Shown one piece after another: positions 1 to 64,000 of a stretch of 64,000 nucleotides of DNA; within the stretch, counting starts at the first letter, position 1; each line of letters begins with the position of its first letter. The notes below the pieces were generated by a model. That model was not told the origin of the DNA. It made no database searches and saw nothing but the letters and a program-made list of their open reading frames with translations. Position numbers and translations under genes: made by a program. Origin of the DNA: Sporocytophaga myxococcoides DSM 11118 (GTDB lineage: Bacteria > Bacteroidota > Bacteroidia > Cytophagales > Cytophagaceae); the NCBI RefSeq assembly GCF_000426725.1, contig NZ_KE384561.1:289092-353091 (forward strand), written 5' to 3'.

Positions 1-208
1 ACCTGAGAAATTAATGGACCTATTTGCTTAGCCTTTACTTTTCTTTTGACAAATCAGAAGCTATTTCTTTTAAAAGTGGAGTTTAATTCGTTTAAAATAT
101 TTTTAGTCTTATATCGTATTCTCTAAAAAATCGTTCTATTTTTAGAAAAAAAACTACATATTTTTTTTCTTTGGGTTAACAGTTTCCACAACTTCTGATT
201 TATAGTTT

Positions 209-1471
209 ATGCTAAAACGACTGATGTTTTTTTTCTCTTTACTATTTATCCTCTCACAGGTTAAAGCATCCTACCTGCTGGTACCAATGGATAATACTCA
301 GAAAAATCACTTAAAAGCTTACGGTATAGCTTACTGGATTCTCACAAAAGAAGTAGAAGTAAACTGGCTATTGAATTATCGAGGTGGTAGTTTTTTATTC
401 AAACAAAATCAGGAATTCCAGAATGAGCTTGTGATAAGAGGTGTAAGTTATGAGGTAATTTCAGATGCACAGCAACTTTCCATTCTTGAAGAAATCAGTA
501 GTCCTGATGTTAACATGGACGTTGTTAAACTGGAAAAAGCTCCGAAAATTGCTGTCTATAGCCCTAAAACAAAATTACCATGGGACGATGCCGTAACCAT
601 GGTACTTACCTACTCTGAAATCCCATACACCGTAGTTTTTGATGATGAAGTTCTTAATGGAGACTTGCCAAAATATGACTGGCTTCACCTCCACCACGAA
701 GATTTTACAGGACAATATGGGAAATTTTATTCCATGTATAAATTTCAACCTTGGTATGTCAAACAACAACAGGAATATGAAGAATCTGCCAGGAAACATG
801 GATTCAATAAGGTTTCTCAGCTAAAACTGGCCGTAGTAAAAGGGATCCGCGATTTCTGTGCTGGTGGGGGATTTCTCTTTGCTATGTGTTCTGCAACTGA
901 TACCTATGACATAGCACTCTCTGCAGAAGGCGTAGATATTTGCGAGTCAATGTATGACGGAGATCAGGCAGATCCATCTGCACAAAGGAAGCTGGACTAC
1001 TCAAAAACGTTTGCTTTCAAAGATTTTACCATCAGTATGGATCCTTATGAGTATGAGTATTCCAATATCGATAACATTCCTCAGGAAAGGAATCTGGCTG
1101 AAAACAATGATTTTTTTAACTTGTTCCAGTTTTCTGCAAAGTGGGATCCTGTGCCTACAATGCTGACCCAGTCTCATGAATCCAACATTAAAGGTTTTAT
1201 GGGCCAAACAACGGCATTTAAGAAAAAATTACTAAAAACTGACGTATTGGTGCTTGGTGAAACCAAATCCATAAACGAAGCCAGATATATTCACGGTTCA
1301 TATGGAAAAGGGACCTGGACGTTTTATGGTGGTCACGACCCTGAAGATTATCAACATTTTGTAGGTGAAGAACCTACCGATCTGAATTTACATCCAAATT
1401 CTCCGGGCTTCAGATTGATTCTTAACAACATTTTATTTCCTGCAGCTAAAAAGAAAAAGCAAAAAACCTGA
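209..1471 (+). CDS. Exported conserved Bacteroidetes protein, amidotransferase-like fold suspected
   Basis: 420-residue protein with a clear signal peptide (basic MLKR, hydrophobic stretch, likely cleavage after VKA near residue 20), so it is probably periplasmic. The mature part begins YLLVPMDNTQ and has a later segment with GGGFLFAMCSATD (around residues 218-230) that resembles the small-residue turn holding the nucleophile in class I glutamine amidotransferase-like folds; this is only a resemblance. I recall relatives being labelled asparagine synthetase B in Bacteroidetes genomes, but neither the N-terminal catalytic Cys2 nor the synthetase PP-loop is visible, so I would not use that name. 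The ATG at 209 gives the best signal peptide. The last codons lie inside a terminator hairpin. Function unknown. Confidence 0.75.
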   Translation: MLKRLMFFFSLLFILSQVKASYLLVPMDNTQKNHLKAYGIAYWILTKEVEVNWLLNYRGGSFLFKQNQEFQNELVIRGVSYEVISDAQQLSILEEISSPDVNMDVVKLEKAPKIAVYSPKTKLPWDDAVTMVLTYSEIPYTVVFDDEVLNGDLPKYDWLHLHHEDFTGQYGKFYSMYKFQPWYVKQQQEYEESARKHGFNKVSQLKLAVVKGIRDFCAGGGFLFAMCSATDTYDIALSAEGVDICESMYDGDQADPSAQRKLDYSKTFAFKDFTISMDPYEYEYSNIDNIPQERNLAENNDFFNLFQFSAKWDPVPTMLTQSHESNIKGFMGQTTAFKKKLLKTDVLVLGETKSINEARYIHGSYGKGTWTFYGGHDPEDYQHFVGEEPTDLNLHPNSPGFRLILNNILFPAAKKKKQKT

Positions 1472-1486
1472 TTGTTTTTTGCTTTT
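1455..1486. terminator. Bidirectional terminator overlapping a stop codon
   Basis: A perfect 13-bp inverted repeat (AAAAGCAAAAAAC at 1455-1467, GTTTTTTGCTTTT at 1474-1486) with a 6-nt loop. It spans the stop codon of the upstream plus-strand gene and lies downstream of miaE on the minus strand. A second 7-bp dyad (TCACTAA/TTAGTGA, 1491-1512) follows and runs into the miaE stop. Confidence 0.75.
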
Positions 1487-1512
1487 AAATTCACTAAATA
1501 TTTTCTTAGTGA

Positions 1513-2094
1513 TTAATGCATTCTGTCACCTCGGATCTCCAGATTACTGATAATTTCTGCTTCTGCATCCAGCATTTCCTGCCATCTTGTCTTCACTACA
1601 TCTTCCGGCATGTATTCTTTTGCAAGGTCCAGAAAGGTGCGGTAATGACCCGCTTCAGAAATCATAAGTTCTCTGTAGAAATCTCTTAATTCTAAATCTG
1701 AAATGCTTTCTGACAAAAGTCTGAATCGTTCACAAGATCTGGCCTCAATTAAAGCACTAATCAGTAATTTATCCATAAGTTGCCTTTCAAGCTTGTTGCC
1801 TTTTCTTTCCAGCTTCATTAACTCTACAACGTATTTATCAATTCTTTTTGGGCCGAGTGAATAGCCTCTTTTTTTTAGCTCCTTAAGAACCATACGAAAA
1901 TGCCCCCACTCTTCAGTGACAATCGGCATAAGCGTTTCAACCATTTTTTCTTTCTCTGGAAACTGAATAATCAGCGAGATACAGGTAGAAGCAGCCTTTT
2001 GCTCGCAATAGGCATGATCTATCAAGATCTCTTCAATACTTTTCTCCGCAAGATTAACCCAGCGCGGATCTGTAGGAAGCTTTAAACCAAGCAT
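1513..2094 (-). CDS. miaE: tRNA-(ms2io6A37) hydroxylase MiaE
   Basis: 193 residues, matching the usual length of MiaE, a ferritin-like diiron monooxygenase that hydroxylates the isopentenyl group of ms2i6A at position 37 of tRNA. Two ExxH diiron motifs are visible: E62-W-G-H65 and E147-A-G-H150, with further acidic candidates E31 and E122 (in the ARSCERF segment) as expected for the four-helix site. It appears monocistronic, flanked by a terminator on each side. The first enzyme of the same modification pathway, MiaA, is encoded about 51 kb away in this window; MiaB is not seen. Confidence 0.92.
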   Translation of the reverse strand: MLGLKLPTDPRWVNLAEKSIEEILIDHAYCEQKAASTCISLIIQFPEKEKMVETLMPIVTEEWGHFRMVLKELKKRGYSLGPKRIDKYVVELMKLERKGNKLERQLMDKLLISALIEARSCERFRLLSESISDLELRDFYRELMISEAGHYRTFLDLAKEYMPEDVVKTRWQEMLDAEAEIISNLEIRGDRMH

Positions 2095-2129
2095 AATTCG
2101 TTAAATAAACCACAAAGATAAGACTCTTC

Positions 2130-2165
2130 ATAAAAAGTAAAAAGGCCGGATTTGCTTCCGGCCTT
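2130..2165 (-). terminator. Rho-independent terminator of the porin gene
   Basis: A GC-rich 9-bp stem (AAGGCCGGA/TCCGGCCTT, 2142-2150 and 2157-2165) with a 6-nt loop, followed on the minus strand by a T-rich run (2130-2141). It lies just 3' of the minus-strand porin gene. Confidence 0.8.
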
Positions 2166-2196
2166 CCTTTTTATAGCTAATGCAAACATCAATTTA

Positions 2197-4080
2197 TTAA
2201 TCAAAAAACATCCACATAATTCCAAAATCAAAAGACCTTGGTAGCCCCGGATAGCCTGGGGTTGTATAATAAGTATTTCTAAACGGCGAGGATGGAGAGC
2301 CTGCCCCCTGAAGTAAATTGGATATTTTCACAAATACGTTTGCTCTTTTAACTCTTACGTCAAAAAATAAATCAACCAGCATATAATTCTTTACAGGTAT
2401 TGAATTATTCAGATAAAACTGTTCTATGACAGGCATATATCCATTGGCATTGTAAGTCGATCTCCAGAATGCGTCAAGTCCCAACTGCAAAACTGCAGCC
2501 TTATGAAATGCTCTCGTCTGAAAATAGGCTCTGGTGTGACTGTAAATTTCAGGAACATTCAATACCGGGGCGCCGTCATACTTGGTGTAAATCAATCTTT
2601 CATTAATATTAAAAGTCCCTAAACGTAGGAAAAAATTCATACTTGCCATGTACAGCTTGATATTGCTCTTTTCCTGAGCCGGAACAAAGCTTTCATTAAA
2701 GTATATATAATCTGTTATGCCAGTGTATCGGATTCCCGGATTAATCCTCAATATCCTTCCAACTTTCAAATTTAAATCCAGCCAGAGGTTATCTGTAGTA
2801 GTATTTTTAAGACTGTCATTGTTCCAGCTCAAAAAATTACCTAAATAATTTAACTGAACCAATGTTGGTGAATAGTTTACTCTATAAAATCCTCCGGACA
2901 AAAACTTACCTGTATAATATGCCTTTAGGTAATAATCTTCGCCCCCCACATACTTTTGACCAGAAAAGGATAATATAGATGTATCTTTAAAAACGTATGC
3001 AAGTTCGCCCCCCAGAAAGTTTTCTGTGTATTTAAGCTTGTTTCTAAGAGTATCCGAAACCTGCTCATAAGTAAATTGCTTTGCTCGGAAATAAGCTTTA
3101 TAATTTAATCTTTTGATTTGTCCCTTTAACCCGATTTTATTCTCCAAAAGATCTAAATCGGTTCTGTCTGTCATTTGCAGGGAGTTTCTCGGCTGCACCT
3201 TCAGATTACGGTAAAATAATGTATCACTACCAGCCATGGCAAGATCCCGATACCTGTTATCTCTATATTGATAATCTGCTATATGAAAGATTTGCAACAC
3301 TGAATCCTTTAGAATTCCGTACTGATGATATAAATGAAAGTTATTTCGCCTTTCCCTTGTTACACCACTATTTAACTGACCATCAATCCCCCTGTAATTA
3401 GTTAGTCCCTCAATTTTAACCGAATCAATATTTCTTATTCCGCCATACTCATTATTAGTTTGGTGTAAATGGGTATAGTTAAATAAGAGCTGGTACCTTT
3501 GATTTTTCGTAAAGTATCTGGTATATACAGCAGCAGCATAGCCGCTGGCTTGAGGATCTCGGGCAATGGTAGATCCTACCTGCTTCACAGATGCTACTCT
3601 TCTGAAATCAACCCCAAGATTCCATCGAGGATTGACATTTCTGGCAAAATCAGCTTCAAGAATCTGCTGCCCTCTGCTACCTTGAACATACCTTAGTTTA
3701 CTGAAAGGAGATTTGGTATCGTAATAATTTATTCCGCTGGGATCATAGGCATAAGCATCAAAAATGGTAATACCCAGATTTTTTCCAATGGTCTGAGGAG
3801 GTGTATAATAGATCGGATTTAAAGGTGTACCAATCATACCCAGATTCTGATATGGGTTTGCCCCATAAAGATAATCATAGAGATGTGCATTGGTAAGGGA
3901 AGTATCCAAACCATGAGGTCCGCCTTTTATATTATATAAATCTTCTTCCAGAATGTATCTGGTAGTGGTTGGCCCATAAATGTTTTTGGTAGAATCATCC
4001 AGAATTTGTGCACTGGCGTTGTGCAGAAACATGAATAAACTAATGGATAAAATAAAAAGTAGTCTAAGAGTCACTTTCAA
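2197..4080 (-). CDS. Putative outer-membrane porin (Bacteroidetes putative porin family)
   Basis: 627 residues with a Sec signal peptide (basic MKVTLR, hydrophobic core, cleavage near residue 24 at NASA-Q). The rest shows alternating aromatic/hydrophobic and polar residues typical of beta-barrel strands and ends with an aromatic-rich GIMWMFFD terminus, as expected for an outer-membrane barrel. Composition and length fit the family annotated as putative porin in Bacteroidetes (PF14121-like); the family call rests on resemblance. It sits 6 bp downstream of lpxK on the same strand, so the two may be cotranscribed; both concern the outer membrane. Confidence 0.8.
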   Translation of the reverse strand: MKVTLRLLFILSISLFMFLHNASAQILDDSTKNIYGPTTTRYILEEDLYNIKGGPHGLDTSLTNAHLYDYLYGANPYQNLGMIGTPLNPIYYTPPQTIGKNLGITIFDAYAYDPSGINYYDTKSPFSKLRYVQGSRGQQILEADFARNVNPRWNLGVDFRRVASVKQVGSTIARDPQASGYAAAVYTRYFTKNQRYQLLFNYTHLHQTNNEYGGIRNIDSVKIEGLTNYRGIDGQLNSGVTRERRNNFHLYHQYGILKDSVLQIFHIADYQYRDNRYRDLAMAGSDTLFYRNLKVQPRNSLQMTDRTDLDLLENKIGLKGQIKRLNYKAYFRAKQFTYEQVSDTLRNKLKYTENFLGGELAYVFKDTSILSFSGQKYVGGEDYYLKAYYTGKFLSGGFYRVNYSPTLVQLNYLGNFLSWNNDSLKNTTTDNLWLDLNLKVGRILRINPGIRYTGITDYIYFNESFVPAQEKSNIKLYMASMNFFLRLGTFNINERLIYTKYDGAPVLNVPEIYSHTRAYFQTRAFHKAAVLQLGLDAFWRSTYNANGYMPVIEQFYLNNSIPVKNYMLVDLFFDVRVKRANVFVKISNLLQGAGSPSSPFRNTYYTTPGYPGLPRSFDFGIMWMFFD

Positions 4081-4086
4081 TATTAA

Positions 4087-5148
4087 TCAAATCTTGTCAG
4101 AACTGTATTTAGAATGGACAGAATTTAAAATCCATTCTTCAAATTTTTGTTTTCCCTCAAGGAATTTTACTTCAATAGGGATATAAAAAAAAGGGATAGC
4201 TTTCAACATTTCGGAAAACTCCGGGGTCAAAAGTCGTACCATATCCTTTTCTGTTGTAAGCAACCCAGTATCATTACCAAATTCTGTTGCTTTTGCTATT
4301 AAATGCTTTACATCTTTTACTGTATAAGTGTGATGATCCGAAAATCTGACACTTTCCTGCAGATTATACTCATTACTGAGTTTTTCAATTACCTGGGATG
4401 GGTTGGCAATACCTGCAAAAAAAACTATTTTCTTCGGGATATCCTCAGATTTTTTGAAAACAGGTTTAGGTTTTAGATACTTTATAGTAGAAAAATAGAC
4501 AGGCTTTTCTTTACCAGCATATTTTCTTATATCATTGCTGATAAGATCCTGCTCAGTTTGGGACATTTGGTCAGGGCATTTGGTGACAATTACAGCGTCC
4601 GCCCTATTAGCTCCTTTTCTGGATTCTCTCAGTCTTCCTGCCGGCAAAACCATATCCTTATAAAAAGGTCGGGAATAATCCGACAAAAGAATATTTATAT
4701 CAGGTTTGACATATCGATGCTGATAAGCATCATCAAGCAAAATAACTTTTGTATCTTCTCTTTCATGCAAAATACAAGGAATCGCATGAGCTCTCTCCTC
4801 TCCAACGGTTACAGTGATCTTCCCTCCATATTTATGATAAAACTGCATTGGCTCATCACCCAATAAATCCGCATCGGAATTTTTATCTGCAAGCAAAAAT
4901 CCCTTCGACTTTCTTCCATAGCCACGACTAAGAGTAGCAGTCTTATACTGATCAGCCAATACCCTTATAAGAAACTCTATATGAGGAGTTTTACCTGTAC
5001 CTCCAACAGTAAGATTTCCAACATTGATAACAAATGTTTCAAAAGAAAAAGAGGGCTTTCTGCCAATGTCAAAAAGGTAATTTCTTACTCTTGTGACAGC
5101 ATCATAAAGAACTGCAAAAGGCCAAAGTAATATTTTCAAAACAAACAT
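4087..5148 (-). CDS. lpxK: Tetraacyldisaccharide 4'-kinase LpxK
   Basis: 353 residues, the usual length for LpxK, which phosphorylates the 4' position of the lipid A disaccharide at the inner-membrane face. A hydrophobic N-terminal segment (residues 1-15) can anchor it, and the P-loop GNLTVGGTGKT lies at residues 44-54. DDAYQHR, in the middle of the protein, is a family hallmark. It is probably the first gene of a two-gene unit with the porin downstream; the gene to the right is divergent. Confidence 0.95.
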   Translation of the reverse strand: MFVLKILLWPFAVLYDAVTRVRNYLFDIGRKPSFSFETFVINVGNLTVGGTGKTPHIEFLIRVLADQYKTATLSRGYGRKSKGFLLADKNSDADLLGDEPMQFYHKYGGKITVTVGEERAHAIPCILHEREDTKVILLDDAYQHRYVKPDINILLSDYSRPFYKDMVLPAGRLRESRKGANRADAVIVTKCPDQMSQTEQDLISNDIRKYAGKEKPVYFSTIKYLKPKPVFKKSEDIPKKIVFFAGIANPSQVIEKLSNEYNLQESVRFSDHHTYTVKDVKHLIAKATEFGNDTGLLTTEKDMVRLLTPEFSEMLKAIPFFYIPIEVKFLEGKQKFEEWILNSVHSKYSSDKI

Positions 5149-5215
5149 CTCAATTTAATTGCTGTCAAGGCTGCAATTTAGTAAAATAGCATGTTATTTT
5201 TTAAAAGGTATTAAA

Positions 5216-6313
5216 ATGACCAAAATTAAAGACGTTATAACCTTTCTTGAATCTTTTGCCCCGCTGGTCTATCAGGAAGATTATGACAATTCAGGGCTCC
5301 TCACAGGCAATGCGGCTGCTGAGCTTTCAGGGGTTTTAATAACCCTTGATCTAACTGAAGAGGTTATAGAGGAAGCCAAATCTTTGGGATATAACCTGAT
5401 TATCGCTCATCATCCAATTATATTCAGAGGCCTAAAAAGACTTACGGGAAGCAATTATGTGGAACGTACAGTGATCAAAGCCATTAAATATGATATTTGC
5501 CTGTATGCCATTCATACAAATCTGGATAATGTCAAAAATGGAGTAAACTTTAAAATAGCGGAAAAACTATCACTCCTTAATCCAAAAATCCTTGCACCCA
5601 AAACCGGATTGTTAAAAAAGCTTATATCGTTTGTACCGGTTGCCAATAAAGAAAATGTCTTATCATCCCTTTATAAAGCCGGGGCAGGTAATATTGGGAA
5701 TTACAGCAATTGCAGCTTTCAGCTTGAGGGAACAGGTTCATTTATGCCGAATGACAAGGCTAATCCCCATATAGGAAAAGCCAATGAACCCGAATTTATA
5801 ACAGAAACGAGAATCGAGGTCATATTTCCAGGACATCTCCAAAGACAGGTAGTTCAGGCGCTGCGTGCTTCTCATCCGTATGAAGAACCGGCTTTTGACA
5901 TATTATTATTAGAGAATGAGAACTTAGAAACAGGATCCGGTGTTATAGGAGAGCTGCACGAAGCTATGGATCCGGAAGCATTTCTGAAATATTTAAAAGA
6001 AAGAATGGATCTGTCAGTAATTAAATTTACACGATTACTTTCAGGACAAATTAAAAAAGTGGCGGCCTGTGGAGGCGCTGGAAACTTTCTTTTAAAGAAT
6101 GCAATTCAGCAAAAAGCCGATGTATTTATCACATCAGATTTCAAGTATCATGAGTATTTTGATGCCGATGGAAAAATAATCATAGCTGATATTGGCCATT
6201 ATGAAAGTGAAGTTTTTACAAAAGAGCTAATTTACGAGCTTTTGAACAAAAATTTTACTAATATTGCAGTCGTTTTGTCAAAAATTAACACAAACCCCAT
6301 AAGTTATATTTAG
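5216..6313 (+). CDS. Nif3-like dinuclear metal centre protein
   Basis: 365 residues from the ATG at 5216. The open frame extends to a TTG at 5159, but the family N-terminus corresponds to MTKIKDVITFLE, so the later start is preferred. Metal-binding motifs are visible: IIAHHPIIFRG near residue 64, and C-terminal ITSDFKYHE and IADIGHYESE segments. Length indicates the form with a middle CutA/PII-like inserted domain. Members are often named GTP cyclohydrolase 1 type 2 homologue, but the biochemical role is poorly defined. It is followed after 5 bp by the zinc-ribbon gene, a pairing I recall as common in Bacteroidetes. Confidence 0.9.
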   Translation: MTKIKDVITFLESFAPLVYQEDYDNSGLLTGNAAAELSGVLITLDLTEEVIEEAKSLGYNLIIAHHPIIFRGLKRLTGSNYVERTVIKAIKYDICLYAIHTNLDNVKNGVNFKIAEKLSLLNPKILAPKTGLLKKLISFVPVANKENVLSSLYKAGAGNIGNYSNCSFQLEGTGSFMPNDKANPHIGKANEPEFITETRIEVIFPGHLQRQVVQALRASHPYEEPAFDILLLENENLETGSGVIGELHEAMDPEAFLKYLKERMDLSVIKFTRLLSGQIKKVAACGGAGNFLLKNAIQQKADVFITSDFKYHEYFDADGKIIIADIGHYESEVFTKELIYELLNKNFTNIAVVLSKINTNPISYI

Positions 6314-6318
6314 AATAA

Positions 6319-7065
6319 ATGGAAACCACGATAGCACAAAAACTTGAGGCTCTGGTAAAACTTCAGACCATCGACTCTAAACTCGAGGAAATAAAAAAAA
6401 TAAGAGGAGACTTACCCGAAGAAGTTAGGGATCTTGAGGATGAGCTTGAAGGATACGAGACAAGGGTTGGCAAGTATCAAAGTGATATCCAAAACCTAAA
6501 TGACGAAATCACAAAAAACAAGCTTGCAATCAAGGATGCTGAGAAAAATATCAAAAAATATGAAGATCAGCAGAAAAATGTAAGAAACAATAGGGAATAC
6601 GATGCGATCACTAAAGAAGTTGAGCTACAACAGCTTGAAATTCAAATTAGTGAAAAAAGAACCAAAGAATACCAGCACAAGATCAATCAGAAAAACGACG
6701 ATATCGCGAATACCCAAAGAATTCTCGATGATAGAAAGAAAGATCTTAAGCAAAAAAAGGATGAGCTTGAAACCTTAAGCTCAGAAAGCAAAGACGAAGA
6801 AGTTAAACTTTTAAAAGAAAGAGAAAAAGCTTCAAAATCCATAGAAGAAAGACTACTCAATTCTTACAACAAAATCCGTCTTAACGCAAACAATGGTCTG
6901 GCTGTTGTTTCTGTTAAAAGAGATGCCTGCGGCGGATGCTTCAACACTGTTCCTCCACAAAGACAAGTAGATATCAGAGATAAGAAAAAGCTGATTGTTT
7001 GCGAACATTGCGGTCGTATTTTCGCAGATGTTGAAACTGTTGTGCTTGAATCTGCAAAAAAATAA
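6319..7065 (+). CDS. C4-type zinc-ribbon coiled-coil protein
   Basis: 248 residues. Residues 1 to about 185 are strongly charged heptad-like helix (long coiled coil). The C-terminus carries a four-cysteine zinc ribbon, C204-G-G-C207 and C228-E-H-C231, as in the PF02591/CT398-type family. These proteins are presumed nucleic-acid or protein scaffolds; function is not firmly known. Translation starts 5 bp after the Nif3-like gene, so the two are likely one operon, closed by the hairpin at 7103-7138. Confidence 0.9.
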   Translation: METTIAQKLEALVKLQTIDSKLEEIKKIRGDLPEEVRDLEDELEGYETRVGKYQSDIQNLNDEITKNKLAIKDAEKNIKKYEDQQKNVRNNREYDAITKEVELQQLEIQISEKRTKEYQHKINQKNDDIANTQRILDDRKKDLKQKKDELETLSSESKDEEVKLLKEREKASKSIEERLLNSYNKIRLNANNGLAVVSVKRDACGGCFNTVPPQRQVDIRDKKKLIVCEHCGRIFADVETVVLESAKK

Positions 7066-7069
7066 CAAT

Positions 7070-8581
7070 TTGAAGATTAAAGTTTCTAATAATCTAACCT
7101 ATAAAAAAAGGGCGACAATTTTTGTACGCCCTTTTTTTATATTTTTTCTCATTACCCTCTCTCCCATTCTACATGCACAATTTTCCTTTTCCGAAGCCAG
7201 CAAAGCTAAATATCATGAAGTTCTTCAATTAAGATCCGGAACAGGCTTAACCCTGACAAAACAGGACCAACCTGAAAATGGAATTAATATATATATTGAA
7301 CATCTGGCCGAAACTATTAAAATGCTTGTGGAAGAAAATCCGGCACTTCTTGAAAGATACATACAACAATCTGGAGCTGCGGAAATCACTGTATCAGAAT
7401 TAAACCCTCATTCTCCATACTATTTATTCGTTATAGGTGAAATAAAACTTCAAAGGGCATTTGTAAAGCTCAAATTTGGAGAAGAAATCAGTTCCATGTG
7501 GGAATTAAGACAGGCCTATAAAACTCTGGCTGAAAATGCAGTTAAACATCCCGATTTCCTTCCCAACAACAAATCGATCGGTCTTTTAAAAATTTTAATT
7601 GGTTCAATTCCTGAAAAATATACATGGATTGTAAATCTTATGGGCATGGAAGGAAGTGTTAAAGAAGGACTAGAAATGCTTCGGACATTATCCGAATCTT
7701 CAAACCCTTTTGCCACGGAGGCAAAAATACTTCGGATAGCTGTATTAAACTATATCTTAGGAAAGGAAAGTGGATCGGAGAAGGCTGTAAAAGAATTATA
7801 TCTCACTGATAAAGATAACTTACTGTACACTTTTTTATATGCATCAATTAGCATGAAAAATGCACATTCGGAGGAAGCATTCAATATTCTGGAAAACTGT
7901 CCCGATAATGGTACTTACCTCAATTTTGCCTATCTCCGATTAATGCTTGGAGATATTTATCTACAAAAAGGTTTCTATACCAAAGCATTTTACCTATATA
8001 AAAAATTTCTTAGTGAATACAGGGGTGTTAATTTTAAAAAAGAAGCCTATTATAAAATTTTCCTTTGTTATTGGCTTAATAATGAAGACAGCAAAGCAAT
8101 GCTTATACTGCCTCAGATAATAAAAGAAGGCAATGCTATTTACGATGGAGATAAGCATGCACTCTACTTTGCGGAAAACAGAGATTTTTCTGATAAAAAT
8201 ATTATGAAAGCTCGACTGGCCATTGATGGAGGATACTTCAATTCTGCCGCAGATATACTGGAAAAATTATCCCCTAAGAATTTTCACTCCACAAAAGATG
8301 AGATTGAATATTATTACAGGCTTGCGAGACTTTATCACAAAACAGATAAAATCTCAGAGGCTATAAAGTATTATAAAAAGACAATAGCCCTTTCGGGCTT
8401 CAAAAAATTATATTTTGCCCCAAACGCAGCACTTCAATTAGGTTACATATTCAGAAATCAGAACAATAAAGAACAGGCCATTTTTTACTTCGAAAAGGCT
8501 CTTAATTATAAAGACTATTACTACAAAAACAGTATTGACAACAAGGCTCGCGGAGCTTTAAATGAAATAAAAAAAATCTAA
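7070..8581 (+). CDS. Exported TPR-repeat protein
   Basis: About 503 residues from a TTG at 7070; the open frame reaches an ATG at 7028 and another at 6995, both inside the upstream gene. A signal peptide follows (KKRAT..., hydrophobic IFFLITLSPILHA, cleavage before QFSF). The body is helical, with TPR-like pairs such as LGDIYLQKGFYTKAFYLYKKFL and LARLYHKTDKISEAIKYYKKTI, so it is probably a periplasmic scaffold. Unusually, a terminator-like inverted repeat lies inside the signal-peptide codons (7103-7138), leaving start choice and transcription uncertain: no ATG, GTG or TTG start follows the hairpin before the mature region. Confidence 0.75.
   Translation: MKIKVSNNLTYKKRATIFVRPFFIFFLITLSPILHAQFSFSEASKAKYHEVLQLRSGTGLTLTKQDQPENGINIYIEHLAETIKMLVEENPALLERYIQQSGAAEITVSELNPHSPYYLFVIGEIKLQRAFVKLKFGEEISSMWELRQAYKTLAENAVKHPDFLPNNKSIGLLKILIGSIPEKYTWIVNLMGMEGSVKEGLEMLRTLSESSNPFATEAKILRIAVLNYILGKESGSEKAVKELYLTDKDNLLYTFLYASISMKNAHSEEAFNILENCPDNGTYLNFAYLRLMLGDIYLQKGFYTKAFYLYKKFLSEYRGVNFKKEAYYKIFLCYWLNNEDSKAMLILPQIIKEGNAIYDGDKHALYFAENRDFSDKNIMKARLAIDGGYFNSAADILEKLSPKNFHSTKDEIEYYYRLARLYHKTDKISEAIKYYKKTIALSGFKKLYFAPNAALQLGYIFRNQNNKEQAIFYFEKALNYKDYYYKNSIDNKARGALNEIKKI
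7103..7138 (+). terminator. Terminator-like hairpin inside a coding sequence
   Basis: A 12-bp perfect inverted repeat, AAAAAAAGGGCG (7103-7114) and CGCCCTTTTTTT (7127-7138), with T-run; textbook intrinsic terminator for the zinc-ribbon gene ending at 7065. It also forms part of the signal-peptide coding sequence of the next gene. Confidence 0.75.
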
Positions 8582-8634
8582 GGATAAAACTGTATCTTTT
8601 TATAGTTTTCGTATTATGGTATAAACTTTTTATT

Positions 8635-9201
8635 TTGATTAACCATCAGACCAAAGAAGAAATTGCCAGGGAACTGGAATGGATACAGGCCTCCAGGTCT
8701 GACCCAAAACATTTCTCCCATATATATAATAAATATTATAGAAAGATTTTTCTGTTTATATATAAAAGAACCGACAATGAGGACCTGACGGCAGATCTTG
8801 CAAGTCATGTGTTTCTTCAGGCACTTATAAACATCAAAAAGTATGAGTTTAAAGGGCTCCCCTTTTCGGCATTTCTTTTTCGCATAGCCACAAACGAAGT
8901 GAATTTGTATTACAGAAAAACAAAAGCGGTACGTTCTATTAACATTGAAGAGGCTGATATCCTGGAACTGAAGGAAGAGCTTCACCTGGATAAAACCGAA
9001 GACCTTGAAGATGGAATGCTCAAAGCCATGGAATATCTGGATGAGAAAGAAATTCAGTTGATAGAACTGAGGTTCTTTGATCAGAAATCGTTCAAAGAAG
9101 TTGGATATATTCTAGGAATAACTGAAAATAACGCAAAAGTAAAAACGTACAGAATATTAGATAAATTAAGGGAAATCCTTAATCAAAGATTTAAAGCCTG
9201 A
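8635..9201 (+). CDS. Sigma-70 family (ECF-like) RNA polymerase sigma factor
   Basis: 188 residues starting at a TTG (8635). Region 2 is seen at about residues 22-95 (FSHIYNKYYRKIFLFIYKR...LFRIATNEVNLYYRK) and region 4 at about 130-185 (EIQLIELRFFDQKSFKEVGYILGITENNAKVKTYRILDKL, an HTH). No region 3, as in ECF or ECF-like factors. It directs RNA polymerase to an unknown set of promoters. The next gene starts 2 bp after its stop and encodes a single-pass membrane protein, so a sigma/membrane-regulator pair is plausible but not shown. No Shine-Dalgarno is visible. Confidence 0.85.
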   Translation: MINHQTKEEIARELEWIQASRSDPKHFSHIYNKYYRKIFLFIYKRTDNEDLTADLASHVFLQALINIKKYEFKGLPFSAFLFRIATNEVNLYYRKTKAVRSINIEEADILELKEELHLDKTEDLEDGMLKAMEYLDEKEIQLIELRFFDQKSFKEVGYILGITENNAKVKTYRILDKLREILNQRFKA

Positions 9202-9203
9202 TC

Positions 9204-9467
9204 ATGGGAAAATTTAAAATTAACAAAAATAAACCCCGACCCTCTGACGATAAAATTGCCGGCCATCAAAACTTTGACCAGTTAATAAAAAATTATAATC
9301 AGCTGACTGACTATAAAAAGGCAGTAAAACCATTATACAAAGACAAAAAATTTCTTGGATTGATCCTGATTATCCTAGTAGTATTTCTTGCAATGTGGAT
9401 TTCCGAAAATGAAGATAATTCCTCGGAAAGACCTCTTGAGAATCAGAAACAGGAAAAAGAAAGGTAA
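9204..9467 (+). CDS. Small single-pass membrane protein next to the sigma factor
   Basis: 87 residues: a basic, hydrophilic N-terminal part (1-50), one transmembrane helix (about 51-66, LGLILIILVVFLAMWI) and a charged tail. It starts 2 bp after the sigma-factor stop, so it is very likely cotranslated. I do not recognise a family; no anti-sigma HxxxCxxC motif is visible. A role in tethering or controlling the sigma factor is a guess from position. The stop codon lies within the hairpin shared with the convergent lipoprotein gene. Confidence 0.7.
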   Translation: MGKFKINKNKPRPSDDKIAGHQNFDQLIKNYNQLTDYKKAVKPLYKDKKFLGLILIILVVFLAMWISENEDNSSERPLENQKQEKER

Positions 9468-9484
9468 ACTACTCCAGTTTACCT
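9462..9484. terminator. Hairpin shared by two convergent stop codons
   Basis: Perfect 9-bp inverted repeat AGGTAAACT/AGTTTACCT (9462-9470, 9476-9484) with loop ACTCC. It contains the TAA of the plus gene (9465-9467) and the stop of the minus gene (9469-9471). There is little T-run on either side, so terminator function is likely but unproven. Confidence 0.55.
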
Positions 9485-9810
9485 CTTGTCTCCCGAAGAC
9501 TCAGACTATCTACTACTGCACCATAAATTTGATCCATCAGCTCAGGCCTGGTCACATAAAAGGAATAACTTTTGGCATAAGCCGAGTCCCCGACAGCCTC
9601 TTCTTTAAAGATTTTATTCTGGTAAGACTTATAAAGCTTTGAAGCTGAGTCCGAAGATAGATTTTTAATTCCTACTGCAGCTTCTGCAATATGAATTCTT
9701 ATAAGTAGCTGAACCATCTTTTCCTTTGGAAGAATATCCTCTGGAATTTCTTCTGCAGGCCCCTTGCAAGATGCAGCAGCCAATAATAAAACCAAAAAAA
9801 ACTTTTTCAC
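9469..9810 (-). CDS. DUF4296 lipoprotein
   Basis: 113 residues with a lipoprotein signal (MKKFF, hydrophobic LVLLLAAAS, lipobox cysteine C15). The remainder, with EKMVQLLIRIHIAEAAV and YKSYQNKIFKEEAVGD segments and a late SYSFYVTRPELMDQIY, fits DUF4296, a Bacteroidetes lipoprotein family of unknown function. Divergent from the DUF58 operon (63 bp between starts) and convergent with the sigma-factor pair. Confidence 0.85.
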   Translation of the reverse strand: MKKFFLVLLLAAASCKGPAEEIPEDILPKEKMVQLLIRIHIAEAAVGIKNLSSDSASKLYKSYQNKIFKEEAVGDSAYAKSYSFYVTRPELMDQIYGAVVDSLSLRETRGKLE

Positions 9811-9873
9811 GTCGAAAATTACTTATTTTAATGCTAATTTTAAAAAGTCTCTTTCCCTTGTCTAAGTTCAGCA

Positions 9874-10746
9874 ATGAAAGAACTACTGAAGAAAATACGG
9901 AAATACGAAATACAGATAAGAAAAGCAGTGAATAATCACATGCATGGTGATTTTCATTCTGTATTTAAAGGATCAGGTTTGGAATTTGACGATGTGCGCT
10001 CTTATCAGTATGGAGACGATGTCAGGACAATTGACTGGAACGTTTCAGCCAAAGGCCATGGCACTTTTGTCAAGACGTTTAAGGAAGAAAAAGAACAAAA
10101 TGTATTCTTCATTCTGGATGTAAGTGCTTCTCAGGAAATAGGAAAAAATACCAGGAAAATTGACATTGCCAGGGAAATATGCGCAGTATTGGCTCTATCT
10201 GCAGTCAAAGATAATGGAAGTGTTGGACTGATATGTTTCAGTGATCAGAAAGAGGCATACATAAAACCTGATAAAGGTATGCGTCATGCCTATCAAATGA
10301 TTGGTACCCTTTTTAACCTGACTCCCAATTCAATTAAAACAGACCTGCAGAAATCTTTAAAATTTACATTAACCATGCTAAAGAAAAAAAGCGTGGTAAT
10401 CTTTATTTCAGACTTTATAGACGAGGGTTATAACACCAACCTTTCCGCTCTTGCACACAAGCATGACCTGGTTGTTATTCACCTCAATGATCCCAGAGAG
10501 ATTAAATTTCCCAATTTAGGCATCATCCCCCTTTATGATAAAGAAACCAAAAAGACAATCTGGGTTAATTCTTCTTCTTCCAAATTCAGAGAAAAAATTA
10601 ATAAAGGATATGCTGAAAACAAACTTAAACTTGAGCAATTTTGCAGGAGAAATGGAGCTAATTATCTTTGGGTAAATACAAACGAAGACTATTTAACCAA
10701 ACTAGTTCAGCTATTTAAAATAAGAAGAATGCGAAGTAAAAGATAG
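9874..10746 (+). CDS. DUF58 (VWA-like) protein of a MoxR/Bat-type cluster
   Basis: 290 residues. The DUF58 signature FDDVRSYQYGDDVRTIDWN lies at residues 38-56, followed by a VWA-like strand with D82-V-S-A-S86 (DxSxS half of a MIDAS metal site). Such proteins usually work with a MoxR AAA+ ATPase and membrane VWA proteins in envelope maturation or stress tolerance. No MoxR gene is in the window. The next gene overlaps its stop (GTGATG at 10746), indicating an operon of three genes to 12681. Confidence 0.9.
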   Translation: MKELLKKIRKYEIQIRKAVNNHMHGDFHSVFKGSGLEFDDVRSYQYGDDVRTIDWNVSAKGHGTFVKTFKEEKEQNVFFILDVSASQEIGKNTRKIDIAREICAVLALSAVKDNGSVGLICFSDQKEAYIKPDKGMRHAYQMIGTLFNLTPNSIKTDLQKSLKFTLTMLKKKSVVIFISDFIDEGYNTNLSALAHKHDLVVIHLNDPREIKFPNLGIIPLYDKETKKTIWVNSSSSKFREKINKGYAENKLKLEQFCRRNGANYLWVNTNEDYLTKLVQLFKIRRMRSKR

Positions 10747-10748
10747 TG

Positions 10749-11633
10749 ATGAAAAGGTATTTGGTGTTAATTCTTATTATAATATTTCCATCGTTTTTAA
10801 AGAGTCAGACTTTGCCTCCTGATGGATTCTTCCAGGAAGACTCCGTGCAGATAGGCTCTCCGTTTAGGTTCGCGCTAAGTCTTTCCTATAATGCTAATGA
10901 ACAGGTTTTATTCCCAGACTCCAATTACAATTTCAAACCGTTTGAGCTTATTGGGAAAAATTATTTTCCAACTAAAACCCTAAATGGGATCAGCAAAGAT
11001 TGTGTCATTTACATTTTTGAAACATTTAAAACAGATAGCATACAAAAATTAAGCCTTCCGGTTTTTTACATCCGCAATGGCGACAGTGTTAAGATGTATA
11101 GTCAGCCCGACTCAGTTGCAATCATTCAAAACATTAAAACACTGGCAGATCAAAGGCTCTTAAGTGACACACAATATTCCAGCGTAAAGCGTACTATTAA
11201 CTATCCGTTGATTCTTGGAATAGCTGCAATTGTTTTCTTTTTCCTCTTCCTGTTCTATATGCTTTTTGGGAAGGCAATTGTCAGGAGTTACAAACTTTAT
11301 GTGATCAGAAAAGCACATCTCACATTTTTGAGAAACTTTGAAAAACATGAAAAAGAATTTAAAACAGAAAATGATCCTGATATTGTAGAACGAGCTTTAA
11401 ATCTATGGAAGGTTTATCTTACCAGACTAGAAAATATTCCTGTAAATACTTATACCACTACAGAAATTATTGACCTTTACAAGCAGGAAGATTTACAGCA
11501 AGGATTGCAGGATATTGATCGGGCTATTTACGGAGGGCTGGTATCGGCCGCGCCTGCAAGGTCTCTGACTATCCTGAAAAAGTTTACCAATAAAAGATTT
11601 CTTGAAGTAAAGAATAAATTGAGCAATGTTTGA
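10749..11633 (+). CDS. Membrane protein of the DUF58/VWA operon
   Basis: About 294 residues from the ATG at 10749 (an overlapping GTG at 10746 is the alternative). A signal peptide (MKRYLVLILIIIFPSFLKS) is followed by an extracytoplasmic domain of about 130 residues, a transmembrane helix near residues 150-172 (LILGIAAIVFFFLFLFYMLFG) and a helical cytoplasmic tail. This layout, and its place between DUF58 and VWA genes, matches the poorly named membrane proteins of Bat clusters; I recognise no enzyme motif. The VWA gene starts 8 bp inside its 3' end. Confidence 0.8.
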   Translation: MKRYLVLILIIIFPSFLKSQTLPPDGFFQEDSVQIGSPFRFALSLSYNANEQVLFPDSNYNFKPFELIGKNYFPTKTLNGISKDCVIYIFETFKTDSIQKLSLPVFYIRNGDSVKMYSQPDSVAIIQNIKTLADQRLLSDTQYSSVKRTINYPLILGIAAIVFFFLFLFYMLFGKAIVRSYKLYVIRKAHLTFLRNFEKHEKEFKTENDPDIVERALNLWKVYLTRLENIPVNTYTTTEIIDLYKQEDLQQGLQDIDRAIYGGLVSAAPARSLTILKKFTNKRFLEVKNKLSNV

Positions 11634-12681
11634 TTTTTTAAAAGATATATCAGACTGGTTTTCCTGGAATTGGCTTTTTCCTTCCACTTTGAAGTCATAC
11701 CACTGGGAGTCTCTTTATTTTCTATATCTGATTCCGGTGATTCCCCTTTTAGTCTTACTTAGATGGGCGTTTTACTATCGTTTTAGGCAAAAGATGGATG
11801 TTGCTTTTCCGTTAAAGGATCTCAATTACTCTTGGTTTGTCGGCAAGCTGAGGTTTGTTCCATACTTTTTTATCATCATCAGTATTTGGCTTTTGCTTAT
11901 CGCATTGGCTCGTCCGCAAAAGGCGAACGAAACCGCAGAAGTTTTTAAGGAAGGTATTGATATCGTTCTAGTCCTTGACATTTCTGAATCAATGGAATTA
12001 GAGGATCTGCATCCTGACAGGCTCTCAGCTGCAAAAAATATTGCTTCTCGCTTTATCGAATCAAGAAAGGAAGACAGAATAGGTCTTGTAGTTTTCTCAG
12101 GTGATGCCTTTTCTTTATCACCATTAACAACAGACCATCAGTTAGTGCAGAGCTTCATTGCAGAACTGTCTTCGAGAATGATTGAAAGCGGAGGCTCTGC
12201 CATAGGAAATGCAATAGGTGTAGCAATAAACAGACTGCGGGAATCACAATCAAAATCAAAGGTGATGATTGTTATTAGTGATGGGGAGAATACAGCAGGA
12301 AACCTGAACCCACTCATGGCGGCTAAACTTGCAAAAGCCTTCGGAATAAAAATATACTCTATTGCAATAGGCCGTGAAGGAAAGGTTGCCTGGGGAAAAG
12401 ATACGAAAGGGAAAAAAGCATATGTAGATTCTCATCTGGATGAATCTACATTAAGAAAAATTGCCCAAATCAGCGACGGTAGATTTTTCAGAGCTTCGAA
12501 TAGAAAAGCTTTGGAACAAACCTTTACACTTATAGATTCTTACGAAAAAGGAATAATCAGGGAAAACAGATTCAAAAATACTCGTGATTACTATCAGGTT
12601 TATTTATTCTGGGCAATGATAATTTACCTGTTATGGCTGTTTTTAAAATCTACTTTTATCTCTAATGCACTAGAGGATTAG
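11626..12681 (+). CDS. BatA-like VWA-domain membrane protein
   Basis: 351 residues. Transmembrane segments at about 32-47 and 78-95 precede a von Willebrand factor A domain with a complete MIDAS start D118-I-S-E-S122 and a later ISDGENT strand; a C-terminal helix (about 326-344, FWAMIIYLLWLFLK) anchors the other side. The topology TM-TM-VWA-TM is that of BatA proteins of Bacteroidetes, which present the VWA domain in the periplasm. It overlaps the preceding gene by 8 bp. BatB/BatC homologues are not present after it. Confidence 0.9.
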   Translation: MFDFLKDISDWFSWNWLFPSTLKSYHWESLYFLYLIPVIPLLVLLRWAFYYRFRQKMDVAFPLKDLNYSWFVGKLRFVPYFFIIISIWLLLIALARPQKANETAEVFKEGIDIVLVLDISESMELEDLHPDRLSAAKNIASRFIESRKEDRIGLVVFSGDAFSLSPLTTDHQLVQSFIAELSSRMIESGGSAIGNAIGVAINRLRESQSKSKVMIVISDGENTAGNLNPLMAAKLAKAFGIKIYSIAIGREGKVAWGKDTKGKKAYVDSHLDESTLRKIAQISDGRFFRASNRKALEQTFTLIDSYEKGIIRENRFKNTRDYYQVYLFWAMIIYLLWLFLKSTFISNALED

Positions 12682-12694
12682 GACATTAAATGTA

Positions 12695-13330
12695 TTAAAC
12701 AAATGTTCTTCCAGTAAAGGCGGAAACCAGAAAATTCACTCCGATTAAAATCAATATTCCTCCCAACAGCTTATTCAAAATCAAAATTGTGTTATTGGTA
12801 AAAACCTTTTTAATTCGGTTAGCGAGGTAAGACTTAAGCACGTCCATTCCGAAAATCGAAAGAATCAAAATAGAAAAAAAAGTAAATACGTCAACTTGAT
12901 TATCACTGTATTTAACACTTACAACGCTGGTAAGAGCAAGCCAATAAAAGAATGTTGAAGGATTCAAGAAATTTAACGCTATTCCTTTAATTATAAAGTT
13001 ACCTTTTTTATATTCCTTTTGAATAGGCGCCAGGCCAACCTTTTTATCTTCAGGTTTAAAAAAATAAAACAATCCAAAAAGACACAAAACTGAACCTCCT
13101 GCAGATTTTATAATTTTTTCGAAGTGTGCATTATCTATGAAGTTTGAAATCCCCAGATAAGATGCGAGAATAAAAAATACATCGCTTAAAGCAACTCCCA
13201 AAGCGAAAAAAACAGCATATTTAAAAGTTTTCTGAATACTTGTCTGAATAAGAGCAAAGAATACAGGACCGGGAAGCAATGCAAGCAAAGCTGCAAACCC
13301 TAAAGCACTTGCAATTATTTCAGCCATCAA
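12695..13330 (-). CDS. LysE/RhtB family exporter
   Basis: 211 residues with about six hydrophobic helices. The N-terminal segment ALLPGPVFFALIQTSIQ (residues 18-34) is the family signature of LysE/RhtB amino-acid and small-metabolite exporters, and LNFLNPSTFFYW (about 119-130) matches the second conserved loop. Substrate cannot be told. It overlaps the end of the GH3 gene by 4 bp (ATGA), so the two are translationally coupled. Confidence 0.9.
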   Translation of the reverse strand: MMAEIIASALGFAALLALLPGPVFFALIQTSIQKTFKYAVFFALGVALSDVFFILASYLGISNFIDNAHFEKIIKSAGGSVLCLFGLFYFFKPEDKKVGLAPIQKEYKKGNFIIKGIALNFLNPSTFFYWLALTSVVSVKYSDNQVDVFTFFSILILSIFGMDVLKSYLANRIKKVFTNNTILILNKLLGGILILIGVNFLVSAFTGRTFV

Positions 13331-14880
13331 TGAGTGTTTTCAGTTTCCTGCTTTACAAATTTTGACCACTCGTCAAACAAAGCTTTTTTCATTACTCTTG
13401 GAAACTTATTCTGCCCTCCTTCTTTACCCTTGCTTTTGAACCATTTATAGAAAACAGCAGAGGGGATTACTTTTACAAAAATATCTTTCAGTGCATGCCC
13501 TCTTTCTACTCTGTAATCATCGTTCAATTGTTTCAGATGCTCATCCAATCGAAGTTTAAGTTGTTCATGATCCACTGATTGATCAGTACCAATAAACCAT
13601 TGATGAGCAAATAGTGATTCATGCTCGATACCGGAAACTGTAAATTCTCTTATTTCAATATTGAACTCCTCTGAAATTTGATGTATCGCCTTGTTCATGT
13701 TTTCAACAGAAAGGTGTTCTCCACATAGGCTCAAAAAATGCTTTGTCCTTCCTGTAATGATTATTTCGGATTTGGCTTTGGATACTAATTTGATCACATC
13801 ACCGATCAGATATCTCCAGGTTCCGGCGTTTGTACTCAGTAATAAAGCGTAATCTATTCCCTCTTCTATCTGATGGATCATCAATGTTTCAGGGTTATCT
13901 ACCAGGTCACCATCCTGATTAAAGTTCTTTTCGTTAAACGGGACAAATTCGAAAAACAAACCATTATCAAGAGCAAGCTTCATAGACTTACTGTTTGGCA
14001 CTGACTGGTAGGCTATAAAACCTTCGGAAGCCAGATAGGTCTCCATATAGATCAAAGGCTTTCCCAGCAGTTTTTCAAATCCCTTTTTGTAAGGTTCAAA
14101 CGAAACTCCACCATGTACAAATATTTTCAGGTTCGGCCAGACTTCGTGAATATTTTTAACCTTATGGTATTCGATAATCCGCTCCATCATGATCTGGATC
14201 CATGCAGGTACACCTACAACAAAGCCAATATCCCAGTTTCTGGCATTTTCAGTGATTTCATTCAGCTTTTTATCCCAATCTCTGTTTTTAGCAATCTTTC
14301 TACCTGGTTTGTAAAAAAGGTGAAACCACAAAGGTATTTTACTAGCCTGAATTCCGCTCAGATCCCCTTCATAATATGAACCTGCTTTAAGTAGCTCGGT
14401 ACTTCCTCCAAGCATCAGAATTTCTTTTTCAAAAACTTCACTTGGAAGGTCATATGCCGAAAGAGATAGGATCTGTTGAATTCCAGTTCGCTTATTGGAT
14501 TTGATCATATCCTTTGTTAAAGGAATATGCTTGGTTGAAGCTTCTGAAGTACCGGAACTTAGCGCAAAATATCTAACTATTCCCGGCCAGGTGACATCGC
14601 GCTCTCCAGCCTTACTCTTATGCCACCACTGATTAAATAACTTATTATAATTCCAGACGGGTACATTCTTTTTATATTCTGTATAAAAACTTTCTCCCTC
14701 GTTGTTAAAACTCTGAAGTATTCTTTGAAAATGATAATGCTCCCCAAACTGTGTTTCTGAGGCTTTCTTCAAAAGCTTTTTCAGCTCTTTCTTTTGCATT
14801 TCAAATGCAGAACGTTGCTCACTCTCAATCTTTTTGCCTAGCTTAATCCCTTTGTTTAATATAGCACCAAATAACGCCAT
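13327..14880 (-). CDS. GH3 auxin-responsive-promoter family protein
   Basis: 517 residues, full length for the bacterial GH3 family (acyl-adenylate-forming fold related to plant GH3 acyl-acid amido synthetases). Visible features: ALSSGTSEASTKHIPLT (residues about 97-113), matching the Ser/Thr-rich nucleotide-binding loop, and RYLIGDVIKL followed by IIITGRTKHFLSLCGEHLS in the C-terminal half, matching the adenylate and hinge motifs. The bacterial substrate is unknown. It leads a two-gene unit with the LysE exporter, so a conjugate-forming enzyme paired with an export protein is a reasonable but untested idea. Confidence 0.9.
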   Translation of the reverse strand: MALFGAILNKGIKLGKKIESEQRSAFEMQKKELKKLLKKASETQFGEHYHFQRILQSFNNEGESFYTEYKKNVPVWNYNKLFNQWWHKSKAGERDVTWPGIVRYFALSSGTSEASTKHIPLTKDMIKSNKRTGIQQILSLSAYDLPSEVFEKEILMLGGSTELLKAGSYYEGDLSGIQASKIPLWFHLFYKPGRKIAKNRDWDKKLNEITENARNWDIGFVVGVPAWIQIMMERIIEYHKVKNIHEVWPNLKIFVHGGVSFEPYKKGFEKLLGKPLIYMETYLASEGFIAYQSVPNSKSMKLALDNGLFFEFVPFNEKNFNQDGDLVDNPETLMIHQIEEGIDYALLLSTNAGTWRYLIGDVIKLVSKAKSEIIITGRTKHFLSLCGEHLSVENMNKAIHQISEEFNIEIREFTVSGIEHESLFAHQWFIGTDQSVDHEQLKLRLDEHLKQLNDDYRVERGHALKDIFVKVIPSAVFYKWFKSKGKEGGQNKFPRVMKKALFDEWSKFVKQETENTH

Positions 14881-15027
14881 TCCTGCCAGTTTTTTTAAAA
14901 GATTTTTAACTTAAACTAATTATCTCTCCAACCCATTGCAATAATAATGCTAAGATAAATTGAAGAATTTAAACTTTTATCTATTTTTTAGTAAAATTAC
15001 GTGGTTTTACGAGCAAAAGAACCCCAA

Positions 15028-15702
15028 ATGAGTATTTCAGAAAATCTTCAGATAATCCGATCTTTTTTAGATCCATATAAAACCAAGTTGATTGCAGTTT
15101 CTAAAACTTATCCTTCCGAAACTATTTTAGAAGCCTATAACTCAGGACAAACAGATTTTGGAGAAAATAAAGTTCAGGAACTTATGTCAAAATATGAAGT
15201 TCTCCCTAAAGAAATCCGTTGGCACCTGATTGGCCACCTGCAAAGTAATAAAATCAAATACATTGCGCCATTTATCCACTTAATTCACTCAGTAGATTCT
15301 TTCAAATTATTAAAGGAAATAAATAAAGAAGCTGAAAAAAGTAACCGGACTATCAACTGTCTCTTACAGGTACATATTGCTCAGGAAGAAACTAAGTTTG
15401 GCTTTTCAGAAGAAGAACTTTTACATACTATTCAATCTGAAGAACTTAAAGAACTTAAGAATGTCAGAATTTCTGGTTTGATGGGAATGGCAAGTAACAC
15501 AGAGAATGAAGAGCAGATAAAGAAAGAATTTCAGCACATACAAAAACTCTTTAATAAGATTAAATCTTCTTTTCAGACAGATCAGATAAAAATGGAAGAA
15601 TTATCTATTGGTATGAGTTCTGACTATAAATTAGCATGTAAATCCGGAAGTACCATGGTTCGTGTTGGAAGCGCTATATTCGGATCCAGAAATTACTTAT
15701 AA
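15028..15702 (+). CDS. YggS/PLPBP family pyridoxal-phosphate-binding protein
   Basis: 224 residues from the ATG at 15028; the frame also opens with a GTG at 15001 but MSISENLQII matches the family start. Motifs: LIAVSKTYP with the PLP lysine, DFGENKVQEL, WHLIGHLQSNK, and C-terminal LSIGMSSDYKLA and STMVRVGSAIFGSR. The family is a single-domain alanine-racemase-like barrel that buffers PLP rather than catalysing a known reaction. The DUF423 gene follows 10 bp after the stop. Confidence 0.95.
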   Translation: MSISENLQIIRSFLDPYKTKLIAVSKTYPSETILEAYNSGQTDFGENKVQELMSKYEVLPKEIRWHLIGHLQSNKIKYIAPFIHLIHSVDSFKLLKEINKEAEKSNRTINCLLQVHIAQEETKFGFSEEELLHTIQSEELKELKNVRISGLMGMASNTENEEQIKKEFQHIQKLFNKIKSSFQTDQIKMEELSIGMSSDYKLACKSGSTMVRVGSAIFGSRNYL

Positions 15703-15712
15703 ATGAAATATT

Positions 15713-16090
15713 ATGCATAAATTATTCCTAGCGGCAGGTTCCATTTCAGGGGCTTTATCTGTAATGATCGGAGCTTTTGGCGCTCATAAATTAAAAGATT
15801 ATCTCCTAAAAGTTGGAAGAACAGATGTATTTGAAACAGCTGTAAAATATCAGTTTTACCATACTTTTGCTCTGTTATTTATCGGGCTGTTGCTCTTGAT
15901 TAAAGGAGATATCAAATCCCTTAATTACTCAGGTTATTGTTTTATAACGGGAGTTATAATATTTAGTGGTTCCCTTTATGTGCTTTGCCTTACAAATGTA
16001 TCTAAATGGGGAGCAGTAACTCCCATCGGCGGGCTATTTCTGATTGCCGGATGGATATTTGCTTTGATCAGTATCGTGAAAAACTTCTGA
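15713..16090 (+). CDS. DUF423 inner-membrane protein (YgdD-like)
   Basis: 125 residues with four predicted helices. The start AAGSISGALSVMIGAFGAHKLKDYL and the central YQFYHTFALLFIGLL are the conserved parts of DUF423, a small integral membrane family of unknown function. It follows the YggS-like gene at 10 bp and converges on the DUF1573 gene 11 bp away. Confidence 0.9.
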   Translation: MHKLFLAAGSISGALSVMIGAFGAHKLKDYLLKVGRTDVFETAVKYQFYHTFALLFIGLLLLIKGDIKSLNYSGYCFITGVIIFSGSLYVLCLTNVSKWGAVTPIGGLFLIAGWIFALISIVKNF

Positions 16091-16101
16091 TAAAGTAAAG
16101 G

Positions 16102-16506
16102 TTATTTCTTAGGCTGGACATTAACCACAATATTAACTCTCGCAGGATTGTTAGTTGCATTACTCAGTATAGTAATCACTTTGGTTAACCGGCCTTCTTT
16201 TCCCTCAGAATTGAATTTCACAAGAATTTCCCCTTCTTTACCAGGCATTACTGGGTCTTTAGAAAATTTGGGAACTGTGCATCCGCATGTTGTAAGTACT
16301 TCTCTCAACATCAGTGGTGCATTTCCTGTATTTATAAACTTAAAAACATGCTTTACCGAATCCCCCTGAACGATATCTCCAAACTCAAATGACTTTTCGG
16401 CAAATTCCAGGATCGCACCGTTGGCAGTTTGAGCTCTCCCCTGAAAATTTAAAATTAACGCTAAAAAGAGTGTAAGGCTATATATTAAAAAGGGTTTCAT
16501 ATTCAT
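16102..16506 (-). CDS. DUF1573 exported protein
   Basis: 134 residues: signal peptide (MNMKPFLIYSLTLFLALIL...RAQ) and one Ig-like DUF1573 domain with the hallmark FEFGDIVQGD, FKFINTGNAPL and TTCGCTVPKFSK. The family is abundant in Bacteroidetes, extracytoplasmic and of unknown role; the CGC element is a conserved feature. The gene stands alone between DUF423 and the helicase. Confidence 0.9.
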   Translation of the reverse strand: MNMKPFLIYSLTLFLALILNFQGRAQTANGAILEFAEKSFEFGDIVQGDSVKHVFKFINTGNAPLMLREVLTTCGCTVPKFSKDPVMPGKEGEILVKFNSEGKEGRLTKVITILSNATNNPARVNIVVNVQPKK

Positions 16507-16550
16507 ATTCCAATTTTTTCTTTTAAAACTAACAATTTTCCTGCCATTTA

Positions 16551-17960
16551 TCAGAAAAATTTACTGTTAAAATTCACCAGGAACAATTCCTCTGATGCTC
16601 TGGTGACTGCTGTATATAACCATCTTGCAAATTCTTTGTTGACTTGTTCTTCTGTAAGATACCCCTGATCAACAAAAACTGCTTTCCACTGCCCCCCTTG
16701 TGACTTATGACAAGTCAATGCATAAGCAAATTTTACCTGAAGAGCATTAAGGTATGGATCTTTCCTGATAGCATCAACCCTGTCCTTCTTACTCTTAATG
16801 TCAAGATAATCCTGAAGCACAGAGTCATATAGCTTTTTATTTTCCTCTTGTGATACAGAAGGTGTAACACTATGAAGAGTATCTAGAAAGATAAGGGTTT
16901 CGAAGGCTGGTAAATCAGGATAATCAATCAGCTGGAGTTCCACTTTTGCAAAGCGAAAGCCATGAGCATCTATAATACTTCTGATTTTCCTGATCTCTGC
17001 AAAATCGCCATTGGCAATAAAGCCAGGAGTTGTACCTTCTTCCAGTACGGTATAGTTGTTTCTGACAACCATAAGCAGATCTCCCGCCTCTATTTCACTT
17101 TCACAGAAGCGTATAGCTCTGCGAACATAATTATTGTATTGTGTAGCTGACTTGTTAGATCTGCAAATAATGACTGTATTTTCTTCCCCGTACTTATCAT
17201 AAGCATACCTCAATCCCTCTTCCAGCTTCTCCCCTGTCATTCGGTAAAAGTCTTTATACCCTTTTGTGGTAAATCGGATATCGAAATTTTCTTTAGTTAA
17301 TTTAGTACGCAGAGAAGTCGCATTGAACAAAATACCGGAAGCCTGCTCCTGCCTTACCACTTCACTGAGTTCGTATTCAACAAGATCTATCCCGAAATTG
17401 TGTTGAAGATAATCACCTTCCAGCGCCTGACTTATTTCTCTCTTTATTGGAGGAAGCTGTGCATTATCACCAATAAGCATTAAACGGTTAGACTTTTTTT
17501 CGAAGACAAATTCCATAAGATCAGTCAAGAGCTTCCTTTCTCCAAAATCTCCATCGTCTGAAATCATAGAAGCCTCATCAACTATGAATAGTGTATTAGC
17601 AAAAAGATTCTTTTTTCTCCTGAACTGTAGGTTTCCGCTGACAGAATCCTCTTCCCTTACATAGATTTGTTTATGAATGGTAAAAGCTTTTCGGCCCGAA
17701 TAGTTGCCCATTACCTTAGCGGCTCTTCCTGTCGGAGCCATTAGGACTACCGGCATCTCTAAAGTATCCAAAGCTTTTACCAGGGCACTTACCAAAGTAG
17801 TTTTACCGGTACCTGCATACCCCTTCAGAAGAAAAACAGGCTTTTTCAATTGCCTTGAAAAGAGGAAATCATCAAGCATTTTAAATACAGCTTGCTGACC
17901 GTAGGTTGGTTCAAATGGGAAGTTAGAGGAAATTAAAGCTGAAGGTCGCACAGGATACAA
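16551..17960 (-). CDS. RecD-like superfamily 1 DNA helicase / AAA ATPase
   Basis: 469 residues. Walker A GYAGTGKTT at residues 47-55, Walker B FIVDEASM, RSNKSA segment, and C-terminal TCHKSQGGQW and YTAVTRASEELFLV, which are the UvrD_C_2/RecD motifs V and VI. Much shorter than RecD2 (about 740) because the N-terminal helical repeats are absent; this short exodeoxyribonuclease-V-alpha-like helicase form is widespread in Bacteroidetes. The open frame starts at a TTG (17960); a GTG at 17951 is equally possible. The start is only 22 bp from the divergent NUDIX gene, so promoters must overlap coding sequence. Confidence 0.9.
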   Translation of the reverse strand: MYPVRPSALISSNFPFEPTYGQQAVFKMLDDFLFSRQLKKPVFLLKGYAGTGKTTLVSALVKALDTLEMPVVLMAPTGRAAKVMGNYSGRKAFTIHKQIYVREEDSVSGNLQFRRKKNLFANTLFIVDEASMISDDGDFGERKLLTDLMEFVFEKKSNRLMLIGDNAQLPPIKREISQALEGDYLQHNFGIDLVEYELSEVVRQEQASGILFNATSLRTKLTKENFDIRFTTKGYKDFYRMTGEKLEEGLRYAYDKYGEENTVIICRSNKSATQYNNYVRRAIRFCESEIEAGDLLMVVRNNYTVLEEGTTPGFIANGDFAEIRKIRSIIDAHGFRFAKVELQLIDYPDLPAFETLIFLDTLHSVTPSVSQEENKKLYDSVLQDYLDIKSKKDRVDAIRKDPYLNALQVKFAYALTCHKSQGGQWKAVFVDQGYLTEEQVNKEFARWLYTAVTRASEELFLVNFNSKFF

Positions 17961-17982
17961 ATTTCCGATAAATTGCAGTAAT

Positions 17983-18483
17983 ATGGAAGAGCATCAACAG
18001 GAAATAATTAGTACATACGGAAATAAAATCAGAGTCAGAGTTTGTGGGTTACTATTCAGAAACTCCGAAATACTATTAGTCAAGCACTTGACTATTGGGA
18101 AAAATAAATTCTTTTATGCTCCACCGGGAGGAGGAGTAGATTTTGGTGAATCTGCTGAGGAGTCTTTGATCCGTGAATTTTACGAAGAGACGGGGTTAAT
18201 TGTAAGAATCAAGGCGTTCCTTCTCACCCATGAATACCTAGAACCTCCATTGCATGCTATAGAACTTTTCTTTGAGGTAGAAGAAATCGGAGGAGCACTG
18301 ACATTGGGAAAAGATCCCGAGATGGGGCTGGAGAATCAGATTATCAAAGAAGTTAAATTCTGGAGCCTTTCCGAGATTCAAAAAAATGATGCTTGTTTGT
18401 TCCATAATATTTTCCGTCTGGCGAAAACCAATACTGAACTATTAAACCTAAAAGGTTATTTTCTTCAAAGAGGGAATGATTAG
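17983..18483 (+). CDS. NUDIX hydrolase (first of a tandem pair)
   Basis: 166 residues. Complete Nudix box: GGVDFGE at the start, then a 7-residue spacer and REFYEETGL (Gx5Ex7REUxEExGU). NUDIX enzymes hydrolyse nucleoside diphosphates linked to a variable group; substrate cannot be read here. It is about three-quarters identical by eye to the next gene, which begins 5 bp after its stop; their 3' halves are strikingly similar at the DNA level. Recent tandem duplication is the simplest explanation. Confidence 0.92.
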   Translation: MEEHQQEIISTYGNKIRVRVCGLLFRNSEILLVKHLTIGKNKFFYAPPGGGVDFGESAEESLIREFYEETGLIVRIKAFLLTHEYLEPPLHAIELFFEVEEIGGALTLGKDPEMGLENQIIKEVKFWSLSEIQKNDACLFHNIFRLAKTNTELLNLKGYFLQRGND

Positions 18484-18488
18484 AGGGT

Positions 18489-19001
18489 ATGGAAAACATT
18501 AAAGAACTTCAACAGGATATTATCGATATCTATGGAAATAAAACCAGGGTTAAAGTTCGAGGCTTGTTAATCAGAGACCATTCGGAGGTACTGCTTATCA
18601 AGCACCTTACCATAGGAGAAAACAAGTTCTATTACGCTCCTCCTGGAGGTGGTATAGACTTCGGCGAATCGGCTGAAGAATCTCTGATTCGGGAATTTTA
18701 TGAAGAGACTGGACTTAGAGTAAAGATCAAAAAATTTCTTTTCACTCATGAATACCTCAGTCCACCATTTCATGAGGTGGAACTTTTCTTCGAGATAGAA
18801 GAAACTGGAGGAAAATTGAAATTGGGGAAAGATCCTGAGATGGAATCAGACAATCAAATTATAGAAGAAGTTAAGTTCTGGAACATTTCAGAGATTCAAA
18901 AAAAAGATGCCGGTTTGTTCCATAATATTTTTCGCCTGGGAAAAACCGATACGGAACTATTAAACCTAAAAGGCTATTTTCTTCAGAAGGGTAATATTTA
19001 A
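18489..19001 (+). CDS. NUDIX hydrolase (second of a tandem pair)
   Basis: 170 residues with the same complete Nudix box (GGIDFGE...REFYEETGL) and the same C-terminal FHNIFRLGKTDTELLNLKGY as the copy upstream; it carries a 3-residue longer N-terminus and one inserted residue near position 32. Five bases separate the genes, so they are surely cotranscribed. Divergence is spread over the whole length and both catalytic boxes are intact, so both copies look functional. Confidence 0.92.
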   Translation: MENIKELQQDIIDIYGNKTRVKVRGLLIRDHSEVLLIKHLTIGENKFYYAPPGGGIDFGESAEESLIREFYEETGLRVKIKKFLFTHEYLSPPFHEVELFFEIEETGGKLKLGKDPEMESDNQIIEEVKFWNISEIQKKDAGLFHNIFRLGKTDTELLNLKGYFLQKGNI

Positions 19002-19137
19002 CGATTGTTTTTCCACATTTTAACATTTTTGTGGAAAAAATATTTTCAACAGTAAAAATTTGGTTAATTTTAAAGAGAAATAGATTATTAACCATTTATC
19101 CACATTATCCCCCAATCAATGTGAATATCTTGTTAAG
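19002..19137. promoter_or_regulatory. Intergenic cluster of DnaA-box-like sites
   Basis: AT-rich 136-bp gap. It holds one perfect DnaA box TTATCCACA (19096-19104), two TTTTCCACA matches to TTWTNCACA in inverted orientation (19009-19017 on plus, 19030-19038 on minus; together a 10-bp hairpin arm), and one 8/9 match on the minus strand (19120-19128, ATATTCACA). Clustering is seen directly; whether it is a replication origin, a DnaA-controlled promoter or a hairpin of another kind is inference. Confidence 0.45.
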
Positions 19138-20028
19138 ATGGAAGAACTAACAGCACAGTACAAGTTAAACAAAAGAATAAAAGACGATCAGTTCAATGTG
19201 GACTTGATTGCAAGGTATACCCTATCACTTCAAGTAAGTAAAGACCTTTTCAGAATTTGCATTACTGATTCTGTAAAAAACAGATGTCTATTGCTTGAAG
19301 ATTACCAATTACAAAATATCCGCACACCTGATCAGTTGCTTGAACAATTGGGACTTTTATATGAAGATCATGCTTTGTTGCAAGCAGGATTCTGGAAGGA
19401 TGTAAGGCTAGCCATAAAAAATACCTGCTTTTCTTTAATACCTTTCTCCCTATTTGAGAAACAATATTTAAAAGACTATCTCCATATCAATTGTCATTTC
19501 TCTGATGACAATAATGACGAAGTTTATTATTATCGTCAAAACAGACTGGATGCAGTGAACATCTTCTCTGCGGATAAAAAAATAATAGAGTGGTTTAATT
19601 TAAGGTACCCGTCCAAAAAGGTAAAGATTGTACACCATACAAGCCCATTGATTGAAGGTGTTTTACTTACCGGAACCAACAAGCAGGATTTATCAGTAGT
19701 GATCAATGTAGAAAATCAATACATGACCATCCTGGTAAAGCGCAGTAAAAATCTCGAATATTGTAATTCATTTAATTATATAAGTCCAGAAGATTTTGTT
19801 TACTTCACTATGTTTGTGATGGATCAGCTTCAGATCAATCCGGAATTAGTACCTGTTACTATTTTCGGAGAAATCAGTCCTGATTCAACCTTATATAAAA
19901 AGCTTTATAAATATATCAAAAACATTTCGTTCGGGGATAAACCATCTAACCTTCATTTTGGATATAACTTTGATGAAGTTTTCGACCATAAGTTTTTTGA
20001 TCTATATACCATGCACCTTTGTGAATAG
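19138..20028 (+). CDS. DUF3822 family protein
   Basis: 296 residues, start ATG at 19138. Matches by pattern the Bacteroidetes DUF3822 family, which has an actin/hexokinase-like fold but no known function; FSLIPFSLFEKQYLKDYLHI (about 99-118) and late IFGEISPDSTLYKKLYKYI are characteristic segments. No catalytic motif is evident. CoaD begins 14 bp downstream; the two are probably cotranscribed, an arrangement I recall from other Bacteroidetes. Confidence 0.8.
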   Translation: MEELTAQYKLNKRIKDDQFNVDLIARYTLSLQVSKDLFRICITDSVKNRCLLLEDYQLQNIRTPDQLLEQLGLLYEDHALLQAGFWKDVRLAIKNTCFSLIPFSLFEKQYLKDYLHINCHFSDDNNDEVYYYRQNRLDAVNIFSADKKIIEWFNLRYPSKKVKIVHHTSPLIEGVLLTGTNKQDLSVVINVENQYMTILVKRSKNLEYCNSFNYISPEDFVYFTMFVMDQLQINPELVPVTIFGEISPDSTLYKKLYKYIKNISFGDKPSNLHFGYNFDEVFDHKFFDLYTMHLCE

Positions 20029-20042
20029 CTCTAATTAAACTA

Positions 20043-20510
20043 ATGGAAAGAACAGCACTATTTCCGGGATCATTTGACCCATTTACCAAAGGACATTTGG
20101 ATATTGTTATGCGCAGTATCAGTTTGTTCGATAGAGTAATTATAGGAATAGGAAAAAACACCAATAAAAGCAGGTACTTTCCTTTAGAATTTATGGAGGA
20201 AAAAATTAAAGGTGTATTTCAAGACTATCCACAGGTAAGTGTAGAATCTTATGAGGGATTTACTGCTGATTTTGCAAAGAGAAGAGATGCAAAATTTTTA
20301 ATCAGAGGATTAAGAAATACTACAGATTTTGAATACGAATGCGGTATAGCCCAGGCGAATAAATTTCTTTGGAATGAAATGGAGACTATATTCCTTATTA
20401 CTTCGCCTGAACTAGCAGCATTAAGCTCGTCTATTATAAGAGACTTGCACAGATATGGAGCAAAGGCAGATCATTTTCTGCCTTATGAATTAAACTATCC
20501 TACAAAATAG
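20043..20510 (+). CDS. coaD: Phosphopantetheine adenylyltransferase CoaD
   Basis: 155 residues, usual length. The nucleotidyltransferase signature TALFPGSFDPFTKGH contains the TxGH catalytic motif (about residues 15-18), and ISPELAALSSSIIRDL-type residues near the C-terminus (SSSIIRDL) form the second motif. It makes dephospho-CoA from 4'-phosphopantetheine and ATP, the penultimate step of CoA synthesis, in the cytosol. Its 3' end overlaps that of the convergent NUDIX gene by 11 bp. Confidence 0.96.
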   Translation: MERTALFPGSFDPFTKGHLDIVMRSISLFDRVIIGIGKNTNKSRYFPLEFMEEKIKGVFQDYPQVSVESYEGFTADFAKRRDAKFLIRGLRNTTDFEYECGIAQANKFLWNEMETIFLITSPELAALSSSIIRDLHRYGAKADHFLPYELNYPTK

Positions 20511-20516
20511 TTTTTT
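20492..20516 (+). terminator. Probable terminator overlapping the coaD stop
   Basis: Inverted repeat AAACTAT (20492-20498)/ATAGTTT (20507-20513) followed by T residues. It includes the coaD stop codon and lies inside the 3' end of the opposing NUDIX gene. The stem is short and AT-rich. Confidence 0.45.
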
Positions 20517-21174
20517 CCTTATAAAAGTTATCCAGAACCTCTTCTATAGATCTGTAGGAGTTTTTGGTAGCTTTTTTCACGTCTTTTTTATCCATCCACC
20601 TGACGTCTTCAATATACTCCTCAATCTGAGGACGCATCATAGTGTCATTTACATTTTCCATGAGATACCAGGTAGTTTTCTTCAAAATTCTCCTTCCTTT
20701 GCGTACATAAGTATGCCAGGTTTTGCAAATTTTTTCTTTAACCTCTACCTTGATATTACACTCCTCTTCTACCTCTCTTTTGGCCCCTTTTTCCGTATCC
20801 TCTTTCTTTCTTAATTTTCCTTTTGGCAAATCCCATTTTTTAAGCCGGAAAATCATGAGAATTTTATCCTCCTTCACAACAATTCCACCTGCCGCTTTGA
20901 CAATCTTAAATTGATCCTTGACAAATTCAATAGCAAATTTTTTATCCGGAACGGCAAACGTTATCTCTTTAAGTTTCTTTAGTTTTTTTACCTCCAGAAG
21001 CTTAAGCAAACGGTCTATATGGGAAGGAGATGCTCCCATAATAATGACACTACCTACGAGGTTTTTAGAAATAATCTCATTTTTGCCATCGAGCACAGCA
21101 TCATAACCACTGCTGTCCAATTGCTCACCAAGCTGCACTATCCATACAGGCTTGTCATTCAAAAAAAGCTTCAT
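20500..21174 (-). CDS. NUDIX domain protein with N-terminal extension and variant Nudix box
   Basis: 224 residues. Residues 1 to about 90 form an extra N-terminal region (MKLFLNDKPVWIVQLGEQLD...) I do not recognise; the NUDIX domain follows, with GKLRKKE and REVEEECNI. The canonical Gly of REUxEExGU is replaced by Asn, while the metal-binding glutamates remain. The substrate is unknown. It is convergent with coaD and divergent from pyrE. Third NUDIX protein within 3.2 kb but clearly not a copy of the tandem pair. Confidence 0.85.
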   Translation of the reverse strand: MKLFLNDKPVWIVQLGEQLDSSGYDAVLDGKNEIISKNLVGSVIIMGASPSHIDRLLKLLEVKKLKKLKEITFAVPDKKFAIEFVKDQFKIVKAAGGIVVKEDKILMIFRLKKWDLPKGKLRKKEDTEKGAKREVEEECNIKVEVKEKICKTWHTYVRKGRRILKKTTWYLMENVNDTMMRPQIEEYIEDVRWMDKKDVKKATKNSYRSIEEVLDNFYKEKTIL

Positions 21175-21234
21175 TTAAATTGGTAATTGGGATGGTAAAT
21201 TTTGATTATATATCATGCAAAGTAACAAATAGAA

Positions 21235-21268
21235 TTGTATCATGCTATTAAATATTATTCTAAATTTG
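21235..21268 (+). promoter_or_regulatory. Putative pyrE promoter (TTG / TAnnTTTG)
   Basis: TAAATTTG at 21261-21268 matches the Bacteroidetes -7 box exactly; a TTG at 21235-21237 lies 23 bp upstream, at the long end of the accepted 17-23 bp spacing. The pyrE ATG follows at 21286. Confidence 0.5.
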
Positions 21269-21285
21269 CCTTCAAATAAATTTAT

Positions 21286-21912
21286 ATGTCTTCAGAAAAA
21301 GTAGCTGAATCCCTTCTTAAGATCGGTGCGATAAAACTTCGTCCTGAAAATCCTTTTAAATGGGCATCAGGCTGGAACTCACCAATTTACTGCGATAACA
21401 GATTTTCTCTTTCATTTCCTGATGTTAGAAACATCATTAAAGAAGAACTTGTTTCTCTTGTAAAAGATTATTTTCCCCAAGCAGAGGCTATTGTCGGTGT
21501 GGCAACTGCCGGTATCCCTCAAGGTACTCTAATCGCGGACAAGATGAACTTGCCATTCCTTTACGTAAGACCCAAGCCAAAAGATCACGGAATGGAAAAT
21601 CTTATTGAAGGAAAAGTTACACCAGGACAAAAAGTTGTTGTCGTTGAGGATCTTATATCAACTGGAGGAAGCTCATTAAAAGCTGTAGAAGCTTTGAGAG
21701 ATGGTGGAATTGAGGTACTTGGAATGGTTTCAATTTTTACTTACGGTTTTGATCTTGCTGAGAAAAACTTTAAAGACAAAGGAGTTCTATTGAAATCACT
21801 TACAGATTACAATGCATTGCTCAAAGAAGCGATTAAACTTGGATACATTAAAGAAAGCGACCTGGAAACATTAAAATCCTGGAGAACAGCTCCGGAAAAA
21901 TGGTCAGTATAA
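21286..21912 (+). CDS. pyrE: Orotate phosphoribosyltransferase PyrE
   Basis: 208 residues. The PRPP-binding motif VVVVEDLISTGGSSL (about residues 115-129) and the substrate-loop segment LYVRPKPKDHG are present, as is FKWASGWNSPIYCDNR at the N-terminus. It joins orotate to PRPP to give OMP in pyrimidine synthesis, in the cytosol. Monocistronic by context: own promoter-like box upstream and a hairpin downstream; no other pyr gene is nearby. Confidence 0.96.
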   Translation: MSSEKVAESLLKIGAIKLRPENPFKWASGWNSPIYCDNRFSLSFPDVRNIIKEELVSLVKDYFPQAEAIVGVATAGIPQGTLIADKMNLPFLYVRPKPKDHGMENLIEGKVTPGQKVVVVEDLISTGGSSLKAVEALRDGGIEVLGMVSIFTYGFDLAEKNFKDKGVLLKSLTDYNALLKEAIKLGYIKESDLETLKSWRTAPEKWSV

Positions 21913-21935
21913 TCATTTTATATTTATAATTTTAA

Positions 21936-21983
21936 AAAGCCTTTCGAAGCTGGATTTAACATGGATCTACTTTGAAAGGCTTT
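21936..21983 (+). terminator. Hairpin downstream of pyrE
   Basis: 10-bp inverted repeat AAAGCCTTTC (21936-21945)/GAAAGGCTTT (21974-21983) with a long 28-nt loop and only a weak T-run. It sits between the pyrE stop and the probable start of the phosphodiesterase, which argues for the downstream start at 22014. Confidence 0.5.
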
Positions 21984-22013
21984 AGAATTTCAGCCCAAAA
22001 TAGTCTTAACACC

Positions 22014-22511
22014 TTGAAAAGAATAGGTTTAATTTCGGACACGCACGGATTTCTGGATCCAAAAGTCTTTGATCATTTTAAAGATGTAGATGAAATCTGG
22101 CATGCAGGAGATTTCGGACCAGCTGAAGTAGCTTTAGAATTAGCCAGAATTAAACCCTTAAAAGGTGTTTATGGCAATATTGATGACAAAGACATTCGTT
22201 TTGAATTTCCAAAAGATTTGATTTTTGAAGAAGAAGGACTTAAAATCTTCATCACTCATATAGGAGGCTATCCTGGGCACTATGCCAAAGGAATAAAAGA
22301 TCAACTTATGAAGGAAAGACCAGATCTTTTTATTTGCGGTCATTCTCATATTCTGAGAGTTATTTCCGACCCTGACCTTAAATTAATTTCAATAAATCCT
22401 GGAGCTGCTGGAAATCAAGGGTTTCACAAAATAAAAACAATTATGAAATTTGACCTCAACAATAAAAAACTGGAAAATGTGAAGGCCATTGAATTAGGCA
22501 AAAGAGGATAA
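22014..22511 (+). CDS. YfcE/MJ0936-type metallophosphoesterase
   Basis: 165 residues from the TTG at 22014 (LKRIGLISDTHG, the usual family start); the frame extends to a TTG at 21972 that lies inside the hairpin arm and would add 14 non-family residues. Metal-binding motifs in order: DTHG, GDFG, GNID, THIGGYPGHY and CGHSH. Such small calcineurin-like enzymes hydrolyse phosphodiesters; the natural substrate is unknown. Followed by a bidirectional terminator. Confidence 0.92.
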   Translation: MKRIGLISDTHGFLDPKVFDHFKDVDEIWHAGDFGPAEVALELARIKPLKGVYGNIDDKDIRFEFPKDLIFEEEGLKIFITHIGGYPGHYAKGIKDQLMKERPDLFICGHSHILRVISDPDLKLISINPGAAGNQGFHKIKTIMKFDLNNKKLENVKAIELGKRG

Positions 22512-22516
22512 AATAA

Positions 22517-22542
22517 AAAAGGTGAACCTAAATTCACCTTTT
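22517..22542. terminator. Bidirectional terminator
   Basis: AAAAGGTGAA (22517-22526)/TTCACCTTTT (22533-22542), loop CCTAAA, with T-rich sequence beyond each arm. It serves the phosphodiesterase on plus and the 47-codon gene on minus. Confidence 0.8.
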
Positions 22543-22568
22543 CTTATAATAACTTTATGAATGCTTAA

Positions 22569-22712
22569 TTATGCACCAGCTTGTTTTTTCAACTCTTCTA
22601 GATCTATTTTCTTGATCACAGGAACAGCAGTAAGTCTTTTAATGCTTGTAGTTCTTGCTTTAGAAACAGTTTTATTCTTTTTTTCTTTTCTTTTTAATCT
22701 AGTGACTGCCAT
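22569..22712 (-). CDS. Small basic 47-residue conserved protein
   Basis: An ATG at 22712-22710 opens a 47-codon frame to TAA at 22571-22569. The product begins MAVTRLKRKEKKNKTVSKAR, continues TTSIKRLTAVPVIKKIDLEE and ends LKKQAGA: a very basic N-terminal half with an acidic helix at the C-terminus. I recall near-identical short proteins (MAVTRLKRK...) across Bacteroidetes, of unknown function; the composition suggests RNA or ribosome binding. It has a terminator directly 3' (22517-22542). On the opposite strand a longer frame exists, but it is hydrophobic low-complexity sequence and looks like a shadow. Confidence 0.8.
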   Translation of the reverse strand: MAVTRLKRKEKKNKTVSKARTTSIKRLTAVPVIKKIDLEELKKQAGA

Positions 22713-22775
22713 TGTTCTTAAAATTAGAATTGAGTCCGCAAAGATATACTTTTTTCTTATAACCGAAAAACTTTT

Positions 22776-23258
22776 TTAAAAGATATTATTAAAATTTCCG
22801 CTGGCTATCAGGTAAAATGTAACATGAGCCATCATGCACGCTGCTGGCCATAGCTCCCAGCGGATGTTTATTGAATTTTGACCATAAAATCTTTTTATCC
22901 ACAACATTGCAATGAATATTCCAAGGAAGGAACAAAGCAAGCTTAGAATATATACAACAGCCTTTATTGCAGCCTTTGGACTATGAAAGCTAATAAAACC
23001 TCTATGTTCCTCTATTCCAAATGGATTCGTAACTCTGTCAGAATGAATAGGCTTTATTACAATCAGTGGATTATGGACCGATGTAGATGCTTCTGTTAAA
23101 AATGTCTTTTCACTGACTTTATATCGTTCTCCGAACAATTCCCAATTCAGCAATAACGCCACGCTGCATTCAAAAATCAGAAACAGCATGGGAATCAATA
23201 ACATTTTGTAATTTTCTCTTTTCTTTAAAATGTAATCTAAGCTTTTAATAATTTTCAT
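22776..23258 (-). CDS. Membrane protein of unknown function
   Basis: 160 residues. Hydrophobic helices at about 19-38 (MLLIPMLFLIFECSVALLLN), 99-118 (VVYILSLLCSFLGIFIAMLW) and 138-155 (AACMMAHVTFYLIASG), with a hydrophilic loop between the first two. I recognise no family. It stands between the 47-residue gene (same strand, 63 bp downstream) and the divergent hisS. Confidence 0.6.
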   Translation of the reverse strand: MKIIKSLDYILKKRENYKMLLIPMLFLIFECSVALLLNWELFGERYKVSEKTFLTEASTSVHNPLIVIKPIHSDRVTNPFGIEEHRGFISFHSPKAAIKAVVYILSLLCSFLGIFIAMLWIKRFYGQNSINIRWELWPAACMMAHVTFYLIASGNFNNIF

Positions 23259-23327
23259 AACACTTATTTTTACTCAAACCAGGCCTTTATTTACGATCAA
23301 AAAAGGCCAATTGTTAACCTCTTTTTG

Positions 23328-23335
23328 TATTTTTG
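23328..23335 (+). promoter_or_regulatory. Putative hisS -7 box
   Basis: TATTTTTG fits TAnnTTTG exactly and lies 16 bp before the hisS ATG at 23352. The nearest TTG upstream (23311) is only 14 bp away, so the -33 half is weak. A 7-bp dyad GGCCTTT/AAAGGCC (23282-23308) lies just upstream. Confidence 0.4.
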
Positions 23336-23351
23336 CCGGCAAATTCCAATT

Positions 23352-24734
23352 ATGAGTAATCAAAAACCCTCAATCCCAAAAGGTACAAGAGATTTTGGCC
23401 CTGAAAAAATGGCCAAAAGAAATTATATATTTTCTACTATTAAAGAAGTATTTACCCGCTTTGGATTTCTTCCTTTGGAAACTCCTTCCATGGAAAATAT
23501 TTCTGTTCTCACGGGGAAATATGGAGATGAGGGAGATCAACTAATTTTTAAAATACTGAACTCCAGGCTTTACGAAGCAAAAAATAAAGAGGAGCTAAAA
23601 TCTGAATTTGATAAAAGTCTGGAGAAAAACATCAACTCCGATGTCCTAACAGAAAAAGCTTTAAGATATGACCTTACCGTACCATTTGCTCGGTATGTAG
23701 TTATGAACAGGAATGAAATAACTTTTCCTTTTAAAAGGTATCAGATTCAACCCGTTTGGAGAGCAGACCGGCCGCAAAAAGGCAGATACAGAGAATTTTA
23801 TCAATGTGATGCAGATATCGTAGGAACCGACTCACTCCTATGCGAAGCTGAAATTGTACTGATGGTTCATGAGGTTTTTAAAAAGCTTAAAATTGAAAAC
23901 TTCGCTCTGAAAATTAATAACAGGAAGATTTTGTCGGGAATTACTGAAATTATTGGCAAGCCAGGTTGCGAAACAGACTTTTGTGTTGCAATTGACAAGC
24001 TTGACAAAATCGGTATTGAAGGAGTTCTGAAAGAATTAAGAGAAAAGGACTTTGATGAAAAAAGTGTAGAATTGCTTTTACCTATTCTTCATCTGCAGGG
24101 TGGCAGCAAAGAAAAGCTTGAAGCAATGAGGGAGATCCTAAAAAATTCTCCCTCAGGTTTAAAAGGAATTGAAGAAATAAATACTGTACTTGAAAAAGTT
24201 GATCTTATGGGATTGACAAACTCTAGTCTTGAATTTGACCTGACTCTGGCTCGTGGCTTGAGTTACTACACAGGAGCGATATTCGAAGTAAAAGCAATCG
24301 GAGTTCAAATAGGAAGTATCAGTGGTGGAGGCCGTTACGATAATCTTACAGGAGTATTCGGACTTCCGGGAGTTTCCGGTGTGGGTATTTCCTTTGGGGT
24401 AGACAGGATTTATGATGTGATGGAAGAATTAAATCTCTTCCCTGAAGAACACCTGAACTCAACGAAAATTCTACTATGCTATTTTGACGAAAAAGGACAA
24501 CAATTTGGGCTGCCTTTACTTACCAAATTAAGGGCTGAGTGTATCAATAGTGAAATTTATCCCGAGGTGGCAAAAATCAAGAAGCAACTTGATTATGCCA
24601 ATAAAAAACAGGTGACTTTCGTTGGAATTATAGGTGATGAAGAGATTAAAACGGGAAAAGTTGCAATTAAAAATATGCTTAGCGGGGAACAGGAATCTTT
24701 GAATATTGATGAGATAATCGCAAAACTAAAATAA
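23352..24734 (+). CDS. hisS: Histidyl-tRNA synthetase HisS
   Basis: 460 residues from the ATG at 23352; an earlier in-frame TTG at 23325 overlaps the promoter-like box, so the later start is preferred. Class II synthetase features: motif 1 region with PKGTRDF and FLPLETPSMENI, motif 2 YQIQPVWRADRPQKGRYREFYQCDADI, the histidine loop LARGLSYYTGAIFEV, and motif 3 SGGGRYDNLTGVFG...GVGISFGVDRIYD, plus a C-terminal anticodon-binding domain. Charges tRNA-His in the cytosol. The T9SS gene starts 9 bp downstream. Confidence 0.97.
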   Translation: MSNQKPSIPKGTRDFGPEKMAKRNYIFSTIKEVFTRFGFLPLETPSMENISVLTGKYGDEGDQLIFKILNSRLYEAKNKEELKSEFDKSLEKNINSDVLTEKALRYDLTVPFARYVVMNRNEITFPFKRYQIQPVWRADRPQKGRYREFYQCDADIVGTDSLLCEAEIVLMVHEVFKKLKIENFALKINNRKILSGITEIIGKPGCETDFCVAIDKLDKIGIEGVLKELREKDFDEKSVELLLPILHLQGGSKEKLEAMREILKNSPSGLKGIEEINTVLEKVDLMGLTNSSLEFDLTLARGLSYYTGAIFEVKAIGVQIGSISGGGRYDNLTGVFGLPGVSGVGISFGVDRIYDVMEELNLFPEEHLNSTKILLCYFDEKGQQFGLPLLTKLRAECINSEIYPEVAKIKKQLDYANKKQVTFVGIIGDEEIKTGKVAIKNMLSGEQESLNIDEIIAKLK

Positions 24735-24743
24735 CAAATCCTG

Positions 24744-26639
24744 GTGATTCAAATTGTAAGGTATTTTTTAATGGTCGTTTTACTTTTCCAATACTTTTAT
24801 AGTTTGGGACAGGAAAAATTTGATTTATCTGCCGACACTATTTGTGTCGGAGATTTATTAACAATTTCCGACGACAATAAACCAAATACTTATTACAATT
24901 TTCAAGGATTAAAATCTGACACCTGCGGCACCATTCCAAATGCCATTACATATGATAATTATGTTGCCTGCAAATCATATACTTACAAAAAATCCGGAAC
25001 ATACGTCATAGATCAGATTATCAATAGCTACACTGCCAAGAAGACTGTAGTTGTTATGGATAAAAGACTTCCTGAGTTTGAAGTATTCAAGTGTATCAGT
25101 AATCAAGTCAAAATTCGTATAACAGATACTTATTATCATGAATATTTACTTGATTATGGCATAGGCCCCGTTGCTGTTAATTCAGGGCAGGAGCTTATTG
25201 TAACATTATCAGGGCCAACTGCTATTACCTTAACTGGTAGATTCAGACCTACTTTATGTGGTGCTCCTGCTGTTAAAAGTGTTACGCCGTACATGGCTTT
25301 ACCTCTACCCAGATTAAATAAAGTGACGGTTACAGAATTAAGCTCCACTAAAGGCAGCATCAATCTGGCTCTTTCTCTGGACCCAACTTTTAATCAATAC
25401 AAGATAGAGAGAGATATTAATTATTCAGGAACATTCACCCCTATAGATACTATTATTGATGGCTCAACGGCAGGAATAGTATATGGAAATCTTAACACCA
25501 CCAATGACGTATATTGTTATCGTATTACAGCATTCGATGACTGCAATAATACTGCTTCGTCCGAGACCATCTGTTCAAATACTTTCTCTGTAACAGCTTC
25601 CAATAATGTAAACGACATAATCTGGAGCCAATACAATGGCCCCAACTTTCAGAGTTATGAAATCTTGAAAAACAGCCTGTCTCTAGCGACTATTACGGCA
25701 AATGGCACTGTATCCATTAATGATACAGACATCAAGTGCGGCAAGGAAGATTGTTATAAATTAATCACACATCTTTCCACTGGTAAAATATCAGAATCAG
25801 GTTCCATTTGTGCCAAAGGAGTTTCCACCAATCTACCTCCTGCTATTGATAACCTGAATTCAACTTTTGAAAATAACCAGGTGAAATTAGTATGGAGTTC
25901 ATCTATTTCCTCCATTCCTCAGATAAGCATATTAAAAAGTACCAATGGTGGCACACTTGAAAAAATTGCGGAGGTAAAACAAGCTCCGTTTTACGTAGCA
26001 ACATACGATTTACAGAATCCAGCTTGTTTTCAAACTGAATTTTCAGACTCTTGTGGAAATAAATCACCGTTGAGCAACCAGACTTGTCCAATGATTCTCA
26101 ATATGGAAGAATCAGAAACTGAAAACACTCTGCAGTGGACACCATACTCAGGTTTTATTTCAGGCGTTTCAAAATACATAATAGTAAAATCAGACCTTTC
26201 AGGTAATATTGTAAAAGAAATCGATGCTGGTAGCAGCCTTTCTTTTACAGACACGGAAATTGATCCTCACACTTCTGTTGGGTTTACTTATTACATAAAA
26301 GCAATGCCGGCAGGAACTGAATTACTCCCCTTTTCACAGTCTAATTTAAAAACGGTAAAGTACGAAATACAGATATTCACACCGACTGCATTTACTCCAG
26401 ACAAAGATGGCATTAATGATATTTTTATACCAAAAGGTAAATTTTTTACTGAATTTGAAATGACAGTTTTTAACAGATGGGGAGAAATAGTATTTCACAG
26501 TTCCGATATTAATAGTGGTTGGGATGGCTTTTATAAAGGAGATGTTGCTCAAAAAGATAGTTATGCTTATCTGATAAAAGCAAAGGATAATCGAGGAAGA
26601 GAAAAGGTATATAAAGGAACAGTAACATTGTTAAGATAA
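24744..26639 (+). CDS. T9SS type B secreted protein with gliding-motility-associated C-terminal domain
   Basis: 631 residues starting at a GTG (24744). Signal peptide MIQIVRYFLMVVLLFQYFYSLGQ, several fibronectin-III/Ig-like repeats (for example residues about 190-280, 370-450, 455-540), and a C-terminal CHU_C domain beginning FTPTAFTPDKDGINDIF and ending VYKGTVTLLR, with FNRWGEIVF and WDGFYKG as hallmarks. This domain targets cargo to the type IX secretion system, so the protein is probably displayed on or released from the cell surface. It is placed 9 bp after hisS; functional linkage is not implied. Confidence 0.9.
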   Translation: MIQIVRYFLMVVLLFQYFYSLGQEKFDLSADTICVGDLLTISDDNKPNTYYNFQGLKSDTCGTIPNAITYDNYVACKSYTYKKSGTYVIDQIINSYTAKKTVVVMDKRLPEFEVFKCISNQVKIRITDTYYHEYLLDYGIGPVAVNSGQELIVTLSGPTAITLTGRFRPTLCGAPAVKSVTPYMALPLPRLNKVTVTELSSTKGSINLALSLDPTFNQYKIERDINYSGTFTPIDTIIDGSTAGIVYGNLNTTNDVYCYRITAFDDCNNTASSETICSNTFSVTASNNVNDIIWSQYNGPNFQSYEILKNSLSLATITANGTVSINDTDIKCGKEDCYKLITHLSTGKISESGSICAKGVSTNLPPAIDNLNSTFENNQVKLVWSSSISSIPQISILKSTNGGTLEKIAEVKQAPFYVATYDLQNPACFQTEFSDSCGNKSPLSNQTCPMILNMEESETENTLQWTPYSGFISGVSKYIIVKSDLSGNIVKEIDAGSSLSFTDTEIDPHTSVGFTYYIKAMPAGTELLPFSQSNLKTVKYEIQIFTPTAFTPDKDGINDIFIPKGKFFTEFEMTVFNRWGEIVFHSSDINSGWDGFYKGDVAQKDSYAYLIKAKDNRGREKVYKGTVTLLR

Positions 26640-26671
26640 AATCTTAGATTTGAAAAAAAATTGATATAGAC

Positions 26672-27004
26672 ATGTTTGATATGATGAACATGCTTGGAAA
26701 AATAAAAGAAGTACAAGCAAGAGTAAAAGAAGCTAAAGACAATCTAGTAAACATCACCGTTACTTCCGAAGCCGGAGCAGGAATGGTTAAAGCAACTATC
26801 AATGGTCACCGCAAAATAGTAAAACTGGACATTGATCCGGAAATGCTTAAGGGTAATGACAAAGAAATGATTCAGGACTTGGTGGTAGCAGCAGTAAATA
26901 AAGGGATGGAAGAAATTGAAGAAAAGATCAAAGAAAGTCTTAAAAAGTCAACAGAGGGCCTATTGCCAAATATACCGGGATTGGATTTAGGAAATTTAAT
27001 TTAA
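26672..27004 (+). CDS. YbaB/EbfC nucleoid-associated protein
   Basis: 110 residues, family length. Begins MFDMMNMLGKIKEVQARVKEA and carries the conserved VTSEAGAGMVKATINGHRKIVKLDIDPEML. It is a small dimeric DNA-binding protein of the nucleoid. In many bacteria it sits beside dnaX/recR, but here it is flanked by a secreted protein and a glycosyltransferase that starts 1 bp after its stop. Confidence 0.93.
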   Translation: MFDMMNMLGKIKEVQARVKEAKDNLVNITVTSEAGAGMVKATINGHRKIVKLDIDPEMLKGNDKEMIQDLVVAAVNKGMEEIEEKIKESLKKSTEGLLPNIPGLDLGNLI

Positions 27005-27005
27005 C

Positions 27006-28025
27006 ATGAAAGTAGCAGTAGTCATCCTTAATTGGAATGGCTTAACATTTTTAAAGAAGTTTTTACCTGACGTAATAAAATATAGTCCGGAAGCCACTGT
27101 TTACGTAGCTGACAATAATTCATTTGACAAAAGTATTGAATATGTCAAGGAAAATCATCCGGAAGTAAAAGTTATTCAATTACCCAAAAATGAAGGGTTT
27201 TGCAAAGGTTATAATTCAGCCTTGAATCAAATCGAGGCTGAGTATTATGTACTATTAAACTCAGATGTACAGATAACCTCAGGATGGATAAGACCAATAA
27301 TTGACCTTATGGACTCAGATCCTTTAATTGCAGCTTGCCAACCGAAGATCAAATCATTTATAGAGCCGGAATATTTTGAATATGCTGGAGCTGCCGGAGG
27401 GTTTATTGATTATTTAGGCTACCCATTTTGCAGAGGTCGGATATTTGAGAAATTGGAAAAAGACAAAGGGCAGTATAATGACAACCGCGAAATCTTCTGG
27501 GCAACAGGTGCATGTATGTTCATAAAGGCTGAGCTTTTTCATAAAGCAGGAGGCTTTGATGACGATTTTTTTGCACATATGGAAGAAATTGATCTCTGCT
27601 GGAGACTGAAAAGGTTGGGTTATAAAATAATGTATTGCGGACAATCTGAAGTCTTTCACGTAGGAGGAGGTACGCTTTCAGCGACAAACCCACAAAAGAC
27701 TTATTTAAATTTCAGAAATAATCTTGCATTATTAATTAAAAATCATTCTGAAAAGCATTTTTTAAGAACGATTTTCATCCGAATGTTATTAGATGGCGTA
27801 GCAGCATTTAAATTATTATTCTCTGATTCCTATAAGCATTTTAACGCGGTCATCAAAGCCCATTTCAGTGTATATGGTCAGTATAAAAAACTATATGTAA
27901 AGAGAGTGCGCCTGAAAAAGGCAGGTTACCAGTATCTGTCAGAAGACCCCACTGTTTTAAAAAAATCTCTGGTAATGCAGTTTTTTTTATATCGGAAGAA
28001 TAAATTCGGGAAATTGAATTTCTAA
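27006..28025 (+). CDS. Family 2 glycosyltransferase
   Basis: 339 residues with a GT-A fold: VVILNWNGLTFLKKFLP at the N-terminus, VADNNSFDKS, YVLLNSDVQI (metal-binding region) and FWATGACMFIKAELFHKAGGFDDDFFAHMEEIDLCWR, typical of rhamnosyl/galactofuranosyl-type GT2 enzymes. It probably acts in cell-envelope polysaccharide synthesis at the membrane; acceptor unknown. Starts 1 bp after ybaB and its 3' end overlaps the convergent pspC-like gene by 4 bp. Confidence 0.92.
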   Translation: MKVAVVILNWNGLTFLKKFLPDVIKYSPEATVYVADNNSFDKSIEYVKENHPEVKVIQLPKNEGFCKGYNSALNQIEAEYYVLLNSDVQITSGWIRPIIDLMDSDPLIAACQPKIKSFIEPEYFEYAGAAGGFIDYLGYPFCRGRIFEKLEKDKGQYNDNREIFWATGACMFIKAELFHKAGGFDDDFFAHMEEIDLCWRLKRLGYKIMYCGQSEVFHVGGGTLSATNPQKTYLNFRNNLALLIKNHSEKHFLRTIFIRMLLDGVAAFKLLFSDSYKHFNAVIKAHFSVYGQYKKLYVKRVRLKKAGYQYLSEDPTVLKKSLVMQFFLYRKNKFGKLNF

Positions 28026-28240
28026 AAATCCCAGATTGTGCTTCTTTTCCTTCTAAGATATTTATGTATATTGACCAGGAATGCCAGGAAAAGATAAATT
28101 ACTAATGGAGAACCAAAAGTTAGGAAAGAGGCGTATACGAAAAACATTCTAACGGCGGAAGAAGCGATCCCCAATTTTTCCCCAAGAGCAGAACACACGC
28201 CAAAAGCCTGTTTCTCAAAGAATGCCAGAATTTTAATCAT
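28022..28240 (-). CDS. PspC-domain membrane protein
   Basis: 72 residues. One PspC domain: FGVCSALGEKLGIASSAVRMFFVYASFL followed by a hydrophobic stretch (about 42-58) and a basic tail LRRKRS. The family includes the phage-shock sensor PspC, but this short stand-alone form has no assigned role. Overlaps the glycosyltransferase 3' end. Confidence 0.88.
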   Translation of the reverse strand: MIKILAFFEKQAFGVCSALGEKLGIASSAVRMFFVYASFLTFGSPLVIYLFLAFLVNIHKYLRRKRSTIWDF

Positions 28241-28326
28241 ATAATTGATCTTTATTGACCTATTTCAAATATAATAAAAAATATCTGAAAACTTGGAATA
28301 AGTATGAAAATTTCCTAAAGAAGATG

Positions 28327-28357
28327 TTGTATTAATTAAATTATAACGATATTTTCG
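28327..28357 (+). promoter_or_regulatory. Promoter of the OmpA/TPR lipoprotein gene
   Basis: TTG (28327-28329), 20-bp spacer, TATTTTCG (28350-28357; 7 of 8 to TAnnTTTG). Spacing is ideal. Transcription would begin near 28363, so the first in-frame ATG (28363) would be leaderless and the ATG at 28384 may be the true start. Confidence 0.55.
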
Positions 28358-28362
28358 CAACG

Positions 28363-30177
28363 ATGAAATTAAACACTTTTAATATGACCTTGAATAAAAA
28401 AGCTCCTGTTGCATTGCTTTTGACTGGTGTTTTGCTTTTAGATGGCTGTGCCCTGAAGCAAATGGTAAAGATGGCAAAAGACCAACAATTGACTGTGACC
28501 CCTTCTCCTTTGGAGGTACATGGTGACAGTGTTAAATTTGACCTTTCAGCCGCCCTTCCTCTTAAGATGCTTAAGAAGAACAAAATTTACACTTTAAATA
28601 CTGCTTACAAGTACGGAGATCAAAAAATCAACTTAGCAGATGTAGAGTTTAAATCTACTGATTTCCCGAATGCCAAAACTGAGCAACCAAAAGTAAGCAA
28701 GGCATTTTCATTTGGTTATAAACCTGAAATCGGAAATGGAGACCTTGTTGTAGTAGGAACTGCTTCAAATATTACAAAAAGCAAATCTAAGAGCTCTGCT
28801 GAAATGCCAGTTGCAAAAGGTTTGATTACAACATCCAGACTTGTAAAAGACATTTATTATTCAGCTTATGCTGAACATGGATATAATAATAAAGAAGAGT
28901 TAATTCCTGTTAATGTAGGCTTCTACTTTGAACAAGGAAGTGCTAAACTTACTAAAAAAGAAACCAAAGGTTCTGAAGCAAAAAACCTTGATGCTTTTAT
29001 AGCTAAGAAAAACGCAACTAGAACTGTTACAATTATTGGATACCACTCACCTGAAGGTACTGAAGCTAAAAACTCTAAATTGGCTGAAGAAAGAGCTAAG
29101 GTTATTGAGAAATACTACAAAGACAGAATGAAGTATTTCAACCAGAAAAATGTAATAGATTCTATCAACTTTGTTACTAAGAGTGTGTTCCAGGATTGGG
29201 AGCCTCTGAAAGCGAAATTAGATTCTACAACAGCTCTTTCTGCTGAAGAAAAATCAGAAATACTAGGAGTCATCAGTGGATCAGGAAACTTTCTTGATAA
29301 AGAAAAAGAACTTGAAAAACTGAAATCTTTCAAGAAACTTATCACTAAAGTTTACCCTGAACTAAGAACTGCAAAAACTGAGATATTAACTGTAAAACCA
29401 AAGAAAACTGATCTTCAGATTTCTCTTTTGGCTAAAGAAATCTCGGAAAAAGGTTTAAATGCAGACACTCTTAACTACAATGAATTAGCATATGCTGCAA
29501 CTCTTACTCCTATATTAACTGAGAAAGAAGCTATTTATACTGCTTTAATTAAAAAACAAGATACATGGGATGCTCACAACAATCTTGGAGCTGTATATCT
29601 TGAAATGGCTGCAAAAGCTATTGACAATGGAACTAAGATTGCCAATGCTGACAAAGCAATCAACCAACTTGAACTTTCTTTAAAAATTAAAGACAACGCT
29701 GAAGCTCGTACAAACCTAGCAGTGGCTTATCTTATCAAAGGGTTAAAAGATCAGGCAACTGCAGAAATCCAAAAAGCTGATGCTCTTCAAGCTTCTACAG
29801 AACTTAAAAAAGGTATCAATGCTGTAAAAGGAACTTTGGAAATCAAACAAGCAAAATACAATGATGCTATCCAAAGCCTTTCAAAAGCAAACGAAACTAA
29901 CGATGTGCTATACAACCTTGCATTAGCTAACCTATTAAGCAGAAACTACGATGCTGCGAAAAAAGGCTTCGAAGCTGTAACTGCAGGTAACGACAAAAAC
30001 GCATGGGGATACTACCTAACCGCAGTTACTGCTGCAAGATTAAAAGACGAAGGAACTCTTACTAAAAATCTTAAGAGAGCGGTTCAATTAGACAGCAAAC
30101 TAACTGAAAAAGCACTTAACGACGTAGAATTCCTTGAGTATCAAAACTCAGAAAACTTTAAGAATGCTATTAAATAA
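28363..30177 (+). CDS. OmpA-like/TPR lipoprotein
   Basis: 604 residues (597 if translation begins at the ATG at 28384). Lipobox LLDGC (cysteine 29 in the longer form). An OmpA-like peptidoglycan-binding half-domain lies at about 185-250 (NVGFYFEQGSAKL...IGYHSPEGTEAKNSKLAEERAKVI) and TPR-like helical repeats occupy about 385-600 (NNLGAVYLEMAAKAI, ARTNLAVAYLIKGL, YNLALANLLSRNYDAAKKGFEA). This order, OmpA in the middle and TPRs at the C-terminus, resembles PG-anchored outer-membrane lipoproteins of gliding Bacteroidetes. Codon choice is uniform and rich in A/T-ending codons and the gene has its own promoter and terminator, suggesting high expression. Confidence 0.85.
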   Translation: MKLNTFNMTLNKKAPVALLLTGVLLLDGCALKQMVKMAKDQQLTVTPSPLEVHGDSVKFDLSAALPLKMLKKNKIYTLNTAYKYGDQKINLADVEFKSTDFPNAKTEQPKVSKAFSFGYKPEIGNGDLVVVGTASNITKSKSKSSAEMPVAKGLITTSRLVKDIYYSAYAEHGYNNKEELIPVNVGFYFEQGSAKLTKKETKGSEAKNLDAFIAKKNATRTVTIIGYHSPEGTEAKNSKLAEERAKVIEKYYKDRMKYFNQKNVIDSINFVTKSVFQDWEPLKAKLDSTTALSAEEKSEILGVISGSGNFLDKEKELEKLKSFKKLITKVYPELRTAKTEILTVKPKKTDLQISLLAKEISEKGLNADTLNYNELAYAATLTPILTEKEAIYTALIKKQDTWDAHNNLGAVYLEMAAKAIDNGTKIANADKAINQLELSLKIKDNAEARTNLAVAYLIKGLKDQATAEIQKADALQASTELKKGINAVKGTLEIKQAKYNDAIQSLSKANETNDVLYNLALANLLSRNYDAAKKGFEAVTAGNDKNAWGYYLTAVTAARLKDEGTLTKNLKRAVQLDSKLTEKALNDVEFLEYQNSENFKNAIK

Positions 30178-30195
30178 GCATAAAGTGGAAAACTG

Positions 30196-30226
30196 AAAAG
30201 GGCCGCCAGAAATGGTGGCCTTTTTT
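30196..30226 (+). terminator. Terminator of the OmpA/TPR lipoprotein gene
   Basis: Stem AAAAGGCCGCC-type/GGTGGCC with loop AGAAAT (arms at 30197-30207 and 30214-30220) followed by TTTTTT. One G-T wobble. Confidence 0.85.
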
Positions 30227-30465
30227 GTTAATAGCTCATTCTGAATCTTTCTACTTAAAGAAAGACCCATATTCCCTTAATTTTAATAAGTATTTATCCA
30301 CCGTCATTCCTCTCTGAGAATTACACCTACTCATATATTAACCAAACGAGATCCTGTAAACCAAATGATTAAGGATTCCCCTTTTTAAAATCAATAATTA
30401 AAATCAAGGCCTATGAGGAATATTGGACAACAGACTGTAATATTTATAACCTTTTTGTTATTTTA

Positions 30466-30497
30466 TTGGGTTTTAAACCCTTAAATTTTTATTTTTG
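30466..30497 (+). promoter_or_regulatory. pdhB promoter with an adjoining palindrome
   Basis: TATTTTTG at 30490-30497 matches TAnnTTTG; TTG at 30466-30468 lies 21 bp upstream. A perfect dyad GGGTTTTAAACCC (30468-30480) sits between the two boxes, beginning at the last base of the -33 element, an ideal position for a repressor operator. Confidence 0.5.
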
Positions 30498-30517
30498 TTG
30501 CAAACATTTTAGTAACT

Positions 30518-31495
30518 ATGAGAGAGATTCAATTTAGAGAAGCCTTAAGAGAAGCCATGTCTGAAGAAATGAGAAGAGATGATAAAGTGTTTCTTATGGG
30601 TGAAGAAGTGGCTGAATACAATGGTGCATATAAAGTGAGTCAGGGAATGCTTGACGAGTTTGGCCCCAAAAGAGTTATTGATACTCCTATTGCAGAGCTT
30701 GGTTTTGCAGGTATCGGTGTAGGAGCTGCCATGAATGGTTTAAGACCAATTGTGGAATTTATGACATTCAACTTTTCGCTTGTCGCTATTGACCAGATTA
30801 TCAATAGTGCAGCAAAATTAATGTCAATGTCTGGCGGGCAATATTCCGCTCCTATGGTTTTCAGAGGACCAACAGGGAACGCAGGTATGCTTAGCTCTCA
30901 GCATAGCCAGAACTTTGAAAACTGGTATGCAAACTGCCCTGGTCTTAAAGTTGTAGTTCCTTCTACTCCTGCAGATGCTAAAGGACTTTTAAAAGCTTCT
31001 ATCAGAGATAACGACCCTGTTATTTTTATGGAATCTGAATTGATGTATGGAGATAAAGGAGCTGTTCCTGAAGGTGAATATCTTACTCCAATCGGTACTG
31101 CTGATATCAAAAGAGAAGGTACTGATGTTACTATTGTGTCATTTGGAAAGTTTATGAAAGTTGCCCTCAGTGCAGCTCAAGAACTTGCTAATGAAGGTAT
31201 TTCTGCAGAAGTTGTAGATTTAAGAACTGTAAGGCCAATTGATTATAAAACAATTGTAGAATCTGTTAAAAAAACAAATAGATTAGTTATTGTTGAAGAA
31301 GCATGGCCGCTTGCGAGTATTTCATCTGAAATTGCATACCACGTACAAAGATATGCGTTTGACTACCTGGATGCTCCTGTCGGAAGAGTGACCAACAGAG
31401 ATCTTCCTCTACCTTATGCACCAACTCTGATTGAAGTAATTCTTCCAAACGTTAAGAGAACTGTAGAAGCTGCAAAGTCTGTATTATACAGATAG
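30518..31495 (+). CDS. pdhB: Pyruvate dehydrogenase E1 component, beta subunit
   Basis: 325 residues, the expected length of the separate beta subunit. Landmarks: [18 protein letters not shown] start, [59 protein letters not shown], and a transketolase C-terminal domain ([35 protein letters not shown]). With the alpha subunit it binds thiamine diphosphate and decarboxylates pyruvate for acetyl-CoA. The alpha gene is not adjacent, so the subunits are encoded apart. Confidence 0.95.
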
Positions 31496-31521
31496 TAGGT
31501 TTTTCTATATCACATAATTAT

Positions 31522-31549
31522 CAGGCTGCCCCAAAGGCAGCCTGTTTTA
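31522..31549 (+). terminator. pdhB terminator
   Basis: CAGGCTGCC (31522-31530)/GGCAGCCTG (31536-31544), loop CCAAA, followed by TTTTA. Confidence 0.88.
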
Positions 31550-31668
31550 TTGTATACCATCCTTTTTAAATATTACCAGCTAACCAAATTTTCAAATCAT
31601 CGTATTTATTTTTTAGTCAATCTTAAGTAGATTAACTATTACCTTTCCCTATAAAACTTTACTTATCA

Positions 31669-32691
31669 ATGAGAACCATTTACCTACTCTTAGCTCTGGT
31701 CTTAATTTCGTCCTGCAGCAAAAAGGGCATTATAACCATGAATGTGCTTGAGCCGGCAGTAGTTAGGGTACATCCTGCCATAAAAAGGCTTGGAGTAATA
31801 AACAGAACACTACCTGCTCAAAAAACTAAACCTCTAGACGATTTAGAAAAGTTATTAACCCTTGAAGGCATGAATATGGACAAAGAAGGGGCAGATGCAA
31901 GCTTCACAGCTGTCCAAAATGAACTTGCAGGTGATAGATTCAATGTGGTTCCAATCGACAAAAATGATCTAAAAACCTTGGGTGCCGGAGTTTTTCCAAA
32001 TTCACTTCCACTTTCAACTGTTTCTCAACTTTGTCAGACATATCAAGTTGATGCAATTTTATCTCTTGAGTTTTTTGATACAGATTCAAAATTGGCTGTT
32101 AATGTAGCGAACACAACTATTCCAACCCCTTTAGGAAATGTTCCGGGAATTGTCCATAACGCAACATTGAACACGATTGTAAAAACAGGATGGCGCATTT
32201 ATGATCCACAGGGTTCACTAGTCATAATGGATGAATATCACCTGGACAGAAATTTTGTTTCACACAGTCAAGGAGTAAATCCAATGGAAGCTGTAAAAGC
32301 ATTAGTAAATAGAAAAGAGGTGGTAACACGTCTGGGTAGAGAATCCGGTACCATTTATGCAGATAGGTTACTTCCATATTGGACACGTGTTTCCAGAGAC
32401 TATTATATAAGAGGTAATAATGCTTTAAAAATTGCGACGAGAAAAGCCAGAGCCGGCAATTGGGATGGAGCTGCAGAAATTTGGAAAACTGAAAGTTCAA
32501 ATTCTGACCCCAAAATTGCTGGAAGAGCTGCTTACAATTATGCTATAATTCATGAAATAAATGGTGACCTAGATTCAGCAATGAAATGGGCTCAAAAAGC
32601 TTATGAAGATTATAATGTTAAATTAGCCTTGAAGTATACCAGAATCTTAAGAAACAGAATGGCAAGGGTTCAAGCACTTAACAATAATTAA
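31669..32691 (+). CDS. DUF6340 lipoprotein
   Basis: 340 residues with lipoprotein signal (MRTIYLLLALVLISSC, lipobox cysteine C16). The middle carries AILSLEFFDTDS and WRIYDPQGSLVIMDEY; the C-terminal quarter has a TPR-like segment (AGRAAYNYAIIHEINGDLDSAMKWAQKAYE). The architecture fits the Bacteroidetes DUF6340 family, an extracytoplasmic protein of unknown function. It is monocistronic and convergent with ffh across a strong bidirectional terminator. Confidence 0.82.
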   Translation: MRTIYLLLALVLISSCSKKGIITMNVLEPAVVRVHPAIKRLGVINRTLPAQKTKPLDDLEKLLTLEGMNMDKEGADASFTAVQNELAGDRFNVVPIDKNDLKTLGAGVFPNSLPLSTVSQLCQTYQVDAILSLEFFDTDSKLAVNVANTTIPTPLGNVPGIVHNATLNTIVKTGWRIYDPQGSLVIMDEYHLDRNFVSHSQGVNPMEAVKALVNRKEVVTRLGRESGTIYADRLLPYWTRVSRDYYIRGNNALKIATRKARAGNWDGAAEIWKTESSNSDPKIAGRAAYNYAIIHEINGDLDSAMKWAQKAYEDYNVKLALKYTRILRNRMARVQALNNN

Positions 32692-32711
32692 ATTATATAA
32701 TTAAGTCACTG

Positions 32712-32760
32712 ATGAAATAAAAAGGGCCACTTAATAATTAAGAGGCCCTTTTTATTTCAT
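32712..32760. terminator. Strong bidirectional terminator
   Basis: A 17-bp perfect inverted repeat, arms at 32712-32728 and 32744-32760, core GGGCC/GGCCC with A-run on the left and T-run on the right. Lies between convergent DUF6340 and ffh genes. Confidence 0.9.
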
Positions 32761-32777
32761 AATTAAATTTTAGTTAT

Positions 32778-34103
32778 CTATCTACCGAATGCATTCATAT
32801 TAGGCATTCCTTTTTTCCCCATCTTATTCATATTCTTCATTAGCTTTCTCATATCAGAGAATTGCTTGATAAGATTATTGACCTGCTGAATAGAAGTACC
32901 ACTACCATCCGCAATCCTCTTTCTTCTACTACCATTAATGATATCCGGATTTTCTCTTTCCTCTAAAGTCATAGCTCTGATGATAGCTTCAATAGGTTTA
33001 AATGCATTATCATCAATATCTATATCCTTCATCATTTTATTCATACCAGGAATCATTCCAACCAGATCCTTAATACTACCCATCTTCTTAATCTGCTGAA
33101 TCTGAGCTAAGAAATCGTCAAAGCTAAATTGATTTTTTCTTATTTTCTGATTCAGCTTTTTCGCTTCCTCTTCATCAAAAACCTGCTGTGCTCTTTCCAC
33201 AAGTGAAATCACATCTCCCATTCCCAGTATCCTTTGAGCCATACGGTCAGGATAGAAAAGGTCTAGCGCCTCCATTTTCTCACCTGTACTGATGAATTTA
33301 ATAGGCTTGTCTACAACTGCTCTGATTGATAATGCCGCACCACCTCTAGTATCACCATCAAGTTTGGTTAGAACTACGCCATCAAAATTTAAACGCTCAT
33401 TGAAGGTTTTAGCTGTATTTACAGCATCCTGACCAGTCATGGAATCAACGACAAATAGAGTTTCCGAAGGTTTAACAGAAGCTTTTACTTCCTCAATTTC
33501 CTTCATCATTTGCTCATCTATCGCAAGACGACCGGCAGTATCGACGATTACAAGTTTCTTATTATTCTTTTTTGCGTGTTCAATTGCATTTTTAGCAATC
33601 TGAACAGCATTTTTATTTTCAGGCTCTGAATAAACCTCCACTCCTACCTGCTCCCCAAGAACTTTAAGCTGATCAATCGCCGCTGGTCTATATATATCAC
33701 AGGCTGCCAGTAATACATTTTTATTCTGTTTCTTTAAATAACTGGCAAGTTTCGCGGAGAAAGTAGTTTTACCTGATCCTTGCAAACCTGCTATTAGTAT
33801 AACAGCCGGATCTCCTTTGGTATTGATATCCTCTTTGGTGCCTCCCATCAGTTCGGTAAGCTCCTCACTGACAATTTTAACAAGAAGCTGTCCAGGAGAA
33901 ACAGCGATAAGCACCTCACGGCCTAATGCTTTTTCTCTGATACTATCTGTTACAGATTTTGCAACCTTATAATTTACGTCGGCATCGATAAGCGCCTTTC
34001 TGATTTCCTTAACTGTAGCAGCTACGTTAATTTCAGTTATTTTTCCCTGCCCTTTAAGCGTTTTTAAGGCTTTATCAATTTTTGAACTTAAACTTTCGAA
34101 CAT
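32778..34103 (-). CDS. ffh: Signal recognition particle protein Ffh
   Basis: 441 residues. N domain (1-90), SRP GTPase G domain with G1 GLQGSGKTTFSAKLA, G3 DTAGRL and G4 TKLDGDTRGGAALS, then the methionine-rich M domain (about 300-435) with IPGMNKMMKD, SRRKRIADGSGTS and MRKLMKNMNKMGKKGMPNMN. It binds 4.5S RNA and targets nascent membrane proteins to the translocon with FtsY. No 4.5S RNA gene was noticed nearby. Confidence 0.97.
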   Translation of the reverse strand: MFESLSSKIDKALKTLKGQGKITEINVAATVKEIRKALIDADVNYKVAKSVTDSIREKALGREVLIAVSPGQLLVKIVSEELTELMGGTKEDINTKGDPAVILIAGLQGSGKTTFSAKLASYLKKQNKNVLLAACDIYRPAAIDQLKVLGEQVGVEVYSEPENKNAVQIAKNAIEHAKKNNKKLVIVDTAGRLAIDEQMMKEIEEVKASVKPSETLFVVDSMTGQDAVNTAKTFNERLNFDGVVLTKLDGDTRGGAALSIRAVVDKPIKFISTGEKMEALDLFYPDRMAQRILGMGDVISLVERAQQVFDEEEAKKLNQKIRKNQFSFDDFLAQIQQIKKMGSIKDLVGMIPGMNKMMKDIDIDDNAFKPIEAIIRAMTLEERENPDIINGSRRKRIADGSGTSIQQVNNLIKQFSDMRKLMKNMNKMGKKGMPNMNAFGR

Positions 34104-34361
34104 ATTTTATCAGTATTGAACCACAAAATTAAGAAATACCTTGAATTCTGTCAGAATTTAAGAAGTAATTTTCAGTTGATTAATTGAATTTTAGACACTT
34201 TTTCTTTTTTTAAAGAAAACTTTAATCAACTGATACAACCTTTTTCTCAAAAAAAGCATCTAGTAATAAGGAGTTTTAATTAAAGAGAACCTGACATCTT
34301 TTTTGATTGTTCACTTTTTTAAAAAGAAAATTATTTTTAAAAAATTTATCCCTGAAAGGGA

Positions 34362-34679
34362 ATGGAAAAGCTAGATCCAAAATATGAGCTAATAAAAAAT
34401 AAGCTGGAGGAGATGGAAACCTCTCCGGATCCATATGCTTGGGATAAAATTTATGATGCGCTCCATAAAAAGCCTGTTTATTTAAAATTAAACCGTTTCA
34501 ACAATCTTTCCATTGCAGTTTCTTTAATTTCAATTTTTGCATTTTCTATATTTTTTTCCCCTAAAATCACTTCCCCCTCTTCAGAACTAGATGAATTGAA
34601 CGTCACCCACAAAGACTCACTGAAGCACCACAAGTTAGCTCCTCACAAGCATAAAGCTAAAAATTATCCGAAAAGGTAA
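34362..34679 (+). CDS. Small single-pass membrane protein
   Basis: 105 residues: a charged N-terminal part with EEMETSPDPYAWDKIYDAL, one transmembrane helix (about 46-63, LSIAVSLISIFAFSIFF), and a His/Lys-rich tail (HKDSLKHHKLAPHKHKAKN). The N-terminal pattern resembles the cytoplasmic start of small Bacteroidetes anti-sigma-like proteins, but this is speculative. It stands alone between ffh and the YfhO gene. Confidence 0.55.
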   Translation: MEKLDPKYELIKNKLEEMETSPDPYAWDKIYDALHKKPVYLKLNRFNNLSIAVSLISIFAFSIFFSPKITSPSSELDELNVTHKDSLKHHKLAPHKHKAKNYPKR

Positions 34680-34809
34680 TTAGATTTTATTCTCCCTCTT
34701 TCAGCTTCATAAATCCCAAATTTATTAACTCATCATCCTTTTATAATTACATAATATAATTTTAGCAGTTGCTAAATTGTATAATATGTAAGGAATAGGA
34801 GAATTAATC

Positions 34810-34817
34810 TATATTTG
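34810..34817 (+). promoter_or_regulatory. Putative -7 box upstream of the YfhO-like gene
   Basis: TATATTTG matches TAnnTTTG exactly, 35 bp before the ATG at 34853. No TTG at proper spacing is visible. Confidence 0.4.
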
Positions 34818-34852
34818 CAGTGGTTTAAAAATAATTTTTCAATAAAAGCCAC

Positions 34853-37273
34853 ATGAATATAAACAACTTTAAAGTAAAGGTTTTACCTCACCTTTTAGCA
34901 TTCGTCATATTTTTAATTATCTCATTAGTTTACTTCTCCCCTTACCTGAATGGTAAAAGTTTGGCTCAAAACGATATGGTCCAAACACTTGGAGCCTTAA
35001 AAGAATCTGCAGACTTTGCCAAAAGCTCAAATGAGGAAATTCTATGGTCAAACAGCACTTTCAGTGGTATGCCTGTTTGGAGAGGAGCAGGAGCCAATAT
35101 TTTAAACTATGTCAATACCTTTTTGAATAGTTTTATTCCAAACCCTGTACTCCTTTGCCTTTTCGGGTTTACGGGATTCTATATACTATTACACGTATTT
35201 GGATTGAATGCATGGCTTTGCTTTGCAGGCGCTCTGGCTTATACATTTTCCAGTTATAATTTAATAAGTATTGAAGCTGGTCATATTAACAAAGTTTATG
35301 ACATGATGCTGATGGCCCCTGTTATTGCTGGTATTATATTAACATACCGCAAAAATATGATTACCGGAGCGGCCTTAACAATTATCTCCTTAGCCCTCCA
35401 GATATATTATGGTCACGTGCAGATTACTTATTATCTGCTGATCATGGTGGTATTCATTATAATCGCCGAATTTATTTATGCCCTGAAAGGTAATAATCTT
35501 AAAAGATTTTTAACTGGCTCAGTTGTGTTATTGTTCTGTGTCATTATCAGTATCGCCCCTAATGTGGCCAAACTTTGGACCATGTCTGAGTATTCAAAAG
35601 CAACTCCTAGAGGTGGATCAGATTTATTGGCTAAAAAAGACCAGGGAACCGGCCTTGACAGGGACTATGCATTAAGCTGGAGCAATGGTATAGCTGAAAC
35701 TATGACCATACTGATTCCTTCATTTTATGGAGGAAGTTCAAATGAACAGTTAAGCACCGGATCTGAGACATTCAAAACTATGGTGAATAATGGAATCGCT
35801 AAAGGTCAGGCAAAGGAATATATTGAGAGTATGCCAATGTACTGGGGAGACCAGCCATTTACTTCAGGACCAATTTATTTTGGGGCCATCGTTTGCTTCT
35901 TGTTTATTTTGGGGTTGATTCTTATAAAAGGTCCTTTGAAATGGTGGATAATCCCTGTAACAATCTTATCCATTGTCCTTTCTTGGGGGAAAAATTTTGA
36001 ACTGCTTACAGACTTATTCTTTAACTACGTACCACTTTATAATAAATTCAGAAGTGTTACTATGATTCTTTCTGTTGCTGAAATTACATTTCCTCTGCTT
36101 GGGTTTGTTGTGTTGAAAAAGGTATTGGATAGTGAGCTTTCAAAAGAAGAAATTATGAAAGGGCTTAAAATCTCTTTCGGTATTACCGGGGGGCTTGCGC
36201 TTTTCTTTGCCATTTTAGGTGGTGCATTTTTTGATTTTAACGGTGCTTCTGATGCTCAGCTGCCAACCTGGTTAATTGACTCTCTAAAGGAAGACCGGGC
36301 TTCTGCACTAAGAATAGATGCGTTGAGATCATTATTTTTTGTAGCTGCAACTGCTGGAATGATTTGGGCAGTTATCAATGATAAATTAAAGGAGAATGTT
36401 TTTTATGTACTACTTACCGTACTTATCCTAGTTGATCTTTGGACTGTAGATAAAAGATATCTGAATTCAAAAGACTTCAAAAACAAAGAAAACTTTGAAG
36501 AAACCATATTTGTACCAAGTCCTGCTGATAATATCATTGCTCAAGACAAAGATCCATATTTCAGAGTTTTCAATGTAACGACAAATCCGTTTGCTGATGC
36601 AATAACATCTTATTTCCACAAATCAATCGGAGGATATAGTGCGATAAAGTTGGGCAGATATCAGGATCTTATTGACGCACAATTGAGCAAAAACAATATG
36701 GCTGTTTTGAATATGCTTAATACCAGGTATTTTATTGTTCCAGACAAACAAACCAATCAACCAACTGTACAAAGAAATCCCGGAGCTTTAGGAAATGCCT
36801 GGGCTGTAGATAGTGTAAGAATTGTTCCGAATCCTGATGAAGAACTTAAAGGATTGAGTAATTTTGATCCTGCAAGGACAGCAATTGTGGATAAGGTATT
36901 TGAAAGCTATGTGAAAGATTTAAATCTTTCAATCGACAGCACCGCGTCTATTGTACTTAAAGATTACCATCCTAACCATCTTACATTTGAATCAAAATCC
37001 AAGAAGGACCAATTGGTTGTTTTCTCAGATGTTTACTACCAGCCAGGGTGGAATGCTTATATTGATGATAAACCTGTAGAGCATATCAGAGTAAATTATA
37101 TTCTGCGTGCTTTGAAAATTCCTGCAGGAGAACACACCGTTTCATTCAGATTTGAACCTAAGTCTTATATTACAGGTGAAAAAATTTCAAGAATAGGCTC
37201 CTGGATATTGGTATTATCAATAGTAGGATTACTTGGTGTCCAGCTATCTTCTTCAGTAAAAAAGAAAGAATAA
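34853..37273 (+). CDS. YfhO-family polytopic membrane glycosyltransferase-like protein
   Basis: 806 residues with about 12 transmembrane helices in residues 10-540 and a soluble C-terminal domain ending in one further helix (about 783-799). N-terminal SPYLNGKSLAQNDMVQTLGALKE and C-terminal VVFSDVYYQPGWNAYIDDKPVE are hallmarks of YfhO (GT-C fold) proteins, which B. subtilis uses for lipoteichoic-acid glycosylation. In Bacteroidetes these are usually unassigned; a role in envelope glycan modification fits the neighbouring glycan cluster. Ends with a strong hairpin shared with the convergent operon. Confidence 0.9.
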   Translation: MNINNFKVKVLPHLLAFVIFLIISLVYFSPYLNGKSLAQNDMVQTLGALKESADFAKSSNEEILWSNSTFSGMPVWRGAGANILNYVNTFLNSFIPNPVLLCLFGFTGFYILLHVFGLNAWLCFAGALAYTFSSYNLISIEAGHINKVYDMMLMAPVIAGIILTYRKNMITGAALTIISLALQIYYGHVQITYYLLIMVVFIIIAEFIYALKGNNLKRFLTGSVVLLFCVIISIAPNVAKLWTMSEYSKATPRGGSDLLAKKDQGTGLDRDYALSWSNGIAETMTILIPSFYGGSSNEQLSTGSETFKTMVNNGIAKGQAKEYIESMPMYWGDQPFTSGPIYFGAIVCFLFILGLILIKGPLKWWIIPVTILSIVLSWGKNFELLTDLFFNYVPLYNKFRSVTMILSVAEITFPLLGFVVLKKVLDSELSKEEIMKGLKISFGITGGLALFFAILGGAFFDFNGASDAQLPTWLIDSLKEDRASALRIDALRSLFFVAATAGMIWAVINDKLKENVFYVLLTVLILVDLWTVDKRYLNSKDFKNKENFEETIFVPSPADNIIAQDKDPYFRVFNVTTNPFADAITSYFHKSIGGYSAIKLGRYQDLIDAQLSKNNMAVLNMLNTRYFIVPDKQTNQPTVQRNPGALGNAWAVDSVRIVPNPDEELKGLSNFDPARTAIVDKVFESYVKDLNLSIDSTASIVLKDYHPNHLTFESKSKKDQLVVFSDVYYQPGWNAYIDDKPVEHIRVNYILRALKIPAGEHTVSFRFEPKSYITGEKISRIGSWILVLSIVGLLGVQLSSSVKKKE

Positions 37274-37278
37274 AAAAT

Positions 37279-37313
37279 AAAAAAGGCACTTAAATCAAGT
37301 GCCTTTTTTATTT
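37279..37313. terminator. Bidirectional terminator ending the glycan operon and yfhO
   Basis: 13-bp inverted repeat AAAAAAGGCACTT (37279-37291)/AAGTGCCTTTTTT (37297-37309), loop AAATC, T-run on both strands. Confidence 0.9.
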
Positions 37314-37321
37314 TTAACTGA

Positions 37322-38590
37322 CTAATTTCCTTTTGCCTCTTTGTACAAATGAGTATACTTTTCTGCTACGGATTCTTCTGAATAATCCCTAATGGCCTTC
37401 TCTCTTGATTGCATACACAATGTTTCGTAAGGAGCCTGAAACAATGTCCAATAAATGCCAGCAGCTAAATCTTCTGATGATTTATATTCAGCTACATAGC
37501 CCGTCTTCCTATGTTCTACCATTTCGGGAATTCCTCCCGTATTAAAACCTACCACAGGTGTCCCACAAGCAAGTGACTCCATCACTGTATTGGGCAAATT
37601 ATCCTCCAAAGAAGGTATAACAAATACTGATGCTGCAGAATATGCATTGACAATGGTTGACATATCAGACAATCTTCCCAGACTATTTATTTTAAAAGGT
37701 ATTCCTGAAAAATCCTGCTCATCATACAGACCAAAAATTAATAATTCTGTATCCTTAAGTTCATTTGAAAATTGCTTTGCCAGTATCTCTAGTCCATTTT
37801 TGAAGAAAGCAAAGCCCTTTCTTTCATCACTTACTTTCATGGCTGCAAAAAGTATATACTTTTTATCAGGATTCAGATTAAAGAATTTTCTTGCATTAGT
37901 TTTATCCTCTGGCGTAAACACTGATACATCTATTGGATTGGGAACAGATACCACTTTTTTATCTTTCAGCAAACTGCTTTGTCTCGCTTTGGATCCAAGC
38001 CATTCACTGCAAGAGACAATTGTCAGATTTTTTTGACCGAAAACTTCAGCTTTCTTATTCCACCTTTTTCTGGACAAATCTGTTTCATAAGGATGTTTTA
38101 AGTAAGGAAGACAATTACCACATGCTCTGAGGTAATTTGTGCAATCTTTGCTGTAATGACAGCCACCAGTGAAGGTCCACATGTCGTGGAGGGTTATTAT
38201 GATTGGTTTGCCTGTTGCTATCAGTTTTTGTATTGAGTCTAAAGACAAGAATCCAAAATTGATCCAGTGAAGGTGAATAACATCTGCTTCTTTTACAAGT
38301 GCATTATTACTGAGATCAACACCAATTTCGGCTTGAGAAAAAATGAAACGAGCAGATTTATCTTTCTCATAAAAAGAAAATTGCAGCCTGTCTGCTGCAA
38401 ATCGGAATAGGGCAAGTTTCTTCTGAACCCAGGTATTCGCAATGCTGTGAACATTCTTGTTATTGGCTTTCTTTTCCTGCACCAGCATTTCAGACTTCAG
38501 GCCACTTTTTAATAAAGCTTTATGAAGACGTAAGGCTGCAATTCCCGCCCCTCCAAAAGTATCAAATGTGCTTAAAATTAAAACTTTCAT
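37322..38590 (-). CDS. Family 4-type glycosyltransferase
   Basis: 422 residues, GT-B fold. N-terminal LSTFDTFGGAGIAALRLHKAL; donor-binding C-terminal half with VSVPNPIDVSVFTPED and the E-x7-E segment FVIPSLEDNLPNTVMESLACGTPVVGFNTGGIPEMV. An insert with CHYSKDCTNYLRACGNCL (four cysteines) precedes the linker, seen in some polysaccharide GT4 enzymes. Last gene of the minus-strand glycan operon, 58 bp from the FkbM gene. Confidence 0.92.
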   Translation of the reverse strand: MKVLILSTFDTFGGAGIAALRLHKALLKSGLKSEMLVQEKKANNKNVHSIANTWVQKKLALFRFAADRLQFSFYEKDKSARFIFSQAEIGVDLSNNALVKEADVIHLHWINFGFLSLDSIQKLIATGKPIIITLHDMWTFTGGCHYSKDCTNYLRACGNCLPYLKHPYETDLSRKRWNKKAEVFGQKNLTIVSCSEWLGSKARQSSLLKDKKVVSVPNPIDVSVFTPEDKTNARKFFNLNPDKKYILFAAMKVSDERKGFAFFKNGLEILAKQFSNELKDTELLIFGLYDEQDFSGIPFKINSLGRLSDMSTIVNAYSAASVFVIPSLEDNLPNTVMESLACGTPVVGFNTGGIPEMVEHRKTGYVAEYKSSEDLAAGIYWTLFQAPYETLCMQSREKAIRDYSEESVAEKYTHLYKEAKGN

Positions 38591-38648
38591 ATTACAGTCC
38601 TGACTAAAAAGAATATTTTGAACCGCATTATTTTGACTGAAGATGCAA

Positions 38649-39455
38649 TTAATTTTTATAACCGAAAATATTAAGCTGTAAATCCATTATTTTATTGTCT
38701 CTGTAGAAATGGTTAACCAAAGGAGATTGACGTCCCTGAGCTGAATCTATATAATATCGAAAATTATTCTTTGAAAGTACATTCAGTATTTCATTTAACT
38801 CCTGTTGTTGTCCGGGAAATGAATGATATTCTATAAAAATATTCTCTACATTCGTTAAAGCATCTGAACAATCCTTTAACACTGCCGACTCCGCCCCTTC
38901 GATGTCCATCTTCAACATATCAATTTTAGGAGTTTGCAACAATAGGTCTCGTAGTCTCACAGATTCAACTTTTACTTTTTTCCCATTACCAAAGATAGAA
39001 GCCCCATCAGCCCCTTCAATTGAAAATTCAATTCCGTTATTGTCAATCCACACAGCCTTATTTAGGATATCTACATTTTTGATATTATTCTTATCAAGAT
39101 TACTCTTTAAAATAGAGGCAATATTTGGGTCTGCCTCAAATGCTATAATTTTAGATGCTGGATATAAAGAACTAAAGTAAAGGCAGCTGGTACCAATATT
39201 GGCACCACAATCAAAAATTACAGGGGTCTTTTCCTTTGTTTCAAACTTGTAATATTGCTCCACATAAATTTCCTGAAATTGAAACAAGAAAGACCAACAA
39301 TCGGGAACCAGGAATTCGTATTTTAAAAATGATACTTTCCTTTGAGAATACCTGGGAACATTTCCATATTTGGCCATCAATAAGAGTAAATGACGGCCCA
39401 TTGAAGACTTCAGTATTCTATATACACTCTTAAAGAGATATTTTAACGCGAACAT
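38649..39455 (-). CDS. FkbM-family methyltransferase
   Basis: 268 residues. SAM-binding motif I IFDCGANIGTSCLYFSSLYP (about 79-98), motif II IIAFEADPNIASILK and the FkbM signature DMLKMDIEGAESAVLKDC. It probably O-methylates a sugar in the glycan made by this cluster. It begins 10 bp after the DUF115-like gene's end. Confidence 0.92.
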   Translation of the reverse strand: MFALKYLFKSVYRILKSSMGRHLLLLMAKYGNVPRYSQRKVSFLKYEFLVPDCWSFLFQFQEIYVEQYYKFETKEKTPVIFDCGANIGTSCLYFSSLYPASKIIAFEADPNIASILKSNLDKNNIKNVDILNKAVWIDNNGIEFSIEGADGASIFGNGKKVKVESVRLRDLLLQTPKIDMLKMDIEGAESAVLKDCSDALTNVENIFIEYHSFPGQQQELNEILNVLSKNNFRYYIDSAQGRQSPLVNHFYRDNKIMDLQLNIFGYKN

Positions 39456-39465
39456 TTCTTAATAT

Positions 39466-40350
39466 TTAATTGAATTTAACTCTTTCAAATGCATCCACAT
39501 AGCTTTTTGTACTTGCATTGAAAATTTTAGTTTTTTTAGTATCTGCGTATACTTTTAGTATTTCATGCCCTCTGAATGCTTTTGAAATAGATAAAAATTG
39601 ATTGGCCATTGTTTTTCTTTTATTGTCTTGATGATATAATGGCATCTCTTTTTCCTTAGCTGCATCCGGATTATAAAAGTGCAGGACCTTTATTGTAAGT
39701 ATGTTATCCTCTCTGATACTAATGTGCTCATGCCAGGAATGATCTGCTCCATATAGATATATGTATTCATAATTTCTGTTAATCATCAAATATAAAGTAG
39801 CTATCATTACATTTTCGCACTGAGGCATTGCTAGCCCTTTTGAAAAAAAGAAATGTTTTATAAAATCAAATCCTTCAAATATTGTATAGTTAAAATACAC
39901 AACTTTAATATTTGGTTTCTGAGCCAGAAGTTCTTGAAGTATTGCTGATTTTTTAACTTTTAAAGGAACGAATAAATTTAAATTCCAGGTTGTTTTATCT
40001 TTTAATGATTTAAAAGTGGAAATTATAACTTCGCTTTTACTCCCCTCCTCAGAAAAAAATAAAGGATCAATTATTACATAATTCTCAGGTTTTAATTGCT
40101 CAAAATAGTCATATGTTGCAAAGGTATTAACACATACTAAGTCCGTATCCTTCATAATATTCAGATGCTGTTCAAGAGATGTACTCAGAGAAGGACCGTT
40201 TCCTAAAATACTGCAAATTTTATTTTGAGGAGATGGCAAATGAGTGACAGGTCTTGACATGAGCAAAACCCTTACTAAGGAAATACAAGTCTGAATCCCT
40301 TTGGTTAAAAAATCACTTAAGTACATGCTTACAGAGGTGAAAGTACTCAT
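39466..40350 (-). CDS. DUF115/MptE-like protein in the nonulosonic-acid operon
   Basis: 294 residues. ICSILGNGPSLSTSLEQHL (about 46-64) is the GNGPSL nucleotide-binding signature of DUF115/MptE-like proteins; a Rossmann-like order follows (DLVCVNTFATYDYFEQLKPENYVIIDPLFF, then YEYIYLYGADHSWHE). Maf proteins of this superfamily attach pseudaminic/legionaminic acid to flagellin; others are pterin pyrophosphokinases. Placement between a flippase and a methyltransferase, directly in a legionaminic-acid operon, favours a nonulosonic-acid transferase or related role, but the fold alone does not decide. Overlaps the flippase gene by 4 bp (ATGA). Confidence 0.65.
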   Translation of the reverse strand: MSTFTSVSMYLSDFLTKGIQTCISLVRVLLMSRPVTHLPSPQNKICSILGNGPSLSTSLEQHLNIMKDTDLVCVNTFATYDYFEQLKPENYVIIDPLFFSEEGSKSEVIISTFKSLKDKTTWNLNLFVPLKVKKSAILQELLAQKPNIKVVYFNYTIFEGFDFIKHFFFSKGLAMPQCENVMIATLYLMINRNYEYIYLYGADHSWHEHISIREDNILTIKVLHFYNPDAAKEKEMPLYHQDNKRKTMANQFLSISKAFRGHEILKVYADTKKTKIFNASTKSYVDAFERVKFN

Positions 40351-41837
40351 GACTTTAACAGGGGTTTTAATACTCGGTTTATAATATCATTCATTTCTAA
40401 TGATACCCTCATTTTATATATAACTACAATAAACACAACAGAAAAAATACTTGATCTGATAGCCATATCCAAAAGGTTATTAAACACACTTCCTCCTATT
40501 AAAGGTATGTAATAGGCCGCAGCAATGATAACCGATGACACTATAATAACTTTAAGAATGTTAATATCAAAAGGCTGCATTTTCAATTTCTTCAAGACCA
40601 GCCAATATTTTATTGAGTTATAATAAAATGTTGAAAAAGCGGCAGCCAATGCTGCTCCTACCAGTTTGTACTCCGGTATAAGAATCATATTAGCAATAAT
40701 GGTCAGGAAAATCAGACTGATCATAATAACTAAATCGTATCTGTAATATTTTGACATAGCCATTACAATTCCGTTTAATCCCGTGGCCAGATCAAAGAGT
40801 TTACCCAAACCAAGAATTATGATAACCCATTTTCCCTCCTGATAACCTTGCGGAATAAGTTCAAAAAAGGAATCTAAATTTATAAGTATGCCGCCAAATA
40901 TAAGACATCCAATTATCAGCTGCATGACACAGCTTTTTCGATAGATAGTTTGTATTGTATGAAGATCATTATTTTTAAATGCGTTTACAATAACAGGGAT
41001 AGCAGCCTTGCTCATGGCAATTAAAGACATTCCCATAATACTTCCGAAAAAAGATGCAGTGTTATAAACACCCGTGTCTTCCAAACCGCCATAATAAGTC
41101 AGCATAATCTTATCTATGTACATAATAATCATAGAAGAAAACCCGGCCAATATTGTAACAAGGCTGTAATTAATAAATTCCTTCCGGAACTTAGGAGTGA
41201 ATACTGAGAAATCAGGAATAAGAGAAAATCCACTTAATTGCATGGATTTTATTATCATCCATATTGTGGGAATTATAAATGCTGAGGTCCAAATCCAAAT
41301 GAAGACATCAAAACTTATTCCAATCACAGCTATAAGCACGAGACCTATTAAAATTATCAATCTTTGTACAAATTGATTCAGAAAGGTTCCGGATACTGTT
41401 TCAAATAAATTCCTTGAATAACTATCAAAAAAATTAAACAGTATAGTGCCTAAGGAAATAGGAAGTAGCAGATAAAAATATTGGTCTAGTATAGCTGATC
41501 CTTCCGTAGAGGAAGACAGAAATAAAGGTTTCAATAAGAATACTAAAGCAGATGTCATCAGAAAACCTAACATGGAAATACTCAGTCCGGTGAAAACAAA
41601 GCCACCATATCCCTTTCTTTCACTAAACCTCGGGAAAAACCGGCTACCTGCATAGTTAACTCCAAGACTGGCTAACTGCACGAATATATACATAAAGGAT
41701 AAAAGTAATCCCAAAAGTCCGTTCTGATCTTTGGTCAGCAAATTAGGGATAAGTAATCCCTGACTGATAAATCCTATTGCAACCCCAAGGTATGAAAAGA
41801 TAGCACTGTGTAAGGATTGTTTTTTAATTGTACTCAT
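40347..41837 (-). CDS. Wzx-like polysaccharide flippase
   Basis: 496 residues with about 12-14 hydrophobic helices over the whole length and N-terminal FSYLGVAIGFISQGLLIPNLLT, typical of the MOP/oligosaccharide flippase superfamily. It would flip a lipid-linked glycan across the inner membrane. It starts 34 bp after legF, and its end overlaps the DUF115-like gene, binding the transfer and flipping steps to the sugar pathway. Confidence 0.9.
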   Translation of the reverse strand: MSTIKKQSLHSAIFSYLGVAIGFISQGLLIPNLLTKDQNGLLGLLLSFMYIFVQLASLGVNYAGSRFFPRFSERKGYGGFVFTGLSISMLGFLMTSALVFLLKPLFLSSSTEGSAILDQYFYLLLPISLGTILFNFFDSYSRNLFETVSGTFLNQFVQRLIILIGLVLIAVIGISFDVFIWIWTSAFIIPTIWMIIKSMQLSGFSLIPDFSVFTPKFRKEFINYSLVTILAGFSSMIIMYIDKIMLTYYGGLEDTGVYNTASFFGSIMGMSLIAMSKAAIPVIVNAFKNNDLHTIQTIYRKSCVMQLIIGCLIFGGILINLDSFFELIPQGYQEGKWVIIILGLGKLFDLATGLNGIVMAMSKYYRYDLVIMISLIFLTIIANMILIPEYKLVGAALAAAFSTFYYNSIKYWLVLKKLKMQPFDINILKVIIVSSVIIAAAYYIPLIGGSVFNNLLDMAIRSSIFSVVFIVVIYKMRVSLEMNDIINRVLKPLLKS

Positions 41838-41871
41838 TGAACTTGAATAATCTCTATTGAGATTAATATTA

Positions 41872-42561
41872 TTATTCTCCCTTTATTTTCTTATTATAAA
41901 TAAGTTCTGCGATTTCCCAATCCAAAGGAGTATCGATATCAACAGAATCCGTATCATCCATTACATACTTTCTTATTTTAGTAAATTCTGAGATAGACAT
42001 TTTTTTCAGAGAATCCACTTTCATAATATAAATCGCTCCATTGTACTTATATACTTTTGGCATATCCTGCCTTCTCGTAAAAGTATTCTCTGCTGCCTTT
42101 TTAAGAAATCCATTTTCATCTTCATTATAGCAAAGGTATATTGGATTATACATCTCCTGCACACTCACAACCATATCCACATCATCGCTATATAGTTCCA
42201 GACTATCTTTCAGATGTTTAATGGTTCTCAAAGGAGAAGTAGGCTGTAATAAAATAATTCTAGAATATTGAACGCCTTTTCCTTCATAAAATTGAATGGC
42301 ATGTTTAATTACATCATACCCTGAAGCTGTATCTGTCGCGAATTCCTCAGGTCTTATAAATGGAGGTTCCAACCCATATGCTCGGACGGTCTCAGCAATA
42401 TCCTGACTGTCTGTAGAAACGCAAATATCTTTATCATCAGCAAACGCTCTTGCCAGATCTATGCTGTAATAGATAAGAGGTTTTCCATTAAATTTTTTAA
42501 TATTTTTGCCGGGAATACCTTTGGAGCCTCCACGAGCAGGAATAAGAAACAAGGTTTTCAT
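41872..42561 (-). CDS. legF: CMP-nonulosonate (legionaminate-type) cytidylyltransferase
   Basis: 229 residues. Signature IPARGGSKGIPGKNIKKFNGKPLI at the N-terminus, LLQPTSPLR and DSVDIDTPLDWEIAE in the later part define acylneuraminate cytidylyltransferases. With LegB/C/I/G upstream, CMP-legionaminate (or a close nonulosonic acid) is the likely product rather than CMP-Neu5Ac. Its ATG abuts the stop codon of the PtmE-like gene with no gap. Confidence 0.9.
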   Translation of the reverse strand: MKTLFLIPARGGSKGIPGKNIKKFNGKPLIYYSIDLARAFADDKDICVSTDSQDIAETVRAYGLEPPFIRPEEFATDTASGYDVIKHAIQFYEGKGVQYSRIILLQPTSPLRTIKHLKDSLELYSDDVDMVVSVQEMYNPIYLCYNEDENGFLKKAAENTFTRRQDMPKVYKYNGAIYIMKVDSLKKMSISEFTKIRKYVMDDTDSVDIDTPLDWEIAELIYNKKIKGE

Positions 42562-43611
42562 TTATTCCAGATATTTTACATATTCCTGAGCCTTCTTATA
42601 ATCATCGGGCTTACCAATGTCTATCCAATATCCAACAATAGGGAAATAAGTAATCTTTTTCTGCATAGAGAACAGTAGATCCATTAGATCTGTCGCATTG
42701 TAGAAAGTATTTCTAGGAATAAGATTAAAATATTCCTTTTTTATAAGATACATACCCGCACTTGCGTGGTAGGTATAAGTTGGCTTTTCAGCAACTGAAG
42801 TAACGGAAGAATTATCAATGTTAAGTACTCCATAAGGTACTGAAACCACATAAGGAAAAGATGCAATTGCCATATCTGCTCCTACTTCCAGATAATGCTT
42901 ATAAAACTCTTCAAGATTAAGATTTGTAAACAAATCAGAATTCATTACAAGCACTGTATCTGATTCATAATTATCTACAAGAGTCACAGCTCCTAATGTC
43001 CCGAGTGGCTCGTCTTCTCTGATATATTGTATATTCAATCCATACTTTTCACCATTCCCAAGATAATCGATGATCTGGTCTGCAAGATATTTAACAGAGA
43101 TGTAGACATTCTCTATTCCGAATTTACTTAGGTTATTGATATTATATTCAATAATGGCTTTATTGCCCAGCTTCAATAGAGGCTTTGGTGTTTTTTCTGT
43201 CAATGGCCTCAGTCTTTCTCCTTTGCCTCCAGCCATTAAAACAGCTTCTACAGGAAGCAATGACTTTTGCCTTGTAAGATCGAAAAGTTTAACAAGCTTC
43301 CTTTCGTTGTTCAGCACAGGCAAGAGCCTTATATTATTTTTTCTTATTGAATCAATCAGTGCCAAATCTGGCTGTCCGTTTTTCAGAAAAATAAAATTGC
43401 CATGCATGAAAGTTGATATAGGAGATTCAAGGGATGTTCCCTTTAAGATACCCCTGCGTATATCGCCATCCGTAATTGTACCAACAACTTCACCGTTACT
43501 ATTTAATACAATTAAAGTCAGCTTATCGTTCGCATTAAGCTTCTCCAATGCCTGCAAAAGAGTGCACGTTTCGGAGATTACATATTTTTCAAATTCAAGT
43601 TTATAAGACAT
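42562..43611 (-). CDS. PtmE-like nucleotidyltransferase with CBS pair
   Basis: 349 residues: two CBS motifs (about 1-115; LTLIVLNSNGEVVGTITDGDIRRGIL, RLLPVLNNERKLVKLFDL) fused to a sugar nucleotidyltransferase (about 120-345; VLMAGGKGERLRPLTEKTPKPLLKLG, metal region VMNSDLFTNL). This layout equals PtmE, the glucosamine-1-phosphate guanylyltransferase of the Campylobacter legionaminic pathway. It suggests that this pathway uses a GDP-linked precursor. Partner genes ptmF and ptmA are not seen. 16 bp after legG. Confidence 0.88.
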   Translation of the reverse strand: MSYKLEFEKYVISETCTLLQALEKLNANDKLTLIVLNSNGEVVGTITDGDIRRGILKGTSLESPISTFMHGNFIFLKNGQPDLALIDSIRKNNIRLLPVLNNERKLVKLFDLTRQKSLLPVEAVLMAGGKGERLRPLTEKTPKPLLKLGNKAIIEYNINNLSKFGIENVYISVKYLADQIIDYLGNGEKYGLNIQYIREDEPLGTLGAVTLVDNYESDTVLVMNSDLFTNLNLEEFYKHYLEVGADMAIASFPYVVSVPYGVLNIDNSSVTSVAEKPTYTYHASAGMYLIKKEYFNLIPRNTFYNATDLMDLLFSMQKKITYFPIVGYWIDIGKPDDYKKAQEYVKYLE

Positions 43612-43627
43612 TACAGCAACTTATTTT

Positions 43628-44725
43628 TTAAAGCTGTTTAAGGATATTTACTATCTGCCCGGAAGCATCTCCTGTTCCATAAACATTAAGATTTTCAAGT
43701 GGCTTCAAAGATTCTACTTTTTTTATAGCACACTCTATTGCTTCATGTTCGACAGGAACATTTAAAATATTAGGAGTTACAAGCCTTCCCTTTTGCCTGT
43801 CTCCGAGATTGATAACGTATTTTGGAAAAAATGAAGCCTCGACAAATCCACTAGATGTATTTCCCAGCATAAAAGCACAATGCTTCATGCAAGATAAATA
43901 TCCCAATGCTCCGAAAGATTCCACCTCTATTGCATTTTCAGCGTGAACAATAAAATCCTTTAACCTAGACCTGATCATATTTCCCATTGTATCAGTATTG
44001 GGCATGGTAATGACCAATTGGTATTTACTACAATTTGCCAAGGCCTTTATAACCTCATTGATGAAAATTTCATTTTTTTCAAAAGAAACTGTTTCTGGAT
44101 GGAATGTTATAAGTATTGTAGGTTTGGACAGATCTATATTGAATTTTTCTTTAAACTCTTCAGGAGAAAAGAGTTTCATATTTTTCAGGTTGTCTATGCT
44201 TAGAGCACCTACATTATAAGTATGTTCTTCTGAACCTGTAATTTCGATAACTCTTTTCTTATAAATATCTGTAGACACAAAATGAAATGTAGACATTAAT
44301 GTAATAGAATGCCTATAAACATTATCTATTGCGCCAAGCGTTGTTTCTCCTCCGGATATGTGTGCAACTTTGATATTAAAGGGAGTTGTAGCACTTACAG
44401 CTGCAAACATTTCATATCGGTCTCCCAATGCAAATACAAGATCAAATTTATGCTCACTCCAAAGCTTAGAAAACTTTTCTATGGTATCACCTATGGAAAA
44501 CGCTATATCAGAGGGACTGTCACCTTCAGGAACGGTAGGAATCTGATGCTTTACCTCAAATCCGTCTGTTTCTATGCAGCTAAGCGTATATCCATGAGCA
44601 ACAGACAAATGTGTTCCAAAAGCTATAATTTCAAGATCAAAGAAAGGATCTTCCTTTAATAATTTCAACAAAGGATAATAGATGCCATAATCGGCTCTGG
44701 AACTGGTGAGTACAGCTATTTTCAT
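43628..44725 (-). CDS. legG: Hydrolysing UDP/GDP-sugar 2-epimerase (LegG/NeuC family)
   Basis: 365 residues. NeuC-type features: LTSSRADYGIYYPLLK, LGDRYEMFAAVSA, HISGGETTLGAIDNVYRHSIT and FMLGNTSSGFVEASFF. It releases the nucleotide and yields a free 2-epimerised sugar (6-deoxy-ManNAc-type) for LegI. It overlaps the end of legI by 4 bp (ATGA), consistent with coupled synthesis. Confidence 0.9.
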   Translation of the reverse strand: MKIAVLTSSRADYGIYYPLLKLLKEDPFFDLEIIAFGTHLSVAHGYTLSCIETDGFEVKHQIPTVPEGDSPSDIAFSIGDTIEKFSKLWSEHKFDLVFALGDRYEMFAAVSATTPFNIKVAHISGGETTLGAIDNVYRHSITLMSTFHFVSTDIYKKRVIEITGSEEHTYNVGALSIDNLKNMKLFSPEEFKEKFNIDLSKPTILITFHPETVSFEKNEIFINEVIKALANCSKYQLVITMPNTDTMGNMIRSRLKDFIVHAENAIEVESFGALGYLSCMKHCAFMLGNTSSGFVEASFFPKYVINLGDRQKGRLVTPNILNVPVEHEAIECAIKKVESLKPLENLNVYGTGDASGQIVNILKQL

Positions 44726-45741
44726 CCGATATCCTTCCAGTTTAATTTATCATCCTCGCTCATAGACTTCAGTATTTTTTTTCCAATCACTTTATCCATT
44801 TCCATCGGGCTGATACCATCTCCAGGTCTTTTCATAATTAAGTCCCCTTCTTCAAGTACATGACCAGCAGGCAGGTTTTTCAAAATATGAATGCTTTTTC
44901 TGGCAATTCCGATGTTCTTTTTTTCAGATTCAGAAGGTGTTTTAATTCCATCTCCCAGAGCTATTTCAATGTTTCTTATAGCAGTGACCATCGCATTCAA
45001 TTCCTCCGGTTCAAGGGAAGATTGATGATCCGGGCCTTCCATATTTCTATCCAGTGTAAAATGCTTTTCTATAATGGTCGCACCAAGGGCTGTTGCAGCA
45101 ATTGGAATTTCAATACCATTGGTATGGTCAGAATATCCTATAGCTACATTCAACTCTTTCTGGATTGTTAGCATTGCATTTAAATTGACATCTTTCATTG
45201 GTGTAGGATATTCTGTTGTGCAATGCAGAACGGTAAGGTGCTCCTTTTTAAGGCCACTGCTCAACAAAACTTCCATAGCAGTTTTAACCTCCTCAAGATT
45301 TGCCATCCCCGTTGAAAGAATGATCTTCTCGAAGTTTTTAGCCATCTTCCTGAGGTATGGCAGATTTGTTAATTCACCAGAAGGTATTTTACCAATATTA
45401 ATTCCAAGATCTTTTAACAAGTCAATACTTTGCAAATCAAAAGGGGTAGAAAGAAATTGAATTGGTTTGGTCTCGCAATATTCTTGTAAAATATGATGGT
45501 GTGTTTCATTCAGTTCAAGCCTCTTTAGCATTTCATATTGGCCTTCATCTGAACCAGTCATTTTCTTCTGATATTCGGCTTTCTCTGATTTTTTACTTGT
45601 AATCGTTGATGCCTTAAAAGTCTGAAATTTTATTATATCAGCACCGGCTTCAAAAGCTTTATCAATGAGTTTTTTAGCAATATCTATGCTTCCGTTGTGA
45701 TTAACTCCTGCTTCGGCAATGATTAAAATTGATGGTTTCAT
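44722..45741 (-). CDS. legI: Nonulosonic acid synthase (LegI/NeuB family)
   Basis: 339 residues. NeuB barrel with AEAGVNHNGSIDIAKKLID (N-terminus), IKFQTFKAS, IPSGELTNLPYL, TEYPTPMKDVNL and GYSDHTNGIEIPIAATALGA...EKHFTLDRNMEGPDHQSSLEP; C-terminal SAF antifreeze-like domain (about 283-339). Condenses the 2-epimerised sugar with phosphoenolpyruvate. The NeuB family cannot separate sialic from legionaminic by sequence alone, but the neighbours favour legionaminic acid. Confidence 0.92.
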   Translation of the reverse strand: MKPSILIIAEAGVNHNGSIDIAKKLIDKAFEAGADIIKFQTFKASTITSKKSEKAEYQKKMTGSDEGQYEMLKRLELNETHHHILQEYCETKPIQFLSTPFDLQSIDLLKDLGINIGKIPSGELTNLPYLRKMAKNFEKIILSTGMANLEEVKTAMEVLLSSGLKKEHLTVLHCTTEYPTPMKDVNLNAMLTIQKELNVAIGYSDHTNGIEIPIAATALGATIIEKHFTLDRNMEGPDHQSSLEPEELNAMVTAIRNIEIALGDGIKTPSESEKKNIGIARKSIHILKNLPAGHVLEEGDLIMKRPGDGISPMEMDKVIGKKILKSMSEDDKLNWKDIG

Positions 45742-45762
45742 TTAATAAAATAAATGTAATAC

Positions 45763-46395
45763 TCATTTATGAAAAACTGCAGGATTTCCTATGTAAACAC
45801 CTTCCTCAAGCAGATCCTTAACTACCGTAGAATGCCCTCCGACCACTATATTCGATGCAATTGAAATGCCATGGAAGGCCATTACCGAACTTGCAATAAA
45901 ACAATTATCCCCTACTTTAACACCTCCGTTCAGCACAGCATTGGTTGAAATATGACAATGGTTTCCAATCTTCACGTCATGTTCAATTATTGCCCTTGTA
46001 TTAATTATTACATTATCTCCTATCTCTGAAGAGGCATTTAATATACAACCATGCATTACAATTGTACCTTCCCCGATTTTAGCATACTTTGAGACAATTG
46101 CTGTTGCAGCTATAATGGTGGCTAGTTTTCCACCTTCTTGTTTTATCGAATTATAAAGTTTAATTCTTAATGCCGGAGATTTGAACTGCCCAATTGTAAT
46201 TAAAAATTCAAATCCCTTTTGTGCCAGTTCAGGAATAAGCTCATCTCCACCTAAAATAGGATACTCTAGAATAGTCTCTCCTTTAGTAAAATCCTTTTCA
46301 AGAATACCTTTTATCTCATAGCTTCCGCCTGATTCTATCACGTCTATGCAAGATTTGCAATGACCTCCGCCACCTATGAGAATAAGTTTTTTCAA
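45763..46395 (-). CDS. Hexapeptide-repeat acetyltransferase (LegH/NeuD/PglD-like)
   Basis: 210 residues. Rossmann-like N-terminal part (LILIGGGGHCKSCIDVIES, 3-21) followed by left-handed beta-helix hexapeptide repeats (about 95-205; IGEGTIVMHGCILNASSEIGDNVIINTRAIIEHDVKIG). This is the PglD/NeuD layout, which acetylates the amino-sugar made by LegC. H131 region (IEHDVKIG) corresponds to the catalytic His of that family. Placed 3 bp after legC. Confidence 0.88.
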   Translation of the reverse strand: MKKLILIGGGGHCKSCIDVIESGGSYEIKGILEKDFTKGETILEYPILGGDELIPELAQKGFEFLITIGQFKSPALRIKLYNSIKQEGGKLATIIAATAIVSKYAKIGEGTIVMHGCILNASSEIGDNVIINTRAIIEHDVKIGNHCHISTNAVLNGGVKVGDNCFIASSVMAFHGISIASNIVVGGHSTVVKDLLEEGVYIGNPAVFHK

Positions 46396-46398
46396 ATT

Positions 46399-47538
46399 TT
46401 ATAATCCCGAATAAAAGTCTTTAACAAATTGAATAACCTGACTCACCTCTTCATTCTTAATGGATGTTGAACAAGGAAGACTCACACATGCCCGATAAAC
46501 ATCCTGTGAAATATCATTATGGGTAAAATAAAGATCTTTTTCCATCATTGGCAATCGATTCATTGGTACCCAAAATGATCTTGCTTCTACACCTTTTGAT
46601 TTTAGATAAGCTATTAGCTCTGCTTTATGCGGAACTTTGACAGTAAACAACCAATGATTGGGCTCCACTCCTTCAATTACCTCCTGAGTTTTAAATCCTT
46701 GAATAAAAGACAACTCATTTTTATACATCTGAGCTACCTCTTTTTTCCTTTGGATAAACACATCTAATTGCTCCATTTGGGCAACTCCCATGGCTGCCAG
46801 AATATTTACAAGCCTGTAGTTATATCCGGTTTCATCATGATAATATTCATTAGGGTCAGCTTTTGCCTGAGTGGTGAGATGTTTTGCCTTTGTTGCAAGC
46901 TTCTCATCACTGGTAAGGATCATTCCTCCTCCTCCCGTAGAAATAATTTTATTACCATTGAAGCTACTGGTTCCGAATAAACCAAAGGTACCAGCATGTT
47001 TGCCTCTAAACTTGCTGCCTAAAGCTTCAGTTGAATCTTCAACAATTATCAGTCTGTATGTTTGAGCGATTCTGATAAATTGATCCATGTCACACATATT
47101 GCCCAGCACATGAACAGGTACAATTGCACTAATCCTTCTGTTTAATTTTTTATGGTAACTAAATCCTTCTCTTATTTCAGTTTGCGTTTGAAGAAATTCC
47201 TCAAGCAATCCGAGATCCATTTGCCAGGTGTTGCTGTCTACATCTATCATGACAGGATCAGCCCCAGTATACTTTATTGCATTGGCAGTAGCGACAAAAG
47301 TAATATTAGGAATGATAATCAAATCTCCTCTCTCGACACCGGCCAACTGGAGACTTATATGAAGCGCTGCAGTACCGTTGGAAGTAGCAATAGCATACTT
47401 TGCTCCGGTATATTCAGCAAGAGTTTTCTCAAATTTAGTTACATAACTGCCAACAGAAGATACCCAATTGGTATCAAGACATTCTTTGATGTATGTCCAT
47501 TCATTTCCTGAAATATTTGGTACTGAAAGAGGGATCAT
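46399..47538 (-). CDS. legC: LegC-type sugar aminotransferase
   Basis: 379 residues of the DegT/DnrJ/EryC1/StrS fold. PLP-lysine K197 in TSSFNGNKIISTGGGGM, with VEDSTEALGSKFRGK (aspartate D168 binding the pyridine nitrogen) and a C-terminal sugar-binding region. Transfers an amino group to the 4-keto sugar formed by LegB. 47 bp downstream of legB and 3 bp before the acetyltransferase. Confidence 0.92.
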   Translation of the reverse strand: MIPLSVPNISGNEWTYIKECLDTNWVSSVGSYVTKFEKTLAEYTGAKYAIATSNGTAALHISLQLAGVERGDLIIIPNITFVATANAIKYTGADPVMIDVDSNTWQMDLGLLEEFLQTQTEIREGFSYHKKLNRRISAIVPVHVLGNMCDMDQFIRIAQTYRLIIVEDSTEALGSKFRGKHAGTFGLFGTSSFNGNKIISTGGGGMILTSDEKLATKAKHLTTQAKADPNEYYHDETGYNYRLVNILAAMGVAQMEQLDVFIQRKKEVAQMYKNELSFIQGFKTQEVIEGVEPNHWLFTVKVPHKAELIAYLKSKGVEARSFWVPMNRLPMMEKDLYFTHNDISQDVYRACVSLPCSTSIKNEEVSQVIQFVKDFYSGL

Positions 47539-47585
47539 TTTTAGAATTGCTTCAAAGAAGCTTTTTCAATTTACTTAGTTTAAAA

Positions 47586-48584
47586 TCAAATATTATAGAT
47601 ATCAATCTTATATCTCGCCAGATTAGATGCTTCCGAAAACCATTTAATAGTCTCTGCCAATCCGGAATCCAAGGTATAATCAGGCTTCCAATTGGTTAGT
47701 TCCTTAATTTTCTTGTTACTACCGAACAAGCGCTCTACCTCACTTTTTTCAGGTCTGAAACGCTGCTCGTCAGTAATAATTTTCGCTTTCCCGTTGATCT
47801 GACTGATGAGCTTTTGCGCTAAATCTCCTACAGAAATCTCTTCCTGCATTGCTATGTTCACCTCTTCACCAATGGTTGCATCAGCCTTTGCAATCTCAAT
47901 AAATCCTTTTGCTGTATCCTTAACAAATAACAAATCTCTTGTCGGATGCAGGGAGCCAAGCTTGATCTCATTTTTACCTGCAAGCAGTTGAGTGATAATT
48001 GTAGGAATTACAGCCCTTGCTGACTGTCTGGGACCATAAGTATTAAATGGACGAACAACAGTTACAGGTACTCCAAAGCTTCTGTAAAATGAATCTGCTA
48101 TGTAATCGGCTCCGATTTTGGTGGCAGAATATGGTGATTGTCCCTGGCGGGCATGTTTTTCATCTATAGGAACATAAAGAGCAGTTCCATACACTTCTGA
48201 AGTTGAAGTTACCAATACCCTCTCAACACCAAGTTCTTTAGCAGCTTGAACAATATTAAGAGTACCTTTTACATTAGTATCGATATAAGTATCCGGAGAA
48301 TGATAACTGTAAGGAATAGCAATAAGTGCTGCAAGGTGAAAAACAACTTCGATATCTTTCATTGCATTTTTTACTCCATGCGGATCTCTTATATCTCCTG
48401 CAATTATTTCAAGTTGAGCAAGTTTTTCTTTAGGAAATGCATCAAGCCATCCCCAGGAGTTAAATGAGTTGTAATATACAAATGCCCTGACCTTGCAACC
48501 TTCTTCCAATAACTTTTCCACCAGGTGACTTCCGATAAACCCGTCTGCTCCCGTAATCAGGACTTTCTTGTTTTTTAACTCCAT
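47586..48584 (-). CDS. legB: NAD-dependent 4,6-dehydratase LegB
   Basis: 332 residues. Extended SDR: NAD motif ITGADGFIGSH (10-20), active-site STSEVYGTALYVPI and PYSATKIGADYI (YxxxK). Length and composition match LegB, which converts the nucleotide-activated HexNAc to the 4-keto-6-deoxy sugar. Opening gene of the minus-strand operon that runs to 37322; no clear promoter box is visible upstream, although an AT-rich 5' region is present. Confidence 0.92.
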   Translation of the reverse strand: MELKNKKVLITGADGFIGSHLVEKLLEEGCKVRAFVYYNSFNSWGWLDAFPKEKLAQLEIIAGDIRDPHGVKNAMKDIEVVFHLAALIAIPYSYHSPDTYIDTNVKGTLNIVQAAKELGVERVLVTSTSEVYGTALYVPIDEKHARQGQSPYSATKIGADYIADSFYRSFGVPVTVVRPFNTYGPRQSARAVIPTIITQLLAGKNEIKLGSLHPTRDLLFVKDTAKGFIEIAKADATIGEEVNIAMQEEISVGDLAQKLISQINGKAKIITDEQRFRPEKSEVERLFGSNKKIKELTNWKPDYTLDSGLAETIKWFSEASNLARYKIDIYNI

Positions 48585-48931
48585 TTTGTCTTTAAACTAT
48601 TGACTCAAAAATTTTTATCTAGACCTAAGGTGAACTCTCTGCCAAATGTGATAGTTTCAAATTTAAGCAAGGAATTCAATCCTCCATAAGTTCACCCTTT
48701 GTAAGAGAGTAAACTTACAAATTTTGAATAAAATTCGCTCTTCTATTCAGATTTAAATAATTCTTCTTCTCTTATTCCCCATAGAATTCAATTCTTTGGG
48801 GCAGGTAAAAACGAATTGGAATACAGGAAAGCAGATTCGACGATTTTCATTACTTAAATTACTTTTAAGTAAATGTATTACCTTTGCCTTCAGTCTCATA
48901 TGGTAAGTTACAAAAGTACATTAAATTAATT
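48585..48931. other. 347-bp divergent control region between legB and a glycosyltransferase
   Basis: No gene supported. An inverted repeat GGTGAACT/AGTTCACC (48629-48636, 48689-48696) lies here and the plus-side -7 box is at 48879-48886. The rest is AT-rich. It must contain the start signals for the nonulosonic operon. Confidence 0.5.
48879..48886 (+). promoter_or_regulatory. Putative -7 box of the divergent glycosyltransferase gene
   Basis: TACCTTTG matches TAnnTTTG; the ATG at 48932 is 45 bp downstream. An in-frame start at 48884 overlaps this box and is therefore unlikely. No TTG -33 half at usual spacing. Confidence 0.4.
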
Positions 48932-50104
48932 ATGCCTGATAATAGTAGAAAAGAGAAGTGGGTAACAATTGTAAACAGACATTATCCTCCCAATCCTGGC
49001 ATAACTGGTGAATCGGCCTGGGACCTCGCTAAATATCTGATAGACCATTACAATATTCATGTACAAATAGTCCATGTTCTACGAAATGATGATGGCGGAG
49101 GTGCAGTCAGATCCCCTATTGGAAAAATCGTTTCAATTCCAACTTTATACAAAGGTAAAAATGAAGGCTTAAAATCTCTTGCAGGTTTTCTTGATGGTTT
49201 ATTTCTGATTATTAAAACCCTTTTTGTGAAAAAAGGACCTGTAATTTGCATGACCAGCCCTCCATTGTTACCATTTTGGGCTTCCATTTTTTTTGGAATA
49301 TTTCGTATAAAATGGATTTTCTGGTCAATGGATTTATTTCCTGAAGCTTTTGTAGCAAACAGGAAAATGAAAAGTAATTCTTTCCTTTATAGAATTATCA
49401 GATCCATTACTTATAACAACAAACCAGAGTTGCTGGTTTCATTAGGGCCCAAGCAGGCAGAATATATCCTGACAAATTATAAAAGGCCCCCTCTTGTTAC
49501 AGTGTTACCATGTGGCGTCTTTACAGATTATGAAAAAGACGAACAAATTCCTGAATGGAAAAAAGATGATGGCAAAATTTATTTTGGTTATTGCGGGAAT
49601 CTCGGAGCTCCACATTCGAAAAAATTTCTGAAAGAATTCATTGATACGTTTAATCCGGAAACACAACATTTAATCCTTGCTGTCTATGGACCAAAAGCTT
49701 CTGAAATACAAGAGTATGCAAAAGGGAAAGTTGGTATAACAATGCTTAAAAATGTACCAAGAAGTCAGCTACATTATATAGATATCCATCTTGTGAGTTT
49801 GCTTCCTGAGTTCAATCATACTGCTGTTCCTTCAAAAGCAATCAGTTCAATATGTACCGGAGGTACTGTTTTATTTTACGGAAATGAAGAAGCTGACACA
49901 TGGTTTATGCTTCGCAATGCATCCTGGCTGGTTGATATTAATAAAGATTTAAAAAATCAATTGACAAACTTTATTGAGAATATTTCAGCGGAAGAAGTAC
50001 TTGGAAAGAAAAAAGACTCAATAATACTTGCTGATCAGTTACATAAAATGGAAATATCAGCTTATCAGGAAATAGCGGATCATATAATCCGCTATCACCG
50101 GTGA
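48932..50104 (+). CDS. Glycosyltransferase (GT4-like)
   Basis: 390 residues from the ATG at 48932 (MPDNSRKEKWVTIVNRHYPP). N-terminal NRHYPPNPGITGESAWDLAKYLI and MTSPPLLPFWASIFFGIF resemble the acceptor side of GT4 enzymes; central VVTVLPCGVFTDYEKDE-like linker (LVTVLPCGVFTD) and donor part follow. The donor half lacks a well-conserved E-x7-E motif, so confidence in exact family is moderate. It is divergent from legB and convergent with the epimerase gene, with adjoining stops. Confidence 0.78.
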   Translation: MPDNSRKEKWVTIVNRHYPPNPGITGESAWDLAKYLIDHYNIHVQIVHVLRNDDGGGAVRSPIGKIVSIPTLYKGKNEGLKSLAGFLDGLFLIIKTLFVKKGPVICMTSPPLLPFWASIFFGIFRIKWIFWSMDLFPEAFVANRKMKSNSFLYRIIRSITYNNKPELLVSLGPKQAEYILTNYKRPPLVTVLPCGVFTDYEKDEQIPEWKKDDGKIYFGYCGNLGAPHSKKFLKEFIDTFNPETQHLILAVYGPKASEIQEYAKGKVGITMLKNVPRSQLHYIDIHLVSLLPEFNHTAVPSKAISSICTGGTVLFYGNEEADTWFMLRNASWLVDINKDLKNQLTNFIENISAEEVLGKKKDSIILADQLHKMEISAYQEIADHIIRYHR

Positions 50105-51172
50105 TTAAACTCTGCTTTTTAGACCATTAAAGATTTCTTCCAGCGTATTGGGCAGATCATATTTATAATTCCAGGCCGGATAGTGATTCTTAAATTTAGA
50201 TAAATCACTTATATACCAGATATGATCACCGACCCGTGAAGTATCGGAATATGAATAATTCATTTTCTTTCCAGTGATTTTTTCACAAATCAGAATTGCT
50301 TCTTTCATTGAACAATTGGCAAACCTTCCCCCCCCTGCGTTATATACCTCTCCCTGACCAGGGTTTTGATAAAAATGCCAGAACATATTAATCAGATCGT
50401 AACTGTGTATATTGTCTCTGACTTGTTTTCCTTTGTATCCGAAGATTGTATAATGCTCGCCGGTGATTGCACATTTCATCAGGTAGGAAAGAAATCCATG
50501 GAGCTGTGTGCCAGAGTGATTTGGCCCAGTAAGACAGCCTCCTCTGAAAACACCGGTTTTCATTCCAAAATATCTTCCATATTCCTGAACCAATATATCA
50601 GCAGACACTTTTGAAGCTCCAAAAATAGAATGAGTAGACTGGTCAATAGTCATCTGCTCGTCTATACCATTTTTGAAATACTGATGCTCTTCGCTTATTT
50701 CCCATCTATTTTCCAATTCCACAAGAGGAAGAAAATTTGGAGTGTCACCATATACCTTATTGGTGGAAGTGAAAATAAAGACCGCCTCTGCACAATATTT
50801 TCTGGTCATCTCCAGCATATTCAAGGTACCATTGGCATTTACAGTAAAATCTGTAAATGGCTCTTTTGCAGCCCAGTCGTGGCTTGGCTGTGCGGCCGTA
50901 TGCAAAACCAGTTTAATGTCTTTGCCATATTGAGCAAAAAGCTTATCTAATTCTTCCTGATTTCTTATATCAAGAGACTGATGAGTGTAATTGTGGTACG
51001 TAGTTTCTAGTCTTTGTCTGTTCCAATTGGTAGAAGCATTTTTGCCAAAAAAATACTGCCTCATATCATTGTCTATTCCTATTATAAGATCGAATTTATC
51101 GCTAAAAAAACCAACCGCTTCACTTCCAATCAATCCGGCAGAGCCCGTAATCACCGCTATATTCATATTCAA
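50105..51172 (-). CDS. CDP-paratose 2-epimerase-like NAD-dependent epimerase
   Basis: 355 residues, extended SDR: NAD motif [13 protein letters not shown] (9-21), [29 protein letters not shown] (with the conserved Lys; the usual Tyr of YxxxK is replaced by Phe in FGASK), and [35 protein letters not shown], a segment found in CDP-tyvelose/paratose 2-epimerases. That resemblance gives the name; the actual nucleotide sugar is unknown. Single gene, separated from pfkA by a long AT-rich gap. Confidence 0.82.
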
Positions 51173-51843
51173 TACTTTATTTACTTTTCCTTGTCTTTGT
51201 TACTAAATTTCAGAATAGAGCTTCTAATTATACCTAAGCTTCAGTAGCCTTAGTGTGACGGACTATTTTGAAGGATACCATATAATATTATCTAACAAAG
51301 ACTTCCGTTGAATCTTATTTTAACAAAAAATTATATTATTTAATCCCCGAAAGATAATATATATTTTACATTTTACTCAAAGGTTATTGCCGATTTAGTC
51401 ATTAAACGCCTTTCCAAATTTTCATTAGAAAAGATTGAATCCTATACATCCCGATAAAACCAATCAGCAAAAATTATTAAATTATTACTTACCAACTATT
51501 TAAGAAATCAAGAAGCATTTTGGGAAATTTTAAATAGTATCCATTTCCTGAAAAAAAGAAAATAATGAATCAATATCCATAATTCATGAATAATTGAGAG
51601 CATTTTTCATAAAATGAAGATTAAATTCGGAGGCAAAATCACAAAATCATTCACTTATCTTATTTTTTATGAATAGCTTGATTTTTCAATTTTATTTAAA
51701 CACATTCGTTGAGGCTTAAAAAATAGACCTTGTGTATATATAATTGCTATGAAATTTCAGATTTATCGATTGTTATATTACAAGGATTTTAAAAACATAA
51801 TTTTTTTTCTTAAAATTGACCCAGAAAATATAGGTTATAAAGT
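51173..51843. other. 671-bp AT-rich gap without genes
   Basis: Stops occur in all frames at short distances. I see a 10-bp palindrome ATTCATGAAT around 51580-51600, TATAATTG (51739-51746, 7/8 to the -7 box, without a suitable -33) and many A/T runs. The pfkA leader probably starts within the last 120 bp. Nothing else can be supported. Confidence 0.55.
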
Positions 51844-52848
51844 ATGAAGAGAATTGCGGTTTTCACTTCCGGTGGTGATGCACCAGGTATGAACGCTTGT
51901 ATAAGAGCTGTAGTTAGATCAGCGCATTACTTTGGTTTAGAAGTATATGGAATTTTGAAAGGTTATGACGGAATGATCCATGGTAACCTTATCGAAATGG
52001 ATGACAGATCGGTTAGTAACATCATCCAAAGAGGTGGAACCATCTTAAAGTCAGCCAGAAGTGAAGAATTCAGAACTGTTGAGGGAAGAAAGAAAGCCTA
52101 CGAGAATATTAAAAAATTTGGTATCGACGGATTAGTTGGAATTGGAGGAAACGGAACATTTACCGGTGCGGAAATTTTTTACAATGAATATCAGATACCT
52201 TGCGTTGGAGCTCCTGGAACAATAGATAACGACCTTTATGGCACGGATTTTACTATCGGTTATGATACAGCAGTTAATACTGCTCTTTCAGCAATAGACA
52301 GAATCAGAGATACAGCGGATGCTCACGAAAGAATATTCTTTATTGAAGTTATGGGTCGTGACACAGGTTATATTGCAGTAAGATCTGCAATTGCAGGTGG
52401 AGCTGAAATGTCTGTAATGCCTGAGACTAAAAATTCAGTTAAAGAGGTAATCCAGAAGTTAAAACACGGAACAAGCCAGTCAAAAGCGTCTCACATTATC
52501 ATAGTTGCAGAAGGCCATGAAGTGGGAAGAGCTCAGAATATAGCTGATAAAGTAAAAAAAGAACTACCTGAACTTGATGCCAAAGTTACAACTTTAGGTC
52601 ACGTACAAAGAGGTGGAGCGCCTACAGCTGCAGATAGAGTGCTAGCCAGCAGATTAGGACTTGGCGCTGTTGAAGGATTAATAAAAGGAAAAACCAATGT
52701 GATGGCTGGGGTAATCAACAGAACATTGTGCTACACTCCATTCAAAGATACTATTACTAAGAAAAAGCCAATTAACAAAGAGCTCATTCGTATAGTTGAA
52801 ATTTTAAATGGCAGGAAATACCATAACATAGAAAGAGAAATTTTATAA
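51844..52848 (+). CDS. pfkA: 6-phosphofructokinase PfkA
   Basis: 334 residues. ATP-PFK motifs: FTSGGDAPGMNACIRAVVR (8-26), GAPGTIDNDLYGTDFTIGYDTA (catalytic D127 in TIDND), FIEVMGRDTGYIA, and HVQRGGAPTAADRVLASRLG. Gly at positions 104 and 124 (E. coli numbering) fits ATP rather than pyrophosphate use, yet position 103, which in E. coli PfkA is Asp and helps bind Mg-ATP, is Asn here (IGGNGTF). It commits fructose 6-phosphate to glycolysis. Followed by a strong terminator. Confidence 0.95.
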   Translation: MKRIAVFTSGGDAPGMNACIRAVVRSAHYFGLEVYGILKGYDGMIHGNLIEMDDRSVSNIIQRGGTILKSARSEEFRTVEGRKKAYENIKKFGIDGLVGIGGNGTFTGAEIFYNEYQIPCVGAPGTIDNDLYGTDFTIGYDTAVNTALSAIDRIRDTADAHERIFFIEVMGRDTGYIAVRSAIAGGAEMSVMPETKNSVKEVIQKLKHGTSQSKASHIIIVAEGHEVGRAQNIADKVKKELPELDAKVTTLGHVQRGGAPTAADRVLASRLGLGAVEGLIKGKTNVMAGVINRTLCYTPFKDTITKKKPINKELIRIVEILNGRKYHNIEREIL

Positions 52849-52851
52849 TAA

Positions 52852-52883
52852 AAAAAAGCCCCTGACCTGTCGGGGGCTTTTTT
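52852..52883 (+). terminator. pfkA terminator
   Basis: AAAAAAGCCCC...GGGGGCTTTTTT hairpin (arms 52852-52862 and 52873-52883). Confidence 0.88.
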
Positions 52884-52936
52884 GTTACTCTCAGAGACGC
52901 TATGAATGGCATCTCAAAACCTTATAATGATTCACT

Positions 52937-53860
52937 TTAAGTTTTAAGCATTCCGCTTTCTGCTTTAATAAAATCAATAATCTCAGCCTTCTGTGCGGGG
53001 TTAAACCAATGATATTCTTTATCTTTTTTAAACCAGGTTAACTGACGTTTCGCATACCTTCTGGAGTTCCGCTTCAACAAACGAATCATTTCTTCCCGTT
53101 CATAAATTCCATCAAAAAAATCAAAAACCTCTTTATATCCTACTGTTTGTAATGCATTCATATTTTTATATGGAATTAATGCCTTCACTTCTGCTTCCAG
53201 TCCGGCTTCCAACATTAAATCCATCCGGCGATTTATTCTTTCATATAATTCCTCTCTTGGCCGCTCCAGTCCTATTTTTATAATTTCAAAGTTTCTGGAT
53301 GCTTTTTCATTTTTTCTGTAAAAAGAAAATGGAATACCAGTACTTCTGATCACTTCAAGAGCTCTGAGAATCCTTTGATGATTGGACTTATCGACCTGTT
53401 CATAATAAACAGGATCAGACACCTTTAATTCTTCCAATAAAGGTGAAAGTCCTTTATCAGACAATTCTGAAACCAGCTGACTCCTGGTCTCCTCTTCCAC
53501 CTCAGGCATTTCGTCAAATCCTTCACAAACAGCCTTGATATATAATCCAGACCCTCCAGTAAGGATCAAATAATCCTTTTCTGTAAAAAGATGATCAATT
53601 AACTTTAAAGCTTCCTCTGAATATGATCCTGCATTGAATGGTTCTGCAATGGAGTGACTATCGATAAAGTAATGAACAACACTTTTCATTTCAGCTGCAG
53701 TAGGCTTGGCAGTTCCTATGCTCATTTCTTTGAAGAACTGTCTTGAATCAGCTGATATTACCGGAACAGCAAAATGCTGCGCCAGTTCGACACAAAGGTC
53801 AGTTTTGCCGACTGCAGTCGGTCCTGCAATTACTATCAGATATTTACTTCCCACTTTCAA
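52937..53860 (-). CDS. miaA: tRNA dimethylallyltransferase MiaA
   Basis: About 307 residues from a TTG at 53860; the open frame also has a TTG at 53878 and a GTG at 53854. The 18-bp to 35-bp overlap with the upstream glycosyltransferase depends on the start. P-loop IAGPTAVGKTD, SADSRQFFKEMSIGTAKPT, LTGGSGLYIKAVCEG and NHQRILRALEVI are family motifs. It adds the isopentenyl group to A37 of UNN-reading tRNAs, the first step toward ms2io6A; MiaE, the last enzyme, is encoded at 1513-2094. Confidence 0.93.
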   Translation of the reverse strand: MKVGSKYLIVIAGPTAVGKTDLCVELAQHFAVPVISADSRQFFKEMSIGTAKPTAAEMKSVVHYFIDSHSIAEPFNAGSYSEEALKLIDHLFTEKDYLILTGGSGLYIKAVCEGFDEMPEVEEETRSQLVSELSDKGLSPLLEELKVSDPVYYEQVDKSNHQRILRALEVIRSTGIPFSFYRKNEKASRNFEIIKIGLERPREELYERINRRMDLMLEAGLEAEVKALIPYKNMNALQTVGYKEVFDFFDGIYEREEMIRLLKRNSRRYAKRQLTWFKKDKEYHWFNPAQKAEIIDFIKAESGMLKT

Positions 53861-54938
53861 CCCTTTTATAAAAATCAACTAGTGCCTCAGATTCCTTTTC
53901 CCAATTGAAAATTTTTCTTGCTTTCAAAGCATTCTGCTTGATTTCATCATAGAGTGCAGGCTCATTCAGCAATCTATTGAAAGCCTTTACAATTTCTTCA
54001 TGTTTAAGATCAACCAGTAAAGCAAATGAATATACATCATTAAGATGTTTATATTCCGGAAAATTTATAGTTACCTGTGGAATTCCGGCCATCATATAAT
54101 CGAAAAACTTATTGGCAAGAGAATAGTAGTAACTGGCCCCTCTGTTTTCCAAAAGCAATACACCGGCATATGCTCCACGAATAATTTCCTTTAATTTTTC
54201 AGGTTCCACATAACCCAAAAATTTCACTTTACCATCCAGATCCATATCCTTTGCTTTAGCCTTCATGCTTTCAAACATTTCTCCATCTCCGCAGATATAA
54301 AGGCTGCAATTGATTTCAGGCATTGCATTGAGCATTTGTTCTATACCTCTTCCTTCATTTACTGCTCCTGCATATACTATATATTTTTCCTTGGATGTTT
54401 CAGGGTCAACCGGCTTGTACAAAGGAAGATTTCTTATCAAGGAAAAACTAACTCCGGGATACCTTTCTTCAAAGATTCTCCTCACTCCTTCACTCACTGT
54501 ATATGAATACTTTACTTTTGGCACTATATAATTCTCAAGCTTCAGCCACATAGACCTTACAACAGGTCTTCTGACAACTTCAATTACCTCTGTAAATAAC
54601 TCATGAGCGTCATACACCAAAGGTTTATTTTTCACCTTCGAAACAACATAACAGGGAAGAATTGTATCAAGGTCAATTGCGCAGATTATATCTGCCCTTC
54701 TGAACATAAGAAAAAATAAAAGACGAAAATTATATTCCAGATAAAAAAGCTTCCCGTTTTCAAAAAAACAATCAAGCCTCTTTTGCTCAAACAATTGATG
54801 TTTTAACTCTATAGATTTTTTTCTTTTCCTACCTACCAGAAGAACAGAATGCCCGGCCTTAGCCAATGTGGATGAAATCCTTTGCATTCTTTGATCATAA
54901 GATAGATCGTTTGTTACCGTAAAAATGATTCTGGCCAT
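53844..54938 (-). CDS. Family 4-like glycosyltransferase
   Basis: 364 residues, GT-B type. N-terminal ARIIFTVTNDLSYDQRMQRISSTLAKAGHSVLLVGRKRKKS, then C-terminal YIVYAGAVNEGRGIEQMLNAMPEINCSLYICGDGEMFESMKAKA and GVLLLENRGASYYYSLANKFFDYMMAGIPQVTINFPEY. Role in envelope glycan is presumed. The miaA reading frame begins inside its 3' end, indicating coupling of two unrelated functions. Confidence 0.88.
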   Translation of the reverse strand: MARIIFTVTNDLSYDQRMQRISSTLAKAGHSVLLVGRKRKKSIELKHQLFEQKRLDCFFENGKLFYLEYNFRLLFFLMFRRADIICAIDLDTILPCYVVSKVKNKPLVYDAHELFTEVIEVVRRPVVRSMWLKLENYIVPKVKYSYTVSEGVRRIFEERYPGVSFSLIRNLPLYKPVDPETSKEKYIVYAGAVNEGRGIEQMLNAMPEINCSLYICGDGEMFESMKAKAKDMDLDGKVKFLGYVEPEKLKEIIRGAYAGVLLLENRGASYYYSLANKFFDYMMAGIPQVTINFPEYKHLNDVYSFALLVDLKHEEIVKAFNRLLNEPALYDEIKQNALKARKIFNWEKESEALVDFYKRVESGK

Positions 54939-55250
54939 TGCCTATTTTTTTGCAAATTAAACCGGGATTAAGCATTAAAAAAAATATCATTATTAATCAA
55001 TTCATTAGAATTTATAATAAAGTATAGATTATAATGATTAACAGGATTTTCAACGGCTATGATTATTTTGAGTTAAAAATTGTAGCCTGAATTATTGTAT
55101 TATAAATGAACTGAAAAATATTTTTCAAGGAATACATTTAAAACATTTTAATAACCAGCAACTTACAATCAAAGGCTTTTTGGCGTAAAAAAAGATTTTA
55201 TAGATCAAATTGATTATATTTGTTTAAGTCGATCCATCCTCTGAGTACCC
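54939..55250. other. 312-bp AT-rich gap
   Basis: No gene. The only element I can point to is the -7-like box at 55215-55222 that belongs to the histidine kinase downstream. Confidence 0.5.
55215..55222 (+). promoter_or_regulatory. Putative -7 box of the hybrid histidine kinase
   Basis: TATATTTG matches TAnnTTTG, 28 bp before the ATG at 55251. The nearest upstream TTTG (55179-55182) is 32 bp away, too far for a -33 partner. Confidence 0.4.
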
Positions 55251-58200
55251 ATGGAATTAGAAAATAAATCGAGAGAAGAACTAGCTGCGGAGATCCTGAA
55301 GCTTCAGGATAAAATAAACTTAATTGAAAGGCAATCTGATAAAAAATTACCAGAGATTGACCTTAATTTTCGTAATGCCCTGGAAAAAATTACCCTATTC
55401 GCTCTGAGTATCAATCAGGACGGAAAAATTGCCTATTGCAACCAGACTTTTGCTGATTTTATTGGAGCATCTAAGGAAGTCCTTTTAGGAAAGGAATGGA
55501 CAAGTATTGTACATAAAGGTAAAGGCCAGGATGATCGTGGGATTTTTAGCCTGATTGAGAATGGCCAACTTTTTAATAATATCAAGAGAAAAATCATAGC
55601 CAAAGACGGACAAATAAGAACTGTCAGATTTCAGGTTTTGATTCAAAACAATTCGGATGGAAAGCTTTCAGAAACTACTCTCGTGGGGGAAGATGTCACA
55701 GAAAAAAAGAGGGTAATAAAAGCTTTAAAAGAAAGTAATGAGCAACTTCACGATCTTTTTGAAAATGCTAATGACCTTATTCAGGTATTTTCTCTTGAAG
55801 GTGATATTATTTTTGTAAACAATGCCTGGAAGAATACCCTTGGGTATGTAGATGACGAGATTACTAGTCTTAATTTTAAAGAGATTGTTCACAAGGACTA
55901 CCAGCAAGCGACCTTTGATCATTTACAAAAAATATTAAGCGGAGAGAAAGGCGACAAAATTGAAACTGTTTTCACTACGAAAGCTGGTAAATCCATACAT
56001 GTTATAGGTAGTGTAAACGTTCGATATGAGAAAGAAAAGCCAATTGCATTCAGAGGCATATTTCACGACAACACTGAAAGGATAAGAGCAGAAAGAGGGG
56101 TTACCCTTTATTACAAAATTGCCAACCTTACCATAAGCAGCAATAACCTGGAATCTCTCCTTTACAATATCCACCAGGAGCTTAAGACAATCATTGCTGT
56201 TAACAACTTTCACGTTGCACTTTATGATAAGGATAAAAACTATCTGAACTTTCCATACTATGTTGATGAAAACTTCGGAGATAGAATTACTACCCAAAAA
56301 AGGATTGTAGGAAAAGGCTTAACTGAATATTCTCTCTTTAACGACAAGCCTACTTTTCTTTATGAAGAAGACATTCACGAACTGGCAGCTTCAGGAAAAG
56401 TAGAATTAATGGGTCCGGTACCCAAAATTTGGCTGGGAGTTCCTTTACGCCTGGAAAACCGTACCATTGGAGTCATTGCAGTAAAAAGCCATAGTGACAG
56501 AAATAAATTCAAGAGAAGGCACCTTGATCTTCTGGATTTTATTTCAGGTCAGATTGCCATTGCAATTGAGAGAAAGAGAAATGAAGAAAAGATCCTTGAA
56601 CAAACTGCAAGATTAAATTCAATTTTTGAAAGCAGTTCTCACCTGATATGGTCTGTTAACAGGCAAAGAGGGCTTACCTCTTTCAACAGAAATTATGCTG
56701 AAGCTATAAAAAGGAAATTCGGTTCTTATCCGGAACTTGACCAAGCCTCTGAAAAACCTAAAATATTAATGCTTTCAGACGAAATTTACCATGATTTCGT
56801 CAATGCAAGGTATAAAGAAGCATTTGAAGGAAAGCAGCAACACTTTGAAGCCCGAACAATCATTGATGGAAGGGAAACATGGAGAGAAACCTTTCTGAAT
56901 CCTATATTCCTTCCGGATGGACGAATAGAAGAAGTTTCAGGTATTTCACATGATATTACAGAAAAGAAACATTGGGAAATAGCTCTGCAAGAAAGCGAGG
57001 AGAAGTTTCGTAATATATTTGAATCCTTTCAGGACATCTATTACAGAACAGATGTTCATGGCAGAATCAATATGATAAGTCCTTCTGGATGTGAGCTAAG
57101 CGGATATAGCCAGGATCAGATCATTGGGCGACACATTACAGAGTTCTATGTTAGTCCTAAAAAACAAACAGCGCTTGTAAAACAATTGCTACGTACAGGT
57201 ACTATCCGAAACTATGAGAACAACCTGGTGCTAAAAGACGGAACGGTAATCCAGTCCATTTCAAATATCAGGCTAATTTATAGCAAAGAAGGTAAACCTA
57301 TTGCTGTAGATGGAGTAGCCAGAGATATTACATATTTGAAGAAGGCTTCGGAAGAATTGCTTAAAGCTAAGGAAATAGCAGAAAGATCACTGAAAGTAAA
57401 AGAAAGTTTCCTTGCCAACATGAGTCATGAGATCAGAACACCAATGAACGGAATCATCGGAGTGATTGATCTGTTATTTGATTCTCACCTCGATGAAGAA
57501 CAGAGAAAGTATGTTCAAACTATAAAGAAGTCTTCAGAGACTCTTTTGACCATTCTGAATGACATACTTGACCTTTCTAAAATTGAAGCAGGTAAGATGC
57601 AGCTTCGTCTTACTTCAGTTTCAATTGAGTCTACCGTTGAAAAATTATTTTCATTATTCTATCAACAGGCAGCTTCCAAGAAGATTGATTTTGCCTTTAC
57701 TATTGACGAAAACATTCCAAAATATATTCTTGCTGATGAAATAAGGTTATTGCAGATCATGTCTAACCTTACCAGTAATTCAATAAAATTTACCGATCAT
57801 GGAAGTGTAAATATCGAGCTGGTGCTTGACGAGAAAAAAGGAAGTACCTACAAAATAAAAGTATTGATAAAAGACACTGGGATTGGTATTTCCGAAGAAA
57901 ATAAGAAAAAGCTATTCGAATCTTTTAGTCAGGTAGATACCTCTTCCACCAAAGCCTATGCAGGTACAGGTTTAGGGTTGTCTATATCGAAAGAGCTGTG
58001 TAAAATGATGAACGGACAGATTGGTGTGGAATCTGAGTTAGGTTTGGGTAGTACCTTCTGGTTTACTTTCGAAGCACAGGAGAGTAAGCGGGTATCGCCT
58101 AAAGCAAGCCTTTCGGAAAACCTATCCGAGACAAGCAAATCTTATTCTGATGATCCATTGAATGTGCTGCTGGTAGATGATAATCAGATCAATCAATTTG

Positions 58201-58910
58201 TTGCCAATGAGATATTGAAGAAAGCAGGCTGCAAAGTGGATATAGCCGAAAACGGAATTGAAGCAATTGCAAAAGTAAAGTCAAAGTCTTATGACCTGAT
58301 TTTTATGGATATTCAAATGCCTCAGATGGACGGAGTAACAGCAACAAAAGAAATACGAAAGCTAAACCTTGCTCAAACACCTCCTATTATTGCGATGACG
58401 GCCTATTCCATGAAGGAGGATAAGGAAAAGTTTATTAAAGATGGAATGGACGACTATTTATCCAAACCTATAAAACCTGAAAATTTAATTAATAAGCTGA
58501 GAGAATGGAGTAGACATAAAAAGTCTGAGACAAAATCCGAGACAAATACCAATCAGGAAACATTAAAAACCAACGATGCAATTCTGAATCAGGAGGTTTT
58601 GGATAAACTGAAAGTTTTTGCTGATTCTGACACTTTACTAAATATCTATAACGACTTTGAAACAGAGGCTATTGAGCAAATAGAGGCATGTAAAAATTCT
58701 TTTAAAACAGAAGATATTAAGAATATTTTAAATAATTTGCATACTTTAAAAGGGACATCCGGAACTCTCGGAATAGCAAGAGTGGAGAAGCTGGCAAGAG
58801 AAATAGAGGGTAGGCTAAAACAAAACAATTTAACCAATCTGGAAGAGGGTCTGAATGAATTAGATAACGCCTTTCAGGAATTCAGAGATTATTACAAAAA
58901 TATTTTTTAA
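55251..58910 (+). CDS. Hybrid sensor histidine kinase (PAS x4, GAF, HisKA, ATPase, receiver, Hpt)
   Basis: 1219 residues, no transmembrane segment, so a cytosolic sensor. Order: short coiled coil (1-30), PAS (about 45-155), PAS (about 165-280), GAF (about 290-445), PAS (about 455-580), PAS (about 585-700), HisKA with phospho-His H726 in NMSHEIRTPMNG, HATPase with NLTSNSIKFTDHG, DTGIGI and GTGLGLSI (about 835-950), receiver with D1020 in FMDIQMPQMDG (about 970-1085), and C-terminal Hpt with H1164 in LHTLKGTSG. All phosphorelay residues are intact, so a His-Asp-His chain can hand phosphate to the receiver protein encoded next. Ligands of the PAS/GAF domains are unknown. Confidence 0.95.
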   Translation: MELENKSREELAAEILKLQDKINLIERQSDKKLPEIDLNFRNALEKITLFALSINQDGKIAYCNQTFADFIGASKEVLLGKEWTSIVHKGKGQDDRGIFSLIENGQLFNNIKRKIIAKDGQIRTVRFQVLIQNNSDGKLSETTLVGEDVTEKKRVIKALKESNEQLHDLFENANDLIQVFSLEGDIIFVNNAWKNTLGYVDDEITSLNFKEIVHKDYQQATFDHLQKILSGEKGDKIETVFTTKAGKSIHVIGSVNVRYEKEKPIAFRGIFHDNTERIRAERGVTLYYKIANLTISSNNLESLLYNIHQELKTIIAVNNFHVALYDKDKNYLNFPYYVDENFGDRITTQKRIVGKGLTEYSLFNDKPTFLYEEDIHELAASGKVELMGPVPKIWLGVPLRLENRTIGVIAVKSHSDRNKFKRRHLDLLDFISGQIAIAIERKRNEEKILEQTARLNSIFESSSHLIWSVNRQRGLTSFNRNYAEAIKRKFGSYPELDQASEKPKILMLSDEIYHDFVNARYKEAFEGKQQHFEARTIIDGRETWRETFLNPIFLPDGRIEEVSGISHDITEKKHWEIALQESEEKFRNIFESFQDIYYRTDVHGRINMISPSGCELSGYSQDQIIGRHITEFYVSPKKQTALVKQLLRTGTIRNYENNLVLKDGTVIQSISNIRLIYSKEGKPIAVDGVARDITYLKKASEELLKAKEIAERSLKVKESFLANMSHEIRTPMNGIIGVIDLLFDSHLDEEQRKYVQTIKKSSETLLTILNDILDLSKIEAGKMQLRLTSVSIESTVEKLFSLFYQQAASKKIDFAFTIDENIPKYILADEIRLLQIMSNLTSNSIKFTDHGSVNIELVLDEKKGSTYKIKVLIKDTGIGISEENKKKLFESFSQVDTSSTKAYAGTGLGLSISKELCKMMNGQIGVESELGLGSTFWFTFEAQESKRVSPKASLSENLSETSKSYSDDPLNVLLVDDNQINQFVANEILKKAGCKVDIAENGIEAIAKVKSKSYDLIFMDIQMPQMDGVTATKEIRKLNLAQTPPIIAMTAYSMKEDKEKFIKDGMDDYLSKPIKPENLINKLREWSRHKKSETKSETNTNQETLKTNDAILNQEVLDKLKVFADSDTLLNIYNDFETEAIEQIEACKNSFKTEDIKNILNNLHTLKGTSGTLGIARVEKLAREIEGRLKQNNLTNLEEGLNELDNAFQEFRDYYKNIF

Positions 58911-58922
58911 AGAATAGAGATT

Positions 58923-59300
58923 ATGAGCACTTACAAGAAAGTTCTTATTGCCGAGGATAGTTCAGTAATTCAAAACCTGACCAAAAAGATCCTGGAATTT
59001 CAGAATTACAAAATTTCAAGCGTAAAAAACGGGAAGGACGTATTAAAAGCTGTTGAATCAGAGAATTACGACATAATTTTAATGGATATAAACATGCCAC
59101 TTATGGATGGTATGACTTGCGCTAAAGAAATCAGAAAAAACCCTGATTCTGTAAAATCGAAAGTACCCATTGTGGCAATAACAGGAAATGCTAAAAACTA
59201 TAGCGATAAAGATTTTGTTGATGCCGGAATAAATGAGTATCTTCAGAAACCTCTCGATTTCGACAAACTGGTTGAAACCGTGAAAAAATGGACTTTATAA
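58923..59300 (+). CDS. Single-domain CheY-like response regulator
   Basis: 125 residues. Receiver with acidic pocket (IAEDSSVIQNLT), phospho-Asp D55 in LMDINMPLMDG, Thr in VAITGNAKN and Lys in YLQKPLDFDKL. No output domain, so it acts by protein contact. It begins 12 bp after the hybrid kinase and most likely receives phosphate from the kinase's Hpt domain (H1164). Start ATG at 58923. Confidence 0.93.
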   Translation: MSTYKKVLIAEDSSVIQNLTKKILEFQNYKISSVKNGKDVLKAVESENYDIILMDINMPLMDGMTCAKEIRKNPDSVKSKVPIVAITGNAKNYSDKDFVDAGINEYLQKPLDFDKLVETVKKWTL

Positions 59301-59303
59301 ATT

Positions 59304-59579
59304 ATGCAAATAAAATACACCAATCAGTTTTTAAATAAACTGGAAGATATTTTCGCAGAGTCTGAATATATGCTCAGATATGAAAAAGGCAATTTTCATT
59401 CAGGCTACTGCATTTTAAAAGACACAAAAGTAGCGGTTGTCAATAAATATTTTCCGGTTGAAGGTAAAATCAACTGCTTAATAGAAATTCTTCGTTCCAT
59501 TAAGCTTGATGTATCAAGATTGAGTGAAAAAAACAAAAAGTTTTATCTGGAAATCAATCAAACTGAATTATCGCTTTGA
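59304..59579 (+). CDS. Small protein of unknown function in the signalling operon
   Basis: 91 residues: MQIKYTNQFLNKLEDIFAESEYMLRYEKGNFHSGYCILKDTKVAVV..., with a two-strand/helix look and no membrane segment. I recall such short proteins next to this MBL-fold hydrolase in Bacteroidetes but not their function. It begins 3 bp after the regulator's stop; the following gene overlaps its stop (TTGA), so translation of both is coupled. Confidence 0.72.
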   Translation: MQIKYTNQFLNKLEDIFAESEYMLRYEKGNFHSGYCILKDTKVAVVNKYFPVEGKINCLIEILRSIKLDVSRLSEKNKKFYLEINQTELSL

Positions 59580-60346
59580 TCATTTCATTTCTGGGTACCG
59601 GTACATCTCAGGGCATACCTGTAATCGGCTGCGATTGCGAGGTATGCACTTCTCTTGACTTCAGAGACAAAAGGCTCAGAACTTCCATTCATATTCAAAC
59701 GGAGGATCAAAGCATTGTAGTGGATACCGGCCCGGATTTCAGAACCCAGGCTTTAAGACAAAGAATTAAGAAGCTGGATGCCGTTTTAATTACTCACGCA
59801 CATAAAGATCATACGGCAGGCCTCGATGATATCAGAGCTTACAATTATTCTCAGAAAAAAGATATGCCGGTGTATGGCAGGCTTGCCACTCTGGAGCAGT
59901 TGAAAAAAGAATTCTCTTACGCTTTCACTGAATTTAAATACCCGGGAGTTCCTGAAATAACGCTTGTTGAAATTGAAAATAAACCATTTAGTATAGGGAA
60001 AACCGAAATTACCCCAATTGAGGTAATGCATTACAAAATGCCGGTCTTTGGTTTCCGAATAAAGGATTTTACCTATATCACTGATGCTAATTATATTTCA
60101 GATCATGAACTTGAAAAAATACAGGGTACAAAAGTTTTAATACTGAATGCCCTGCAAAAACAAGAGCATATCTCACATTTCAATCTTGAACAGGCTCTGC
60201 ATATCGTAGATAAAATAAAACCTCAAAAAGCATACTTTACACATATGGCCCATAAAATGGGTTTACATCGAAGTGTGGAAATTGAACTTCCTGCCAACGT
60301 TCATTTGGCTTATGATGGACAAGTTATAGATATGAGCAGCATTTAG
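59576..60346 (+). CDS. MBL-fold metal-dependent hydrolase (PhnP-like)
   Basis: 256 residues starting at a TTG that overlaps the previous stop by 4 bp. Metallo-beta-lactamase fold: FLGTGTSQGIPVIGCDCEVCTS at the N-terminus (C19/C21/C24 region as in PhnP-type proteins that bind an extra zinc), DTGPDF, the catalytic HxHxDH in ITHAHKDHTAGLDDIR, and late ITDAN, FTHMAHKMG. PhnP hydrolyses cyclic phosphodiesters; the substrate here is not known. Confidence 0.9.
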   Translation: MIISFLGTGTSQGIPVIGCDCEVCTSLDFRDKRLRTSIHIQTEDQSIVVDTGPDFRTQALRQRIKKLDAVLITHAHKDHTAGLDDIRAYNYSQKKDMPVYGRLATLEQLKKEFSYAFTEFKYPGVPEITLVEIENKPFSIGKTEITPIEVMHYKMPVFGFRIKDFTYITDANYISDHELEKIQGTKVLILNALQKQEHISHFNLEQALHIVDKIKPQKAYFTHMAHKMGLHRSVEIELPANVHLAYDGQVIDMSSI

Positions 60347-60420
60347 ATTTGTTGCTCTTGCTCACACTCTTGCTTCGTTCTATCTGAATCGCAAATAAAT
60401 TGGGCTAGTTTATTACGATA

Positions 60421-60449
60421 AAAAAAGGCTGCCCTTTTACAGGCAGCCC
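60421..60449 (-). terminator. Terminator of the minus-strand lipoprotein gene
   Basis: On the minus strand GGCTGCC, 8-nt loop, GGCAGCC, then a T-run (arms 60442-60448 and 60427-60433). It lies 96 bp past the lipoprotein stop. Confidence 0.8.
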
Positions 60450-60544
60450 ATATATTTAAATAACTTTTAGCTATTTAAGATATTCGAAGGTTTCCTTCTT
60501 CACTTTCCTTTCTCCCTCGTACCTTCTAATAATATAACCGTTTG

Positions 60545-61138
60545 CTACAATGATTTGTTCATTTTAGAACAAGATTCTCCGTGAAGCACTTCATTCTTAA
60601 CTTCCTCTGTTGCCTCACTAGCTTTTTTTCTTCCAGGACAACAAGTACGAACCTCTGCATCTGCGGAGTCCCTGCTTTGAAGTTCCTCATAGAACCCAGG
60701 GGGAATAAACGCGGTTTCAGGATATATATATCCTTTTTGAAGATAAGAAGAGTCTCTCTGGGCATAATATACCTCCAGACCAATCCAATCTTCATACCTT
60801 ATAGGATTTACATCACCTTCGGGATATCTGTGAGGATTGCTTCCTCCCAGGTAATCATTGAACCTGTTATACTCATAATCCATATTTTCATAGATAACAT
60901 GGTTCCCAAAAGAATTGAGCTTAAGAGTATTTTGCTCTGAAGTGATTTTTTCATCCTCAAACCACTCATGAAAATAACTAGGGCTATGGTGACCCGAGTT
61001 CTGATTATCCGCAGAGCTTACTTTCTGTCCTGGCAATGAAGATGTCGTAAACTGCTGATGTCCTCCTATTTCCTCATAAGCACAAGAGGATAACATTCCT
61101 CCTATCAGAAGGAATAACAGGTTTTTAATTTTTCTCAT
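60545..61138 (-). CDS. Lipoprotein of unknown function with strong Shine-Dalgarno
   Basis: 197 residues from the ATG at 61138 (an earlier in-frame start at 61168 adds no signal sequence and overlaps the ribosome-binding site). Lipoprotein signal MRKIKNLLFLLIGGMLSSC with lipobox cysteine C19. The rest is hydrophilic, rich in Tyr, Asp and Glu, with a late RTCCPGRKK and a Ser/Lys tail. I recognise no family. Sequence between it and its terminator contains an open but start-less 29-codon frame that resembles a remnant. Confidence 0.65.
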   Translation of the reverse strand: MRKIKNLLFLLIGGMLSSCAYEEIGGHQQFTTSSLPGQKVSSADNQNSGHHSPSYFHEWFEDEKITSEQNTLKLNSFGNHVIYENMDYEYNRFNDYLGGSNPHRYPEGDVNPIRYEDWIGLEVYYAQRDSSYLQKGYIYPETAFIPPGFYEELQSRDSADAEVRTCCPGRKKASEATEEVKNEVLHGESCSKMNKSL

Positions 61139-61146
61139 ATAATTCT

Positions 61147-61153
61147 CTCCTTT
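61147..61153 (-). promoter_or_regulatory. Shine-Dalgarno AAAGGAG of the lipoprotein gene
   Basis: On the minus strand AAAGGAG is separated by 8 nt from the ATG at 61138, an ideal site. Most other genes in the window lack one, as is usual in Bacteroidetes. It fixes the start at 61138. Confidence 0.75.
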
Positions 61154-61219
61154 CACATACACATCCATAAAAAGAACTATAAAAGAATTTCAAAAGTTAT
61201 GAGCTATCTGCCAGTCTGA

Positions 61220-62791
61220 CTATTTCCCATTTTTATATCCTATATCATAACTCTCTTTAATGTTTTCCATCTGCAGGTCCACCCCTCTGGTTTTGGCAGA
61301 TATCTTAAAGTCATTCAATATTTCAATCACGTCATAATCAATATACTTTGCCTTTGATCCGTCAATGATGACTTTTGAATAATCGGGAATTTCCCGAAGC
61401 ATAGTCATAATACTCGCTTTATTCAGGAAAGAAACTTCTTCTGCGAGATCTAGCCTCATAACCTTTGCATCTTCACTCTCCTTCATAGAACAGGAATAGG
61501 CGAGTTTCAAATTTCTTCTAAGAATAAATACAATTGAGACAATAATACCAACAACTATTCCTTTCAGAAGATCTGTAAGCACTATGGCAAGGATAGTCAA
61601 TATAAACGGTACAAACTGTTCTACTCCATTTTTAAAAATAGTTTTATACAGTCCTATATTAGTAAGCTTATACCCGATTACAAGAAGAATTGCAGATAAT
61701 GCTGCCAGAGGGATCTTATTTAAGATTTTATGTAAAAATATAACACACAACAAGAGTAATAAACCATGGTAAAAAGAGGAAAATTTTGATCTCGCTCCTG
61801 CTGAGATATTAGCAGTTCCTCTGACAATTACAGCCGTCATTGGTAAGCCTCCTATGATACCAGACAAGATATTACCAACACCTTGTGCTTTAAGCTCCCT
61901 ATTTGTTGGTGTATGTCTTTTCAAAGGATCCAGCTTATCTACAGCCTCAATACTAAGCAGCGTTTCCAGACTTGCTACCACAGCAAGTGTTAGCCCTATT
62001 TTCCATACTTTAAAATTTGTAATCTCATTAAATGCCGGAAATATTATAAGCCCTTTAAGAGAACTCAATCCTTTGATCTCAGGAATTAATACAAGATGTT
62101 CTTTGTCTAATGCAAGCATAGGTATCTTCTCAGCAAAAATGATATTTAATAAAGAGCCTAATACTACCACTAGTAAAGGGGCTGGTATTGATTTTAAAAA
62201 ACCTTTCGTGATCTTATTCCAGTAGATCATAACAAGAAGAGAAAGAACAGATATTATGATGGCCCCTTTATTCAATGACTGAAAAGCCCTTAAAAGCTCA
62301 GAAAAAGTATTTTCTTTATCAAACTGATCAAATGAAAAATCTCCCTCATAGTCTACATCATAGCCAATTGCATGAGGAATTTGTTTAAGGATCAGAATTA
62401 TACCAATAGCGGCCAACATTCCTTTGATCACTGATGATGGGAATAATAAACTGATCGACCCCGCTTTTATAAAACCTAATATAATCTGTACCGCTCCTGC
62501 GATCACTACTCCTAGCAGGAAAGCGCTGTATCCTGCCTCTGTAATAGCATTAAGAACTATAACGGTAAGTCCTGCTGCGGGTCCACTTACACTGAGCTGA
62601 GAACCACTCAGCAATGCAACCACCAGCCCTCCCACTATACCGGCAATAATACCTGCAAAAAGCGGGGCTCCTGAAGCCAGAGCAATACCAAGGCAAAGTG
62701 GCAAAGCAACCACAAAAACCACCAAACCTGATGGAATATCATATTTTAAATTGGCAGATATTTGTTTTGAAAGATTATGTAATAAACTCAT
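61220..62791 (-). CDS. SulP-family inorganic anion transporter with STAS domain
   Basis: 523 residues. About 12 hydrophobic helices (LVVFVVALPLCLGIALASGAPLFAG signature near residues 23-47; ISGPAAG-type loop SVSGPAAGLTVIVLNA) and a C-terminal STAS domain (about 445-520; VIIDGSKAKYIDYDVIEIL). SulP proteins carry sulfate, bicarbonate or other anions; the substrate cannot be told. No carbonic anhydrase gene is adjacent. Confidence 0.92.
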   Translation of the reverse strand: MSLLHNLSKQISANLKYDIPSGLVVFVVALPLCLGIALASGAPLFAGIIAGIVGGLVVALLSGSQLSVSGPAAGLTVIVLNAITEAGYSAFLLGVVIAGAVQIILGFIKAGSISLLFPSSVIKGMLAAIGIILILKQIPHAIGYDVDYEGDFSFDQFDKENTFSELLRAFQSLNKGAIIISVLSLLVMIYWNKITKGFLKSIPAPLLVVVLGSLLNIIFAEKIPMLALDKEHLVLIPEIKGLSSLKGLIIFPAFNEITNFKVWKIGLTLAVVASLETLLSIEAVDKLDPLKRHTPTNRELKAQGVGNILSGIIGGLPMTAVIVRGTANISAGARSKFSSFYHGLLLLLCVIFLHKILNKIPLAALSAILLVIGYKLTNIGLYKTIFKNGVEQFVPFILTILAIVLTDLLKGIVVGIIVSIVFILRRNLKLAYSCSMKESEDAKVMRLDLAEEVSFLNKASIMTMLREIPDYSKVIIDGSKAKYIDYDVIEILNDFKISAKTRGVDLQMENIKESYDIGYKNGK

Positions 62792-62892
62792 GCTAAAATT
62801 TTAAGTAGGTTAGAAACCGTTATACCCCACAATGAGACAAGCAGGATATAATTATGTTATAAAAATAGTAATCTGAAAACCAGGTAATGTTT

Positions 62893-63207
62893 CTAAACTA
62901 TTTCAGGTGGTGGAGTTACCATTTCCCGGGACTGGCCGAGAAGAAAGAAGGGATTTGAATAAGGAAACTGTAAATTAGAAATTAGAAATTCAAGTATAAA
63001 TGTATTCAATGGATTAAGGCATATTTTTTCTTTAGCTTCTGCTGCCTCCTTATTCTCATTATCATTTTCTGATTCTTCTTCATCGATATTTACCTTTACT
63101 GACGAAACTTTTTTCTTCAATGCCATACCTGATCCCGCCGACAGATAAAACACCTGCGGAACCATGACTGTAAAAAATAACATTAATATCAAAAAGTTTT
63201 TAAGCAT
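62893..63207 (-). CDS. Small exported protein of unknown function
   Basis: About 104 residues from the ATG at 63207; an earlier ATG at 63234 adds a short non-signal extension. Signal peptide MLKNFLILMLFFTVMVPQVFYLSAG, an acidic Glu/Asn-rich middle (DEEESENDNENKEAAEAKEK) and a C-terminal end with MVTPPPEIV. I recall similarly ended short proteins beside metal or anion transporters in Bacteroidetes but cannot name the family. It is on the same strand as and upstream of the SulP gene (101 bp gap), so it may share its transcript. Confidence 0.6.
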   Translation of the reverse strand: MLKNFLILMLFFTVMVPQVFYLSAGSGMALKKKVSSVKVNIDEEESENDNENKEAAEAKEKICLNPLNTFILEFLISNLQFPYSNPFFLLGQSREMVTPPPEIV

Positions 63208-63352
63208 GTAAATACAAGAATCCCTCTGAGACAAAGGTAATAAAAACGATTCAAAAAGAAGTTAATTTAACGATCTATTAACAGTGGTTACCACCTAACA
63301 TTTTTAATTATCACAAATATCCTCAGAGAGCTAGCTTCTAAAATACATTTAA

Positions 63353-64000
63353 TTATAAATATGGGACTTCAGAAAAGACCTGATCTAATAACACCCTGTA
63401 CACTCCTGTGCTTTCAATAAAGTCCGGACATTTATAATGTTCTCCGGTTATCAGCAATGGCCATTCCTCCCTATAATCAGGAACCCTTCCATGAGATCCT
63501 TTAACTAAAGTTGCATCCAGTGGAATAAAATCCATAAGTGTTCTGAAGCCCATTTTTTTCTTTAGCAATTTAATCGCTGCCCTTGCTTTAATAAATTTTA
63601 TTTCAGGGTTAAAAAATAATTCCACGGGATCATAACCCGGCTTTTTATGTATTTCTACGGTTCTTGCAAAGTCTGGCGCTTTAAGATCATCCAACCAATA
63701 GTAGTATGAAAACCATGAGTTCTTATCCGCAACTGCGATTAAATCTCCCGCTCTTTCATGATCAATATTTAAAAGCTCTTTATCCAGGCCACTTAAAACT
63801 ACATCAATACCTTTGGATGAAGCCAGAAGTTTTTTAACATCTTCTTTAATAGACTTATCGTTAATATATACATGCGCTATTTGATGATCTGCTACTGCAA
63901 AAGCCCTGGAACCACCTGCATCCAGAAGTTCCAGACCACTTTCTTCCCTTAGTTTCAAATATCCTTTTTCTCTTAAAATTCTGTTAATATGTATAGGATT
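63353..64000 (-). CDS. Type I phosphodiesterase/alkaline-phosphatase-family protein, 3' part
   Basis: The frame is open to the right edge of the window (codons read NPIHINRILREKGYLK before the internal TTG at 63958), so this is the C-terminal 215 residues of a longer gene truncated by the window. Contents such as WSFYYWLDD-like WFSYYYWLDD, HKKPGYDPVELFF, GSHGRVPD (metal-ligand HGR-type loop) and an FIESTGVYRVLLDQVF end are consistent with the alkaline-phosphatase superfamily (nucleotide pyrophosphatase) members found in Bacteroidetes. The catalytic Thr/Ser and most ligands lie outside. Confidence 0.8.
   Translation of the reverse strand, partial: NPIHINRILREKGYLKLREESGLELLDAGGSRAFAVADHQIAHVYINDKSIKEDVKKLLASSKGIDVVLSGLDKELLNIDHERAGDLIAVADKNSWFSYYYWLDDLKAPDFARTVEIHKKPGYDPVELFFNPEIKFIKARAAIKLLKKKMGFRTLMDFIPLDATLVKGSHGRVPDYREEWPLLITGEHYKCPDFIESTGVYRVLLDQVFSEVPYL

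Follow-up and report, generated by a model that had tools for sequence, protein, structure and literature searches.

A predicted legionaminic acid operon in Sporocytophaga myxococcoides and a candidate nonulosonate transferase encoded within it

Eleven genes in a 64,000-nucleotide stretch of the genome of the soil bacterium Sporocytophaga myxococcoides DSM 11118 (here called the window) form an operon that, judged by its gene content and by comparison with related genomes, is likely to make CMP-legionaminic acid, the activated form of a bacterial sugar resembling sialic acid, and to encode the transferase for this sugar. At a glycan locus of variable content, the transferase gene would be exchanged together with the sugar genes. 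The new part is probably the gene of a DUF115-like protein, which we read as a nonulosonate transferase.

Gene content of the operon and its flanks

All eleven reading frames that a preliminary description had proposed as one minus-strand operon (37322–48584) are indeed open at their predicted coordinates. From LegB to the last gene the junctions measure 47, 3, 21, -4, 16, 0, 34, -4, 10 and 58 bp. The described spacing of 3–58 bp gaps or 4-bp overlaps holds for nearly all of them; PtmE and LegF abut at 0 bp. G312 and G313, two other genomes from this genus, share the identical eleven-gene order. In G313 the reading frames for LegC, NeuD and GT4 are shorter (292, 154 and 349 aa).

The first gene encodes LegB, an NAD-dependent NDP-GlcNAc 4,6-dehydratase (47586–48584), which scores 510 bits against TIGR04180 (cut-off 475), and is followed by the LegC aminotransferase (46399–47538; TIGR04181, 471.9 bits, cut-off 420). 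A NeuD/PglD-type N-acetyltransferase with PglD_N and Hexapep domains, which would take the LegH role, lies at 45763–46395 (TIGR03570, 196.6 bits, cut-off 160.8). LegI, the nonulosonate synthase (44722–45741; TIGR03569, 486.8 bits, cut-off 399.65), is the sole NeuB-family match in the genome. It is accompanied by LegG, a hydrolysing 2-epimerase (43628–44725; TIGR03568, 387.3 bits, cut-off 235.9), by a PtmE-like protein (42562–43611) and by LegF, the CMP-nonulosonate synthetase (41872–42561), recognized through CTP_transf_3 (86 bits) and below the cut-off of the PseF model TIGR03584 (165.7 against 205.7 bits). The remaining genes encode a Wzx-type flippase (40347–41837; Polysacc_synt, 48.6 bits), 28–31% identical to flippases of other members of the host family, the DUF115-like protein (39466–40350), an FkbM-family methyltransferase (38649–39455; Methyltransf_21 and TIGR01444, 105.6 bits, cut-off 37.7) and, in last position, a GT4-type glycosyltransferase (37322–38590; Glycos_transf_1, 73.4 bits).

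Directly 3’ of the GT4 gene, between the operon and a convergent YfhO gene, a terminator-like hairpin with a 20-pair stem and a T-rich tail is located on the minus strand (37273–37315); over the scanned stretch 13 sites of this kind were counted, where 7.1 would be expected. The YfhO-family membrane protein (34853–37273, plus strand; PF09586, 36.8 bits) is part of the conserved glycan locus, and its gene adjoins Wzx or the cassette in several host-family genomes. On the other side lies a conserved gene on the plus strand (48884–50104), by eye a probable glycosyltransferase, whose product matched nothing in Pfam (E up to 10) or in NCBIfam (up to 1e-5), followed on the minus strand by an SDR/epimerase gene (50105–51172; PF01370, 115.6 bits). 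Both have counterparts in the related genome G311, the former 81% identical and in the same place, the latter 92% identical. No Bacteroidetes-type promoter was found before LegB at 48585–48884 (the whole window has six pattern matches, with 3.65 expected), and sigma-70-like sites occurred at the shuffled rate (54 against 48.1).

The proposal of a legionaminic-type route was borne out by the NCBIfam models, the Leg models winning for both dehydratase and aminotransferase. The dehydratase reaches 84 bits against the PseB model (cut-off 407.75) and the aminotransferase 259.8 bits against PseC (cut-off 423.5). Since LegB and LegC score over their cut-offs and PseB and PseC far under, and since the synthase is of the NeuB/LegI type (PseI 280.8 bits, cut-off 340.25), the operon is supported as a predicted legionaminic acid biosynthesis set, in which the synthase, the hydrolysing 2-epimerase and the CMP synthetase are all present. 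With the PseB, PseC and PseI models all below cut-off, a pseudaminic reading was rejected.

The DUF115-like gene accompanies Leg and Pse cassettes

Strong homologues of the DUF115-like protein were found in 15 genomes, namely in 6 of the 395 genomes of the phylum sample and in 10 of the 19 genomes of the host family, the window’s own genome being counted in both. In 13 of the 15 a nonulosonate synthase is located 31–7838 bp from the homologue. Seven of these loci are of Leg type and six of Pse type; for G206, G312 and G313 the type was read solely from the synthase score and the BLAST neighbours, for G304 from PseI alone. In the other two genomes, G307 and G308, the DUF115 gene sits on short contigs (3.6 and 4.2 kb), and neither genome has a NeuB-family match. 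A NeuB-family match (1e-40) is present in 234 genomes of the phylum sample; most of these lack the DUF115 transferase, which would therefore be at most one solution among several. A search of a viral collection returned one fragment of 30% identity, and a plasmid collection returned no homologue.

The flippase served as a control for the possibility that the linkage reflects nothing more than the clustering of glycan genes. The window’s Wzx was matched in 18 of the 19 host-family genomes. In eight of the 18, as determined by hand, the best match and a NeuB-family gene share a contig and lie less than 9 kb apart, and these are the eight that carry transferase and cassette; eight of the remaining ten lack the transferase. 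Transferase and cassette adjoin the flippase in eight genomes, neither does so in eight, and in two (G307 and G308) the transferase occurs without a synthase (Fisher p 0.001; G309, which has no flippase match, is outside the table). According to these counts the flippase persists without the cassette and the transferase mostly does not. However, several of the ten genomes with no cassette beside the flippase are draft assemblies that have flippase and synthase on separate contigs.

Exchange of cassettes at one site

In G311, which belongs to the genus of the window, the window’s own site is occupied by PseC, PseB, a cytidylyltransferase-like gene, PseG/H and PseI, followed by DUF115 and FkbM. 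The genes flanking this cassette are 74–99% identical to those of the window. Fixed neighbours of the site are ffh and YfhO on one side and pfkA and miaA on the other. Judged by this comparison of sequences, Leg and Pse sets replace each other at one site within one genus.

We compared the phylogeny of the transferase with that of the flanking YfhO. The DUF115 tree holds 15 proteins, without the truncated G308 copy and without weak homologues except G226; G307 is included and belongs to neither group. Within the host family, three genera with Pse sets (G311, G298, G304) form one clade with support 89/86 and three genera with Leg sets (G000/312/313, G297, G305) another with support 86/82, neither of the two being starred. 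AU tests of genera as groups, carried out after inspection of the tree, reject monophyly of the four rows of the window’s genus (p 0.0006) as well as a clade of G297 and G298, which belong to one genus (p 0.0005). The YfhO tree, built from 11 rows of selected host-family genomes with G297 at half length, unites both genera with support 100/100.

Beyond the host family the best supported large DUF115 clade (100/99) mixes five Leg rows with two Pse rows (G249 and G389), and the Leg row G238 is grouped with the Pse row G379 (86/79). Three changes of the sugar label are needed across the full tree, a number reached by 30 of 500 shuffles (Leg) and by 37 (Pse). The transferase tree thus appears to track the sugar within the host family, where the flanking YfhO tracks the genus, and Leg and Pse mix beyond the family.

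Relationship of the DUF115-like protein to sialyltransferases

The protein of the window (294 aa) scores 18.3 bits against the MptE-like family PF01973, below the gathering score of 34.6. Each of the ten members of the close-family profile A1 matches this family when E values up to 10 are admitted, the best with 3.5e-8, and four more distant homologues pass the cut-off. Against the CST-I model the window protein gave no match at E up to 10, and among PDB chains it matched no sialyltransferase but one unrelated entry (E 1.4). The same search with close-family profiles returned one unrelated match for A1 (E 0.86) and none for A6. With the widened profile A4, nine of ten matching PDB chains are sialyltransferases (2p2v/1ro8; best E 1.5e-7) and the tenth is 5mu5 (E 0.2); these nine chains differ in sequence but mostly represent one or two enzymes in variant form. 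Profile A5, which omits the G226 row, still found sialyltransferases in nine of eleven matches (best E 4.9e-7). The G226 homologue, located beside Pse genes, matches Pfam CST-I at 9.8e-5 (22.4 bits, below the cut-off of 25), and all six of its PDB matches are alpha-2,3/2,8-sialyltransferases (best E 0.0083). Since the window protein and the close-family profiles match none, the sialyltransferase link depends on the wider relatives. The likeness to CST-I/CstII is remote and spans the N-terminal portion, where the shared GNGPSL motif lies; the expected donor here would be CMP-legionaminic acid. An AlphaFold2 model of the protein, computed from three near-identical sequences, has a mean pLDDT of 35.4, too low to speak for or against a CstII-like fold.

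That the close-family profiles fall short of sialyltransferases would fit a different role, in which the protein is another enzyme of the glycan locus or, after its Pfam name, a pterin kinase, and the sugar is attached by the GT4 or by the product of a gene elsewhere. The Tannerella forsythia transferase GtfS/TFUB4_00887 is placed in the GT-B superfamily in the account of PMC6120980 and has about 440 aa, in contrast to the 294-aa MptE-like protein here. The two genomes with a DUF115 gene and no NeuB-family match, as well as G238, in which a GT4 homologue (41%) adjoins the DUF115 and LegB genes, could be explained in the same way. We nevertheless regard this role as unlikely: the gene is linked to Leg and Pse cassettes alike, its phylogeny within the family tracks the sugar, the widened profiles match sialyltransferases, and in G311 no homologue of the window’s GT4 is present between the Pse cassette and YfhO. 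A nonulosonate transferase with corresponding donor specificity thus seems the better reading of these sequences.

Nucleotide route and identity of the sugar

The preliminary description had placed a PtmE-like CBS-nucleotidyltransferase in the cluster, and both domains, CBS and NTP_transferase, were found by Pfam. The CBS domain is presumably a feature of PtmE. Full-length CBS-PtmE and a NeuB/LegI-type synthase co-occur in the same 9 of 19 host-family genomes. In the phylum sample a full-length PtmE is located within 30 kb of 35 of the 42 synthases over the NeuB cut-off and, among the matches listed, of only 2 of the 48 under 330 bits. This count used 120 NeuB-family rows (all 42 over the cut-off and 78 from 399.3 to 295 bits) and 44 of 62 PtmE rows, the 18 without the CBS part being excluded. 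The linkage to NeuB/LegI-type synthases, seen only rarely for Pse-type ones, indirectly supports the earlier suggestion of a GDP-linked version, and we take GDP rather than UDP as the probable nucleotide.

A pathway running on UDP-GlcNAc, with the PtmE-like protein making another nucleotide sugar, is a rather improbable alternative. UDP-linked Leg routes are described for Legionella and Bacillus subtilis in passages of PMC6137143 and PMC7439481, the PtmE-like protein matches uridylyl-, thymidylyl- and guanylyltransferase families alike, every one below cut-off, and seven of the 42 synthases over the cut-off, two of them scoring above 510 bits (G248 and G185), lack a full-length PtmE in a radius of 30 kb. 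However, a dedicated nucleotidyltransferase would be superfluous with UDP-GlcNAc, yet PtmE accompanies the other 35. Mannose-1-phosphate guanylyltransferases are among the upper PDB matches of the PtmE-like protein, and GDP-GlcNAc takes part in legionaminic acid biosynthesis in T. forsythia according to PMC6388019.

The GDP-linked reading probably does not demand further genes. The absence of ptmA and ptmF from the operon, which the preliminary description expected to lie elsewhere, need not be a gap, as T. forsythia clusters are given in PMC6120980 as legBCHIGF plus ptmE. One GlmS over cut-off is present in the genome. With the SDR of two relatives’ Leg clusters as query we obtained 15 matches in the genome with 28–37% identity, generic relatives only, the best at 79.6 bits and 34%. 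The pathway can probably do without PtmA and PtmF.

A plain sialic acid (NeuABC) route beside a separate bacillosamine-type set (LegB, LegC, PglD) could draw on the models that the synthase and the epimerase pass, which bear the names NeuB and NeuC and do not separate Leg from Neu, but is very improbable, given that LegB, LegC, acetyltransferase, LegI, LegG, PtmE and LegF share one operon, that its order is identical in three genomes with matching sets in other genera, and that LegG is closer to N,N’-diacetylbacillosamine 2-epimerases (229 bits; best PDB matches 5xvs/5zlr) than to a bifunctional GlcNAc 2-epimerase/ManNAc kinase (134 bits).

Proposed pathway and comparison with known systems

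In the proposed pathway PtmE would activate GlcNAc-1-P, probably to GDP-GlcNAc, which LegB, LegC and the NeuD-type acetyltransferase would convert to a 2,4-diacetamido-2,4,6-trideoxy hexose. LegG would free and epimerise this hexose, LegI would join it with PEP, and LegF would activate the resulting legionaminic acid with CMP. This order of steps from PtmE to LegF is the established Campylobacter/Tannerella route. The DUF115/MptE-like protein, as a sialyltransferase-type enzyme, may then move the nonulosonate from CMP onto a lipid-linked glycan, which FkbM and GT4 would modify or lengthen and Wzx would flip. The cassette would occupy a conserved but variable glycan site at which Leg and Pse sets are swapped along with the transferase gene. 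The acceptor may be a protein O-glycan or a surface polysaccharide, and the suggested link to T9SS-secreted proteins is conjecture. One T9SS type-B sorting domain is encoded elsewhere in the window.

The closest parallel is the T. forsythia UB4-type CMP-legionaminic acid cluster (legBCHIGF, ptmE) of the general O-glycosylation locus, which by its description has an equal enzyme set, likewise stems from the Bacteroidota and adjoins a wzx flippase and methyltransferases; Leg and Pse sets alternate between strains (excerpts of PMC6120980 and PMC6388019). Since T. forsythia already has a Leg pathway with ptmE, the pathway described here is not new. The roles of LegB, LegC, LegG, LegI, LegF and PtmE are also shared with the GDP-linked CMP-legionaminic acid pathway of C. 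jejuni, as outlined in parts of PMC11339370 and PMC9298399. The central domain of Maf corresponds to pfam01973 and resembles Cst-II according to PMC11339370. The same account gives the C. jejuni Maf protein three domains and flagellin as substrate, whereas the protein here has 294 aa and is encoded in a flippase operon; its length rules it out as a three-domain Maf flagellin transferase. The Bacteroidota O-glycosylation locus (LFG), as presented in PMC12871550, likewise combines one flippase with variable glycan genes at a fixed site and has a variable outer glycan, but starts with metG and then wzx, while the fixed neighbours here are those named above. Two conserved terminal glycosyltransferases are a further hallmark of LFG.

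More tentatively, with chances we put slightly short of even, stand-alone Maf-core/CstII-like proteins could be the donor-specific nonulosonate transferases of gliding free-living Bacteroidota, swapped with the Leg/Pse cassette between ffh-YfhO-wzx and pfkA-miaA, so that soil bacteria would switch a sialic-acid-like sugar in a serotype-like manner; the site would then be the family’s counterpart of the Bacteroidota O-glycan locus.

Implications

Nonulosonate transferases are known in small number. A 2019 review states that they were without experimental evidence before the T. forsythia enzymes it describes and that predictions of Leg transferases were absent (PMC6388019). Maf4 was later put forward as a putative nonulosonate transferase (PMC9298399), and a 2025 genome paper still explains one Campylobacter member of the family as folate metabolism (PMC12102941). 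The DUF115-like gene is the most informative part of the operon. If our reading of it is true, the poorly understood DUF115/MptE-like family would gain a testable function, and the Leg-linked and Pse-linked allele pairs would be usable for mapping donor specificity. The bacteria with swapped Leg/Pse cassettes are free-living, and immune mimicry is therefore an unlikely reason for the swapping; replacement of sialic-acid-like sugars would then be seen in free-living bacteria.

Assignment of the pathway

All eleven minus-strand ORFs that the preliminary description had placed at 37322–48584 were found as stated, separated in operon order by 47, 3, 21, -4, 16, 0, 34, -4, 10 and 58 bp, and a terminator-like hairpin (37315–37273) lies immediately past the last gene. 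Among the encoded proteins, LegB (510 bits, cut-off 475), LegC (472 bits, cut-off 420) and the NeuB/LegI synthase (487 bits, cut-off 400) exceeded their NCBIfam cut-offs, as did the NeuD-type acetyltransferase and the hydrolysing epimerase. The synthase is the sole NeuB-family match in the genome. The models for PseB, PseC and PseI all stayed below cut-off, and an assignment to the pseudaminic (Pse) pathway was rejected; the legionaminic (Leg) type proposed earlier withstood comparison with the curated models. The CMP synthetase LegF gave a clear Pfam match and in NCBIfam reached only PseF, below its cut-off. The closest solved structures to LegG are N,N'-diacetylbacillosamine 2-epimerases. 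Judged by the curated-model results and these nearest solved relatives of LegG, the operon most likely makes a legionaminic acid.

The genome holding the window comprises 6.34 Mb in 21 contigs. Sporocytophaga is a gliding organism living free in soil; one protein with a T9SS type-B sorting domain is encoded elsewhere in the window (24744–26639). The conserved flanking gene at 48884–50104, 81% identical in G311, a genome of the same genus, appears glycosyltransferase-like by eye and had no match in Pfam (E up to 10) or NCBIfam (up to 1e-5).

We took the PtmE-like CBS-nucleotidyltransferase as a marker, with a full-length copy in the family defined by more than 200 bits. Nine of 19 family genomes contain such a copy, and this set is identical to that of the family genomes whose synthase exceeds the NeuB cut-off. 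Among 395 phylum genomes, a full-length copy lies no more than 30 kb from 35 of 42 over-cut-off synthases, and no more than 5 kb from 32; the other seven, two of them strong (G248, G185), have none within 30 kb. Of the 78 synthases listed below the cut-off (399.3 to 295 bits), nine have a full-length copy at up to 30 kb, as do 2 of the 48 among them that score under 330 bits. Conversely, 42 of 44 full-length copies in the phylum sample lie close to a synthase among those listed. A pathway requiring a dedicated nucleotidyltransferase points most readily to a starting compound other than UDP-GlcNAc; GDP-GlcNAc is described as involved in Leg synthesis of T. forsythia (PMC6388019). This reading is not certain, because UDP use was reported for B. 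subtilis and Legionella (PMC7439481, PMC6137143).

Related Leg clusters carry additional genes (coordinates of the respective stretches): a formyltransferase and a PIG-L deacetylase in G206 (L034:3561-5131), an ATP-grasp protein occupying the acetyltransferase's place in G297 (L035:6078-7040) and, in G305 (L036:6950-8868), two ORFs that look oxidoreductase-like by eye. The sugar N-acyl groups may vary between these neighbouring clusters. In G297 (L035:11245-12904) and G305 (L036:11147-12806), the interval from LegF to the DUF115-like gene holds a GFO/IDH/MocA oxidoreductase and an SDR; this pair, absent from the window operon, may correspond to ptmF/ptmA.

A candidate transferase linked to nonulosonate genes

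The DUF115-like ORF (39466–40350) encodes 294 aa with a weak MptE-like match (18.3 bits). Strong homologues occur in 6/395 phylum and 10/19 family genomes, 15 genomes altogether, and in 13 of these the gene is separated from a nonulosonate synthase by 31 to 7838 bp. Seven of the loci are of the Leg type, assigned by the LegB model (G000, the window's genome, G297, G305, G238) or by a synthase exceeding the NeuB cut-off (G206, G312, G313), and six of the Pse type, assigned by PseB and PseI (G311, G249, G389, G379, G298) or by PseI alone (G304). The other two genomes, G307 and G308, have no NeuB-family match and therefore count against the linkage; their copies of the gene lie on a 3.6-kb and a 4.2-kb contig. 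G304 (L039, L044) also harbors a Leg cluster whose 14-kb contig has no DUF115-like gene, besides the Pse synthase whose DUF115-like gene adjoins YfhO.

Eight further phylum genomes gave weak matches; NeuB-family genes were present within the examined stretch in four (G226, G321, G147, G295) and absent from it in four (G137, G411, G127, G335). Near weaker MptE-like homologues in G137 (L068:6244-14170), G335 (L071:9756-13678) and G411 (L069:9521-12514) we observed an HpcH/HpaI aldolase; two of these loci additionally encode a CTP_transf_3 cytidylyltransferase. These neighbourhoods suggest a further 3-deoxy-ulosonic acid, produced by an aldolase and transferred by an enzyme of this type.

Neither the window protein nor the close-family profiles matched any sialyltransferase in the PDB. 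With profile A4, widened by weaker homologues, nine of ten matches were sialyltransferases (best 2p2v, 1.5e-7), and with A5, which omits the G226 row, nine of eleven (best 4.9e-7), the remaining two being ribosomal L30 (E 1.2). The nine are distinct sequences, mostly variants of one or two enzymes (CstI and CstII). The G226 homologue, located near PseI, matched MptE-like (4.3e-13) and CST-I (9.8e-5, below cut-off), and all six of its PDB matches were alpha-2,3/2,8-sialyltransferase (best E 0.0083). The tenth A4 match, 5mu5 (E 0.2), is Maf of Magnetospirillum (PMC9298399); the pfam01973 domain of Maf is described as resembling Cst-II (PMC11339370).

Probable exchange of the candidate transferase together with the sugar genes

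In most family genomes with a stretch examined, and as far as the stretches extend, variable glycan genes are bounded at one end by a flippase accompanied by YfhO, ffh or both, and at the other end by pfkA/miaA; G306 and G307 deviate. In G311 the site that the operon occupies in the window holds PseC, PseB, a cytidylyltransferase-like gene (below cut-off for a KDO model, at 42 bits), PseG and PseI; the DUF115-like gene and FkbM come next. Flanking genes are 74–99% identical to those of the window, the DUF115-like protein 38% and FkbM 42%. The window flippase shares 28–31% identity with its counterparts in G311 and the other genera, and 36% with the one of the G249 Pse locus, so it may also have been exchanged. 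In G311, the 480-aa PseG protein (L041:12826-14268) has a C-terminal part that is PseH-like, scoring 37.9 bits and thus below the cut-off. A DUF5672 protein (L041:17143-17916), possibly another glycosyltransferase, comes after FkbM there; G297 and G305 encode homologues (48–49%) downstream of their DUF115-like genes.

A tree of 15 DUF115-like proteins contains two clades of family members, each spanning three genera: one unites the Pse rows (89/86), the other the Leg rows (86/82). Constraining the window's genus (four rows) to one clade was rejected (p 0.0006), as was placing G297 and G298, members of one genus, together (p 0.0005), whereas the tree of the adjacent YfhO grouped both genera with support 100/100. 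Beyond the family the tree does not track sugar type: the best-supported large clade (100/99) contains two Pse rows, G249 and G389, alongside the five Leg rows, and the Leg row G238 is paired with the Pse row G379. Over the whole tree the sugar label requires three changes; of 500 shuffles, 30 attained this value for Leg and 37 for Pse. Co-exchange of the DUF115-like gene with the sugar cassette is thus well supported for two genera; the support does not extend to strict donor specificity of the lineages.

The Leg pathway itself is of an ordinary, known kind. Within Bacteroidota, T. forsythia already provides published cases both of a Leg pathway that includes ptmE and of a switch between Leg and Pse from strain to strain (PMC6120980, PMC6388019; noted likewise in PMC12871550). 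In T. forsythia the transferase has been placed in the GT-B superfamily, whereas the window candidate is a stand-alone MptE-like protein, for which searches of open-access PMC papers gave no precedent in this role. What appears to be new in the window is not the pathway but the linked candidate transferase and its probable co-exchange with the sugar genes, which would be worth testing.
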